Below are positions 1 to 64,000 of a DNA stretch of 64,000 nucleotides, one piece after another. The DNA comes from Bolinopsis microptera. Its lineage: Eukaryota > Ctenophora > Tentaculata > Lobata > Bolinopsidae. Under the pieces are notes generated by a model that saw only the letters and a program-made list of their open reading frames with translations, was not told the DNA's origin and ran no database searches. Location of the stretch: assembly GCF_026151205.1 (NCBI RefSeq), contig NC_087077.1, positions 20,085,975-20,149,974 of the forward strand. Direction: 5' to 3'. Positions within the stretch are counted from its first letter, which is position 1. Every line of letters starts with the position of its first letter. Made by a program: the position numbers and the translations under genes.

Positions 1-2850
1 CTCAGTCACTACATCTCTGCATACTTCACGCTGCAGCTCTGCATTTAGATCGCGGATGTTGTTGTGTCTCATAGAAACATAGCCACCTTTCTTGCATATA
101 AGTGTGTGATTCACATTATTTCTATCTCCACAAGCACAGTGAAATGGGGTGTTAGGGATCTCCCAACCATAACGCAAGTACAGAGCATCACGGAACTCAA
201 TCTTGTTCAGGGAGTAGCCAAATCTCTTCAATGGAAGTGCAGTAAGCCAACATCCTGAACCTTTCTCTTTGATGAACTGGAGGGATCTCTTTAGGTTGGG
301 ATCTCTTACACTGTCCTCTATTGATTTGCTAACCGTAAATAAGTGTTTCTCCTTGATTGCCTTGAGACTTTTTATAGTGTCATTTTGAATTGACATGTTG
401 TAATGTTCAAGGGTGTTTTGCTGGTTGATAATCAGGTCTGTGAGGTCTTTTGTGATGGTGACTGAGGCTGTGAATTCTCTATTGCAGTTTTCAACTGGGT
501 TGGAGATACCTAGGCCACCATGTCTGACTGGCAATGCAAATATGGAGCGGTCCAAGTCTGATACGTTCTTACCCAAGATTGCTGGAATAAAATCTGTTCT
601 GATGCAATCCTCCAATGGTTGAAACAAGTGACTTATACCCGGGATGGTCCTCTGAATGAACGTCCACCGGTGACAAATTCCCTTAGTATATGCAGTCAAA
701 GCAGCTTGGGGCTCCTCAATAGCAATTGATGACAACAGCTTGATGTCCTGACACCATTTATGGACTTTATCTGAGACATATTTGTTCTTAAAAGCTTCGC
801 TGCCAATTGCTGCACCCAAATGGCGTTCTCCTTCAGACTCGATTTTAATACCAGTGCCTGAGAATACTTTCTGCGCAAGATCTAGGTCCTCGCTATTCTT
901 CACAATCAGGACGGTCTTACTGGCTTTTGGGTAATATCCATACTTTGGTCCTTGCTCCAACAGCGTATCCCACCATATCTTAATACCTTCAATCTTTCCA
1001 CCAGCACTACTGTCATCTGCATACCAAGACTGTTTGCAAACACTGGGCTTGGAGGCTGTGGCAAGGTCATCTACTAGAGGCTTGATCCCTAACGCATAGA
1101 ATGCCATTGCTGCTACATCTCCCTGAGTTGAACCTTCCTCAGACTTAAGTTGGTAGTGGTCCTCGGTAGTATTAATGATCAGGTCTGCTGGCTTTTGGTA
1201 GTGGTTCTTTAGATACTGATAGAGCGGAGGACAGATCTCATGAACATTGTGAAGGGCTGCTTCTCTATTAAGACGATTGAACGCATTATCAGCGTCAACC
1301 TGTAGTATTGCTTCAGTGTCACTGTCTTCCCAGATCTGTCTCATTGCATGAATGGAAGCCTCTATTCCTGATTTGAGCCCTGCACAGGTCTGCAGTGGGC
1401 CAGCAGCATATTGTATATCAGTTTTGAAAGACATTATAACTGCTTTTCCAATGATTCTGCGCAATATCTCGCCGATTCCAATTGGTCTTACACCAGGTTT
1501 CCCGTTCTTATCCTGGCCTTTATCAAGAGGGATTAATCTGCATGCAGTGAACTCTTTCAGACAGCTATGATGGATATCTTCTCTACAAAGGCGCCTTGCA
1601 ACAATTGCTATAGACTCAGCAAGTGTCACTGATGCTTTGCCAAATGATTTGCTGCAGATGATATGCTTCCACAAATCTGAGTCCGTTAGTGTTGGGCCGC
1701 CTGATCCATCCAAATATAAACAAGCCCTCTTGACAGTCTCTGCGTCAATCCTCTCAAATATCACTTCCTGAGGTGGAGGAGTACTGTGAGGGTGCAGAAC
1801 AACTGGATCTGCTTTAACAGCTGGAGGGTGTTTCTCCCCAAGGACCTGTTTAATGTTTGCTGTTAGGCTGTGAACTCCTAAGGTGTCATTGGAACTGTCA
1901 ACATATTTGGTGGCTTGTTTAACTTTCCCAAGGAGCATTAGTCGGCAGAAACTCTTCTTCCTGGATTCCTCGCTGATTTTTTGTTGCTGCACCAAGGCTT
2001 TCTGAATACTCCTGCACTCCATCATTAGATCGTCAAGTTCTCCATTTTTCCATTTAACCAAACGCTTGGTGAGATATGTTACATGGTCTCTTGCTTTTGA
2101 CTTGCTTGACGGTTTTTGCAACATGATTGGCAAAAAGATATGAACCAGTGCGAACGATAGCCTTTCCCACTTGGTAGCATCTGCAAATAAGAGGATGAGC
2201 CGAGTCAGTTCTTTTATAAAGTCGCTACCTGATTTACCTCTGGGAACTAGGAAAAGATTCTTTCTCCATGTCACCATCTCTTGATAAACAGCTTGGACTT
2301 TCTCAGCTATCAACTCTTCACCAACCATTGAGCCCCAATTAATTTTGTTTGCTTTCACTGCTTGACAAGTATCACAAAACCATATCTCTTCATTATCCAT
2401 CTCAGCGTACTCGGTTTCACTGATAAACAAACAAGGTGCATGGAACCATTCTTCACAGCCATCACAACCCAATGCCTTATCCGAATCCCCCACAACACTC
2501 CTACACACGGGACAGTTATAACAGATATCATTTTCCTCGTCAGGAGCATCAATGATCTGCTGGTTCTCTACATTATCCCTACATTTCTGACAAACCCACC
2601 GTTCACTGTCCACTGGTGCAGACTTGCCAAGACATTTAGGATGGAAAAATGTCTTACAGGAATCACATTGAATGCTACAAGGTTCTGATATAAGATCTTT
2701 GGGACAGATTCCACATAACAGAGAAACAACAGGTGTAACATAAGCAATACCTTCAGAAGACAGGTGTTGAGATGTCTCCGGATCACAGGTGTCTGGTTGC
2801 TGTACACTCTCTGTTTCTGCTGTCTTGTCTTCACCGCTGTTTGTTATCAT
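1..2850 (-). mobile_element. RLE-type LINE ORF: PHD-PHD-reverse transcriptase-zinc knuckle, open to left edge
   Basis: An uninterrupted frame of 950 codons starts at ATG 2850 and is still open at base 1; I checked it line by line for stops. Residues ~46-92 form a first PHD-like zinc finger (CGIC...CDSC...H...C...CQKC) and ~108-160 a second (CPVC...CDGC..WFH..C...CDTC). The reverse transcriptase follows, with DADNAFNRLNR near residue 530, STQGDVAAMA, and the catalytic WYADDSSAGG (Y610). Near the edge lies a Cys-Cys-His-Cys knuckle with H915, then RHNNIRD. This order resembles LINEs that carry a C-terminal restriction-like endonuclease (CRE/R2-type). The missing C-terminus is represented by pieces at 3417-3695 and 8131-8640. 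It looks intact and young. The clade is inferred; PHD fingers are otherwise best known from ORF1 of CR1-type LINEs. Confidence 0.85.
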
Positions 2851-3416
2851 CGTAGCGGACTTTCCATTATCATACCTCAAATTATTTGTTATATAGTAGT
2901 GTTGAAAGTATTAAAAGAATAATACTTATACAGAATTTGGTAGTATGTTGAATTTAGTTTTCTTAACAAAGTTTTCTTCGTTACAAAGGGTCTGAAATGT
3001 TCACAGTTCTGATAATAAAGAAACTAGGAGGAATGTTAAAAACTAGTGATGATGTTGAAGTCGTCATCTAATGCTAATCCAATCTAATCTAGTAATTAAT
3101 ATTGTATCGATGTATTTCTGCGAGCATGCTAAATCACTCTACAGTCGATCAGTTGATACCAAATTGTATCGATGTATTTTCGGACGCTGATTCCGAATCA
3201 CCCCCTCAAAATAAAGAATTATTCAAACAATATACACATAATATAGCAATGACCCTATATAAAAATAATTATAATTATAAAAATTCTGTAAAAATGGTAC
3301 AAATTTAAAAACTGAGGTAAAATAAAACTCTTTGTAATAATAAATGTAAAATCCACTAAATCACATCACAACAAAAAGCAGTTTAGACCACCATCCAACA
3401 AGCACTCCATGACCTT
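2851..3416. other. AT-rich flank of the LINE, no gene
   Basis: No gene is visible. Bases ~2877-2917 match ~41774-41814 almost exactly over about 40 bp. A 17-bp direct repeat beginning ATTGTATCGATG occurs at 3101 and 3163. The left part next to the next fragment may be LINE 3' untranslated sequence. Confidence 0.5.
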
Positions 3417-3695
3417 TTAGGGTTTAAGAGTGTTGATCAGGTTAAGGTCCAAATCACTTATTGCCGTGGGTGGAAGGGTTCTGGTACCTCTGTACCCCCT
3501 GATAGAGATTATACAGGTTCTGAGTAGATCAAAAAGCAGTCTGCGTCTGACAAATGACATCACATCACAATACCGTTGGCCTTTCTTTAGGCTGATCTTT
3601 TCAGCGAGATGTTTTAGGAACTGTGAAGCCTCGGTTGCCATTCCTCCTGTAGTACTGAACACCAGTGGCGTGAAGGAAGCCTTTTCAACATTTAG
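3417..3695 (-). mobile_element. C-terminal fragment of the same RLE-type LINE family
   Basis: The minus strand encodes FTPLVFSTTGGMATEA, then the helical tail of the nuclease region (RRRLLFDLLRTCIISIRGYR) and a stop at 3417. The VFSTTGGM block is shared with the fragment at 8131-8640, so both belong to one family, and both supply the C-terminus missing from the LINE at 1-2850. Coding similarity stops abruptly near 3695, as expected for 5' truncation during insertion. Confidence 0.75.
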
Positions 3696-4896
3696 GACAC
3701 CCCCTCAAATGCTCCCCAAGCGAAAAACTGTCTCGATCACGTGATGTGACTGTGTAAGGAAGTTAGTCGCAGGTTTCAATTGTAGATTTATCCTAGGAAA
3801 CCCTATTGGTTTATGTTTATCCCCGAAATTAAAATGAATATCAATCTTAAATTTTTAGCAAAATTTCGTTTTATAGTAAAACAAAATTTTTATTTACCAC
3901 AAAACAATCAATACATATTTAATATTATTATACATTTACAAATAAATCTAAATCTAAATTCAGCTATATACACAATACACAGCCCGCCGCGCAGACAGCC
4001 ACACATTGCTGAGAGATTCTCAGGTGCAGATGTAAGCGCCGCGCGCGCGAGGTTTGTTATCTTACAATTACATGTCACGATATATTATTAATTATCAGAG
4101 AATTTTAGAAGCAAAATAATAATTGCATATTGGGAAAATTTCGGTCGTTAACGCAGTACAGGGCGTGGACACTGCAATGCTAATAACGGAAAATTTTGAG
4201 GCACGAGTTTCATTCAGCTACCCAATTTATATGTGACATGTACTTGTATTAAATTCAGATAAATGTCAGTAACAATCGACGCCAACATTGCGCAACTGTA
4301 AACTGCAAAATGTTAACGTCGATTATCACTAAATCAGATCTCGCAAGTAACTAATTCTTTGCACTATATATGTTACGTCACTATAGCATATGTCATTCAT
4401 ATTGTACGTTATATAAGATAAAAATAAACATTTTATAATTGTTTCAATGTTCAACACTGCTAAAAAACAAATACCTACTTGCCCATCGATTAAGCAGTCG
4501 CCAAAACAAGGCTCAAAGTTAATTTACCTTCACACCTCGTTTTGGAGACTGAAGGATGTCAATAAATAAATAATGGATAACATTAATACTGAATATGATG
4601 GATAATCAGTAATATCAATAAAATCCACAATCACTAATCATGTTTTCGATGGGCAAGCACTCGCAACTGGATGCTGAAACAAACGGCGCAAGTCTTGCAC
4701 CGTTCATGCAGCATACGTCGCGAGATATCATGAGCTCCGCTAACTCTGCGATTCTAACGGATGAATTAGGCTACCCCGAGAGAAACACAGGTAACAGGGG
4801 GTTGTGGAAGGACACGAACACTGTTCGTTAACTCGTACCCCGGGTACCCCCTATATAGATCTATGTCCCGCCGGAGAGAGCCCACCACCAGTCATA
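3696..4896. other. Non-coding, repeat-derived sequence
   Basis: No credible gene. The stretch is AT-rich with islands of CGCG. Bases 3884-3915 are the inverted partner of 7885-7916. The interior shows weak similarity to 7130-7330, for example both contain CGATGGGC(A/C) followed by GCAAC (near 4648 and 7252), suggesting old copies of one repeat family. Confidence 0.5.
3884..3915 (+). repeat. 32-bp inverted repeat, left copy
   Basis: Thirty-two bases containing TTTTTATTTACCACAAAACA recur exactly as the reverse complement at 7885-7916. Orientation and spacing (~4 kb) fit terminal repeats of a larger composite element. Diverged direct-orientation copies (TTTTTATTTTCCACAGAAGA) also lie near 6826 and 7536, so a dispersed repeat end is an equal possibility. 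Confidence 0.5.
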
Positions 4897-5757
4897 TAGT
4901 AGAGGCTCTTACGGGCATTGTCTGCTCGATACGCTAGGGACCCCAGATACACCTTACTAAACGTATTTTTGACCGTAGAATCGATTAAAAGTGATTTTAA
5001 GATGATTGGACTGACTTTTTGGGGGTAAAATTGCAAAAAACCGATTTTTGGGCAAAAAATAGGCCAAAAAACCATGTTTTTGGATATTTTGAACAAGTTA
5101 ATTTTGTTGGCATGTCGGCAAAACTTGCATGGAAATAGCTAAAACACAGCCGCACAAGATGATATAAAAATTTGAAAAATCCCTCTATTTTTTTGGGGGT
5201 AAAAATCCAAAAAAGTGGTAAAAATTTGACTTTTTTTGCTTGAAGTTTGAATAATTTTTTGCAGTTGTATTAAATCAACCCAAAAATAGTCACATCGTGT
5301 TTGCCTAAATTTTTCCTTTCCGAGAAGTACCCACTTCATATACTTTATCGAAGTTTGAATATTGTCACTCCGCAAGCGTTTTTGCCAAATTTTCGACGCG
5401 CACTACGCGCAAAAGCATTTAGTTGTTATCAATTAGCAGCCGCGCGTTCATCATAAATTTCAAACAGCTATAACTCAGCGAGATTATGTCCGTTCTAGCT
5501 CATATTTTCACACTAAATAGGAAATAATGTGATCTTATTGCTGACAAAATATGAATATAATTACTCTATTTGCCTTAGTGTAATAGACTGTCAAAGTTTA
5601 AAACGCGCATTGGTATAGCACGTGACTAATAAGGCCACATGTATACTTCTTAACATATTATCGATCCTTAGACATCATACTATTGTGTCCAATTAGCGGT
5701 TAGGTCTCTAAACTCGTAGCAGAAAACACGTCTTTTTGCCCGTAAGAGCCTCTACTA
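4897..5757. mobile_element. MITE with 19-21 bp terminal inverted repeats and TA flanks
   Basis: GTAGAGGCTCTTACGGGCA at the left end is matched exactly by its reverse complement at the right end, each preceded or followed by TA. Length is ~0.86 kb with no transposase frame, so this is a non-autonomous DNA transposon. The TA duplication suggests the Tc1/mariner superfamily, but a three-base TWA target cannot be excluded. Bases 5293-5345 inside it resemble 8720-8766. Confidence 0.75.
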
Positions 5758-6795
5758 ATATCGAAAGCAGCTTTTAATTCTGCATTATAAATATCGCGTC
5801 GTCATAATAAATAATATACATTACCACTACACACTTGTCACTACACACTTTTATGCACAGTACAACTAAAATATTAACAAGAGACAGAAGAGTTTTACAT
5901 CGGCTCAGCACCGCAAGGACGTTGGCTATACACGTGGTTCATAAATTAGTTTGATTTGGGTACGGTTCGACCGGGAAAGTGGTCGGGATTAGTTCTCATA
6001 ATGAGTGATCACTGTCGTCAGATATATTAGAGCGGGAACTCCCCCAGGTTCCGGACGAAACGCGCACAGTATTTAGAGTATCAGCGCGCAATGCTGTGCG
6101 CGCGCGTTCCCATATTGTTTTATCATTCGGCGATCGCGTTCAACGTGACTGGTGAGGAAGTGCTATGTTGTTTACCTAAATTCAAGCATGGTATCCATAG
6201 ATAAGATATAAAATTAACGTTAGCTCCCCAAAAGCAAAATTTGGGACAAGGGACAATGCAAATTTTGTATTATCTCATGAAACTGCAATCACCTCTAGTA
6301 ACACACTCACTCGGTAAAGTTTGTTAAATAGTCGGCCATCGATGTGTCAGTGCTTTCACCTGGCGTGTTCCCTGGCATGCCAGTCTTTATGTATGGCGCT
6401 CGTTTCATGAAGCTTCTTCCTAACATGCATTAAAATAAATTTTTAATTTCTTGCTCGCTTCTCTTTGTCAATTTATAATGAACCGAATCGGCGCGCGCTA
6501 CTTCTTAGCACTGACATCTGGCCACAATATTTTGAGAAGAAAGCAACACGCGTTACTCCGAAGTAATTTTTAAAAGTATTTTCCGTCAAGCTTCTCTTTA
6601 CATAGAAAAGCTTAAAAAGCGTCGAGTATAGGGATTAAGGAAAACAAAGTTTGCCTTGTAGCGCGATGCGTTACTGTCTCGCGCCGCGCACTCAATTATG
6701 CTTCTTGCAACGCTAGATCGGCGAAATGCGCTACTGTGCCTCGCTGAGCAGGCTATTTTGTTCACAAGCATAGCCTGGTGTAATTGGACGCTCTA
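5758..6795. other. No gene seen; CGCG-rich islands in AT-rich DNA
   Basis: Only short chance frames. GCGCGC-type patches occur near 6063-6120, 6490 and 6660-6680. They resemble the duplicated blocks that follow and are probably remnants of the same repeats. Confidence 0.4.
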
Positions 6796-7713
6796 AAAAT
6801 GAAATACAATTTTAAGTGAAATACAATTTTTATTTTCCACAGAAGAATCAATACAATCAAAGAATCAATACATATTGAATTATAAATATCCGATAATTCC
6901 ATAAATAATCATTAAAAGTTGCTTTGTAAAAAAAAAGCCGTACGCTGAACGCGCGCGGCGTCTTTTCGGCAGCTGCCTAACTTGTAGACGCTAACATCAA
7001 AGCCGTTTGTCATACGTTGTATGACCCGCCGCGCACGAGTGCGCGGCTCCCCTGTATCGTATAAACTCTACAGTGAACCGACAATGGGTGTCACGACGTG
7101 ATACAAGTTAATTTGAGTATTTAACACGATTCAGTCGCCAAAACAAAAATCAAATGTTTTCTTTTTCGTTTCGGGAATTGTTTGAACTCAGTGTTATATT
7201 TGACTAATCATACTTTATAATGGTTAAAAAACAAAGTAAAAATATTTTCCTCGATGGGCCGGCATTTGCAACCTCGAAACGTTTTGAGTACGACAAACGA
7301 TGACACCATCAGCCCTAAAAACGCGCAAATAGGTGCGTTTTTGTCATATGTTGTATGACCCACCGCGCACGAAGTGCGCGGCTCCCCTCGTATCGTCAGG
7401 GGCGACATAGTGAAACGACCGTGGGGGTCGCAACGTGATACAAGTGCGTTTATGCGATTTTCAATCAATTATCAGAAATTACAATTTAACTCAGCACGCG
7501 TCTCATAAGTAAAATATAATTTTAAGTAAAATACAATTTTTATTTTCCACAGAAGAATCAATACATATTGAATTATAAATATTCGATAATTTCATTAATA
7601 ATCATTAAAAGTTGATTTGTAAAATCAAAAACGAAAAACCGTACGCTGAACGCGCGCGGTATCTTTTTCGTCAGCGGTCTAACTTTGAACTTGTAGCCGC
7701 TAACATCAAAGCC
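6796..7713 (+). repeat. Pair of diverged duplicated blocks
   Basis: Block A at ~6797-7004 recurs at ~7507-7713 (shared CCGTACGCTGAACGCGCGCGG and CGCTAACATCAAAGCCG). Block B at ~7005-7130 recurs at ~7337-7460 (shared GTTGTATGACCC and GTGCGCGGCTCCCCT). The order is A-B then B'-A' with all copies in direct orientation, so this is not a simple tandem duplication. No coding capacity is evident. Confidence 0.65.
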
Positions 7714-7884
7714 GCCGCGCGCGCCAAGTGTTGGGGTGCATTCTCATTGACAATTAAACTTGGTCAAAGATATTTATATACAATTCCTAAATTAAATCAA
7801 TAATCATTCAATGAATATAACATAATATACCCAATAAAGTAATTATCACTTTTGTATCCTTGTATCCTTGTACCTTTGTAACCT

Positions 7885-7916
7885 TGTATTGATTGTTTTG
7901 TGGTAAATAAAAATTT
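7885..7916 (-). repeat. 32-bp inverted repeat, right copy
   Basis: Exact reverse complement of 3884-3915; see that entry. A short run of TGTATCCTTGTACC-like repeats lies just left of it (~7853-7885). Confidence 0.5.
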
Positions 7917-8130
7917 GGTGTTTCTTTCAAAATTCTAGTTTTCCTTAGGCCACCTAGCCTCATTTTTATCGTTAGTTCAACTACCGTTCTACGAACTTGA
8001 TCCTCCCACGTGAACTCCATGTGACTGTGCTTTTGAAGGCGCAGTGGAAAATCGAGAACAGTTTATGTTCATTAAGATTTGCGACACCATAGTGTTCTAT
8101 ATCCTGTCATCACTCCTGGAGTAATGGATA

Positions 8131-8640
8131 TTATATGTTTATTTCAATAAATATGATAATCAATAAATTGGAAAAGTGGCTGGTTTCGGCTGCCAGAAGT
8201 GTTGTCACTCGTTTAAGGAACATGGTAGCCTGTGGGCCCATACCTCCGGTGGTCGAGAATACAAGGCCACTGCAGGTTCCTTTTTCGATCTGTACACAGC
8301 GGTCTCCATATTTCCTTTCTTTCTCTCTCTCATGCTTCTTGTACATCTTTGCTGGGGTGTTGTGGTTAGCATTGGATTTGGCTCCGGGGTGTAAAACCCT
8401 GATATCAAAAAATGCCATCTCCATTGGTGACCACAGACCTCTAGCTGCAATGTCAAGCCTTGCCCCAACATCCAGAATGGTACCAGGGCGAAGGCTTTCT
8501 ACAGTGCATGGCTGGAGTGTGGGCTCTACAACAACCTCATTACAGATTTTTGTAGTGTGTTCAATACCCGGCTGCAGGATTTAAAAAAATGATACCTGAA
8601 CCCTTACCGTTCTCAGGACCAAAACTTAAGGCAAGCTCAT
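8131..8640 (-). mobile_element. Internal nuclease-domain fragment of the RLE-type LINE family
   Basis: The minus strand encodes EVVVEPTLQP, then DVGARLDIAARGLW...AFFDIRVLHPGA, KMYKKHEREKERKYGDR and GLVFSTTGGMGPQATMF. The paired acidic positions in ARLDIAA and FFDIRV look like the metal-binding part of a PD-(D/E)XK nuclease. A TGA near 8562 and a frame change separate a short upstream piece (FNLANELALSFGPENGKG) from the main frame, and similarity ends near 8180. This is a dead, doubly truncated copy. Confidence 0.7.
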
Positions 8641-9273
8641 TAGCCAGGTTGAAGTTGTGCATGTTTGCTTCTACTCGTTACTACTTCTTGTAAAGAGACA
8701 TATTTGTATCGTTTTCATCTAAGTTTTTCCTTTACGAGAAGTACGCACTTGATACACTTAGTTAAAAAAATTTTTCACGTTCGCGTTGCAGGCATTTTTG
8801 AAACATTTGCTGCACCTGTTGACACACTTAAGCTTCTACTTTATGTTTTGATCTCATTGTACTAAATGATAATAGTTGTCATTCATAGGCATTGGTAAAG
8901 CAAAACGTATTTCAAAGGTAACAAATAAACAGGAACTGCTTAGGCAATTCAACTATTTTAATAGCCATGGTAAAAGCAGATTTTTCTTGAGCTGTTCCCA
9001 ATAATCGTGTCACCCCTGTCAAGCTAAAACATAATATGTATCTCAAAAATCTAATTATGAATCTAGAAAATTATTTAAATGCAAATTTTTCTTACAAACT
9101 CTTTGAAAATTGTAGAGATGGTGTAGGTATTGGTTCATAGAACAAAGTTAACGAGTAAGTTAATAAGTAAGTAACAAGAATTCCTATCCCCAGAATTATG
9201 TGAAGCATGAATGTCTCTTAAGATACATTTAATGTCTTAATATCATTACGATATGCCTTTTCAATTTGCACTA
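8641..9273. other. No gene seen; one repeat fragment
   Basis: Bases ~8720-8766 (TTTTTCCTTTACGAGAAGTA) are a diverged copy of ~5303-5350 inside the MITE. The rest is AT-rich and may include the 3' region of the minus-strand membrane-protein gene. Confidence 0.4.
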
Positions 9274-9420
9274 TCATTTAACATCTTCTGGTTTTGGGCA
9301 GCAAATGCAGCAAGGACAGCATGTACACAGCATCCACTCTATTTTTTCAGAACAACATGCGAGCATCCAATGTAGTGCAATGACAATAACCTGAGTTATT
9401 AAGAGGGTGAACATGATCAT
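9274..9420 (-). CDS. Candidate alternative last exon: one membrane helix and a cysteine-rich tail
   Basis: A 48-codon frame reads a hydrophobic segment (MIMFTLLITQVIVIALHWML) and then ACCSEKIEW and CTCCPCCICCPKPEDVK, ending at 9274. The clustered cysteines resemble palmitoylated or metal-binding juxtamembrane tails. It lies 30 nt past the stop of the membrane-protein gene at 9450-10637 on the same strand, so it may be an alternative terminal exon. No convincing splice acceptor precedes it, so it could also be a separate micropeptide or chance. Confidence 0.3.
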   Translation of the reverse strand: MIMFTLLITQVIVIALHWMLACCSEKIEWMLCTCCPCCICCPKPEDVK

Positions 9421-9449
9421 TGAGAAGTAAAAACTTAACTTGATACTTT

Positions 9450-10637
9450 TCATGATTTAAATATTTGTTCAGTGAGTATTGATTGAATGGTACCCACTGT
9501 ATAACCCAGTAATCCAACCCCAGCATAGTAGCCCCACAGCTTTTGTGCTTTAGGGTCTGTTACAATCTCAAATACTATCAGCATAATCACTGTACAGAAA
9601 CCTGAAAAGTTTGCAATGTTGGTGTATTGCCAGGGATAAGAAATTTCCAAAAAATGCTCAACTTTATTATAAGGAGCTGGGATGCTTCATATAGTACCCA
9701 ATTAAAATGTAATAATTCAATTTGTATAGCTGAATTATAATTTATACTTGATCAATTGGAACTGAGGTACAGGTGTTCCCAAATATCAAATCTCATGGGC
9801 TGTTTTTTCTTTGTAAAACAACGTTCAACTTTATTGTGAAAAATACCAACATTGTATCATTTTGAATATGGGTAGAAGGAGACTTTTTATCATTCCTGAC
9901 ATCATATCGAAGACTATCCAAAGTACCCAAAATAATGATGTAAATATTGCACAAATGAGAATAAATCCTCCAAATGCAGCCATAGTCTCAAATTTTTTCT
10001 TCTGAGAGCCTCCAGCTTTTTTGTACACTGAAAGCAAAAAAGTTTACTAAACAGGAGAAAATTAATAATCTAGTAAAACTTGAGTGGGTCCTGAACAAGG
10101 TTAAAATTGCCTGGAAACATTCATACCTAATGTGGGCCAACACGTTGTTTTACTTGTGAATCTATCCACATATGCTGGTATATTGGTGGGATCTTCCCAC
10201 ACTGAGTAAGGTTCATAAGTGTACTTCTTTGCACAGTAAAACCAAGGACCAAAAAGTACCATTGATTCCCACCAATCATCCTGATCCTGTGCCATCACAC
10301 CTTCAAAAGGCCCAATTTTCCAGTATGAAGAACACATGCAACCCCACCACATGCAGAATTCAACCCAGTTTGCTAAGAAAAGCATGTATGCCAGTGGATG
10401 ATGCTTCAGCTGAAAAAAATTGAAATTCATCTTTTATTGAAGCTTCAAAATCATTTTCTAGTGTAAACCACAAGAAAATTTCAAAACTATGATCTCATCA
10501 ATTCTCATACCTCTAGTACACTAATTATAAAGTATCATATCGTAGTATTTAAAAAACGTCTGTTTAACCTTCCACCAAGGTGGCCCTTCCTCCTTTTTCT
10601 CTGCTGTTTGAGAGCCTGCCTCTGAATCTGTATCCAT
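9450..10637 (-). CDS. Four-helix (tetraspan) membrane protein, claudin/PMP22-like layout
   Basis: Four coding exons can be read: 10569-10637, 10127-10409, ~9851-10027 and 9450-9601, with consistent phases, giving ~226 residues. The start MDTDSEAGSQTAEKKEE is acidic and cytoplasmic. Helix 1 is LAYMLFLANWVEFCMWWGCM. A loop of ~85 residues follows, containing W...GPWFYC, which recalls the W-GLW-C signature of the claudin/PMP22 first extracellular loop, although the second loop cysteine is not at the usual spacing. Helix 2 is FGGFILICAIFTSLFWVLWI, helix 3 the short VIMLIVFEIV and helix 4 YYAGVGLLGYTVGTI. The donor of exon 3 is weak, so its end is uncertain. Family membership is inferred from layout only. 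It is divergent from PLD6. Confidence 0.6.
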
Positions 10638-11152
10638 GCTTGCAGATTGGTTGTCGTTAATATATATAATATTATTATTTGTTTCTGTCTAGTTCTAATG
10701 TACCGTCACAATAGTGACTTTAAATATATAATATTACAACATTATATTTGTTCAAAGGAAGTTATAAATAAATTATTTAAAATTTGGGTCAAGTACAAAA
10801 CATGACAACATTTTCGAACACAAGAAACATACAAAATAATTCAAAGATTAATGTGACTGGCTCACATTTTCTGTGTCCTTCTGACATCTAATATTAGGTA
10901 ATGAAATCAATCTTCCGGCTTGTAGTATTACTCATAAATATAGATTACAGGAGTAGATAGATACTGACGTTGGAGAGGTTTTTACAATTGCAATATACAC
11001 TATATAATCTGAAAGGTGGTTCACCACAACGACCTATGAAGTGACTTTATTTTACTTTACTTTTTCTGATTGCTGGATTGCTGGTATGGAACCTGATAGG
11101 GTGATTCCCTTATAACACAGACTTATTTGTTATTTCAACTCTTACAGGAAGC
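10638..11152. promoter_or_regulatory. Divergent intergenic region between the tetraspan gene and PLD6
   Basis: About 515 bp separate two start codons pointing away from each other. It is AT-rich, without a clear TATA box or other motif I can defend. It ends in the acceptor CTCTTACAG, 5 nt before the PLD6 start. Confidence 0.35.
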
Positions 11153-11812
11153 ATGAATCCCAAATACAAATGGATGACTCTGGCTTCTGTAGTCGCCAAT
11201 CCAATCCTCTTATATCTTGCATACAAATTCACATATCCAACATTAAAACCTCAACAAAGTGAACAGTCAGAAGTTCTATTTTTCCCAGACGAAGGTCTCC
11301 AATGTCCCAGACTCAATACCCACAGAGGGTGTCTTGATAAGAAGTGTCGCTTCAAGCATACACCTCAGTCTCTTGCTAGACTAGAAGGTATCCTCAAGTC
11401 AGCTACCACAAGTTGTGATGTCTGTATGTTTGTGATAGCGTCTCAGCAGCTGATTGACATCCTTGTAGAGCTCCACCAGCGTGGCGTCAAGGTCAGATGT
11501 ATTGCTGACAATCAGGATATGGATGGTGTGTTACACGCTCTCAGATCTAATGGAATAGTCGTCAGATTTGATAAGTCAGACTATCTGATGCATCACAAGT
11601 ACGTTGTCATTGACTCAAAATGGGTGCTTACCGGGTCATATAATTTCAGTAGAGGTGGAATGGGTATAAACAGAGAGAACATCGTGAAAGTAAATCATCC
11701 CCACATTGTGGAGGCTTATCTTGACGAGTTTAACGAGATGTGGCAGTTGTACAGCACTTCAAATTTCTCCATTAACTTTAGAAAAGAAATGGTTTACCAA
11801 GGTTCAGGTTGA
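11153..11812 (+). CDS. PLD6: Mitochondrial phospholipase-D-family nuclease, Zucchini/PLD6
   Basis: Single-exon coding region of 219 residues, about the usual length for PLD6. An N-terminal hydrophobic anchor (TLASVVANPILLYLAYKF, ~9-26) would place it in the outer mitochondrial membrane. A CCCH-type zinc element follows (C51, C60, C65, H69 in CPRLNTHRGCLDKKCRFKH). The catalytic HKD motif is H147-x-K149-x4-D154 in HHKYVVID, followed by TGSYNFSRGG. One HKD per chain implies activity as a homodimer, as in the family, which cuts piRNA precursors and has been reported to act on cardiolipin. The ATG lies 5 nt after the acceptor CTTACAG, so a 5'UTR exon or spliced leader must precede it. The HEPN-like gene follows 260 bp downstream on the same strand. 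Confidence 0.93.
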   Translation: MNPKYKWMTLASVVANPILLYLAYKFTYPTLKPQQSEQSEVLFFPDEGLQCPRLNTHRGCLDKKCRFKHTPQSLARLEGILKSATTSCDVCMFVIASQQLIDILVELHQRGVKVRCIADNQDMDGVLHALRSNGIVVRFDKSDYLMHHKYVVIDSKWVLTGSYNFSRGGMGINRENIVKVNHPHIVEAYLDEFNEMWQLYSTSNFSINFRKEMVYQGSG

Positions 11813-12095
11813 GGATTTCAGCTTTGGGACGAGTTTTTATTTGCTTATATTTTATTAATACTTTATTTGTACTTTTATTACCTTATCTGTACTTTTCATT
11901 AAATTGAGTTCATTTTTGATATAACGACCTTTTTCTTTAGACATTATTAGGTATGAATGTCAGTTATGAATATGGAATTTGAGTTAAGTTAAAACTTCAT
12001 TGAACTTTCTTAGCATTTAAATTAAACCTAACATCATCTAATTTTTACTCAATCTAACAATTTAATTTTAGGTAGTGGGGCTGTTTAGTGTTAAC

Positions 12096-12602
12096 ATGGA
12101 AGAAATAAAAAATCATAGTGATGAATTCGACAAGTTAAGTGACATAGAGCTTGTCGTGATCGTAGCCAAACGAATTGATAGATGTCTCGACACGTATTTC
12201 TCACCATGTGATCGACCAAAAAAGGCAATGCTCGGCAGAAAACTCTCAATGTCTACTCTAGATAGAAGGCTCAAAAATATTATCAGTAAAAACATCTTAT
12301 ATCAGCGAAATGATCTTGTTCATACCCCAGAAGTGAATGAATTCTGCACTCCAGAAGCCAGAGCTACATTTGTTAGACTTAGTGAGGAGATATTCAGAGA
12401 GTTCGAACGTTTGGCACAATCTGACGATCATGAGGTTTCTGGAACAGAAACTGATGGCCCGGCAATTGAGCATACTAGATCTGCTGAAAGCCAGCAAAGC
12501 TTAGATATCCTGGAATCACTATCAGAGGAACTCATTAGATGCAGTCCCAGTTTAGTTGAGATTATTTCTGACGATCTCGAGAATTTGTTATGTGATGTGT
12601 AA
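12096..12602 (+). CDS. Small HEPN-like protein next to Zucchini
   Basis: A 168-residue protein, not recognised as a named gene. Residues ~15-115 look helical, and R71-N-D-L-V-H76 (in YQRNDLVHTPEV) fits the Rx4-6H signature of HEPN RNase domains, preceded by a helical block (SDIELVVIVAKRIDRCLDTY) like that of DUF4145-type HEPN proteins. The tail from ~118 is acidic and Ser/Glu-rich. I chose ATG 12096; an in-frame GTG at 12075 is not needed. The exon begins at 12072 right after TTTAATTTTAG, an acceptor only 260 bp beyond the PLD6 stop, which suggests a downstream operon gene or a separate gene with a short upstream exon. RNase activity is inference from one motif. Confidence 0.55.
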   Translation: MEEIKNHSDEFDKLSDIELVVIVAKRIDRCLDTYFSPCDRPKKAMLGRKLSMSTLDRRLKNIISKNILYQRNDLVHTPEVNEFCTPEARATFVRLSEEIFREFERLAQSDDHEVSGTETDGPAIEHTRSAESQQSLDILESLSEELIRCSPSLVEIISDDLENLLCDV

Positions 12603-13204
12603 ACTTTGGATGTTTACTTATAATTACATATAATTACACATAATTACTTATGATTACATATCATTTGCATCAAATGAAGCAGCATTTCGCAATTTACTAC
12701 TTTTTATTAATCATAGTTTTAGTTGAATGATCCGAAATTGACATAGTTTAATACAGAGTTAATTTCTAGTATAATATATTTAACATACAGAGTTCTTTTC
12801 TGCAGTAGAAGTTAGGTACATTTGACTATTATAAGTTATTATTATAATCAACGTTAACGAAAAATATTTTGAATTGTGACTTTGATCAGTGATCAGGTTA
12901 ACTTGGTACTTATAAATAAATTTCTATGATATTTTATGACGATTTGTGAATGGCCTGCTATTGTATTTTGTACATAAGCTATGATAGACATTAGGAACTG
13001 ATTTCACCAAAATTTGCTCCAAAGCTTTAAATATGATATTCATTCTTGGAACATAATGTATTATAGTTGCTTACTCTTTTTGTCGTTACAAAATCATGTC
13101 CGTACAAAAAAATTAAACTCAATTATTTAAAAAAATACAAAAACAAAAATACGCAAATTTTGAAAATCAGCTCTAAAAGTCCTCAAATTTAGCCAGTCCT
13201 CTAT
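12603..13204. other. AT-rich spacer, part of a tandem duplication
   Basis: No gene. Bases ~12855-13120 are similar to ~14785-14975 (shared TTTCTATGATATTTTATG and GATATTCATTCT), so this marks one edge of the duplication that produced the two Gag-derived copies to the right. Confidence 0.5.
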
Positions 13205-14696
13205 TCAAGTATTTGGGTTCTTGTCCTTCAATATACAGAACCTGGGAACGTGTCCCTTTGTCTCACAATGTAAACAAGGCACTGCTGGGTCAGGGACAGT
13301 TTCCAAACTCGTTCTATCATACAAATCTTCCAGCTTGTATGGTTTGTTTATTTCTCCTTTCTGAAATACGTCTTGTAAGGACAGTAAACGTTACCGTTAA
13401 CTGGCCATGAACTTGCTAAGCTGCTTTAACATTGAGTCCAAGTTTTCTGGGTATTTTACGAAATATAATTTTAACAAACTTTTAATAACAGAATAACTCC
13501 CTTAACATTACCGTGGGTTCAAGTGAGTGCTTGTTAGGGAATGTTTGATACAGTTCACTCTTTCCAGGCTTGTCAAACCGTAAGTCCTTTGCAGGCATTT
13601 TCTTCCTCATGTCCTCAGCTATTTCAAGTATCTTACTTATCGTCACTTTAGACTCAAAAGCTAGTCGGTTTTTTAGGTTCCCCCAGGGACATTTCTCCAT
13701 GAACTGTTCAACTACAGCATCTTCTGCACTGAAAAAACAGATTACATGACGTATTAGTGACGTATTAGTGACGTATTGGTTGTTGGGTTTAATACATGAA
13801 CTACGCTTTATCGACATTTTAGGATATTCGTTAAAGACATTTCTATTATATATAAATGATAATATTTCTATTTTTCCTTTTTCCTTACCTGTATCCATTA
13901 TCGTACCCACAATATATAGCATGCTCCCTCAGTATGTTAAGGAAGGCTGCATGGGACTCGCCCATTTTAGGCTGGACGGCTCTGAATTTCATTCTTTCTA
14001 CCACCATATTCGAGTTTGGAACGAAGTTGTCTACTAAAATCTTCTTTGTCTCTTCATACACATCTACTGTCCCTTTTCTGTGCTTGTCTCGTAGTTTTCT
14101 TGCCTCATCTCGTTTTATCTGTTCCTCTTCGCCTCTGGGATGACAGCTTTCAGAATTCAGATAGAACAAGGTTATTTAGAAGATTAAATCCGGTTGTACA
14201 ATGTTTTATTCAAAAAAACAATCATTGCCGTTTTTCATTCAATGAACATAACTAGATAAACATATGCTTGCCATTCTAAGCTTTGTGTTTATTTATACTT
14301 ACATAAAGACAGGGTATTCGTCTTCCTCCAGCTCCGCCAGTTTCTTAGTTCTTGCTATCTCATTCAGAAAAGGTCCCCCATGTGTTATTAGAATTGAGTA
14401 CTTTTTCTTAGGGTCAGATATCTGATTAGACTTCAAATACGATTCTGAAGTTTATAAAACGTTTAGTTACATAACTACTGCATAATCTGCTGCAAGGTTA
14501 GTTAAAATATCTTCTCTATCATTTATTGTACACACTATTGCTTTTGTATAACACAACCAAAGTACAAACCTAGATCACGAAGCCATGATTGGAATTGCTC
14601 TAAAGAAGCGCGCTGCTGTAATGTCGGTACAATTCCATCTCCATCTTGTAGTTCCTCCACTGGAGCCTCGTCTGGGACCACTTCCTCCGTTGCCAT
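13205..14696 (-). mobile_element. Gag-derived copy A, Ty3/gypsy-type, intron-split
   Basis: A fossil or domesticated Gag of the LTR-retroelement kind. Parts, 5' to 3' on the minus strand: an acidic start (~14572-14696), a middle block (~14303-14456, KKYSILITHGGPFLNEIART), two Gag-helical blocks (~13886-14160 and ~13485-13735; ILVDNFVPNSN, then VEQFMEKCPW and TISKILEIAEDM), and a zinc-knuckle block (~13205-13420). The blocks are separated by intron-like gaps with GT and AG ends at several edges, which is unusual for a live element and would suit host exaptation. It looks older and more decayed than copy B, and I see no LTRs, protease or polymerase. Confidence 0.55.
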
Positions 14697-15423
14697 GTCA
14701 ACACATGTTTCATTGGCAACTTCTTGTACTTAACATCTTACTTAGTAACATCATATTTAAGCTAAGGGAATAGAGCTGATGTTAATGAGAAATATCCTGG
14801 ATTGTGACTCTGATCAGTATAGTACTTTTAAATCAAATTTCTATGATATTTTATGCCAAATTCAAAGCTTTGAATTTGATATTCATTCTCTGAACATTGT
14901 GATTGATGTATTGTAGTCGTTTACTTTTTGTGTCGGCACAATATCATGCCCGACCTCGGTACAGAATGAAATTAAATGTATTTGACTAAATTATTTCCAA
15001 AAAATGTGATTTGAAAATTCTCAAAGTCATCTAGTCATATGGTGATGACGTCACTAGATGACGTCATCTAGTCCAGCGTCCTCTGGTTCAGAGTCCTCTA
15101 ATAAATTATTTGGGTGCTTGTCCTTCAATATACAGAACTGGGGAACATGTCCCTTTGTCTCACAATGTAAACAAGGCACTTCCGGATCAGGGACAGTCTC
15201 CACACTGTTTTTATCATAGAAATCTTCCAGCTTGTATGGCTTGTATATGTTTCCTTTCTGAAAATATGCTTTGTCAGTACAGTTATTAACTGTTCCATGA
15301 CCTGCTTTTACAGGTTCTTCGAGTATTTTAGGAAACATAATTTAGTTTTTCTAACAAACTTTTAATAAAAGAATAAAGGATATTGTAGCCTCATGACCCC
15401 TCCCTTATCGTTGAATGGGGATT

Positions 15424-15445
15424 GGGGGGGGGGGGGGGGGGGGGG
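15424..15445 (+). repeat. Poly-G run
   Basis: About 20 consecutive G between two parts of Gag-derived copy B. Similar runs occur at 22620-22730, 47608-47632 (as C) and 60977-60990. Confidence 0.9.
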
Positions 15446-15989
15446 CGGTCCCCTCCCTTAACGTTACCGTTCGTTCTAGTGAGTGGGTGATGGGAAATGC
15501 TTGCAGTTCACTCTCTCCAGGCATCTGAAACCGCAGATCCTCTCCAGGGGGCATTCTCCTGCTCATATCGTCTGCTATTTCTAGTATCTTACTTATCGTC
15601 AACTTAGACTCAAAAGCAAGTCGGGTTTTTAGGTTACACCAAATACATTTCTCCATGAACTGCTCCACTATTGCATCTTCTGAACTGAAGAAACAGATTA
15701 CATGACATATTAGTGACGTATTAGTGACGTATTGGTGGTCACGTATTAATGACGTATTAGTTGCTGCTCCACTATAGCATCTTCTGAACTGAACAATCAA
15801 CAGTAACAGTATAGGTACTTTATATATTAACTAGAAAACCCGTGGTCACATGAAGGATCAAGAAGCTAATAGTATTCAAGTTAAAAGCAAGTTTTTAACA
15901 ATCCCAACCGAAGATACAGCCGATCAATATGTAAAACAGTCGACACAATATATATTGTGACAACAAAACCGATCATAATGTCGTTGCAA

Positions 15990-16092
15990 GAATCATTGCA
16001 CGTGCACACTGCACATTGCACGTGCACACTGCACATTGCACGTGCACACTGCACACTGTACGTGCACACTGCACATTGCACGTGCACATGCG
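15990..16092 (+). repeat. 20-bp microsatellite carrying GCACGTGC
   Basis: Five tandem units built on ATTGCACGTGCACACTGCAC, each with the palindrome GCACGTGCAC and thus an E-box core CACGTG. Confidence 0.9.
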
Positions 16093-16834
16093 TGCTCTCA
16101 ATATACCTGTATCCATTATCGTACCCACAAAACATTGAATTCTCAATCAGTCTGTTAAGGAAGGCTTCATCTGACTCGCCTATTCTCGGCTCGGTTGCTA
16201 GGAATTTCATCCTCTCTACGATTTCATTCGAGTTTGGAACGAAGTTGTCTACTAAAATCTTCTTTGTGTCTTCATAGACATCTACTGTCCCTTTTCTGTG
16301 CTTGTCTCGTAGTTTTCTTGCCTCATCTCGTTTTATCTGTTCCTCTTCGCCTCTGGGATGACAGCTTTCAGAATTCAGAAAGGTATATTTCAGGCCATTT
16401 TGAGGATTTTTATTCAAAAATACAATTACGGTTATTTTTCATTCAATGGAAAACATATACTCGCCTCTCTAACAACACACATTAATTGTAAGCTCTGTTT
16501 ATTTGTACTAACTTGTAGATAGGGTATTCCCCTCTCTCCGCCAGTTTCTTAGTTCTTGCTATCTCATTTAGGAAGGGGCCTCCATGTATCATTAGAATGG
16601 AGTACTTTTTCTCAGGTTCGTATACCTGATTACACTTGAAATACGATTCTGAAGTTTATAAAACGTTAAGTAAAATAACTGCTGCAAGGTTAGTTCTGCG
16701 TTTCTTTATTATTTATTGTTTTTTTTTATCTAGACACTTATTTTACTTCGGAGTATTCCAACAGCCATATTGTTACACAAGTGCAACCAGCCAATTACAG
16801 GAAGTTGAAGGATTTGTTTTTAGCCAGTGACGGA

Positions 16835-17085
16835 CGACGGTTAAGGTAGTGTGTACCATACTTTCTTCGCCCGAGACTTTGCTGCAATGTGCAGCTCCTC
16901 ATTTAACCCTCACACCCGATTTCTCGAGTATTCGGCTGAGTAGACCGGGGGGCTGCATAGACCACTCACGATCCTTAGCTGAATGTCAACGACACTCACC
17001 CCACGACCAGGCAGGCAGTGGGATTTGAACCTGCAACCTCACGATTGCAAAGCTGGCTAACCAACTGCGCTACCTTGACGTACAC
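16835..17085 (-). mobile_element. tRNA-derived SINE
   Basis: On the minus strand the head contains GGTAGCGCAGTTGGTTAG (RNA polymerase III A box) and GGTTCAAATCC (B box) with tRNA spacing (~17021-17080). A non-tRNA body follows, rich in CCCCCCGGTCTACTCAGCC. It lies in a gap of Gag-derived copy B. The left end is approximate and I could not assign a clean target duplication. Confidence 0.75.
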
Positions 17086-17092
17086 ACTATTG

Positions 17093-17214
17093 TTGTATAA
17101 TAAAACTAAAGTACAAACCTAGATCACGAAGCCAAGATTGGAACACACTATTGTTATTGTATAATAAAACTAAAGTACAAACCTAGATCACGAAGCCAAG
17201 ATTGGAACTGCTCG
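17093..17214 (-). repeat. ~60-bp tandem duplication across the exon-1 splice donor of copy B
   Basis: The stretch from CACACTATTGTT through GATCACGAAGCCAAGATTGG occurs twice in a row. It includes the donor-side edge of the first coding block of Gag-derived copy B, so two donor sites now stand in tandem. Confidence 0.8.
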
Positions 17215-17322
17215 AAAGAAGCCCGCTTCCGCAATTCCGGTACAATTCCATCTCCGTCTTGTAGTTTGAACTGTTCTTCTAGTTCTGGAGTATCTTCTGG
17301 GAATACCTCCTCCGTTGCCATG

Positions 17323-17876
17323 TCAACACATATTTCATTGGCAACGTCTTGAACTTAACATCTTACTCGGTAACACCACATTCAAGCTGTGGGAATATAA
17401 AGCTGATGTATTGAAGAGTGTTGTAACACTAATACAACACTACGACACTCCATCACTACTAGTGTCGAATAAATATCTGATTCAAGAAACCATCTCCTAC
17501 AAAACAGAACTTTACTACATGTGTTCTACTACAGAACAAGCTGAAAACACGCTGAGTAAACGAGCTGTAAAGCTGCACTCACGAAAGCAATAAGTTCTTT
17601 TAACCACTCATTTGCCAGAAATGGAGAGCTGTATTTGGTATACAGGTCACGTGACCAGGAAACTGATCCCCTTATATGGGCATCACGTGGCCACTGCACT
17701 CCTTATATGGGCATCACGTGGGGGCATCACGTGGGGATATACCCTGTCTGGATCAACTTTATGGTTAAACTCTAAATTACTTCAACTAATCTCTGCTATA
17801 CATCCCATATACTATATATAGCCATGTTACTTACAGTCTACTGCTTGGTAATCACTAATCAGGTAGCTAATTGTAA
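17323..17876. other. Non-coding spacer with E-box/CArG composite motifs
   Basis: CCTTATATGGGCATCACGTG occurs at ~17670 and 17701, followed by a partial GGGCATCACGTG copy. This is the reverse complement of the dispersed motif found in ATG16L1 introns and elsewhere. No gene recognised. Confidence 0.6.
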
Positions 17877-17985
17877 GCTTATTAAGCTTGGGGGGGGTGT
17901 AACCCAAAAAAACCCAACTCCTACCCAAGAAAAGGTAATACTGGGATTGGGTTTTTTTGGGTTTTTTTGGGTTTTTTAAACAAAA
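17877..17985 (+). repeat. Small AACCCAAAAAAACCCA repeat, left copy
   Basis: Carries AACCCAAAAAAACCCAACTC ... GGTAATACTGGGATTGGG, then runs of TTTTTTTGGG. A near-identical direct copy lies at ~20933-21010. The A-rich start and T-rich end are near reverse complements, as in a very short MITE. An AAGCTTGGGGGGGG segment is fused to its left end here but, inverted, to the right end of the other copy. Confidence 0.7.
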
Positions 17986-18289
17986 TTCTAGCCATTTCAT
18001 TAATTGTATTGAATGTGAATTATTTCCCACTGAGTCTTACCTACGTGTTGTTCTCATGTCTTAACTTAATAGATAGTTTACATAGTATATAAGTGTGTTT
18101 ATATTGATAGTATGTTATCACGATAGCAAACAGGATGTCTCGTTCATCGAGATATAATCCATATATGAATGCACAAAGTGGAAATGTGCCAAACGTGGCA
18201 AATGTGTTCTCCTGTCATGAAAGGAGGCTATGACGAAGGTCAAGGGTAAGTCAAAGCACATGACTTAAATTACTTGACTTAAGGCGGCT

Positions 18290-19510
18290 TCAGAGTCCGA
18301 GTCTCGATGATGTGTCTCCAAAGCTTTCTGTCCGCCATAAGCTCCTTAATCTCCCCAGTGTTCTTAATCCAGTGTCACTTATTAGGTTATCGACGAAGGT
18401 GAGCGGTGGTCTACCCCTCCCTAGGTTCCCAAAGGAGAAGTTGGTGTGCTGCCAGGTCATCATGTCGCTGGATGTGCCCAGCCAACCTCATTCTTCTGGC
18501 CTGTATCTTCGAAATAACTCTTGGGAGTGATCCAAAGACCTCCTTGTTGGTGCGATGTCCTCTCCAGTCCACGTTTAGGGCCATCCGAAGCATTCTACTG
18601 TAACATCCGTCTATTCTTTTCTTCAAAGATTCTGTTATTGTCCACGTTTTCGTTCCATACAGGAAGATTGATTCAACCGTAACTTGAACAGACGGATCTT
18701 TAAATCTCGGCGCAAATTGGACCTCCATATAGCCTACATTTTGTGGTAGGCAGCCCATGCCTGGGCCTTGCGTAACCTAAAGTCGTGCTCCGTTGTACTA
18801 AAGTCCTCAACTTCTTCTAAGGCATGTCCGTCCTTAGAAATTATTGTGTGTGGCTCCTCTCCTACTAAATTAACTGTAAGATGCTTGGTTTTAGACAAAA
18901 AAGATTTCATGCCTCCTCATCAGATGAGGCTTCTGTAGGACTGTAGCATGTGATGACAGTGAGCCTGGGCTTTCCATTAAGAGACATGGTGAGGATCCTT
19001 GCGCTGTAAGATTTTATAATTTTATAAGACTTATAGCCTCATATGCGCTGCTGTCCTCGTCAAGATGATTCCTACTCTCCCATTAGAAGCGCCAGCTGCG
19101 TTTCTCCACGCAGATGATATCACTGGATGAATCCCTTTGTTCATCTTTTCTATTCTGGTATTCTCAGCAATCAGCATGCACTACCCGATGTTCGATTCTT
19201 GCAGGCCAAGGATGTGCAGCTTGCTTCGAGAAAATAGTTCTGCAAGTTCGATGCGTTTGTGCTGTTCTCTGGCTGTTCTTAATCTTATGTTAAATGTGCT
19301 AACCTTAGCAGTCCTTTTACATGATACAAATACAATACAATTGATGTTCATATTTTTTTGATGTTTTCTTGTTTGACTTTCTGTAGAAATAGGTTGTCGT
19401 GATGTGGAGACCGAGTCATCAGCTTCTGTAATAGCAGCGTAATTACCCCGGCAACCACTTCCACTAGAAAAATAAGGGGCTTTAACCCTTAAGCTGTTGA
19501 TTAACTTCAT
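18290..19510 (-). mobile_element. Internally deleted RTE-like LINE: endonuclease start joined to RT end
   Basis: Reading right to left: an AP-endonuclease N-terminus (STFNIRLRTA ... LHILGLQESNIG, ~19181-19310), ISSAWRNAAGASNGRVGIIL (~19036-19130) and RLTVITCYSPTEASSDEE (~18900-18990). The sequence then jumps to the RT C-terminus (VESIFLYGTKTWTITE, CYSRMLRMALNVDW, RMRLAGHIQRHDD, ~18420-18700). The catalytic RT core is absent, and frame breaks lie between blocks. The blocks resemble RTE-type LINEs common in marine invertebrates. A dead copy. Confidence 0.8.
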
Positions 19511-20860
19511 CTTGACTTTTCAGTTGGCTCACAATCCTGTGCAGTCCCCTGACCCCTGCACATTGGCAGTGGATTGTGTTCTTAACTCTTGCGCCACTAA
19601 AAGGTTAAGGGCATCCGCTTGAACAATAGCCATATTTAACTCTCACCATAATATCTTGGGTATCTTGAGCATGTAATTGCACGAACATAATATGCTATAC
19701 AAGACAAATGTGACACTTCCTTTTTCTACCCAACAGCATCAGTTGTAATCCTTACCCAATCGTCACCTGCTCCAGTGTGGGACTTTCCGATTTTATCCCA
19801 AAGCATAAGGAGGTTAGAGTGAGAACAGAGCTACACTTTAGCGGGGACTAACCCTTCCCCTGACTACCTCGTTAGCCGGTACCCCGGGCATAGGGAGCCG
19901 TATCCTGACCACCAGAGTGTGGTCCAGTCTAGCTGGGTCAATGGTCATAGTAGACTAGGTTGAACAGGGTAACAGCCAACACCTCTTTAGCTACTGTGCA
20001 ATCCACAGTAAAGATTTACGAGTCTCAAAGCCTCTTGTAGACCAAGAGTTAAGGAGTCAATAGATCAAATTATTGAACTACCGGGGCTCAATGTCTCCCG
20101 TCGATCGTCCTGCCTTTAGCCTGGACCCCCTGTCCAGTATCCAGTCTTCAGCACGCAGAGGTAGTGGCTTTCATCATGCTGTCCGATGAGTGTCTGGAAG
20201 AGGGCACCAGCAGGATACCCCTTTTCAAAGTTCTGGGAGCCTCACATCAGACCAGGGCTTCCACCCAGCTTCTATCCAGCGGTGACGCCTTGGGCCACCT
20301 AAGCTTCACACAACCATTGAAAGACCACCTGCCTACTTGTAAAGTGGAGGATATTGACTCATCAGAGGAATGGGCGAAAATAGTAACTGTGTATTGTGAT
20401 GCTCTGCATCATGATACGGCTGTTGAGGTTTGCCTCAATGGAGGGCGAGATCGAATGCCATCCCAGTCAAGATTTTAGCGACTCCAGGGCCATAAACAAG
20501 CGAAGATATCACTCAATATCACATGCGATCATGCAGCTGATGGTAACTGCAAGATTCTTTCAGTTGGAGATAGAGCATGGTTTCTCGTTAAGCGGATGAT
20601 CAGGAAAACGGAAACAGAGATCGTGAAGGTGAGAAGAAAGGCTTTATTCCTCTCGTACCGGTTGCGGTCAGGGTTGGGGTCATCAGTGAGTTGCGTCCCT
20701 ACTAACTCAATTTGCCATGGCCATCGAAGTGAGCATTACATATGGCTGATATCATATCTGGATGGCCAACTTCTTCTGAGCACATCAGTGAATAAAATAC
20801 TGCTTTTGGGTGATATTTAAGCGATTATATCTATTGTGATGTTGTAGTGATGAACCACAA
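19511..20860. other. Moderately GC-rich stretch of unknown nature, perhaps LINE 5' region
   Basis: No gene recognised. It lies directly upstream, on the minus strand, of the LINE endonuclease start, and its composition differs from the AT-rich surroundings. That makes a long LINE 5' untranslated region the simplest reading. It contains small chance frames on both strands and nothing I recognise as rRNA. Confidence 0.35.
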
Positions 20861-20924
20861 CAGTGATGTTGTACTAATAATTGTTTTGCTAGGTGCCTAC
20901 ATGATTTTATTTCCTTCAAATGAA

Positions 20925-21028
20925 AAATTTGTAAAAAACCCAAAAAAACCCAACTCCTACCCTGAAAAAGGTAATACTGGGATTGGGTTTTTTTGGGTTT
21001 TTTTGGGTTACACCCCCCCCAAGCTTGT
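20925..21028 (+). repeat. Small AACCCAAAAAAACCCA repeat, right copy
   Basis: Direct copy of the core at ~17895-17975, ending here in GGGTTACACCCCCCCCAAGCTT, the inverse of the segment at 17877-17896. The two copies bracket 3 kb that contains the LINE remnant. Confidence 0.7.
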
Positions 21029-21097
21029 GTTTATACACTTAAACGCAATAAATAAGGGACATTATGATAATTACTAATTATATATCCTGCTAGGATC

Positions 21098-22928
21098 ATG
21101 TCTGAGAGTGTTCTCTCTGACGATGACGTCATCATAGACCATGACCCCCAGGAGCACCCCCCTGTGTTAAGTAACAAGAACCCTTACTTACTCTCCACTG
21201 TTGTGTCTTACGGTGAGGGCTATATTATATCGTTATTGTAATCTCTTAGAGTTGCACTACTAGTCCGGCTATATTATATCGTTATTGTAATCTCTTAGAG
21301 GGGGGCTACTAGTCCGGCTATATTATATCGTTATTGTAATCTCTTAGAGGGGGGCTACTAGTCCGGCTATATTATATCGTTATTGTAATCTCTTAGAGTT
21401 GCACTACTAGTCCGGCTATATCATATCGTTATTGTAATCTCTTAGAGTTGCAAACATAACTTCTTATTTCTAGGCTCAGTTAGGATTAAAGTTCATTAAA
21501 TTATAAACTGCTGTAAAGATTTCCACAAGTTGTACTAACCTGTAAGGTGACCAGGTAACCAGGTAACCAGGTAACCAGGTAACCAGGTAACCAGGTAACC
21601 AGGTAACCAGGTAACCAGGTAACCAGGTAACCAGGTAACCAGGTAACCAGGTAACCAGGTAACCAGGTAACCAGGTAACCAGGTAACCAGGTAACCAGGT
21701 AACCAGGTAACCAGGTAACCAGGTAACCAGGTAACTAACCTGATTTTTCAGTTTGGTCGGTGTTTGAAACACACGGTTACGTTATCCTTATCGGAGCTGT
21801 TGTAACTTATTATGTGTATCAGAAACTAGTCGAATACCTCGAACAGAAGGTCCAGAGCAAGAGAGATGGTGTCCAATCTAACTTAAGTAAGTGTACACCT
21901 TCTCAAAGTCCAATGTGTGCTTCAGTTTCAGTTACATCAAAATAATGAATATTAGAGCGAATTCTCGTATCCTAGATTGTAACCTGACTATAATAATAAC
22001 AATGTATAGGCCCGGAAGAGCAGATGAATAGGTTAGAAGCTATGAGGAGAGCTCGTGAGAAGTTACAAGCTGAGGTGGACGCAGCTGCTGCTATAGAGGC
22101 TGAGAAGATTAGAGAGGTATATTTAGTTAAACACTTTTACTTTTTATATTATTTACTAAGCTGAGGTGGACGCAGCTGCTGCTATAGAGGCTGAGAAGAT
22201 TAGAGAGGTATATTTAGTTAAACACTTTTACTTTTTATATTATTTACTAAGCTGAGGTGGACGCAGCTGCTGCTATAGAGGCTGAGAAGATTAGAGAGGT
22301 ATATTTAGTTAAACACTTTTACTTTTTATAATAACTTACTAAGATAGATAAACTACTTTTTATATTATTTACTAAGTTAAACTTTTAACGATGTTAACTA
22401 AGTTAAATAAACTACTTTTTAAAAATAGTTAACAACAGCACTAACTGATCTCCTTCAGCGAGAAGAGCAACAGAGGCAGGATAAGATAGAGGACTGGGAG
22501 AGACACAAGAGAGGAGGCGGGTACAGGAGTAAACTTAGTAATGAACCTGCTAAAAAGAAGTCGCTCAAACTGGACAGTGCTAATCCTCTTATGGGTCATG
22601 GAACTAGTGGTGGTAAGTTATAGTGGGGGGGGGGGGGGGGGCTAGTGGTGGTAAGTTATAGTGGGGGGGGGGGGGGGGGCTAGTGGTAGTAAGTTATAGT
22701 GGGGGGGGGGGGGGGGGACTAGTGGTGGTAATGGTCGGGGCTTTTGGAGCTAAGGAGGGGGGAGAGGGGGTTCCTTCCTCAGTAGTTCACTTCTCTTCTA
22801 TAGTTACATTGCCCCTACTTCCCTGACAATACTATCCAGTCTAACCAGTAACTGCCCCCTCTCCAGGTGGATTCCGTCCCTCCAGACCCAACTTGAGTCG
22901 TGGTGGTGGTGGTGGTGGGTGAGGTTAG
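21098..22928 (+). CDS. SELENOS: Selenoprotein S (VIMP), selenocysteine at the penultimate position
   Basis: Five exons: 21098-21212, 21752-21886, 22010-22116, 22459-22612 and 22867-22928, all phases consistent, total 190 residues (human 189). After a short acidic lumenal part, GYVILIGAVVTYYVYQKL (~46-63) is the membrane helix. A charged coiled coil follows (MNRLEAMRRAREKLQAEVDA ... REEQQRQDKIEDWERHK), then a basic Gly-rich tail (NPLMGHGTSGG...SRGGGGGG). The tail ends GGG-TGA-GGT-TAG: the UGA at 22920-22922 is residue 189, exactly where vertebrate SELENOS has GGUG. A SECIS hairpin lies 130 nt downstream. The family acts with the p97/Derlin complex in ER-associated degradation. The start codon follows CCTGCTAG by 4 nt. 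Two exon ends are tandemly duplicated into the introns. Confidence 0.93.
21213..21450 (+). repeat. ~52-bp minisatellite in SELENOS intron 1
   Basis: Five units sharing GGCTATATTATATCGTTATT and GTAATCTCTTAGAG, differing by GGGGGCTACTAG versus TTGCACTACTAG. The array starts just after the exon 1 donor. Confidence 0.9.
21548..21735 (+). repeat. 8-bp array CCAGGTAA, ~23 copies, before SELENOS exon 2
   Basis: Every unit contains CAG|GTAA, a consensus 5' splice site. The array stops 16 nt before the exon 2 acceptor. The same octamer array recurs at 23475-23595. Confidence 0.95.
22069..22335 (+). repeat. SELENOS: 91-bp triplication of the SELENOS exon 3 end plus donor
   Basis: The last 48 bases of exon 3 (from GCTGAGGTGGACGCAGC), the donor AGAGAG|GTATAT and the first ~43 intron bases are repeated at 22069, 22160 and 22251, virtually identical. 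Two extra copies of the donor therefore lie in intron 3. Confidence 0.93.
22600..22731 (+). repeat. SELENOS: ~39-bp triplication of the SELENOS exon 4 end plus donor, with poly-G
   Basis: CTAGTGGTGGTAAGTTATAG followed by 16-18 G occurs three times. The first copy is the genuine exon 4 end, with donor GGTG|GTAAGT. Confidence 0.92.
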
Positions 22929-23049
22929 TGGACCTCTGTTATCTAGACACACATTCTAGTCGTCCTGCACTGACCTCCTCTCCTCCTCTTCTCTCACACT
23001 AGAGAACTAGTGTACAGACAAGATGAAACTGGTGGAGACTGGAGATCTG

Positions 23050-23112
23050 TGTAAATATATGACGTTCACAGCTTAAATCTAATACAGATGGTTGTGGACT
23101 GATGAAGACTGG
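23050..23112 (+). promoter_or_regulatory. SELENOS: SECIS element of SELENOS, form-2-like
   Basis: ATGA (23059-23062) and TGAT (23100-23103) form the UGAN/NGAN quartet. Between them GTTCACAGC (23064-23072) pairs with GTTGTGGAC (23091-23099): nine pairs including two G-U. The unpaired AA at 23075-23076 lies 11 nt above the quartet stem base. ATCT/AGAT (23077-23080 with 23086-23089) forms the extra mini-stem typical of form 2. All required parts are present by eye; folding energy was not computed. Confidence 0.88.
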
Positions 23113-23399
23113 GATTGTGTCTTGAGTGTCTTATTTACTGTTACTTTCTGCATGAAATAGCCAATTTGAAGCCCTTTTTAGAACTTTCGATTTGAAATAT
23201 TCGCTGGTCAAATTTTAATCAAATTAGCAATTTAACAGAATATTGACTTAAACAATAAACATGGACAAATTAAGTGCAGCATACGCTTTACGAAATACTG
23301 CATTGATTGTTCTATGAAACATTCAGTGCTTAGTCGATGTAAGTTTTAAAACTTTTTACTAAAATTGATAGTTTTTACTTCTGTTGCTCTGTTGAAACA

Positions 23400-23620
23400 G
23401 AATAATAAATAGTATTTATATGGGATATTACTTCTGTTGAAACAGAATAATAAATAGTATTTATATGGGATATTACCAGGTTAACCAGGTAACCAGGTAA
23501 CCAGGTAACCAGGTAACCAGGTAACCAGGTAACCAGGTAACCAGGTAACCAGGTAACCAGGTAACCAGGTAACCAGGTAACCAGGTAACCAGGTAAATAG
23601 TATTTATATGGGATATTACT
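23400..23620 (+). repeat. AACCAGGT octamer array between copies of a 23-bp sequence
   Basis: About 15 CCAGGTAA units at 23475-23595, flanked on both sides by copies of AATAGTATTTATATGGGATA (23405, 23453 and 23596). The rest of the SELENOS-PICK1 spacer (23113-23878) shows no gene. Confidence 0.9.
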
Positions 23621-23889
23621 TAATTTCAGTTAATTTGTCCAGAATGTGTTCTTATTAAAATTTCAATGTGTAAATACTCAACTGCTGTCTTGCATACATC
23701 GTTTCGTATCATTGTTTGATCCAAATATTTATTAATTTTCATATCAGATCATGGTTACTGTGAAACTGAATGAATCTATTGAAATCTATTGCAAAATTCT
23801 TCAATATTAGAGAATAACAAAAGAACAACCCTATTATTAATCTCAATCTAAGGTAGTAACTATATCTACATTATCTAGGCAGCAGTGAA

Positions 23890-26800
23890 ATGTACCCAAT
23901 GGTACCAGGCAGTACTGTTACACTGGAGAGAGGAAAAGACGGAATGGTGGGGCTCACTATCGGGGGCGGGGCACCTTACTGTCCTTCTCTTTATGTAGTC
24001 CAGGTAATTTAGCAACATTAGTTAAACTAATGTGTACTTATAATTTCTTGCTGATAATCAGAGTAACTCTGACAAGTGACTAGAAGAAAATAACGTTATT
24101 ACCAACTTCCGAACAAAACTATTATTCTCAAAAAAACGCCAACTATTCATTCACACTCATCTGTTAAATGAAACACTGTGGATATTTTTATAAACACCAC
24201 ACTCCCCCATGTTATTATAAACACCACACTCAGCTCCCCCAGATATTATAAACACCACACTCCCCAGGTATTATAAACACCACACTCCCCCAGGTATCAT
24301 AAACACCACACTCCCCCAGGTATCATAAACACCACACTCCCCCAGGTATTATAAACACCACACTCCCTCAGGTATTATAAACACCACACTCCCCCAGGTA
24401 TTATAAACCCCAGGTATTATAAACACCACATTCCCCCAGGTATTATAAACACCACACTCCCCCAGGTATTATAAACACCACACTCCCCCAAGTATAATAA
24501 ACACCACGCTCCCCAAGGTATCATAAACACCACACTCCCCCAGGTATTATAAACACCACACTCCCTCAGGTATTATAAACACCACACTCCCCCAGGTATT
24601 ATAAACACCACACTCCCCCAGGTATTATAAACACCACACTCCCCCAGGTATTATAAACACCACGCTCCCCCAGGTATTATAAACACCACACTCCCCCAGG
24701 TATTATAAACACCACAATCCCCCAGGTATCATAAACACCACACTCCCCAGGTATTATAAACACCACACTCCCCCAGGTATCATAAACACCACACTCCCCC
24801 AGGTATCATAAACACCACACTCCCCCAGGTATTATAAACACCACACTCCCCCAGGTATTATAAACACCACACTCCCCCAGGTATTATAAACACCACACTC
24901 CCCCAGGTATTATAAACACCACACTCCCCCAGGTAGTATAAACACCACACTCCCTCAGGTATTATAAACACCACACTCCCCCAGGTATTATAAACACCAC
25001 ACTCCCCCAGGTATTATAAACACCACACTCCCCCAGGTATTATAAACACCACACTCCCCCAGGTATTATAAACACCACACTCCCCCAGGTATTATAAACA
25101 CCACACTCCCCCAGGTATTATAAACACCACGCTCCCCCAGGTATTATAAACACCACACTCCCCCAGGTATTATAAACACCACACTCCCCCAGGTATTATA
25201 AACACCACACTCCCCCAGGTATTATAAACACCACACTGCCCCCAGGTATTATAAACACCACGCTCCCCCAGGTATTATAAACACCACACTCCCTCAGGTA
25301 TTATAAACACCACACTCCCCCAGGTATTATAAACACCACACTCCCCCAGGTATTATAAACACCACACTCCCCCAGGTATTATAAACACCACGCTCCCCCA
25401 GGTATTATAAACACCACACTCCCTCAGGTATTATAAACACCACACTCCCCCAGGTATTATAAACACCACACTCCCCCAGGTATTATAAACACCACACTCC
25501 CCCAGGTATTATAAACACCACATTCCCCCAGGTATTATAAACACCACATTCCCCCAGGTATTATAAACCCCAGGTATTATAATCACCACACTCTCCCAGG
25601 TATTATAAACACCACACTCCCCCAGGTATTATAAACACCACACTCCCCCAGGTATTATAAACACCACACTCCCCCAGGTATTATAAACACCACACTCCCC
25701 CAGGTATTATAAACACCACACTCCCCCAGGTATTATAAACACCATACTCCCACAGGTATTATAAACACCATACTCCCACAGGTATTATAAACACCACACT
25801 CCCCAGGTATTATAAACACCACACTCCCCCAGGTATTATAAACACCACACTCCCCCAGGTATTATAAACACCATACTCCCACAGGTATTATAAACACCAT
25901 ACTCCCCCAGGTATTATAAACACCACACTCCCCCAGGTATTATAAACACCACACTCCCCCAGGTATTATAAACACCACAATCCCCCAGGTATTATAAACA
26001 CCACACTCCCCAGGTATTCGAGAACACCCCCGCCTGGAAAGAGGGAACATTAAAAGCTGGAGATGAGCTGATGGCTGTTAACACGAGAAGTCTCAAGGGG
26101 ATGACGAAAGTGCAGGCTGCCAAGTTTATCCAGCGTATTGACGTTAGTTGAGTATTTCTGTAAAACTCTTCTTCCTCCTTGTTAATGATGTTTATAATCT
26201 TTACATCTTTATTATCTTTCTTTTTTTTCTTTAATAGTTTAATCTACAGACCGGCTAACGTGAACTAGCTTAGTGGATAAATCTGCCGTTTTCTGATAAA
26301 ATCCGAAGTTTTCAAACAATTTAGTCACATTTTTGGCCCTGCTGGGAATATCACAGGTACTAATGAGGAGAAAGCGAGGATTATTAAGGAGTACTTTGAA
26401 GCTGAGTTCAACGACGCTGATGAGCCTACCCTTCCTGCCTTCCTTGACCCCCCATCTAGCCTTAACAGTCCCATCACCGTTGCAGAGATAGAGAGAGCCA
26501 TCAGTAAACTCAAGTCTGGTAAAGCAGTGGGTATTGATAACGTTCCTGGTGAGGTCATGAAAGCCCTGAACAACCCCCTCCTTCATGAAGAGCTAGCTAA
26601 AGTGTTCAACGAGTCTTTCGAGAAAAACATTCACATTGAAGCAATAGGAGCAGGCATCCTCACACCACTGGCTAAGCCTGGTAAAACTCGTGGCCCAGTT
26701 AAGTCGATACGACCATTGACCCTGCTGAATGTTTCTAGAAAGATCCTGTCACTGATAGTGCTAAACAGAATAGAGAGAGCTGTGGACAACTTCACGGGAC

Positions 26801-29800
26801 CGTTCCAAGCTGCCTACAAAGCTGGCAGGAGCTGTGCCGACCTAGTTTGGGCACAGAGCATGCTCATATCTGTAGTAATGAAGAAGGAGTTTGAATGGAA
26901 CAAAGTGAGTATCGACATGTCAGCTGCCTTCAATACCATCCGCAGAGGTACAACAATCAGACTACTAGAAGCTGCAGGATGCTCCAGAGACGACCTGAGG
27001 CTTGTACAATACCTCATGGCTAACACCACTCTAGTAGTTAGAGTGTGTTCTACTGACTCAGAGATGTTCTCTTTCAACATAGGAGCCTCCCAAGGAGACA
27101 GCACAGCTGGTAAATTGTTTACCCTCAATCTAGCTGGAGCTGTAGTGCACATAAGAGCAGTCCTCCCCTCAAGACCCAACCCTCCGATAGCCGATTACCA
27201 CATGCCTCTTGAGTCCGGCTATTCAGACGATGTAGAGGAGATTGGTGAAGATATGGAGGAGTTACAGGATATCTTTCAGATCTCCAAGAATATTCTCAGT
27301 GAATGGAGTCTCTTTGTCAATGACACAAAGACAAAGTTTACCAGAGTGTATTTAGAAGAAGTTGGTGCCTGTGACGAGTGGGGTAATGAACTAAGAGGAA
27401 AAGAGGAGTGGAGAAACGAGACGCTTCTTGGTACTAAGCTTGGATCAGAGCAGGATGTTACTAATAGAATAAATAAAGCTAACTCTGCCTTCTGGTCATT
27501 TGACAAGCTGTGGTGCCAGGGATCAGAGAGGAGTCAGATAACTGAGAAGAGAAAGATCAAACTCTACGACTCACTAGTAGTATCAGTGCTCCTGTACAAC
27601 TGCTGCTGCTGGGCCGTACCTCAGCATGTTCTAGAGTCTGTAGATGTTGTTCAGAGGAAGCACCTCAAGCGCATCCTACACATCTATTGGCCTAGCTCAA
27701 TATCTAACAAGGCCCTCTACGCTCGTACCCAGACCAGGCCCCTTTCCGAGAGAGTGGAAAAGGCACGGTGGACAATGCTAGGTCATGTTCTACGCAGCGA
27801 CAACGACACGCCTGCCTACCAGTCTCTGTTATTTGCTACACTAGGATGTCAAACACTAAAGGGACGAGTGGGTAGACATAGGACTAATTTGTATGATATT
27901 ATTGTGAAAAAGGACCTATTTAAGAGACAAATTTATTTGAAAAATGAAGATGATTTTACCAACTTAGTGAACTTAGCAAGAGATAGAGTAGGATGGAGGA
28001 GTTTATTTACTTTGAGACATATTGAACGAATGAGTCTTCGTAAGCGTAAATAGGCCAGCACTTTGCTGAGCCTCTTTAGGTGCTCTTTTGTTTATAGATG
28101 TTATTATATTTGGCCAATTACGGCATTTAAGGGGTCTCATTTGTCAGAAAATGGAGAAATAGTCTGGAAATGACAACTTGTGACATGTAGAAATTGTCCA
28201 CAGTCCAGTGACATTGATATCTTACAATCTGTGAAACTTGAGCTGGAACATGATATCTGATAATCAGTACAGTTCCTATTATTCAGACAGACAAAACTCG
28301 GTTTTGTATTTGCCTTGTGACGTCAATTGTGACGTCAATCGCATGCTTGAGGAGGCGGGTAACTGTTAAATGCTTATTTTTCAGGGTGACGTAACATTTA
28401 CGTACGCTAAATTAACAGTGGATACAAACCACTTCAAGGAGGCAAAGGGTCTTGATATGGGTGAGAATAAACATTTCGTATTACTCATAATATGTAGTAT
28501 GTTTGTGTAATAATAATATGTTTTAAACAACCCTCTCCGGATAATATCTTGTTTCGGAAACTCGAACTACTGCACTCAGTATCTTAACTCGAACTACTTC
28601 ACTCAGTATCTTAACTCGAACTACTGCACTCAGTATCTTAACTCGAACTACTGCACTCAGTATCTTAACTCGAACTACTTCATTCAGTATCTTAACTCGA
28701 ACTACTGCACTCAGTATCTTAACTCGAACTACTGCACTCAGTATCTTAACTAGAACTACTGCACTCAGTATCTTAACTTGAACTACTTCACTCAGTATCT
28801 TAACTCGAACTACTGCACTCAGTATCTTAACTCGAACTACTGCACTCAGTATCTTAACTCGAACTACTGCACTCAGTATCTTAACTAGAACTACTGCACT
28901 CAGTATCTTAACTCGAACTACTTCATTCAGTATCTTAACTCGAACTACTGCACTCAGTATCTTAACTCGAACTACTGCACTCAGTATCTTAACTAGAACT
29001 ACTGCACTCAGTATCTTAACTCGAACTACAGGGTGGCCCATAAGTGACTACCCACACGCAACCTCTTAATAACTCACGTAATTCGTCTCCAAATTGCACC
29101 ACAATTTCAGAGATTATAGATATGGGTCAAACTTAGATTTCCTGAAAGTTTCGTAAGCCACGCCCAATTACAGTGGGCGTGGCGTGACACTCCCTCTTTT
29201 TCACTATTGTCTTCATAAAATGAGAACGCTTTAAGCTAAGAACTCACAATTTTTTGCACACATTTGGCTTGATAATTGAAAACTTTTCCAAAAGTTTCAA
29301 GTTCATTGGTAAAAATATGGCTGAGTTATGACCATTTTAAAATCCATCGGATATGTGATCCGAGCACTCAGTCAGTGATATTTGCACTCAATTAGTGATC
29401 TCGTCACCCAATCTGATCAAGAGTAAGGCGTGTATTAATGAGGTTCATTAGGCTTTGATTGGATACCGATGATGTCTTTGCTAGAAAGGAAAACACAAAT
29501 TTTTAGGATAAATCAATAAATGAAATCAACTAATAAAAATTCCCACACAAAAACAATTCAATAATTTCAATTAAGATGTTCAAAGAATGTGTTGGCGAAA
29601 TCTATCCTCGATTGGAAATCACGGTCCAAAAGTTTGTGTTTCTTTGTGATTCGGTAGGCCCGGTTAGAAAGGTCTTGCTTTAGGATTCGCTGAAGGGTTG
29701 TTCTGCTGAGGTCTAAGGCAGGAGCTCGTTTCCGGGTGCCAATCTTAGGTGTGTCCAACACGTCACCAACAACCATCGTGATGTTTTCTACAGTCCTCGC

Positions 29801-32800
29801 AGTTCGTCTTCTGCCGACTCTTCGCCGATCGTGTGCAGAAAACGTAAACTTGATCTTGTGATGAATGTCAAAGCAGCTTTTCCGGCAAGGGGGTGGTCGG
29901 TTGAATTTCATCTGAAATTGTCGTTTAATCTGAGGGTAGAACTCCCCATTTTCTTTCTTCAGGTAGACAAACAATCGTTGTTCTGCAGTAAAGGGAGGAT
30001 AGTGAACCATTTTTATTGATTGTAAGGAACCTGTGACTAGCAGGGCTAACAAGCCCTGAAATGGTGACACCACCATAAATTCGTGTGATAGCGTTTTAGG
30101 TGCTGTCAGCTGTATAGGCCGGCCCATAAGCAGGCTGCAACCAATCAAGCGGTGCATGTGAGCCAAACAGGCCATTAACCAAGTGACCGATCACGTATCC
30201 GATGAGTTTTGAAATGGTCATAACTTAGCCATATTTTAACCAATGAACCAAGGTTTTCAATTATCAAGCCAAATGTGTGCGAAAAATTTTGAGTTCTTAG
30301 CTTAAAGCGTTCTCATTTTATGAAGACAATAGTGAAAAAGAGGGAGTGTCACGCCACGCCCACTGTAATTGGGCGTGGCTTACGAAACTTTCAGGAAATC
30401 TAAGTTTGACCCATATCTATAATCTCTGAAATTTTGGTGCAATTTGGAGACGAATTACGTGAGTTATTAAGAGGTTGCTTGTGGGTAGTCACTTATGGGC
30501 CACCACTTCAAGGAGGCAAAGGGTCTTGATATGGGTGAGAATAAACATTTCGTATTACTCATAATATGTAGTATGTTTGTGTAATAATAATATGTTTTAA
30601 ACAACCCCCTCCAGATAATATCTTGTTTCTGAAACTCGAACTACTGCACTCAGTATCTTAACTCGAACTACTGCACTCAGTATCTTAACTCGAACTACTG
30701 CACTCAGTATCTTAACTCGAACTACTGCACTCAGTATCTTAACTCGAACTACTTCACTCAGTATCTTAACTCGAACTACTGCACTCAGTATCTTAACTCG
30801 AACTACTGCACTCAGTATCTTAACTAGAACTACTGCACTCAGTATCTTAACTTGAACTACTTCACTCAGTATCTTAACTCGAACTACTGCACTCAGTATC
30901 TTAACTCGAACTACTGCACTCAGTATCTTAACTCGAACTACTGCACTCAGTATCTTAACTAGAACTACTGCACTCAGTATCTTAACTCGAACTACTTCAT
31001 TCAGTATCTTAACTCGAACTACTGCACTCAGTATCTTAACTCGAACTACTGCACTCAGTATCTTAACTAGAACTACTGCACTCAGTATCTTAACTCGAAC
31101 TACTTCACTCAGTATCTTAACACCCTATTTTTACTTTACTTTAAAACCTGCAAACCATGTTCTCCGGACACAATGCGAGTTTGAAACATTATACCCTGAT
31201 TCCTGCAATGCAGCCTACAGTTCGAGCATGGTGGTTGAGTTTGAACGGAGCTGTAAATTAGCTTATATTATCATGCAGTGCTTAGTCTACTGGTTCTTAC
31301 GTTTCTTATCATGTTGAAATCTAGGATTAATGCTCTTAGCGGGCGCTTTTCTTAAGTTCAGTGGGATTATTTGAGCTACATATAAAGGGATATAAACAAT
31401 CAGGTTCAGATCTAATCTAACAAGTGTCACATCAGCTATTTTCCACCCGATGTGAATATTGTTTAGAGATACCAGTGAAATTTAATCAAATCACTGAACC
31501 GTCTGATTACTCCTCATCTTGAATCTTTTGTTGTCTGTTAACCACGGCCACTGTACCACCAACCATACCACCAACCGTACCACCAACCATACCACCAATA
31601 TTCAATACTCGTACTGATGTAACCATGGCAACCATATTCAATACTCGTACTGATCTTATACCACCTAAACGCAGTAATATCTGATCATATTTCGTTCTGA
31701 AAATCTGATAATTATTTCAGTAATGAAGAAAGTAAAACACAAGTGTATTGAAAGAATGTCTAGTGGTACGGCTGATAAACTGGGCCTAACACGGGCTGTG
31801 CTGTGCAACGGTAAGTTTTAATGTCTAGTGTAAATTTGTTTATTAAAGCTACTTGTAAGTATATAAAGCCTACAGATAAGGAGTGTTACATAATAATATG
31901 ATACCAGTAGTATTGATAATAATTGCGAATTTCGGCTTTTGTTTTGTCACGTTCCTTTCTTATCATTGACACTTTCCTTTCAGATGACCTCCTATATAGA
32001 AGTACTGATTAACATTCCTTTCAGATGACCTCGCTAAGAAATTAGAAGAATTCGAGAGAAATGCTAAGTTTTACAAGGGTGGGTTAAAACATTTAAAGAT
32101 TCTTAAATAATATCAAGTCACTCAACGAATCCAATAAATCTACAAGATTAAATGAATTTTTATGCAAGAAACGGTTTTAACAGACAACTACATTAATAAA
32201 TGAATTAGTTGATTTGTCTGCTCAATATTTACACTACCATTTGACAGAACTAATGATACACATGACCGACTATATGAAACTATTTGATTTTGACGAGGAA
32301 CATGCAGACCTCTGCATGTAACCATGGTAACATGCAGACCTCTGCAGTCCTTACAAAGGTACTAAACATACCATTTAAAATGACAATATAAGGTCAATGA
32401 CCTTATTAGGAGGTCAATGACCTTATTAGGAGGTCAATGACCTTATTAGGAGGTCAATGACCTTATATGGTCAATGATTTTATCTGAGAAACTGAACTTT
32501 CCCTTCTTCTTAGAGATGATTGTCAGGTCCCATTATCTTCTCCTGGATTTCAATGCAGTGTGTGGAGTTTACAAAGGTAACTTTATACTTATTTCAACAG
32601 AATATTATACTTTACACACACTTTAACCATCGGCTCATGGAATTCCTATTTTAAGATAATATGTGGAGTATGATAAAATGTTATCATTGTCAAATTCAGG
32701 AAAACGTCATGGGTATTCCTAAAATTTGTAGAATTCGGTTTACATCCAAAAATGTTCTTTAATCTTTATCATGCTTTTTTCTTAAATTCTTTATCACAGT

Positions 32801-35800
32801 ATCGCACCGAATCACACCTGCACTCTAATATTTATAACTTATTACATAATTTATGCACTGTATTACTTACAATAATCACATAATTTATGCTACCGGAATA
32901 CCCAAATTATCACGTATTGACTCAGCAAGACAAATGTTGATGCTATGCTATAGTGATAAGAACCATTACGCTCAACTATGCTAGTCTATTAAATCTAGTC
33001 TATTTATAGACTAGATTTAATAGACTAGCATGTCTTTATAAAGACATAAACATTACACTCACCTAGTTCATGTAAACTACCTCCTGTAAGGGGTTGTGCC
33101 CCACCCCCCTCTAACCATCATGTAAACTACCTCCTACGTAAGGGGTTGTGCCCCACCCCCTCTAACCATCATGTAAACTACCTCCTGTAAGGGGTTGTAC
33201 CCCACCCCCTCTAACCATCATGTAAACTACCTCCTGTAAGGGGTTGTACCCCACCCCCCACTAACCATCCTGTAAACTACCTCCTGTAAGGGGTTGTACC
33301 CCACCCCCCTCTAACCATCATGTAAACTACCTCCTGTAAGGGGTTGTGCCCCACCCCCTCTAACCCCCCCTCTAACCCCCCCTCTAACCCCCCCTCTAAC
33401 CCCCCCTCTAACCCCCCTCTAACCCCCCCCTCTAACCCCCCCTCTAACCCCCCCTCTAACCCCCCCTCTAACCCCCCTCTAACCCCCCTCTAACCCCACC
33501 TCTAACCCCCCTCTCTAACCCCCCCTCTAACCCCCCTCTAACCCCCCTCTCTAACCCCCCCTCTAACCCCCCCTCTAACCCCCCCTCTAACCCCCCTCTA
33601 ACCCCCCTCTAACCCCCCTCTCTAACCCCCCCTCTAACCCCCCTCTAACCCCCCTCTAACCCCCCTCTCTCCAGGAATGGGTGACCTGTTCTCACAAATA
33701 GCAGTACGTGAGAAGTGCGCTGCTAACCCCCCCTCTAACCCCCCCTCTAACCCCCCTCTAACCCCCCTCTAACCCCCCTCTAACCCCACCTCTAACCCCC
33801 CTCTCTAACCCCCCCTCTAACCCCCCCTCTAACCCCCCCCCTCTAACCCCCCCTCTAACCCCCCTCTAACCCCCCTCTAACCCCCCCTCTAACCCCCCCT
33901 CTAACCCCCCTCTAACCCCCCCTCTAACCCCCCCTCTAACCCCCCTCTAACCCCCCCTCTAACCCCCCTCTAACCCCCCCTCTAACCCCCCCTCTAACCC
34001 CCCCTCTAACCCCCCCTCTAACCCCCCCACTAACCCCCCCCCCTCTAACCCCCCTCTAACCCCCCTCTCTCCAGGAATGGGTGACCTGTTCTCACAGATA
34101 GCAGTACGTGAGAAGTGCGCTGCTAACCCCCCCTCTAACCCCCCCTCTAACCCCCCTCTAACCCCCCTCTAACCCCCCTCTAACCCCACCTCTAACCCCC
34201 CTCTCTAACCCCCCCTCTAACCCCCCCTCTAACCCCCCCCTCTAACCCCCCTCTAACCCCCCCTCTAACCCCCCCTCTAACCCCCCTCTAACCCCCCCTC
34301 TAACCCCCCCTCTAACCCCCCTCTAACCCCCCCTCTAACCCCCCTCTAACCCCCCCTCTAACCCCCCCTCTAACCCCCCCACTAACCCCCCCCCCCCTCT
34401 AACCCCCCCTCTAACCCCCCTCTAACCCCCCCTCTAACCCCCCCTCTAACCCCCCTCTAACCCCCCCTCTAACCCCCCTCTAACCCCCCCTCTAACCCCC
34501 TCTCTAACCCCCCCTCTAACCCCCCCTCTAACCCCCCTCTAACCCCCCTCTAACCCCCCCTCTAACCCCCCCTCTAACCCCCCCTCTAACCCCCCTCTAA
34601 CCCCCCCTCTAACCCCCCCTCTAACCCCCCTCTAACCCCCCCTCTAACCCCCCCCCTCTAACCCCCCCTCTAACCCCCCCTCTAACCCCCCCTCTAACCC
34701 CCCCTCTAACCCCCCCTCTAACCCCCCTCTAACCCCCCTCTAACCCCCCTCTAACCCCACCTCTAACCCCCCTCTCTAACCCCCCCTCTAACCCCCCCTC
34801 TAACCCCCCCCTCTAACCCCCCCTCTAACCCCCCTCTAACCCCCCTCTAACCCCCCCTCTAACCCCCCCTCTAACCCCCCTCTAACCCCCCCTCTAACCC
34901 CCTCTCTAACCCCCCCTCTAACCCCCCCTCTAACCCCCCTCTAACCCCCCTCTAACCCCCCCTCTAACCCCCCCTCTAACCCCCCCTCTAACCCCCCTCT
35001 AACCCCCCCTCTAACCCCCCCTCTAACCCCCCTCTAACCCCCCCTCTAACCCCCCCCCTCTAACCCCCCCCCTCTAACCCCCCCTCTAACCCCCCCTCTA
35101 ACCCCCCCTCTAACCCCCCCTCTAACCCCCCTCTAACCCCCCTCTAACCCCCCTCTAACCCCACCTCTAACCCCCCTCTCTAACCCCCCCTCTAACCCCC
35201 CCTCTAACCCCCCCCCTCTAACCCCCCCTCTAACCCCCCTCTAACCCCCCTCTAACCCCCCCTCTAACCCCCCCTCTAACCCCCCCTCTAACCCCCCTCT
35301 AACCCCCCCTCTAACCCCCCCCTCTAACCCCCCTCTAACCCCCCCTCTAACCCCCCTCTAACCCCCCCTCTAACCCCCCCTCTAACCCCCCCACTAACCC
35401 CCCCCCCCTCTAACCCCCCCCCTCTAACCCCCCTCTCTCCAGGAATGGGTGACCTGTTCTCACAGATTGCAGTACGTGAGAAGTGTGCTGCTAACGAAGC
35501 GTTTACTATTTTCGCAGACACACACAGAAACTACCACAAGGCTGGCTCTGAGTTCCAGAAGAAAGCTGCACCTGTACGTACATTGTACATTGTTCATTGT
35601 ACATTATACATTATACATTATACATTGTTCAGTAAACTTTAGTGTGTTCCAAAGGGGGTTTCGATTGCTTCTGGCAGTTTTGATGGTTCTCAAGGATAGT
35701 TCTTCAACCAAAAACAAAGTTTTAATAATTTTAAAAAAAAATTGTATGACCTGAAATAATTATCCAGAAAACAGCAGAATAGTCAGATCTGCACAAAAAG

Positions 35801-36864
35801 CACACTAACCAGCTCCCTCCCGTCAGATAATGAACAAGTTAGGAACTTATCTTCACAAAGCAGTACCTGACATGAGACTGACTATTAAGAAGTACGCAAA
35901 CGCAAAGTTTGAGTATCTTGCTTACTGTCTCAAGATAAAGGAGATGGATGATGAGGAGTACACTTTCAACGTTAGTATTATTTTGACAGTGAAATTCCTC
36001 AGGCGCCTCAAAAGAGGTTTTAAATAGTATAGTTTAGAACAGAAAAGTACCCTGATTTCCAGAATCATCATTATGTAAATTTGCTGACTTTGTTAAAAAA
36101 CTGTTTATTCCAGTCGTTAGACGACCCTCTGTAAGGGGTTGTACCCCACCCCCCTCTAACCCCCCTTTAACCCCCCAGTCATTAGACGACCCGCTACCCC
36201 GTGTAGAGGAAGGTAACTACGAGTACAACCCCCTGTAAACTACCCCCTGTAAGGGGTTGTACCCCACCCCCCTCTAACCCCCCTTTAACCCCCCAGTCAT
36301 TAGACGACCCGCTACCCCGTGTAGAGGAAGGTAACTACGAGTACAACCCCCTGTAAACTACCCCCTGTAAGGGGTTGTACCCCACCCCCCTCTAACCCCC
36401 CTTTAACCCCCCAGTCATTAGACGACCCGCTACCCCGTGTAGAGGAAGGTAACTACGAGTACAGAGTTGTACTCCGGTGTCGCGCGCAAGCTCGCGCGTA
36501 CTTCCTCCAACTCCGCAGCGACGTCAGAGTCAAACTTCAGCTCCTTAACTCAAAGCACGGTTAGTAACACTATCTCCCACGGTACAAACATAGTTTGTTA
36601 GATTTTACAATTAGGCATCTTAATGTACTATTTAATCGCTCCTATTTTGTTGAATGTTAATAAACTGGTAGTGTTACCATGGTTACTATGTATAGTTACC
36701 ATGGTTACTATACACTATCTCCCGCAGTACAAGACCTGACAGTGCAGCTAGAACAGTGGACTAAAGTACAACTAGCTTATTACGAGGAGGCTGCTGCTAT
36801 CTCCGACAAGGCTAACGTCTTCCCAATAGACATAGACCTGAGCACTGTAGTGGACGCTCAATAA
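23890..36864 (+). CDS. PICK1: PICK1: PDZ and BAR domain trafficking adaptor
   Basis: Ten exons: 23890-24003, 26014-26142, 28385-28460, 31721-31810, 32025-32078, 32514-32576, 35443-35573, 35827-35970, 36415-36559 and 36728-36864. Phases agree throughout, giving 360 residues (human 415; the acidic C-terminal tail and extreme N-terminus are absent here). The PDZ domain (exons 1-3) has the ligand loop GLTIGGGAPYCP and VVQVFENTPAWKEGTLKAGD. KKVKHKCIERMSSGTADKLG links it to the BAR domain, where DMRLTIKKYANAKFEYLAYC and EMDDEEY match the family closely. PICK1 binds C-terminal tails of receptors and kinase C and curves membranes. The start MYPMVPGS follows the acceptor TTATCTAG by 11 nt. A further N-terminal exon is possible but not seen. 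Introns hold a LINE, a mariner-like element and very large minisatellites. Confidence 0.95.
24187..26013 (+). repeat. 26-bp minisatellite, ~70 copies, seeded on the PICK1 exon 2 acceptor
   Basis: Unit CACCACACTCCCCCAG|GTATTATAAA with scattered variants. The genuine exon 2 boundary is CACCACACTCCCCAG|GTATTCGAG, so every unit reproduces the 3' splice site and the first four exon bases. It fills nearly all of intron 1. Confidence 0.95.
26281..28053 (+). mobile_element. 5'-truncated LINE reverse transcriptase in PICK1 intron 2
   Basis: An open frame without stops runs from at least 26341 to 28053 (>570 codons). RT blocks are SKLKSGKAVGIDNVPGEVMK, PLTLLNVSRKIL, KVSIDMSAAFNTI, GASQGDSTAGKL and GYSDDVEEI, then the thumb/tail (YDSLVVSVLLYNCCCWAVPQ; KARWTMLGHVLR). 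The active site reads YSDD rather than YADD. The endonuclease half is missing. It is inserted in the same orientation as PICK1. The clade is uncertain (RTE-like tail). Confidence 0.85.
28428..29035 (+). repeat. 27-bp minisatellite plus PICK1 exon 3 end, copy 1
   Basis: From CCACTTCAAGGAGGCAAAGG (exon 3) through the donor and ~90 bp of intron, then ~17 units of a 27-mer containing ACTACTGCACTCAGTATC (from 28558). The same arrangement recurs at 30502-31122. Confidence 0.93.
29036..30505 (-). mobile_element. Deletion derivative of a mariner-like DNA transposon with long inverted repeats
   Basis: Terminal inverted repeats of ~330 bp begin (A)GGGTGGCCCATAAGTGAC on the left and mirror on the right (~30170-30505), with few mismatches. 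The minus-strand frame 29567-30175 contains MVHYPPFTAEQRLFVYLKK, GRRRTARTVENI and LSRTTLQRILKQDLSNRAYR, the N-terminal DNA-binding region of a mariner-type transposase. It ends before any DDE catalytic part, so the copy is non-autonomous. The left end abuts the 27-bp array; the right end has lost a few terminal bases and joins PICK1 exon 3 sequence at a CCAC microhomology. Confidence 0.85.
30502..31122 (+). repeat. 27-bp minisatellite plus PICK1 exon 3 end, copy 2
   Basis: Near-identical to 28428-29035: the last 32 bases of exon 3, its donor GG|GTGAGAAT, ~90 bp of intron, then ~18 units. A second, unused-looking exon 3 end with donor therefore follows the transposon. Confidence 0.93.
31550..31670 (+). 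repeat. Short ACCAACCATACC tandem and a duplicated ATTCAATACTCGTACTGAT
   Basis: Four ~13-bp units (31555-31600), then two copies of ATTCAATACTCGTACTGAT at 31599 and ~31638 around TAACCATGGCAACC. Confidence 0.85.
31975..32030 (+). repeat. PICK1: Duplicated acceptor and start of PICK1 exon 5
   Basis: CCTTTCAGATGACCTC occurs at ~31977 and again at ~32018. The second leads into the open exon; the first runs into a stop soon after. Confidence 0.85.
32388..32470 (+). repeat. 20-bp tandem with nuclear-receptor IR-1 look-alike
   Basis: AGGTCAATGACCTTATTAGG repeated about four times. AGGTCA-A-TGACCT is an inverted repeat with one-base spacer, the classical IR-1 arrangement. Confidence 0.9.
32978..33031. 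repeat. Perfect 26-bp palindrome with 2-nt loop
   Basis: Arms 32978-33003 and 33006-33031 (ATGCTAGTCTATTAAATCTA...) are exact reverse complements separated by TT, in PICK1 intron 6. Confidence 0.95.
33062..33360 (+). repeat. ~58-bp minisatellite, six units
   Basis: Units share TGTAAACTACCTCCTGTAAG, GGGGTTGTGCCCCACC and CTCTAACCATCA. A related unit, CTGTAAGGGGTTGTACCCCA, surrounds the exon 9 copies at 36130-36400. Confidence 0.93.
33355..35440 (+). repeat. (CCCCCCTCTAA)n array with two embedded PICK1 exon 7 starts
   Basis: About 2.1 kb of 10-12 bp units. At ~33669-33725 and ~34070-34126 it contains CTCTCTCCAG|GAATGGGTGACCTG and the next ~40 exon bases, each then returning to the array at GCTGCTAAC. 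The genuine exon begins at 35443 directly after the array. Confidence 0.95.
36108..36470 (+). repeat. PICK1: ~117-bp repeats of the PICK1 exon 9 acceptor and exon start
   Basis: CCCCCCAG|TCATTAGACGACCCGCTACC and the following ~30 exon bases appear at 36175, 36293 and 36413; a shorter variant (CAG|TCGTTAGACGACCCTCTG) is at 36112. Only the last continues into the full exon. The others return to the array after GAGTACAA. Confidence 0.93.
36560..36727 (+). repeat. PICK1 last intron with a duplicated pre-acceptor and X-box repeats
   Basis: ACACTATCTCCCACGGTACA near 36567 is a diverged copy of ACACTATCTCCCGCAG|TACA at 36712-36731. Two GTTACCATGGTTAC motifs lie at 36673 and 36695. Confidence 0.75.
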
Positions 36865-38286
36865 ACATCCTGACTATAGCCAACTGTTTGTTAGACTTAT
36901 TGTAAGAAGTACGGGGTCATGTTTATAAGATACGAATTAAAATATAGGTCATGTTTATAGAAATGATTCTGTTTACAGAAGACGACTCACGAGAAATTTC
37001 TTGTACTGTGAGAGGTGAGCGTTATTTGTAACGTGACGTCACACCACGTGATATGACGTCACACCACGTGACATGTCGTCACACCACGTGACATGACGTC
37101 ACACCACGTGATATGACGTCACACCACGTGCTATGACGTCACACCACATGTAGTTTAAGTAGAATAATTAGCGACGTTTGTTGATATCTTAGGCATGGTT
37201 TGTTTATAATTTAGATTTAGTTGTTGATTTATTAAAGTGATATTGCATGCCTTGGCGCATGGGAATTTAATCTTGAATTTAATCTAGATTCTAGACAGTA
37301 GATTAGTTATATTATTGCATTGTTATTTAATTTTTAATTTTCTCTTAAGAAATTTATCGATAAGTTGTGATTCTATACCCATTTCTGAGTTAAATTAATT
37401 AAATCTTAAATTATCTCTGACAATTTGAATTTTGAATTTTACTTTGTTTTGAGGGCCGGTCCCATTTTAATCAATATGATTACTAAATGAGTTTGGATCT
37501 TGACAGTGAATTTATTTTAAATCCTTAATTTATCTTTAATTTATTGGTTTGAATGCTCGATTAGCGTAATAATGTGATTAATTGCTATTTATCTATCTAT
37601 TTAACGTAATAAAAATTTGCATTTTAAAGTTGAAAGTTCCTTTGCTGGCTAAAGAGAAAACTTGTAAAGATATATTGATATTACCTGCTAATTCTTTTTG
37701 CGTAGCTATTTAATTAACTTCTGACTGATTAAGTCATACGAGAACTGTGAATGTACCAGTAGATAACACCATGGTAAACATATAGTAACGTGATGCCCAT
37801 ATAAGGTCAACACACGAGTTTGAGTTGCAGAATAATATTCAGTACTATTATCATTATATATAGTGGATTTCACTGTTTAATTTGTTGTTTACACTCTATC
37901 TGTTTGAAATGAACTGCAGTGTTTTAATCCTCCGTTTTATTCGAAATTGAACAAAAAACCAAGTAAGACACTCTGTTACAGAAACTAAAAGACTGATTTA
38001 ATGACAAGATAATATTAATAATTAGCAAGTACTACCTAATTAATTATGTTTATCATTAGCAAGTACTGCCTATATACTACTATACTATATAGCTATATAG
38101 ATTACTTGAAATTATCTCTACATCAATACAAGGAAGGAAGGAAGATGAGACGACTAGTAGATAACAGCATGGTAAACATATAGTAACGTGATGCCCATAT
38201 AAGGTAAAAATACGAGTTTGAGATAACAGGGCCTGTAGATAACAGGGTCTGTAGATAACAGGGCCTGTATATAACAGGGTCTGTAG
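36865..38286. other. Spacer between PICK1 and the propeller gene, with motif repeats
   Basis: A possible short exon lies at ~36980-37013 (acceptor TTTACAG, donor AG|GTGAGC), too short to assign. Bases 37030-37150 are a tandem of CACGTGATATGACGTCACAC-like units with E-box and CRE cores. About 70 bp at 37757-37827 recurs at 38152-38222 and includes ACGTGATGCCCATATAAGG. Bases 38222-38286 are ~16-bp units ATAACAGGG(C/T)CTGTAG leading straight into the next start codon. Confidence 0.6.
37030..37150 (+). repeat. ~21-bp array combining TGACGTCA and CACGTG
   Basis: Six units of ATGACGTCACACCACGTGA with single-base variants, in the PICK1 downstream spacer. Confidence 0.93.
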
Positions 38287-41027
38287 ATGAGAACTCAAGA
38301 AGAAGTAGAGAAAGCAGCAAGAGATGAGATCTCCAGAAAGAGAGCTGAGCTACTGAGAATACAACAGGAACTTAATAGGAAACTAAAACATGCTGACAGA
38401 CGGAAAAACAAACGCAAGAAAGTTAACAAAGAGGAAAATAAGGAGGAAAATAAGGAGGAGTACAGTGAACAGAAGGTTCGTGATTTTCAGAAGCAGTGTA
38501 ATTTACCAGTTATTATTTATTATTGTTGGTTAACAGTTTCTATTCATTCTTAGCTATTTGTTTAGAGCAATTTTACGGTCGAAAGTTTGAGTCTGTTTAA
38601 TTGATACGATAATGAGGAACAGAGAAACAAAGATCCTAGGTAGTATAGACGTGGTTAAATGTTTGATTGTTTAGTTGTATTGTTTAGTTGTATTGGTCCC
38701 GTCTTTATATGATTTGTTTCCGTTGTACTGTAAGACCCTATTTGACATATTTCTAATTTCAGCTGAAGCCGCTCCCGCATTACAAACTACCCTTCCTCTT
38801 GAAACCTCCTACAAAGATGGTCTGTAACCATCAGTACAAACTGAACAACAATAATCAAACCGGGCAGAATAAAGATAATACTGTATTAGTGTCTGCTAAG
38901 TTTATCTACAGAGGACACGTGACGTCACCCCCACACGTGACGTCACCCCCACACGTGACGTCATCAGAACACGTGACGTCATCAGAACACGTGACGTCAC
39001 CCCCACACGTGACGTCATCAGAACACGTGACGTCACCTCCACAATATGAACCAGTACACACACCTTCACACATCTTGATACTTACTGAGTGTAACATTAA
39101 CCTTGTTGAGATCAACACGTGGCGTGTAAACACGTGGGATATCTCCCCCGCTCTAAGCTCATATACAGATTATATCTTGTTGTTTGGAGACCTCTTACTT
39201 GGTATTGATAAAAACAGTAGTAAGATAGTAAATATAAAGACATCTAACCTAGTGTACGAGTGTAAGAAGATAGAAACATATTGCTACACATCAGACAGGA
39301 TATTCCTCTCCATTACATCAGACACCCCCGCTCCCTTATATGGGCATCACGTGACTACTCCTCATCACGTGACTACTCCTCATCACGTGACTACTCCTCA
39401 TCACGTGACTACTCCTCATCACGTGACTACTCCTCATCACGTGACTACTCCTCATCACGTGACTACTCCTCATCACGTGACTACTCCTCATCACGTGACT
39501 ACTCCTCATCACGTGACTACTCCTCATCACGTGACTACTCCTCATCACGTGACTACTCCTCATCACGTGACTACTCCTCATCACGTGACTACTCCTCATC
39601 ACGTGACTACCCCTCATCACGTGACTACTCCTCATCACGTGACTACTCCTCATCACGTGACTACTCCTCATCACGTGACTACTCCTCATCACGTGACTAC
39701 TCCTCATCACGTGACTACTCCTCATCACGTGACTACTCCTCATCACGTGACTACTCCTCATCACGTGACTACTCCTCATCACGTGACTACTCCTCATCAC
39801 GTGACTACTCCTCATCACGTGACTACTCCTCATCACGTGACTACTCCTCATCACGTGACTACTCCTCATCACGTGACTACTCCTCATCACGTGACTACTC
39901 CTCATCACGTGACTACTCCTCATCACGTGACTACTCCTCATCACGTGACTACTCCTCATCACGTGACTACTCCTCATCACGTGACTACTCCTCATCACGT
40001 GACTACTCCTCATCACGTGACTACTCCTCATCACGTGACTACTCCTCATCACGTGACTACTCCTCATCACGTGACTACTCCTCATCACGTGACTACTCCT
40101 CATCACGTGACTACTCCTCATCACGTGACTACTCCTCATCACGTGACTACTCCTCATCACGTGACTACTCCTCATCACGTGACTACTCCTCATCACGTGA
40201 CTACTCCTCATCACGTGACTACTCCTCATCACGTGACTACTCCTCATCACGTGACTACTCCTCATCACGTGACTACTCCTCATCACGTGACTACTCCTCA
40301 TCACGTGACTACTCCTCATCACGTGACTACTCCTCATCACGTGACTACCCCTCATCACGTGACTACTCCTCATCACGTGACTACTCCTCATCACGTGACT
40401 ACTCCTCATCACGTGACTACTCCTCATCACGTGACTACTCCTCATCACGTGACTACTCCTCCCACCTTCCTTATCCAGACCCTGGTGTATGATCCTCTCT
40501 CTGGCACCCTCACTAAACTCAGCCAGTTCCCCACCCCTCACTTGATAGTATCTCTCAGACACATGTCTGATAGACTAGTAGGTACTTCAGCTGGTAATGT
40601 GTATATCTGGACACTGCAGGGTGAGTTGTGTGGTGAGTTAGCGTTACCAGGGTTACCAGGGTTACCAGGGTTACCAGGATCAGAAGGTTTGGTGTGTAGA
40701 GCAGCTAGGTTCTATAACTCTCATACCTTCCTGGCTATTAGCTGCGGGAGTGTGTTATATTCGCTAGTTCTCAACCCTAGCATGGACGATCAGAGGCTGG
40801 TTAGCGAGGTTGAAACACAAGGAAATGTTTTTATGTGCGGTTTTTATTCTGTTTTCTCTGAAAAAGGGAGTTTGTGTATGTATAACATGGTGACAGAGAG
40901 TTTGTCTGCTAAATTGGAGACCCCTGAAATGAAGGTTCTAGATGTTTGTACGGATTATCCCATATTCCTATTCCATTCTGGGGACGCTGTGTTGTTGTGT
41001 CATTTTAACATTCCAGATACACAGTGA
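38287..41027 (+). CDS. Coiled-coil plus propeller-like protein, unknown; contains an expanded 18-bp repeat
   Basis: Exon 1 (38287-38475) encodes a charged coiled coil (MRTQEEVEKAARDEISRKRA ... RKNKRKK), then donor AAG|GTTCG. Exon 2 starts at 38763 after TTTCAG (LKPLPHYKLPFLLKPPTKM) and stays open to 41027. Segments such as ILILTECNINLVEINTWRV, YILLFGDLLLGI, HMSDRLVGTSAGNVYIWTL and DYPIFLFHSGDAVLLCHF look like strands of a WD40-type propeller. The open frame runs through a ~1.1 kb array reading HHVTTP about 62 times. Because an 18-bp stop-free unit stays open in several frames, this is not proof of translation. An acceptor CCTTCCTTATCCAG at the array's right edge would allow it to be intronic. 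The protein family is not recognised. Confidence 0.65.
38915..39045 (+). repeat. CACGTGACGTCA array inside coding sequence
   Basis: Seven copies of CACGTGACGTCA, an E-box overlapping a CRE, separated by CCCCCA or TCAGAA, in the frame of the propeller-like protein (HVTSPP / HVTSSE). Confidence 0.92.
39331..40462 (+). repeat. 18-bp E-box array, ~62 copies
   Basis: Unit CATCACGTGACTACTCCT, nearly invariant. It starts directly from the dispersed motif CCCTTATATGGGCATCACGTG at 39334-39354, as if that motif seeded the array. CACGTG recurs every 18 bp. Confidence 0.95.
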
Positions 41028-41849
41028 TATGAGTGCAGGAAATTTGATGAGTTGGCTGACGTTATTAGCTTTATAAGCGTACACTTTTGGTAATAGTCAA
41101 TGTTACCTGTTTGTTATGTTTTGGGTTTTTAATATTTCAAATTGACACGAAGATGATACGAGCATAATAAAATTATTTGCTTTTTCATAAATAAAACATA
41201 ATTGTATGACGTATTTTTATCTTGTAAACTTGTTTGTTATTTAATTAATTCCAGATAAATTGTTATGGTTTTGCTACAAAGTAGTGTGTTATTATTTCTA
41301 TCAGATTTTTATTCATGTGGCTACAGTAGTCAGCAAAATCTTCTGATGCTATTTTTAAGGAAAAATTCCCTAGAAAATATTTATTATTCATTTTTTCGAT
41401 ATTTAAAAAAAAAGTTAATATCTCTCTTACTCTCTACCTAATTTGTAAGTCATTGCCAAACCTATATCTATCAAAACTACAAGTTGCAGATTCATAAAGA
41501 GGGACTTTAAATTTGCAGATTTGAGCTAATGTGTCTATCTCAACCTCAAACTATACTAGAGACTCAAACTATACTAGAGACATTATAATATTAGGTTTCA
41601 ACTTACAAGCAAGATGCACAAATACAAATATCCTGAATTACCTATATTGAGGCTAGGCTCAAACTATACTATATATAATATATATATATAATATATATAT
41701 TGTTAGTCAGCCACAACTGTCAGTAAAACAACGCCTTGACTTCAAATGTCGGTAAAATATACCTTAACAGTCATCCTCAAATTATTTGTTATATAGTAGT
41801 GTTGAAAGTATTAAAAATTAAAAATACTACTTACTTACTTGATTAGGTC
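41028..41849. other. 3' flank and AT-rich spacer
   Basis: A polyadenylation-like AATAAA at ~41191 may serve the propeller gene. Bases 41774-41814 match the 5' flank of the LINE at 1-2850. No gene. Confidence 0.5.
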
Positions 41850-43134
41850 TCCTCAATCATTCGAGTGGCCTGCACCAATGAACTCCCGTTTGTGACGTAT
41901 CATCTCCCTCCAAAGTTTTCGGTCACTAGCCATCTCGCTCGCTCCTTCTAGGTCTATGTCAGTGTTTCCTGTAAACGATGCAGCATCTTCCAGCAAACAT
42001 TTCCTCCAGTTCTTTCTTGGACGGCCCCTAGATCTTCTCCCATGGGCAGGGGTCCAGTTAAGCAGGTACTTAGAAAGCCTAGTGTCTGGCATTCTGGTGA
42101 CATGGCCAAACCAACGCAGGCGGTTTGCTCCTATGTACGTCTCTACTGGATTTATCTTTGCACGCTCCAGCACTTCAGTGTTTCTAACCCGATCGAGCCA
42201 TCTTATCCTAAGTATTCTCCTCAAGCAACGCTGATGGAACACCTCAAAGCGATGTAGCTGCTTTTTGGTTGTGTTCCAAACCTCACTACCATATAACAAT
42301 ATTGTCAAAACCGCTGCCTTATAAATCCTGATCTTTGTATAAGACTGGATGTTGCGGTTTTTCCATATATTACTCAGTTGATTGAAGGCTCCGGAAGCTT
42401 TCTGAATCCTAGCTGACAGCTCACGGTCGATAGTACCGTCGCTGGAAATAATTGTACCTAAGTACGTAAAGTCACTAACTTGCTGCACTGGCGTGTCTTC
42501 AACAGTGATGTTCACTGTGGCTTCTTTCGTGTATGGCCGTTGAGAGGTTGCTTTACCAATGACCATAGCCTCAGTCTTTTTACCATTGATTCTAAGACCT
42601 CCCTGGGCACCATACATACACAAAAGGTCAGTTGTTTCTTGAAGACCTTCCTCGCTGTTATCCAGTACAGCCATGTCATCTGCATAATCTGTATCTAACA
42701 CAGTGATATCATCAACGAGCGGACTGATAGATCTTTGAAGAACCGCTCCGTGGGACACCACTTTGTTGCTTTCTGTTCTCTCAGCAGCCACATTGAGAGA
42801 TACATTAAAAAGTGGGGGACCCTGAATGTCTCCTTGGCCACTGCCTGAACTTACTTCAAACCATTCTGATAGTTCACCATTGTGTCTAACAGCACTAACA
42901 GTTCCATTAAAGAATGCCTGTATTATTCGAATGTATTTACATGGCAGGCCATAATGACTGAAAGCTTTCCAAATATAATTCCTGTCGATGGAATCAAAAG
43001 CTGCCTTGAAGTCCACAAAATTTACATACAGGGGGAGATTATATTCAATGCAGTTATGTATAATAGTGCGGAGTGAATAAATCTGATCAATGCATGATCT
43101 GTTCTTTCTAAACCCACACTGATTGTCTCGTAGC
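41850..43134 (-). mobile_element. 5'-truncated RTE-like LINE with target-site duplication
   Basis: The RT frame runs from ~43134 to the stop at 41853: CGFRKNRSCIDQIYSLR, VDFKAAFDSIDRNYIW, SGSGQGDIQGPP, TDYADDMAVLD, INGKKTEAM, LLYGSEVWN and RLRWFGHVTRMPD. It ends in an AAGTAAGTAAGTA tail, typical of RTE LINEs. Both sides carry AGTGTTGAAAGTATTAAAA, extendable to ~29 of 30 bases (41796-41825 and 43137-43166), a clear target-site duplication. The frame is intact in what remains, so the insertion looks recent. Confidence 0.88.
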
Positions 43135-43299
43135 AGTGTTGAAAGTATTAAAACTTAAAAATATATAATATTAATATTAAACATGTTTTGTAAGCTATTG
43201 TATGTTGTCATGTTGAGTTACTGTGAGTAATTGTATAGATAACTTTATCTAGGATGGCCCAGCGGTACAGGGGACAATAGAAGGTCAATAGGATGATAT

Positions 43300-46200
43300 A
43301 TGGGTGAAAGCTCCAAACGAAAACAACCCAAAACCTGGGAAATAGTAATCAGTGGAACTTGGCCAAAACAGTTTGTGGAGAAACTAAGAGAACGAAACAA
43401 CAGAGAGACAGCCCCCTATGAGGACATCTTTAATAGCTGTAAGTAGTTTTAGTTAATCTATCACGTGATAAGGTGAGTGGTTATAAACGCATCGTATGAT
43501 TCATAATGTCAGCCCCATTACTGCCATTAGGAAAAATTGGATTCCCGCCATGGGAATATCATTGTTCTAAAATGCAGTAGATAAAATGTACCATAATATA
43601 TATTTTACGTAATGTAATAACATAATATGATAAAATTATATATCACATAATATATATAATATATATTTAACATTTCTACAGTCGCGTCGCTGTACAGTAC
43701 ACTAGAGCAGTACAGAGGAAAGATAAAGAAGTTAGACTATGAGAATCTCAGGAGACAGGAGGATATTAAGAGTATTATAAACGATCCTGGCAAGAAACTC
43801 ACAGAAAATGACAAGAACTTTCTATCTCTTCAGCAGGTGGGCAGGCAGTGATTTTAAATTAAAATTTAGATATTAAAGTATCAATTAACAGTATTATTTA
43901 ACAACTACTTAGCTTAGTAGATATACTATAGTATTACTACTTCAACTACATAGCTTTATTAGGCAAGATATTGTAGATTAGGGAATGTGCCTCTAATTGT
44001 GTGTATAATTGCTTTGAGATGATTAAGTGGAGGCTAGAAGGAGACTGAGCTAATAACTATGTAAATAACCATATTTGTCAGGAGAATATTCAGCTAATAA
44101 GACAGCATGAGAACACGCAGAGAGAGATGCTGAGAATGGCTATGAAGGTTAAGGATGTGGGCAGTAAAGAGACTCAGATCATTAACTTGGATGGGAAGTG
44201 CTTCCGTCTAGAGCAGGAAAATGGTACTCCTCTTCATCATTATTTTCAAATTCATTGTTTAATTGAGAATGACTTCTTCAATCATCCCTCACTGCCCATA
44301 TAATCCATTCCGCTACAAATATGGAAATTATATTAACTACAATGTTTTCAGGTGTGCTGAGAGACGAGTTTACAACTCTGCAACTAATGTGTAGAAAACT
44401 AGAGGAGGACAACAAGAATCTACTGATGGAGAACCAGCACATGCTGGAGAAAATACTTCTCCACAAAAAGGAGGAGGCGGATGTAGTGAACATGCACAAC
44501 GACACAATGAAAAAGTTAGTATGGTTTTACAATATCACCTTAACAAGGCATTTATCACGTGTTTTTACTAATACTGAACAAACCATCCAATTAATTACTG
44601 ATTGGAAACATTTTACATAACTTGTCCCTGTTAAGTTCTACATAATATATTATCCAGGGCTCAGGCCCTAAATTTATAGCATGATTTTCAACACCCTCTT
44701 TAGTTAGTTCAACTCACTCTTTCACTCAGGTTAAAAGAGCACCAGATGTTCTACGAATTAGAAAGTGCAAGAAAAGAAGATAACAACTCGCCCGAACAAT
44801 CGTATGTAACATGTTATATGATATATCATTGGGGTCTGCATGTAAAGGTGTTCACTCCTTATATGGGTATCACGTGTTCACTCCTTATATGGGTATCACG
44901 TGTTCACTCCGCCATTCTTTTTATTACATGTCGGCACTTTCTCTGAAAATAGTTGTTATTTCAGTTTGTTAAGTGTTAATCACACGACTAACCTTTCTCA
45001 AGTTGATATTTTATCGCTTCCCCGCAGCCGGTAGGCCTTTCTGTCACAGTTATATAAAACGTTTGTATCAATAGTGTCAGGATGATTTAGTGATTCTAAT
45101 AAAACAATGGAATGCTGAAAATCTGCTCATCAACTTTATCACAACCACAAAGATGCCATCTCACACCTCATATAAAACATCCTTAAGATCATAAGGTTTG
45201 GAATAAGGAGCCTAATGTAAACATGTGTTTAGTTTGGGTGGAATATCGAATAGTGGTGCCGGGGGGCGTGCTGGACTATTCTCTCGTTTATTCCGCAAAT
45301 CTGAGTCTGAGAGCGAGGACCACGAATCAAGGCACAGTTCGTAAGTTACCTGTTATCAAGCTGTGTCTCATTGAACCACACGTGCTGTGACGTCATCACA
45401 CGTGCTGTGACGTCACCACACGTGCTGTGACGTCATCACACGTGCTGTGACCTGTTATTCAGCTGTGTCTCATTGAACCTGGGTTATTCTTTAGTTGATT
45501 AGGCATGGTCTATTAACCTAAACATATTACATACCTACCTTTACCTAGAGTCTGGTATGACCCATTTTCCTTTATCCAGTAGGCAGCATGTGTTTGTGAT
45601 TTTAGTGTACTGATTCTAATACTTTTTGTTGTAACGGACATTGTGCCTTCTTCGCTGATTGCAGTGCGTGTGGGCGATGGAAAGATGATGGTTTATTTTG
45701 AATAGTGAAAAATATTCTAGTTATTGATTGGTTGTTACAAAGTTGCAAAGTATTCATTACTAAATGTTTATTATCAGTGTTTCATCACGCTGCAGACTCT
45801 ACTCTGGACCTGCTATCATACCAAGCCAAGTTACCAACAAAGTGGTGGGATATATTATCATTTTATTGTTTTTACAATTTTTTCCATTTCACCCTTTTGA
45901 AAAAAGGCAATAGTGAAAGGTTACGAATGGACGTTTTTTTTGCAGAAAAACGTGGATTTTGGAGATTGCTGTAGGTGGGTCTGAACATGTCGTGGGTACT
46001 TCCGTATGTTACCATGCAACGAAAAAGTTGCGCGCGCGAGGATTGCTTGCGGAGATGTGATGTATAGATAGCCTGTGATCTATGAATGCGCGGCGCGACT
46101 GTGTTTTAATGTATAGTATACGATGTAATGTATAATATTAGGTTATAAGCCCGATTTGTACGTGGCACGCGTAGTGTATTGATGTGTACACGAGTATAGT

Positions 46201-48545
46201 TTACCTTTGCTTACAATCTAAATTCTTTGCTTTACAAGTTAACTTTACGTTCTTTGGCAATTGAACTGAATTTCGAGTGTTTCCTGTACTTAATGCACAA
46301 TTTATCAATATTATTATCATGAAGATTGAAGTGAGCTGATTGGAGCTTATACTTAAATTTATAGTAAATGTGGAATGGAAATCTAGCGTCCGCCAAAACG
46401 AAACAACGGGCGCAATTCTTGTTCATTTCCAATCAGATTAATATTATAGTTTTAATCTTACTGGAAAATCATTACACATTTTCAGGAGCAACATTCGAGC
46501 GAGTTATACTCGTTAGCCTTCAGTTATCAAGGGACCATGTTTGCTACCGGAGGTGCAGATAAATGTGTCAAGTTATGGAGATCCAGTAATCGTTAGTTAT
46601 AATTATTTTACAGTTTTAAGAGGGCTTCCAACTGATACTTTTAGAGCAGGTGCACATCATAGGCTATAAATTTTAGTTCTAAGACTTTCTCCACTTCCGG
46701 CTGTACGATTGCTAAATAATTGTTTATTTCAGTGCCAAATGTTGATAGTATCAGCACCTTGACTGGGTGCAATGCTGGAGTTATGAGTATTGACATTGAC
46801 GAACGGGTTAGTGAGATATGGATTTGACTGTTAACAGTATAAACTAGCAGCCAGCCTTGCGTACTTCTGATTGCCACTATCTGACACACTGACAAATGTT
46901 GTCTGCGTAGCGCGCGCTGCCAAAGTAGTATTTAAATTTTCATGGCAAGTAGTTAGGTTACGCGTGTTTATTCTGCGCACGGTGCGCGCCACCGATACAA
47001 ATTGAAATTTATCTCTTAATGTACACGTATTTACTCGCTGCTAATAGATTAATTTCTCGATCCAATTCCTAACTAAAACAATCACTTTAAATCGACTATT
47101 TCTGAAACTACTGGTAGAAAATTTTAGCTCAGAACCAGAATTCCTGGTTTGAAACCTCCTGGCCTCACAGGACCTTGAGATGAAACTATTCCATCCAGGA
47201 TCAATACGTGGTGGCAGGATCAAACGACTCAGCAGTTAGAATGTGGCAAGTGGCTGGTGGGCAAATCCGCTCCACTTTCATGGGACACGACAACAAGATT
47301 TACTGCGTCAAATTCTACAGCCACTCTCAGAAAATAGTGTCTGGAAGTCATGATAGGACCCTGAGGTTGTGGGACGTCAGAACTAACAAAAGTAAGATTT
47401 AGTCTGATCACGTGTTCTCCTTATATGGGCATCACGTGTTGATTGTATTGTATATCATACCTACAAGTTCACCACCAAATTCCATTGCTTAGAAATCACT
47501 TAAACCTGCTACATAATTACTGTCCTCTTCAGATGTACGGACGATATTTGCTCGGTCAAGTTGTCACGATCTCGCTGTGCTTAGTGAACAAGGGTAAGTG
47601 AGTGGTGCACCCCCCCCCCCCCCCCCCCCCCCGGTGTTAACTCAATGTAAAACTTACTTATGTAACACTTAACAAAATATCCATTTTTAGGGGGCTCTGT
47701 TCCGTAGCTCACCTTGCTACGGCACGCGATGCCCATATAAGGAGAACACGTGATTGCTGCTTTCAATTACTTTACTTAATTTACTTGTCCACTGAGTTAG
47801 ACAGCACCTTATTAAACAGATTAACTATTTGTGGACGACATATTTTGATAAATCAAGGTGCAATTCTAGCCAGTATTAGGTTAGGTTTATAATTTATTGT
47901 TAAGTATTATAGTATTGTATTTGGTATGTCCACGAAGACACGAAATTTAAACTTAAATGTAACTTAATTCAGTACGGACATTGTGAGTGGTCACTTCGAC
48001 AAACGCTTGAGGTTCTGGGATGAGAGACAGGACACATCTTCCTTTGAAATGCTCCTAGACGGTCGGATAACAAGCCTGGACCTGAGCGGATGTGGAAAGT
48101 ACCTCGCATGTAGTTGCAAGGTATAAAATAGTCTTATCATAGAAAATATCACTACAATATAAGAACTTCATTTTATCTAAATATAGTTGACATTATATAT
48201 TATATTATATATTTTTCGTCATTAAACGATTTCTGTCCCCTTCAGGACGCGTCCACGATAAAGTTCATAGACCTCAAACTAAGACAAGCGATAGCGACCT
48301 TCACAGCAGATGGGCTAAGAATGGGGGAACACACACGCTGTTCCTTCAGCCCAGACGGACAGTACATAGCATGTGGTTCTACAGACGGCAACATATTCGT
48401 CTGGAACACGCGCACTCTTAAGAGAGAGGAGGTCCCTAAAATGCACAGCTCAGCGGTTCCGGTTGTTAAGTGGCACCCCATGGGTCAAGCCTTTATCAGT
48501 CTGGAGAAGAGCAAGAAGTTCTACGTGTGGTCAGATCTGTCATGA
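43300..48545 (+). CDS. ATG16L1: ATG16L1, autophagy conjugation scaffold with WD40 propeller
   Basis: Thirteen exons: 43300-43438, 43682-43836, 44082-44223, 44352-44514, 44730-44801, 45233-45340, 45796-45844, 46486-46591, 46733-46806, 47199-47391, 47533-47593, 47973-48120 and 48246-48545. Phases agree and give 569 residues (human 607). Residues ~14-50 (WPKQFVEKLRERNNRETAPY) match the ATG5-binding helix, exons 2-5 form the coiled coil, and SRLFRKSESESEDHE is the linker. Residues ~277-569 are the propeller: MFATGGADKCVKLWRSS, VAGSNDSAVRMWQV, KIVSGSHDRTLRLWDVRT, SSCHDL, IVSGHFDKRLRFWD and CGSTDGNIFVWNTRT. ATG16 positions the ATG12-ATG5 ligase for LC3 lipidation on phagophore membranes. The start is 48 nt after the acceptor TTTATCTAG. 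Several introns contain the E-box/CArG motif. Confidence 0.94.
44853..44902 (+). repeat. Two copies of CTCCTTATATGGGTATCACG in ATG16L1 intron 5
   Basis: Tandem copies of the dispersed CArG/E-box motif with GGGTATC instead of GGGCATC. Confidence 0.85.
45365..45455 (+). repeat. ACACGTGCTGTGACGTCA tandem in ATG16L1 intron 6
   Basis: Four units of CACGTGCTGTGACGTCA(T/C)CA, again pairing E-box and CRE cores, between two copies of AGCTGTGTCTCATTGAACC. Confidence 0.9.
47608..47632 (+). repeat. Poly-C run in ATG16L1 intron 11
   Basis: About 23 consecutive C shortly after the exon 11 donor. Confidence 0.9.
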
Positions 48546-48698
48546 TGACACGTGATGCCCATATAAGGAGAACACGTGATCTGTCATGATGAACACGTGA
48601 TGCCCATATAAGGAGAACGCGTGATCTGTCATCATGATGTCACGTGATGCCCATATAAGGAGAACGCGTGATCTGTCATCATGAACACGTGATGCTCC
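48546..48698 (+). repeat. ~50-bp tandem of the E-box/CArG motif after the ATG16L1 stop
   Basis: Three full units and a partial one. Each has CACGTGATGCCCATATAAGG, then AGAAC(A/G)CGTGAT and CTGTCAT. They begin inside or next to the stop codon and would lie in the 3'UTR. Confidence 0.92.
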
Positions 48699-51600
48699 TC
48701 AGATATTTTTGCCTCCCTGATAGTTAGATATCTGGCCTCGTCAGCAGAGAAGCAATGTTACACACTTTTACCATTTGTTGTCATGGTTCCATCATTCATT
48801 CGAACCTCCTTTTTTAGCGGGTGCGGCGATGCACTAATGGATGTTTAGGCAGGGTTTTGTACAAAAGGTTTTCTACCGGTATATTCAGAGATTGAAAATA
48901 GAGTTGTATTCCAGCTCATTCATGTTATGATTTATGGCAACCTATGTAAATTGAGCTACGTAATTTGTATAATTTTCGTGTCCATCTAGATTCTAGACCT
49001 TGTGTGTATAATTACTCAATAAACAGTAGGTGAGTAGGAGTGAAACTGAAATGAATATTTGACTTTGTATTACCTTATATGGTAGTATTACTATGGTAAC
49101 ACTACCATATATGGTAGTATTACTATGGTAACACTACCATATCAGGTAATGTTACTTTGTATTGGTAGCACTTTATGGTGATTTTATGATTAGTACTGTC
49201 TAATGTTTCGAGTTCTAAAATAGCATAACATTGTAGTTATGATACTTTGTGATCTGCTAATTTGTTATCGTACCATGTTGACGTTGTTATGATCCGAGTA
49301 TTTCTGAGTCCCCTTTAAAATGTTCACTTCCAAGATAGCAAGAATTTTGACCTCAATAAAATGACGGAAATGTTATCTAGGTATGTTTGATACGTGGTAA
49401 TATGAACATCGCCAAATGAGTTGGCATACAATACCGGAATCGTTGACGTAAATGTTGTAAATTACCGCATGAAATGTGGCTGTATGCCATCAGGAGTTTC
49501 ACTCATAACCATTATATATCAGCTGAATACTGACAATATGTTCTTTGCATAATGCTGCGCGTTCAGCCCCAGCAACAACCAGAGTCACGAGGCTCATTCT
49601 CCAGCTGGCTCACTGCCAAACAGTTGGCGATTGTGTAATGGCTCTATATAATATTGAGGAGGCCATCACGCACTTATAGTACGCTCCCCCGCCCACAGGG
49701 CCTCTGTGGTCACGTGATCTGTGGCTAATGACACGACTGGTTTTGTCTAGTCTTCCTGCATAATCTATGTATAATTCAAGTATTCTGGCCATAATGATCG
49801 TATGCTTTGCATTTAAAAGCTATAAGCGGGCCTTTAACATCCCTACAATACATCAGTAATGAATGAGGGTTGGGCCGAGAGCTATAAAGCTATTAGTATT
49901 AGTTAATAACTACACCGTTGTCGTATTATAACGAACATTTCGGACGACGATTAACACATGTTTATTGAAAGCTTCTACAAGTTAAATCATCGTATCTCTT
50001 ATATGTTTTTAACCCAACTCCACTCAGAACATTTCGGAGCTTTTTCTAAACAATTTTCTTCGAATTGTAGGATCCTAATTTACTACAATACGATCCGTCA
50101 ACCTTGAAAGAGGGATGAAACGTATTGGTTGAAATAAAAAGTCTGTTTAACTGGCTCATCGGTAAATTTATGTACTTGAATCATTTCGGTTAGAGGTGGT
50201 GATCAAAGTAAAACAGCGGTTAAATTTTAAGTTTGAGCTCATAATTTCAAATTCAAAAGCAAGAAAGCTTGCCAGTATGTATATCAGTTATCTTTAAAGA
50301 ATCAGTTTGAGTTACCTCTCGGCATTAAATCCCTCGAAAACCCCCCTCCCCAAACCTTCACAAACATCTACTTTTTAGAATATTAAGTTATTGCCACTAT
50401 TATAAGCTCCAATCAAAGTAAGCTAATTGATACTTCATTAACAAGGTTTCTTATAAATTGCATTTCCTTTAATATCTTAAACGAAACATTGTGATCTTTA
50501 TAGCCACTTGTAAGCCCACTTAGAATACACTACCAGTACCACCTGTACGGTTTTAAGGAATAAGGATTCAATGCCGAAAGAAAAAAAAGGTCAACAAATT
50601 TAACAAATTTAAGCTTCAATCGTGATAATATTTTGTGATATGATAGTCGAGCTATTCAAGTTTAAAGGTGAACGACTGAACGAAAATGATGAACGAAAGA
50701 TAAAGAATAATTGATCATGATATGAATAAAGAGAATTCTTCTTTTGAAAACAAAACCCAGGACTTCTGGATAGCAGTGCTGTTGATATTAAATATATTGA
50801 CAAATATAATTATTTTTGTGGGATTGAACCGACTGAAAACTTAACTCGTGTTATTTTGAGTATTGAAAGAGATTTTAGAACTTTTAAATGCACAGCCCTC
50901 ACAACTACATAAGATTGCAGTAGTGATGTGCAGGGACTACGATGATTTAGAGATTGAAGGTAGTTACTTTATTAATTTAGTACTCTAATTGATGTCAAAG
51001 GGACGCTATGAGTAATTCTGGCACTGCTATGTTAGTAAAATGTTAGTATTATGAAGGCCAATGAAATGTGACTCTGGTTCAATCCCGTTTTCAAATATAG
51101 CACGAATAGTATTAAATAACTCAATGATAATCAGCGGTAAATAAATTAAAAGAATATTTATAAGGGTTGTTAAAAGAAACTGTAAAAATATTTTAGCTAA
51201 TAAAACTTCCTTTAGTGGTTGTAGATATAAATGGTTTTAGTCAAATGTTTGGACCCAATGCCCTTCATACTTCCAAAGAATGTCCATTATTAAGAAACCA
51301 GTATACTAAGGGGGCCTTCACATATTACGTAATCACTTTTTGGAAAAGATAATTTTAGACGTTGAATTAGTTTTTGTCGGAAACTCGACAAAAATTGGAT
51401 GGCTAGGTTGCTACTGGTACTAATCATAATGGACATTTTTAGAATCAGTCAGAAATCTTAAATCACACCATCATATCAAAACAAAAGTTGGATTGGTTCC
51501 ATAAATTGCTCTGAAAACGAAATATGATCGCACTGGGTAGCTTTTGCGATTTATGGAACCAAATCCGCATTGGGTCAAAAATTACCATCAGTTTAGTCGT

Positions 51601-52454
51601 TAGAAAATCAGGTTCTAAATCTCTAAAATAGCTGAATCGTCGCAAAATTACTGATTGTAAGAAATAACATTTTAATAAATACATGGAAACAACAGATACA
51701 TAGGCATCACGGGGTTAACACATAAAACATACATTAGAGTTCAAAACGCATATTTTAACTTGTTCATAGCTGTTGGAGATATCTTCATTGATTCCGTAAT
51801 CATAAAAGTAAAACTGCAATGGATGAATCAATAGCAAAAGTGCTTTTACTAAAAGAGTTCTGTCGAACTAATTCCACGTTAACAACACGATACAAATTGT
51901 ACGACATTATTTATGATTATGAATCTGTTGGATGATGATAAATCACTCTACACTGAACTGTCGCACGTGACTAAGTAACCCTCTACTCTGACCCCGACCC
52001 TAAAGAGTGTTGTAACCATGGTAACCCTAACCCAGCTCAAGCACCTGGTAAAATATCGACCCTTAAAGTTCCAGTGTAAAGTGATTTAGCACGCTCGGAA
52101 TCTGTTTGTGCGTGAGATTAAGATCAGTGCTGTCAACATAAAGTTGGCCCTCGACCAGCCATTCTTTCTCGGGGCTGGTTTGACACGTGACGACGTGACG
52201 TTGTAACCATGGTAATACGTGACGTTAACATGTAGACTTACGCTGTCGGCTGATTAAGTGCCCGACCCAACTTCAAACGACAAATGAAAAGCGACGAGAT
52301 TAGCTTGAGCACAGTTGTTCTTATCGTCTAATAAGCAAGAACTTTTTATACCTTTTATTAACAAGTCCGGCATGGTAGAATGAGCTAGAACTTTTACCAA
52401 AAGATTCAAGAAGTTCCAGATCATTCCATTAAAACCTTCCACAAAGTATTACTA
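48699..52454. other. Long gene-poor AT-rich stretch
   Basis: No gene recognised on either strand. Bases 49075-49145 hold two ~37-bp units with TATTACTATGGTAACACTAC, X-box-like. GTAACCATGGTAAC stands at ~52015, and a related TAACCATGGTAATA at ~52205. Other frames are short and lack family resemblance. Confidence 0.5.
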
Positions 52455-53874
52455 TTAGGTCAAGATTTATCTTGACCTAACTAGTCTTATAATGAAAACA
52501 TTTGAACGCCTTATTAAACAGGAACTCTTGAATAAAACAATGCATCTTCTTGATGATAGACAGCATGGATTTCTTGGAGACAGATCTTGTACCACAAATA
52601 TGATTAACTTTATTGACAGTGTCACGCTATCCCTCAATGACTGTTCGACTATAAGTGTAGACATCATTTACTTTGATTTTGCTAAAGCCTTTGATTCTGT
52701 AAATCATGATCTTATTCTTAAGAAACTTAAACTCGTCTTTAATATTGAAGGAAGGCTACTCAAATTCCTAACCAACTATCTTAGTGAACGGGAACAATGT
52801 GTTTTAGTTGATGGTAGACATTCAGAGATCAAACCTGTTTTGTCTGGAGTTCCTCAAGGCTCCGTCCTAGGTCCCATTCTATTTGTCTTATTCATAAACG
52901 ATCTTCCCATGAGATTAAGTTCAGGCACAAATTTGGTACTTTATGCTGATGACACGAAAATATGGAGTCCTATTAAATCATACAACGATTATTGCACACT
53001 TCAGAATAACATAAATGAACTTAATTCTTGGAGCATAGAAAATAAGATGCGATTCCATCCATCAAAGTGTAAAGTCCTCTCTATTCCTGGAAAGAAATTC
53101 AGCAGTAGGATATTACCTATTCCATTTATCAGATTTCAATATTTGCTCGGTAATACTCCCTTAGATTACACCAGTACGGAAACAGATCTTGGAGTCGTTA
53201 TAAATCAGGGCTTTCGTTTTGAAGAACACATAACTAAAATATTGTCCAAAGCTAACCAAAAATTTGGGCTGCTGAAACGCACTTGCTCATTTGTCCAAGA
53301 TGAGAGACGAAGAAGAAATTTATACCTTGCACTTGTTAGAAGTCAATTTGAACACTGTTCCCAAATCTGGCGTCCATTTAATAAAACACAACTAGATAAG
53401 ATGGATGCTTTTCAAAAAAGGTGTATTAAGTGGATTTTTGATGAGGAATTCACAAGCTATCAGTCCTTTGAAAACTATACTTACAAATGTCATCAATTGA
53501 AAATCCTTCCTCTCAGCAAGAGGTTTGAATTGAATGACCTGACCTTGTTTCACAAAATAGTCAATGGTGTATGCACACAAGAGCTTCCTAATTACTTACA
53601 ACTATACAAAGGAAGCACACGCTTAAGATCATGTCACCATGACAGCCTAAGTTATGTAACGACTCTTGTTCAAACACAGTGTAATAGCAGTCTCCTTAAG
53701 AAATCATTCTTTTATCGGACACATCTGCTCTGGAATAAACTTCCTCTCGAAATAAGAGACCATAGCTGTCCTGATATCTTCAAGGCCAAACTTAAGGATC
53801 ACCTATGGTCGGAAATGCTACCCACAGATCCAAACGATAGTCACGCTGAATTCTACCTGTCTGATAATGATTAG
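52455..53874 (+). mobile_element. 5'-truncated CR1/Jockey-group LINE reverse transcriptase
   Basis: An intact 460-codon frame ends at 53874, continuing a few codons upstream of its ATG 52492 (LTSLIMKTFERLIKQELL). RT blocks: DFAKAFDSVNHDLILKKL, SGVPQGSVLGPILFVLFIND, LVLYADDTKIW, RFHPSKCKVLSI, TDLGVVINQGFRFEEHI and HCSQIWRPFN. All catalytic aspartates are present (FDFAKAFD, YADD). The endonuclease half is missing. The 3' untranslated part probably reaches the A-rich AATAAAAAAAAAATC at ~54265-54280. Confidence 0.88.
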
Positions 53875-55840
53875 ATGCATCTCATTTCTCCCAATGCCAA
53901 TTCTCTAATCTAAAATAACCGATCCAAACTATTTAAGGGGTTAGGGGTGGGTTGGGTTGTGGGTTGGGTTTTTAAAAGTATTGTATGATATAATCTATTT
54001 CATTAAAAAGTTAACAAATTATTAACATTATGATATTTTATGCACGCTGTATTTTATTATTGCACAATCATCTCTATTACTATATATCTTACATTTATAT
54101 GTGTTGATTGTATGAAATGTTTTGTCAGGGACCATATTTTGTAGGTGTAATTTTTGCACGAACTACGTTCTGGTTTCCCGTCATTATAGTACATAGAAAT
54201 CACTTTTTGACCGTGTTATTTTCATGCAATTACATTGATGTATGTACTATTTTGAAAAGATTTTCAATAAAAAAAAAATCTTCAAACTAAAATTAACGCG
54301 AGATATTGACGTCTGAGCTCAAGAAATCATTTGATTTTAATTTAAAGCACTGTTTTAAAGTCGAATAATATTAATTACGTACAAGTTCAAAATCCGTTAT
54401 TTGATGGTTTCTGTGAACGGTGCGTTAAAGCGTTTTTATTAATGTTATTGCATTGTATTTGTAAGCTTTAAAGTTTCCGGCCTTACATTACAATGTTTTG
54501 CCTCGAATGAAAATCAAATATTTAAGGCCGCTTCAATGATAATTGATACTTACGTGCATTTGTAATACTGTGAATAAATGGATATTTCGCTTTTTGGATT
54601 GCAATCAAGTTTCTGGGTCAAAATGAGATAATTAATAAAATTCTCACAGATTAGAAGGAATTTGAGAATAAAAGGTTGATAGTGATTGAGGCCTATTAAT
54701 TTCGTTTATTATTTTGCCAAAGTGTTTGCAAGTTTTTAAAACTAATAGGGTCGGAAAATATAAAACTGAAATGCTGTGATTATCTGGATCGATGGAGTAT
54801 CAATATTGTATATTTTTTTCTATTTTATAGTGTATGCTATTGTTGACTTATCATAGGATTTTGAACTATCAATAACCATTACAATGACGTGATATGTACA
54901 GAATTTATGGAAATGATTTAAAGTTATTTTGGCAGTTACAAGCATGTTACAACTTACAAGTAATAGTATGCAATTGCTACCAGATTTCTATGAACCAATT
55001 TCAACAAGATCGGTAGCATTCCTGTTCTACAAATATCACGTCATTAGTACCATACAACATGTGTACCAGTACGATGAAAAACTGAAAAATAATCAATCAC
55101 TAGCATTTTTCAATTTAATTCAATGTTAAACAAATTTAATTTATCACAACCCACACCCTTAAAAATTTTCATACATTCATAAAATTTTCTGAATTCATTA
55201 CCAAAGTATTAACGAAATAATTTAGTTTTGATCGTTCCGATACGGAATCATTGTAAAATAGATTAATTTTCCTGCTCGAAATGCATCTCTTAAATTAAAT
55301 ACTGAGTTCCTAAGAAAATTAAGGAACTGTAAAATTGTAAATTGTAATAACCAAAAATTAGTTACCGAGTCACGGTCGTGATTATTAAAAGAAAAAAGGC
55401 TGACCAAAAATAATGTAGCCAATCGTGGTATATGTAATTTGTAAATAGTACATCAAATAAACGATCATGAGAATATGTCCAGTTTACGGTAAAATAATAA
55501 TTCTGCGAAGTGCATTTTTAATACTTTAAGTATATTAACCGCTAAGATCTTATGATTGATTGATTGAATTAAAATGTTGTCGTGAATGAAGAGAAATGGA
55601 GTTTGTAACCATAGTAACAAAGAAATGGAGTTTGTTTGTCATTAGAATTATGTTATTATAAAAATCAAACGAAAGTTCAAATAATGTCTTCTTTTTAGGA
55701 ATCATTGTGAAAGTTACTAAGTTTGTTAACGTTTTTCAGCCCCTTGGGTTATCTAAACAAATGTTAGCAACCAAAGTTCATCTGATTCTGAGTTACAACC
55801 CGCACACACCTGACACACATGAAAACAAGGATTAGTGAAA
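53875..55840. other. LINE 3' tail, then AT-rich spacer without genes
   Basis: 53875 to ~54290 is likely LINE 3'UTR, with repeated GGGTTGGG at ~53945-53970. The remainder has no recognisable gene. Confidence 0.45.
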
Positions 55841-55915
55841 TGTTACCTCCAGCAGTAGAGACCACTAGTATCTGAAGACTACCTCCAGCAGTAGAGACCA
55901 CTAGTATCTGAAGAT
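55841..55915 (-). repeat. ~39-bp tandem duplication at the stop codon of the BH3-like gene
   Basis: Two copies of a segment with CAGTAGAGACCACTAGTATC. The inner copy contains the gene's TAG stop, the outer lies in its 3'UTR. Confidence 0.85.
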
Positions 55916-56518
55916 CACCTCCAGAACCCACCCCAGTGCCGAGACCAGGCTCCCCAGCACATTACCCCTGGTATCTGCCCGCTCCCTTCTCGCTCTTCTC
56001 TCTAGGTTCCTATCTATCTGTGCTGCTATGTGTATCAGTCGGAGAGCTATAAACTGACACAGCAGCTCGTCCTCCTCTCGGTTTGTGGCCTCCTCTGGGT
56101 TCTAGGGAGTTAGAAAAGTGACAGTCTGAAACTACAAATAAACACGAGCCTCTCGGTTTGTGGCCTCCTCTGGGTTCTAGGGAGTTATAAAAGTGACAGT
56201 CAAATAAACACGAGCCTTCACTCGGCCGTTTTCACATGATGGATATTGATCACAATAGTCAAACACGAGGAAGTGTTTTATAACATTACTCAAGCACAAG
56301 GAAATGTTTTATAACATTATTTAAACGCATGGAAATGTTTTATTACAAAACTAAAACACAAGAAAATGCTTTATAACATTGCTAAAACACAAGGCAATAT
56401 TTTATAACATTACTCAAACACAAGGAAATGTTTTATAACTCACGTTTAAACTCAAAGCGCCGTTGATTGCTTGGAAAGCAGGAAAGTCTCCGTTACCATG
56501 GTTACCGTTATGTTCCAT
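55901..56518 (-). CDS. Two-exon, 91-residue BH3-like protein with hydrophobic C-terminus
   Basis: Exon 1 (56444-56518) encodes 25 residues (MEHNGNHGNGDFPAFQAING...) and ends in phase 0 at the strong donor AAC|GTGAGT. Exon 2 (55901-56101) starts at acceptor CTCCCTAG|AACCC and encodes NPEEATNREEDELLCQ, then FIALRLIHIAAQIDRNLERR and a hydrophobic end, NVLGSLVSALGWVLEVIFRY. The helix ALRLIHIAAQID has the spacing of a BH3 motif (compare ALRLACIGDEMD of BIK, recalled from memory), but the central Gly-Asp is Ala-Ala, which weakens the case. The C-terminal segment could anchor it to a membrane. The gene structure is well supported; the function is not. Confidence 0.5.
56077..56215 (-). repeat. Duplicated acceptor and start of exon 2 of the BH3-like gene
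   Basis: About 65 bp, from CTCGGTTTGTGGCCTCCTCT through CTAGGGAGTTA and AAGTGACAGTC, occur twice. The outer copy is a second 3' splice site with the first ~24 exon bases. Confidence 0.88.
56255..56445 (-). repeat. ~38-bp minisatellite in the intron of the BH3-like gene
   Basis: Five or six diverged units sharing AGGAAATGTTTTATAACATT and CTCAAACACA. The last ends at the exon 1 donor (TTTTATAACTCAC|GTTT on the + strand). Confidence 0.85.
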
Positions 56519-58990
56519 CCCAACACAATAATGGAGTTGTTCATGGCCAGGCCTAGTGTCGACCCAGAATATATACCAGTTTATCTGAAAATATGCAGCA
56601 TATATAGAATATACTGGATTGTCTGAAGAAGCAAAACGTTTGATATGAAATGCTTGTCAGACAAATTTTCAGCAGCCAAGGTATTTAATCAAATAATCAA
56701 GTTAAAAAAAACAAAAATAGAGTTTTATCAAAGTTTTCTATGCCTTCCAATATTAACTTCAAATTTAAAGTTCATTTGAAATTAGCTTTATCTCTGATAT
56801 GTTATTTTGAGAGATTTGGACGATGGTGGATTCATTTGCTCATGGGTTTGAATTTGGTGGTAAGCTGCAAGGTGCTGACGCCAAATTACACCATCACGAG
56901 TACGAGTATCTTTCAAAATAAGATATCAGAGATGAAGCTAATTTGAATTGAACAAATCGGCCTTTAACTTTGAGTTTTGGGATGTAAAGTTTTACTGTTC
57001 TCTTATTGCTTATGTGACCTAAAGGCTAAATCCTTCCTCATTCCATGTAATTTAGCCAAATATTGAATTTTCGCGCTCAGCACACTGGATCAAATAGAGT
57101 AAGAACTTCAATTCATGGTGACAACGTAATAAATTCAAAATCCAACACGTTTTTATAAACTCGAGTTATTTTGGCTGAAAGTTTGATGATTCTGCAAAAT
57201 TTTGCGGCAGAAATTAGCTTCCATTTAGGAAAGGTTAAATTTACCGGCCTTAAGTTCTTTTGAGCCTTAATAACTGTAATTCATTAATCTCAAGAGTCAA
57301 GACCAAGCGGAAACGTCAAGGCCAAAAAATGAAGGCTGATAACAGGATAAGTATAACTATTAACTATGGGGTGTTCAATTGTAATTACCATTTTAAAGTT
57401 GAGAATGGTTTTTAAAAATCATCACAAGATATTTGTTGTAAAAATTCGGTTCAAATAAGAAGCAGATAAAAATGTGTGACTCACGGCAAACTCGCAGGTC
57501 TCAACTACACTGACAATGTTAAAGACGCTATACCGGGTTACATATCTTTAGTTTTAGTTATTCTACAAAAATAGTTTTATTTATAACTTTAAGATTTTTA
57601 CTTTAGTTTTCAGTATCGTTAAAAAACAAAACGTCAGCGAAGAATATTAGGTTCGCAATAAAATATTTTTAGTCTGGTCTGAGTGGTCATGATAAATGAT
57701 TGAACTATCAAAGTTGAACTTTCTTGTAGTTTTAATTTTAATATTCATCCCAACATTTGTCACCCAACTAGTAATTCTGTTGAGGCGGAGCCCAAATAAC
57801 TGATCCTTATAAAGCATCTCCCTCACTATCAAACCCACGAGAACTACCGTGCAGCCTCTCTCCCATTAGAGGGTATAATTGTCAATCATTTTCTCGGCAG
57901 AATGAGTGGGCTTCACTAGTCACGTGATCAGTTCCAATCATTCATTGTCTGACTACTTCGCTTGAGGAACTTTGTCAAAGGACCATTTTAGCAAGCAATC
58001 TAACAAATGACATTATTATAGTCTGAACAATTTACAATTTATGTCAGCTACTTTATCAGGGACTGCTTCATTATACGATTAATGGGTCGGTCCCTTGTAA
58101 AGTTGGAATGACTTTGGCGGGTAATTTGTAAAATCACAGCATGATGTAGGCTGGGAGTTAGCTCACACGTGGTTAACATTGTAGCCCACGTGGTGTCACG
58201 TGGTAGTCATGTGGTAGCCCACGTGGTAGCCCCGAGGCTAGGCTCCCGTGTACATGAACAAAAGATCAAACGAATGAATTACTTATGGTGCAGGTTACAA
58301 ATGGAGTTTGCAACAAAAATTGCTTTTAAAAAAATCATACTCATATATGTGTGCAGAATCAAAAATCGTCAAAAATCTTAGTTTGTGATATTTAAAAAAG
58401 TAATCAATCTTTCAATTGTAAAATAAATGAAGAGTAGTAGTAATACTTGACTAACATGTGAGTAAGAACACACGCTATCGCAACTAGACAGCAGTAATAA
58501 TATTATAGTGTCATGTGAACGGTTGCCGGCAATACGAAGCCAGCTAAGAGAGTTGTGTCACGTAATGGCAACGTATAATAATTCCTTGCATATTATTCAA
58601 GCTTTGTAGGTCATTGGGCCGATTAGGCTGGCATTATGTGATATTAAAGGTATTTGCTATCACTAAAAACAATAGTGTTGTTTGTGGTTTAAACTAGGAT
58701 TTACTTTATCACCGGGGACAGCAGATAAGAGGCTATATTTATACTAGTTACCATAGCTACACTACTAGTTACCATAGTTACACTACCAAGAGATTAGGAT
58801 AAAGTCTGGTTCAGTAAAATCACACGGTATAGTCGCTTAGAGAAGGGGAACAAGTGCTCTGTGCAATCATTTCTTATAAAGTGTTAATTGATACGACATT
58901 TTATTGATTCGCTATTAGATATTCAAATATAAATGCTACCACCTGACTTTTATCAACCTGATTTGGCAAGAAATGTTGGGGGAAAATGAG
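56519..58990. other. AT-rich spacer without recognisable genes
   Basis: No gene. GCCCACGTGGT and CACGTGGTAG motifs cluster at 58165-58225, five CACGTG-like cores within 60 bp. ACTAGTTACCATAG(C/T)TACACT is repeated at 58743-58790. Confidence 0.5.
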
Positions 58991-59085
58991 AACTGGCAAA
59001 TCAGATGAAGGAAAATTGTGGGAAAAGGATTAAAAATAGAGGGAAGTAGAGGGATCGGAAGTAGAGGAATTAGAAGTAGAGAGAT
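58991..59085 (+). repeat. GGAAGTAGAGGGATC-type microsatellite, left part
   Basis: Imperfect ~14-bp units (GGAAGTAGAGGGATC). They continue at 60552-60870 on the far side of the transposon, which therefore landed inside the array. Confidence 0.85.
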
Positions 59086-59087
59086 TA

Positions 59088-60549
59088 CCTTATCGGACCT
59101 TATTTGGACGGACATTAATTAAACGCTGGAGGCCCTAACGTTCATCTTAATGTCCGTTCAAATAAAGTCCGTTCATTTAAGGTCCGTCCAAGTTAAAGTC
59201 CGTTGAATTTTTTTCAAACATTTTTCCACTTCGAACTTTTTGTCCAGAATATGACAACTATGAGAACTTTATTGTGCCGTAAGTTAACGAATGAAAGGTT
59301 CTCCTTGGTCTGCCAGAGGCACAGAAAACTCTATTAGTATATGATGTTTTCAAGGGTCACTTGGCGGAAAAAGTCAACGAAATTATGGCACTCAACAACA
59401 TAGTTCATGAGCTAGTCCCCGCCAACATGACAAACTTGTTCCAGCCTCTAGATATTACGGTAAATCGTGTTGCCAAGGACATTGTCCGACGTTGTTATCT
59501 TACTATATATAGTAAGATCCGTACCATTTTACTGACACCACGGCATCAACTTTAACGCGACTTTCCGCAAAAACCGTAAAAGATATACAACTGAAACTTT
59601 TTTGACTGGGTCAAATGCTTTAACGGCCTCCAAATCAGCATGAAAAATGAAAAATTGGCCAATGAATAGGAATTTTAGAGCCCAAAATTTGGACCCCCAA
59701 GTGGTGTCAAAAACGCGAATTAAATAGGTAATAATTATTTTAGTCTCTTGAGTCTTGACACCATTTTAGGGTTATACGGGTTCCTGCTAGTATTGATAAG
59801 GTATGTGAATACTCTATTTTAATTACCTTTCAAAAGTGGGTACGCTCGGACGTTCGGTTCACGCGGGTAATTTTCGCTAGGAGTACCGGGAAGAAACATT
59901 ATTATATAGGACTCACACAATTTAGTACACTGGTATTTGCAGAAAAGAAAAACTTGTTCATACTTAATAGTACAACTTTATTGAAGAGTAATAAAATATT
60001 TTTCTAAGATCAAAATGTCAATAAGTTCCACGCCGTTTATTGTCCTTTGAACCCGCTAGTATATTATAGTAGCAACAAATGATAAAACTAAGTAAGTAAA
60101 TTTGATAATACATTTTGAACTTAAAAAGGTTCTATACTGCGGTCGGCTGCTTTAATGTAATATATTGAGTGTTGAGTATTGAGATTAAGTTACCGTTGTA
60201 AAAGGTTTTAGTAACAATAAATAGTTGGTTTTAGTAACAATAAATAGTAAGTTTTCGTAACAATAAATTGTAAAAATAAAAATTGTACGTTGAACTTAAA
60301 ACTGTTCTGTATTGCGGTCGGCTACTGCAATGTAATATATTGAGTGTTGAGTATTGAAATGCTTATATTATATGCTATTGTATAAAAAATGGATTTAAAG
60401 ATCATTTGCTGGTATAAAAAAAAAACGTCAAAAGAAATGAAAAAAAATCGGATTTTTGATGGTTTTGAATGCCTTCTAGCGTTCATATTAATGTCCGTTC
60501 ATAATTATGTACGTTCATTTAATGTCCGTCCAAATAAGGTCCGATAAGG
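59088..60549 (+). mobile_element. Pogo-like DNA transposon remnant with perfect terminal repeats
   Basis: CCTTATCGGACCTTATTTGG plus ~11 more bases at the left end is matched exactly in reverse at the right end, each flanked by TA. Inside each end the core GTCCGT(T/C)CA recurs four or five times, likely transposase-binding sites. At 59361-59460 the frame reads HELVPANMTNLFQPLDITVN, the conserved VPANxTxxxQPLDxxVN block of pogo/Tigger-type DDE transposases. The rest of the transposase is gone, so the element is non-autonomous, ~1.46 kb. Confidence 0.85.
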
Positions 60550-60551
60550 TA

Positions 60552-60872
60552 GAAGGATCGGAAGTAAAGATATCAGAGGTAAAGGGATCAAAAGTAGAAG
60601 GATCAGAAATTGGTCGATCAGAAGTAGAAAGAGCAAAGATAGAAGGAGCAGAAGTAGAAGGATCGGAAGTAGAAGGATCGGAAGTAGAAGGATTGGAAGT
60701 AGAGGGATTCGACGTAAAGATATCAGAAGTAGAAAGATCAGAAGTAGACGGATTAGAAGTAGAGAGATAAGAAATTGGTCGATCAGAAGTAGAAAGAGCA
60801 AAGATAGAGGGAGCAGAAGTAGAAGGATCGGAAGTAGAGAGATCAGAGGTAAAGGGATCGGAAGTAAAGGGA
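60552..60872 (+). repeat. GGAAGTAGAAGGATC-type microsatellite, right part
   Basis: About 22 imperfect units. Long frames across it on both strands are repeat artefacts. Confidence 0.9.
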
Positions 60873-60976
60873 TGTCAATTAACATGCAGGGGTTGACAGG
60901 GTGGATCACATCATGGTTTAGCTGTTCCTTAATGAGTTACAGCCTTGAAATATAGAAGTTGACTCTACCTAAAAGG

Positions 60977-61493
60977 GGGGGGGGGGGGGGGATCATTAGG
61001 TCAGAATCGTACGTGACGTTGGGTGGGTGGGTCATATTTTCTTCCAAAACGCAGTTAGGAAGAAAATAGGGGATGTTCAACCCCAAAAAACCCATTTTAC
61101 ATCAAATTTCAATCTTCGGAATGGGTTTTGAGGTTTTTTTGGGTTTTTAAAATATTTTTAAATATTTTTGTAACTTTTAATCTAATTCGACTACATTGAA
61201 AACAAAACCCCTACTAAATAGTGGGTATAATTTGCCCATTTTCCAATGTTTAATGAGCTGTTTAAAGCAATTTCTGGGTGGGTATCTTATTTTATATACC
61301 AAGACACAGTTAGTACCGTGATTTCTCAACAGTTAGTACCGCAAAAGCCGGCAAAAGGGGGTGGGTGTCCTAAATATTATCCGAAAAAGCAGTTAGTACC
61401 GTGAAGGGGGTGGGTGGATGCTTTTTGTAAATTCCAAAAGTGCACTTAGTCGACGTCATGTACGGCACTTAGTACCTGATCCCCCCTCCCCCC
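60977..61493. mobile_element. Possible MITE with imperfect ~40-bp inverted ends
   Basis: The left end GGGGGGATCATTAGGTCAGA..CGTACGTGACGT resembles the reverse complement of the right end (GGGGGGATCAGGTACTAAGT..CGTACATGACGT). The interior has repeated CAGTTAGTACCG(T/C) and GGGTGGGT. There is no coding capacity. The inverted ends are imperfect and no target duplication was found. Confidence 0.45.
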
Positions 61494-61624
61494 GCCTAAA
61501 GTAAAATAGGGATATATGGGGTCAGCAGCAGCTTCAAAAGGATAAACGGGTTTCTGATCGAATTTAAAGCATATTCTGGAGCAAAACTGCATCATATAAC
61601 AGTTTTAAACAAAACTCACTTGAT

Positions 61625-61862
61625 CACCTGCACCCTTTTTTGGGGCACCTTATACACATAACCAGGAGAATAGAGACGGTCCTGGTAACTATGGTAACTA
61701 GTAGTGTAACTATGGTAACTAGTAGTGTAACTATGGTAACTAGTAGTGTAACTATGGTAACTATTAGTGTAACTATGGTAACTAGTAGTGTAACCTGGTT
61801 ACCTGCACCCTATTTTGGGGCACCTTATACACATAACATAAAGAATAGAGACGGTCCTGGCA
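61625..61862 (-). repeat. Duplicated 60-bp exon-like block around an X-box-like array
   Basis: The block GCACCTTATACACATAAC ... AGAGACGGTCCTGG occurs at ~61625-61684 and ~61801-61860. On the minus strand each copy is open (DRLY...YVYKVPQ(K/N)RVQ) with AG before and GT after, so both could be exons. Between them are five 21-bp units of ACTAGTAGTGTAACTATGGT. Confidence 0.6.
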
Positions 61863-61930
61863 TTTTCAGAATAGGAGCAGAAACTATCTATCCAACGATA
61901 AATATATAAGGCAGTTTGTGAAGAGTTATC

Positions 61931-62290
61931 CTACAAGGTAGGTACCTGGCCATCTCCGCAAGCAATCCTACCTGGCCATATCTTGCTCAATTCAGTGTCG
62001 AAAAGTGGTCGAAAGGTTCTTTTGACATTACCGTTGCACTTTTGCAGATAAGAACATGCCAGAGCTAGGGCTGCAGAACTAGTAGTGTAACTATGGTAAC
62101 TAGTAGTGTTACAGGCCCTAGCAGAGTCAGGGTCAAAAGCCAAATTAAGTAACAAAAGTAGAAGCTTGTCTATCAATCGACATAAAGTATCCGAAAAGGG
62201 ATAGCTGTATGACATTTTTAACTGCTTTTGACGACCAACGGGCAATGAACTAACAAGAGAGTAATCAGAGGAAAGATTAACGAGCAACAA
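61931..62290 (-). CDS. Possible exon(s) of an unrecognised minus-strand gene
   Basis: A 119-codon frame contains FSDTLCRLIDKLLLLLLNLA, ALALACSYLQKCNGNVKRTF and RPLFDTELSKIWPG, which read like a helical protein. It is interrupted by 14 codons made entirely of the ACTAGTTACCATAGTTACAC repeat. Those 42 bases begin GTAACA and end CTGCAG, so they could be a tiny intron. Likely donors follow IWPG or GDGQ. Minus-strand exon-like pieces also occur at ~62945-63005 and ~63050-63190. I do not recognise the family. Confidence 0.35.
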   Translation of the reverse strand: MLLVNLSSDYSLVSSLPVGRQKQLKMSYSYPFSDTLCRLIDKLLLLLLNLAFDPDSARACNTTSYHSYTTSSAALALACSYLQKCNGNVKRTFRPLFDTELSKIWPGRIACGDGQVPTL

Positions 62291-63872
62291 TTAAAACATT
62301 TGATACAAGTTTCCTAACCTCTAATAGTATTATTTGCCATCTTTAGCCTACAAAACTAAAACACTAAGGTAACTAGTAGTGTAACTATGGTAACTACAAA
62401 ACTAAAACACTAAGGGATCAAATTTCTTGACTCCAGTACCAGATGTTGTTAAAAGTGAGTGAACAGAAAACACGATGTGCTAAAGTTAAACTATGCGCAA
62501 TACAGCTGCCCAATGCCCATATAACAGCTTTACAATGTCTAATGTCTATACTTATGTAACGTAGGTTCTGTAAATAGAAGTTTGAATACATTGTGAGAGT
62601 AAACTGTAAACATGGTAACTATTAGTGTAACTATGGTAACTAGTAGTGTAACTATGGTAACTAGTAGTATGGTAACTGTTTACATGGCCTGACCTACCTG
62701 GAGTAGTTACTAATTCACAAACTCAAAGTAATTGCTCAACAAACGTAATGATGAACTTTAAAGACCGTTACTATTGTTTGTACTAGCTATAATGGTAGTA
62801 CAGTTACGGAATGTATTTGTATCGACGGTCCGCGAAGTTATCAAAAAGAACCAGAATTCATAATTATTACATTACGCAATTCACTTGGAAGCCTTAGGGT
62901 GGGCTTACGGCTCATGACCGCATACATAACCATGATACGTACCTCTAGAAAATATCGATGCTCTAACAGGTATACAAATCTTTTCTCTCGGCAAGGCCGA
63001 GCAACAAACTATAACAAACTATAACATAAACTATAACTATAACATAAAGCAAAACTTACCCAACAAAAAGTCCTTGAATCGGTGCACACCTCCCAAACAG
63101 CCTGTAGATAGCGAATCTGTTCTCGGAGTACGCGCGTTACGAAAACCTCGAAATTGGCAGGAACATGTTGCCACGTGACCCTAATTGAGACCAATGAGGG
63201 GGTTGCCCTGGTAACGCGTGATCTACCTGGGACTCCAATAGGAGGGTGGCAGGGTCACGTGGGTTGCTGAGCAACGCTGGTTGGTCCTGCAGTTAGAGTT
63301 CTCTATCCTTTAGGGAAAGCTGGGATTTATGAGCTCTATGTCATGCACAGCGTAAATCCAGAGCCGATTAATTGCGGATAATCCTGCATATTTGCATGGT
63401 AATGTACATGTAAATATAAATGGATCTTGGTTGTCGGGTTTGTCACTTGATACCGGGTGACCCACCAACTAAGTGCAGAAACATTGACTCTTCCTGAACT
63501 GTGGCACATTTTACCAGGTTCTGAGGTCACGAGTAGTAAGCAAGCGGGGATGAGCTGACTGCTGATGTTGAAGCTATCTGCGCACAAATATTTCTAACAT
63601 AGATCAAACTCCTACTTAAAAACTAGACTATCTGATTCCCAGATGAAATAGTTATGACAAAATATCCATTCTCAAGCAGCCAGACTTTAAGGGAGCCGAG
63701 CTATGGTAACTAGTAGTGTAACTATGGTAACTAGAATCTAAAGCGGATATTCAGTTTAAACGCACGTACCGGCGTCTCCAGAAGATTACGCAGTGTTGTA
63801 AAAATAGTGGGAGGAGTAAAACTAGGTGGAGGTCGGGTCTAGAGTAGTAGTAAGAGTAAGTAAGAGAATTTT
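62291..63872. other. Spacer with scattered X-box-like repeats and weak exon-like frames
   Basis: GTAACTATGGTAACTA units occur at ~62370-62395, 62607-62680 and 63703-63735. Two minus-strand open pieces with splice-like edges are mentioned under the previous entry. Nothing else is supportable. Confidence 0.4.
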
Positions 63873-63875
63873 GGG

Positions 63876-63916
63876 GGAGGCACACGGCGGTACTGACTGT
63901 ACCGCCGTGTACCTCC
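63876..63916. repeat. 18-bp hairpin, 5-nt loop
   Basis: GGAGGCACACGGCGGTAC and GTACCGCCGTGTACCTCC pair with one mismatch around TGACT. It could be a transposon end, a transcription terminator-like fold or a cruciform; the flanks give no further clue. Confidence 0.85.
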
Positions 63917-64000
63917 GCCTAGGTACTGTACTTAGCTTTAGCCGTTCTCTTATCCCAATAAACGTTCAATAGCCTTGAGTAACTTGTAGTTTGTCGGGAA

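Follow-up and report, generated by a model that had tools for sequence, protein, structure and literature searches.

The window, the whole stretch of 64,000 nucleotides that was analysed, contains SELENOS and PICK1 on the same strand, and gene models for both were built from the sequence; they splice into open frames and match Pfam families (Table 1). The SELENOS model consists of 190 codons, including the in-frame TGA, has four GT-AG introns and matches Pfam Selenoprotein_S. Its 3' end (22867-22928) carries the in-frame TGA followed by Gly and a stop, an ending that we take to match selenocysteine-containing SELENOS; no SECIS element for the gene was matched by Rfam at gathering thresholds. 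The PICK1 model comprises 360 amino acids and nine GT-AG introns, and its PDZ part matches PICK1 (PRKCA-binding protein) chains in the PDB; our impression is that the protein is presumably more diverged than would be expected for amphioxus. An uninterrupted reverse transcriptase frame (RVT_1) lies within PICK1 intron 2 (26281-28050).

Three further genes served as controls: an ATG16-like gene, whose N-terminal part matches Pfam ATG16 exactly at the cut-off, whose last exon matches WD40 and whose exons beyond the sixth donor were placed by eye, and two genes at 9.3-10.6 kb (minus strand) and 38.3-41.0 kb, modelled by eye from splice consensus and frame. The five models together hold 30 GT-AG introns, or 60 splice sites.

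The window is represented by 84 tandem-repeat rows from TRF. One 8-bp unit, AGGTAACC, each copy of which contains AG|GT, has been amplified twice, to 23.9 copies in SELENOS intron 1 (21545-21735) and to 15.1 copies ahead of the PICK1 start codon (23475-23596). The motif CCCATATAAGG recurs in several introns and near genes, often adjoining CACGTG (44848-48695 and 37790-38200, by eye), and an 18-bp unit present 62 times (39345-40461) within the long open reading frame at 38757-41024 would encode a repeated peptide. At exon 6 of the ATG16-like gene (45341), an array or duplication begins 4-5 nt past the donor.

Table 1. Gene models and duplicated splice junctions, in window positions.
Feature	Position	Strand	Basis
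SELENOS coding span, 5 exons	21098..22928	+	open spliced frame, one in-frame TGA; Pfam PF06936, E 2.9e-23
SELENOS junctions	21213/21752/21887/22010/22117/22459/22613/22867	+	
PICK1 coding span, 10 coding exons	23890..36864	+	open spliced frame; Pfam Arfaptin, E 1.5e-55, and PDZ
91-bp unit x3.1 across SELENOS exon 3 donor (22117)	22063..22343	+	TRF
38-bp unit x3.3 across SELENOS exon 4 donor (22613), with G runs	22604..22731	+	TRF
26-bp array ending on PICK1 exon 2 acceptor (26014)	24188..26018	+	TRF, counts
PICK1 exon 3 donor (28461) within a duplicated 602-bp segment, copies 2074 bp apart	28428..31103	+	99% identity
PICK1 exon 5 acceptor (32025) in a 21-bp duplication, copies separated by a 20-bp filler	31971..32032	+	95% identity
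50-bp minisatellite in PICK1 intron 6, core recurring in exon 9 array	33068..33365	+	TRF
12-bp C-rich array with 165 CTAAC motifs and two captured PICK1 exon 7 starts	33354..35495	+	TRF
Array at PICK1 exon 9 acceptor (real site 36415): 118-bp unit x2.9 after a shortened first copy (36114)	36110..36463	+	
PICK1 exon 10 acceptor (36728); 145 bp upstream, a degraded duplicate	36567..36732	+	90% over 21 bp
Gag-like copy B, 64-bp tandem duplication across putative donor; single in copy A	17040..17260	-	

A second local copy is present at 8 of the 26 SELENOS and PICK1 splice sites, five of the eight being acceptors: the donors of SELENOS exons 3 and 4, the donor of PICK1 exon 3 and the acceptors of PICK1 exons 2, 5, 7, 9 and 10. 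These are all of the SELENOS and PICK1 junctions listed in the preliminary description of this DNA. In an ungapped comparison of 20 bases centred on the junction, with at least 17 matching within 3000 bp, 7/26 sites in the two genes have a second copy versus 0/34 in the three control genes, a figure that says little as duplicated sequence is scarce in the control spans (0.04, 0.001 and 0.06); the eighth, PICK1 exon 10, was found once off-centre matches were allowed. At the copied junctions the real site is the exon-proximal copy, and the coding frames are unbroken across all eight.

The preliminary description held that minisatellites grow out of the junctions. This fits four of the eight (SELENOS exons 3 and 4, PICK1 exons 2 and 9), where head-to-tail arrays contain both exon and intron bases (five exon bases at PICK1 exon 2), whereas the other four have a different anatomy, with spaced copies only at the acceptors of PICK1 exons 5, 7 and 10 and the donor of exon 3. 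The eight junction copies are several kinds of event rather than one. The original observation is partly confirmed and its interpretation partly supported.

The decoy sites were scored with weight matrices built from the donors and acceptors of the 30 introns; this training set is small and contains the real sites themselves. AG or GT is kept in most decoys across the copied junctions, with the PICK1 exon 10 decoy as the exception. At SELENOS exon 3 both decoy donors (22208 and 22299) score equal to the real donor, and read-through beyond the real donor runs into stops. At exon 4, where the donor array contains a G4 motif on the plus strand, one decoy (22651) equals the real donor and no other lies within 2 bits. 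At the exon 1 donor of SELENOS (21213), an array or duplication begins 4-5 nt beyond the donor.

The PICK1 exon 2 array presents 67 decoy AG|GTA sites in addition to the real one; most decoys have one C more than the real site, and only three score within 2 bits of it. The 26-bp unit matches the first five exon bases; similarity further into exon 2 is not significant (p 0.23), and an origin of the unit there was set aside on that ground. The two 602-bp copies at exon 3 flank an inverted-repeat transposon (about 29030-30504) whose terminal inverted repeats are 97.5% identical over 79 bp; within intron 3 the element is thus bracketed by duplicates of the exon 3 end together with a 27-bp array. 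The copied donor (30535) scores equal to the real one, and since 18 sites in intron 3, the real one included, lie within 2 bits, donor scores discriminate poorly there. The exon 5 copy lies 41 bp upstream of the acceptor and keeps its AG, but does not score within 2 bits.

Two copies of the PICK1 exon 7 start (33675 and 34075) are embedded in the C-rich array upstream of the real acceptor at 35443, and both score equal to it. AG is confined within this array to the two exon copies, with 11 AGs at or inside them. The copies rejoin the array at CTAAC, which is common to exon and array; the TAAC microhomology proposed earlier is borne out, the full shared stretch being one base longer. Compared by eye, the exon 7 start and its copies differ at three codons (CAG/CAA, ATT/ATA and TGT/TGC), none of which changes the encoded residue in the real frame. 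The 12-bp unit resembles a branch site (CTAAC) followed by a pyrimidine tract. CTAAC occurs upstream of 6/30 acceptors versus 1.5 in random intron windows, which were not cleared of arrays (p 0.003), and the looser branch pattern YTNAY is not enriched upstream of acceptors (20/30 versus 18.7). At the other end of exon 7 (35574), an array or duplication begins 4-5 nt past the donor.

The PICK1 exon 9 junction is chimeric. AG is present at each of its four acceptors; in score, the two 118-bp decoys equal the real site and the original first acceptor exceeds it (9.3 versus 6.9). Within the 118-bp unit, 46 bp match the intron 6 minisatellite at 97.8% (36234-36279 and 36352-36397). Downstream of the first acceptor (36114) come 14 exon bases, 47 bp and then a second acceptor with exon, and bases 2-34 of the 47 (33 bp) are identical to minisatellite positions 33284-33316. 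Because both the 118-bp unit and the insert in the first copy match the intron 6 minisatellite, a piece of that array seems to have been copied to exon 9 together with a duplicate of the exon 9 junction, and copying would have run from intron 6 to exon 9. The GTACA microhomology named earlier for exon 9 is, by eye, not common to the array sequence joined there. The exon 10 duplicates are 21 bp long with 124 bp between them; AG is gone from the decoy, and only the real site scores. No convincing source for the exon 5 and exon 10 fillers was found in the window.

The same pattern had been claimed for two further loci. The 64-bp duplication in Gag-like copy B is real, crosses a putative donor and is absent from copy A, the two minus-strand copies being about 81-83% identical in their three longest matches; on its sequence, the pair is a polarised case of duplication across what is a putative donor. 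At the BH3-like locus (56077-56215) the duplication is visible, but the gene itself is putative.

Whether junctions are favoured depends on the null model. Under a circular shift of the 26 positions across the SELENOS-PICK1 span, 7/26 real junctions lie in duplicated sequence versus 11.5 expected (44%), and three stricter settings give 3 to 5 observed versus 10.5 to 11.2; over all four spans, including the controls, the count is 7/60 versus 18.9. There is accordingly no junction excess against base coverage in the SELENOS-PICK1 span or in the four spans. Placement of full array footprints gives no excess either, with 4/18 TRF arrays versus 4.9 in the SELENOS-PICK1 span and 4/26 versus 8.1 with controls; adding three events by hand gives 7/21 versus 6.8 and 7/29 versus 10.1 respectively.

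These coverage and array-length nulls were run first and later judged too strict for the question of origin, because an array expands internally and contains a junction only if its founding unit did. We think that a null based on founding units is the right one for origin; it is also the one that favours the preliminary description more. It leaves out placements wholly in exons and takes event size as either copy length or period. The event list comprises 27 TRF arrays within the four gene spans, with overlapping rows merged by hand, and 10 of 32 duplication rows, the other 22 being parts of the same arrays or events or poly-C; the PICK1 exon 7 event was entered as a junction hit by hand.

In the SELENOS-PICK1 span 8/25 founding units hit junctions versus 1.6 expected by copy length (P 3e-5) and 3.3 by period (P 0.002), and with the three controls 8/37 versus 3.25 (P 0.008) and 6.5 (P 0.27). 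Leaving out exon 10 and the exon 3 duplication gives 6/23 versus 1.15 (P 0.0005) and 2.3 (P 0.007) in the span, and 6/35 versus 2.6 (P 0.035) and 5.3 (P 0.42) with controls. Without any two-copy events the counts are 4/18 versus 0.9 (P 0.009) in the span and 4/27 versus 1.95 (P 0.12) with controls. The copy-length count thus amounts to a post hoc excess of 2.5 to 5 times, and the P values are generous because the set was picked after being seen, in one window. An excess of founding units at junctions is possible. The assertion that chance placement would not favour junctions so strongly is not borne out by these counts: coverage and array nulls yield no excess, whereas founding units do, but post hoc and with P 0.12 once two-copy events are removed and controls included. 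In addition, the distance to an array edge is at most 6 nt at four junctions versus 1.24 expected; one of the four also belongs to the eight copied junctions.

Junction-spanning tandem repeats have been described in amphioxus as 'mirages'. In the available portions of the reports they involve Adh3, the globins BflGb6 and BflGb9, TnC and PGBD5 (PMC3087553, PMC3902484), with PGBD5 added and troponin C cited in PMC3902484, and published data suggest that regular splicing is undisturbed (PMC3087553, PMC3902484). The amphioxus units, 10 to about 160 bp long, likewise span exon-intron boundaries at donors and acceptors, many with AG/GT, and from sequence we read the present repeats as likely fresh instances of the phenomenon already named there. 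They differ in the far longer array (67 decoys), in the presence of one minisatellite fragment both within an intron and at a junction of the same gene, and in the two-copy cases with filler; moreover, the reported host group is the cephalochordates, whereas the present cases are known from the sequence of one window. In the papers searched, among which most subscription journals were not covered, no listed title or abstract opening names mirages outside cephalochordates; some of the listed papers, for example PMC2891723, PMC2812944 and PMC4974935, deal with intron changes associated with tandem duplication or repeats.

A review of how introns are gained through tandem duplication and through break repair (PMC3443670) allows two comparisons. 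Tandem genomic duplication of AGGT resembles the present case in its duplicated AG|GT units, which could be spliced out precisely, and differs in that existing introns are extended here and no new position is demonstrated. Staggered-break repair in Daphnia (PMC3443670) has in common with PICK1 exons 5, 9 and 10 an insert bordered by short direct repeats, but here the repeat holds an existing acceptor, and the intron end moves with no intron created.

The reading that we consider probable is that the repeats are mirages as in amphioxus, that is, local duplications that happened to span a splice junction in a minisatellite-rich region. They would be ordinary duplications requiring no junction-specific machinery, and would be tolerated since the copy next to the exon still supplies it with a working splice site, leaving the mRNA normal and the duplicate in the intron. 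A copy over an acceptor would lengthen the intron upstream of the real site, and a copy over a donor downstream of it, with the exon left whole. The routes would have varied: tandem duplication followed by slippage or unequal exchange at SELENOS exons 3 and 4 and PICK1 exon 2; end-joining or template switching with filler at PICK1 exons 5 and 10 and in the first step at exon 9; capture within an expanding C-rich array at exon 7; and segment duplication around a transposon at exon 3. Expansion of the C-rich arrays may have been aided by G4 structures on the complementary strand. Splicing would be normal and the copies neutral. The intact frames at all eight junctions, the involvement of both donors and acceptors with AG or GT kept in most decoys, as in amphioxus, the varied event types, the 33 bp of intron 6 minisatellite in the exon 9 array, the Gag-like pair with the duplication missing in the sister copy and the array coverage at junctions, not above expectation, all argue for this reading. 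Against neutrality stand the event-based excess (8/25 versus 1.6, P 3e-5), left unexplained by neutrality alone since a duplication anywhere in an intron would be just as silent, the four junctions by array edges and the fact that the real acceptors are the last of many AGs.

It is doubtful that splice junctions are true duplication hot spots in this lineage, with minisatellite fragments reaching them by templated insertion. On that account the intron 6 piece would have been pasted at exon 9 with a second acceptor, moving the intron end and leaving the protein unchanged. The specific proposal that junctions are mutational hot spots because C-rich pyrimidine tracts or branch sites, with G4 on the template, stall replication and seed duplications seems to us unlikely. 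The event-based excess and the preponderance of acceptors (5/8) would agree with it, as would a G4 motif at most 60 nt from 3/8 copied junctions versus 1/52 others, the motif at exons 7 and 9 being on the template, and the resemblance of the 12-bp unit to a branch site and pyrimidine tract, with CTAAC above its intronic frequency at acceptors. The same data weigh the other way in that there is no excess against coverage, none of the 34 control sites is copied (though those spans are repeat-poor), YTNAY is near its expectation and the signal, from a set chosen post hoc, is weak once two-copy events are omitted and controls included.

Selection for clusters of splice sites, for example for splicing tuning or dual use of AG|GT, is very unlikely to account for the repeats. 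The 67 exon 2 decoys have the AG|GT form of dual-specific sites, for which human UBC, in the available text of PMC10809524, is a precedent with tandem AG|GT; the UBC sites, however, delimit coding monomers and are used, whereas the decoys here are intronic candidate sites. The exon 10 decoy lacks AG, use of the SELENOS exon 3 decoys would meet stop codons, and AGGT occurs in 7/54 repeat units versus 3.9 expected (p 0.09), so that enrichment is not clear.

Long low-complexity arrays are difficult to assemble. An assembly error behind some of the copy numbers, or behind entire arrays, is nevertheless highly unlikely, even if one amphioxus mirage appears misassembled in a draft genome according to the available part of PMC3087553. 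Copies in this window vary by point changes and at their ends, and the short two-copy cases need no long array. R-loops over transcribed junctions, which the preliminary description suggested as a driver, are scarcely credible: the donor unit at SELENOS exon 4 is G-rich on the sense strand and nascent RNA would be G-rich over that array only, whereas the sense strand of the long PICK1 arrays is rich in C (GC skew -0.62 and -0.78), the less favourable orientation for R-loops, and at exons 7 and 9 the G4-forming strand is the template.

Repeats across junctions are relevant to the lengthening, shifting and origin of introns, and to the way in which the spliceosome chooses among near-identical sites; PICK1, in which 67 decoys precede one acceptor, offers a natural test of how an acceptor is chosen. 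Intron length with versus without junction repeats differs here at p 0.07. If junctions were indeed duplication hot spots fed by templated insertion, repeat turnover would be a continuing, splice-neutral route to longer introns and moved intron ends. Should the host be no cephalochordate, mirages would reach beyond the group of the published reports that were found.
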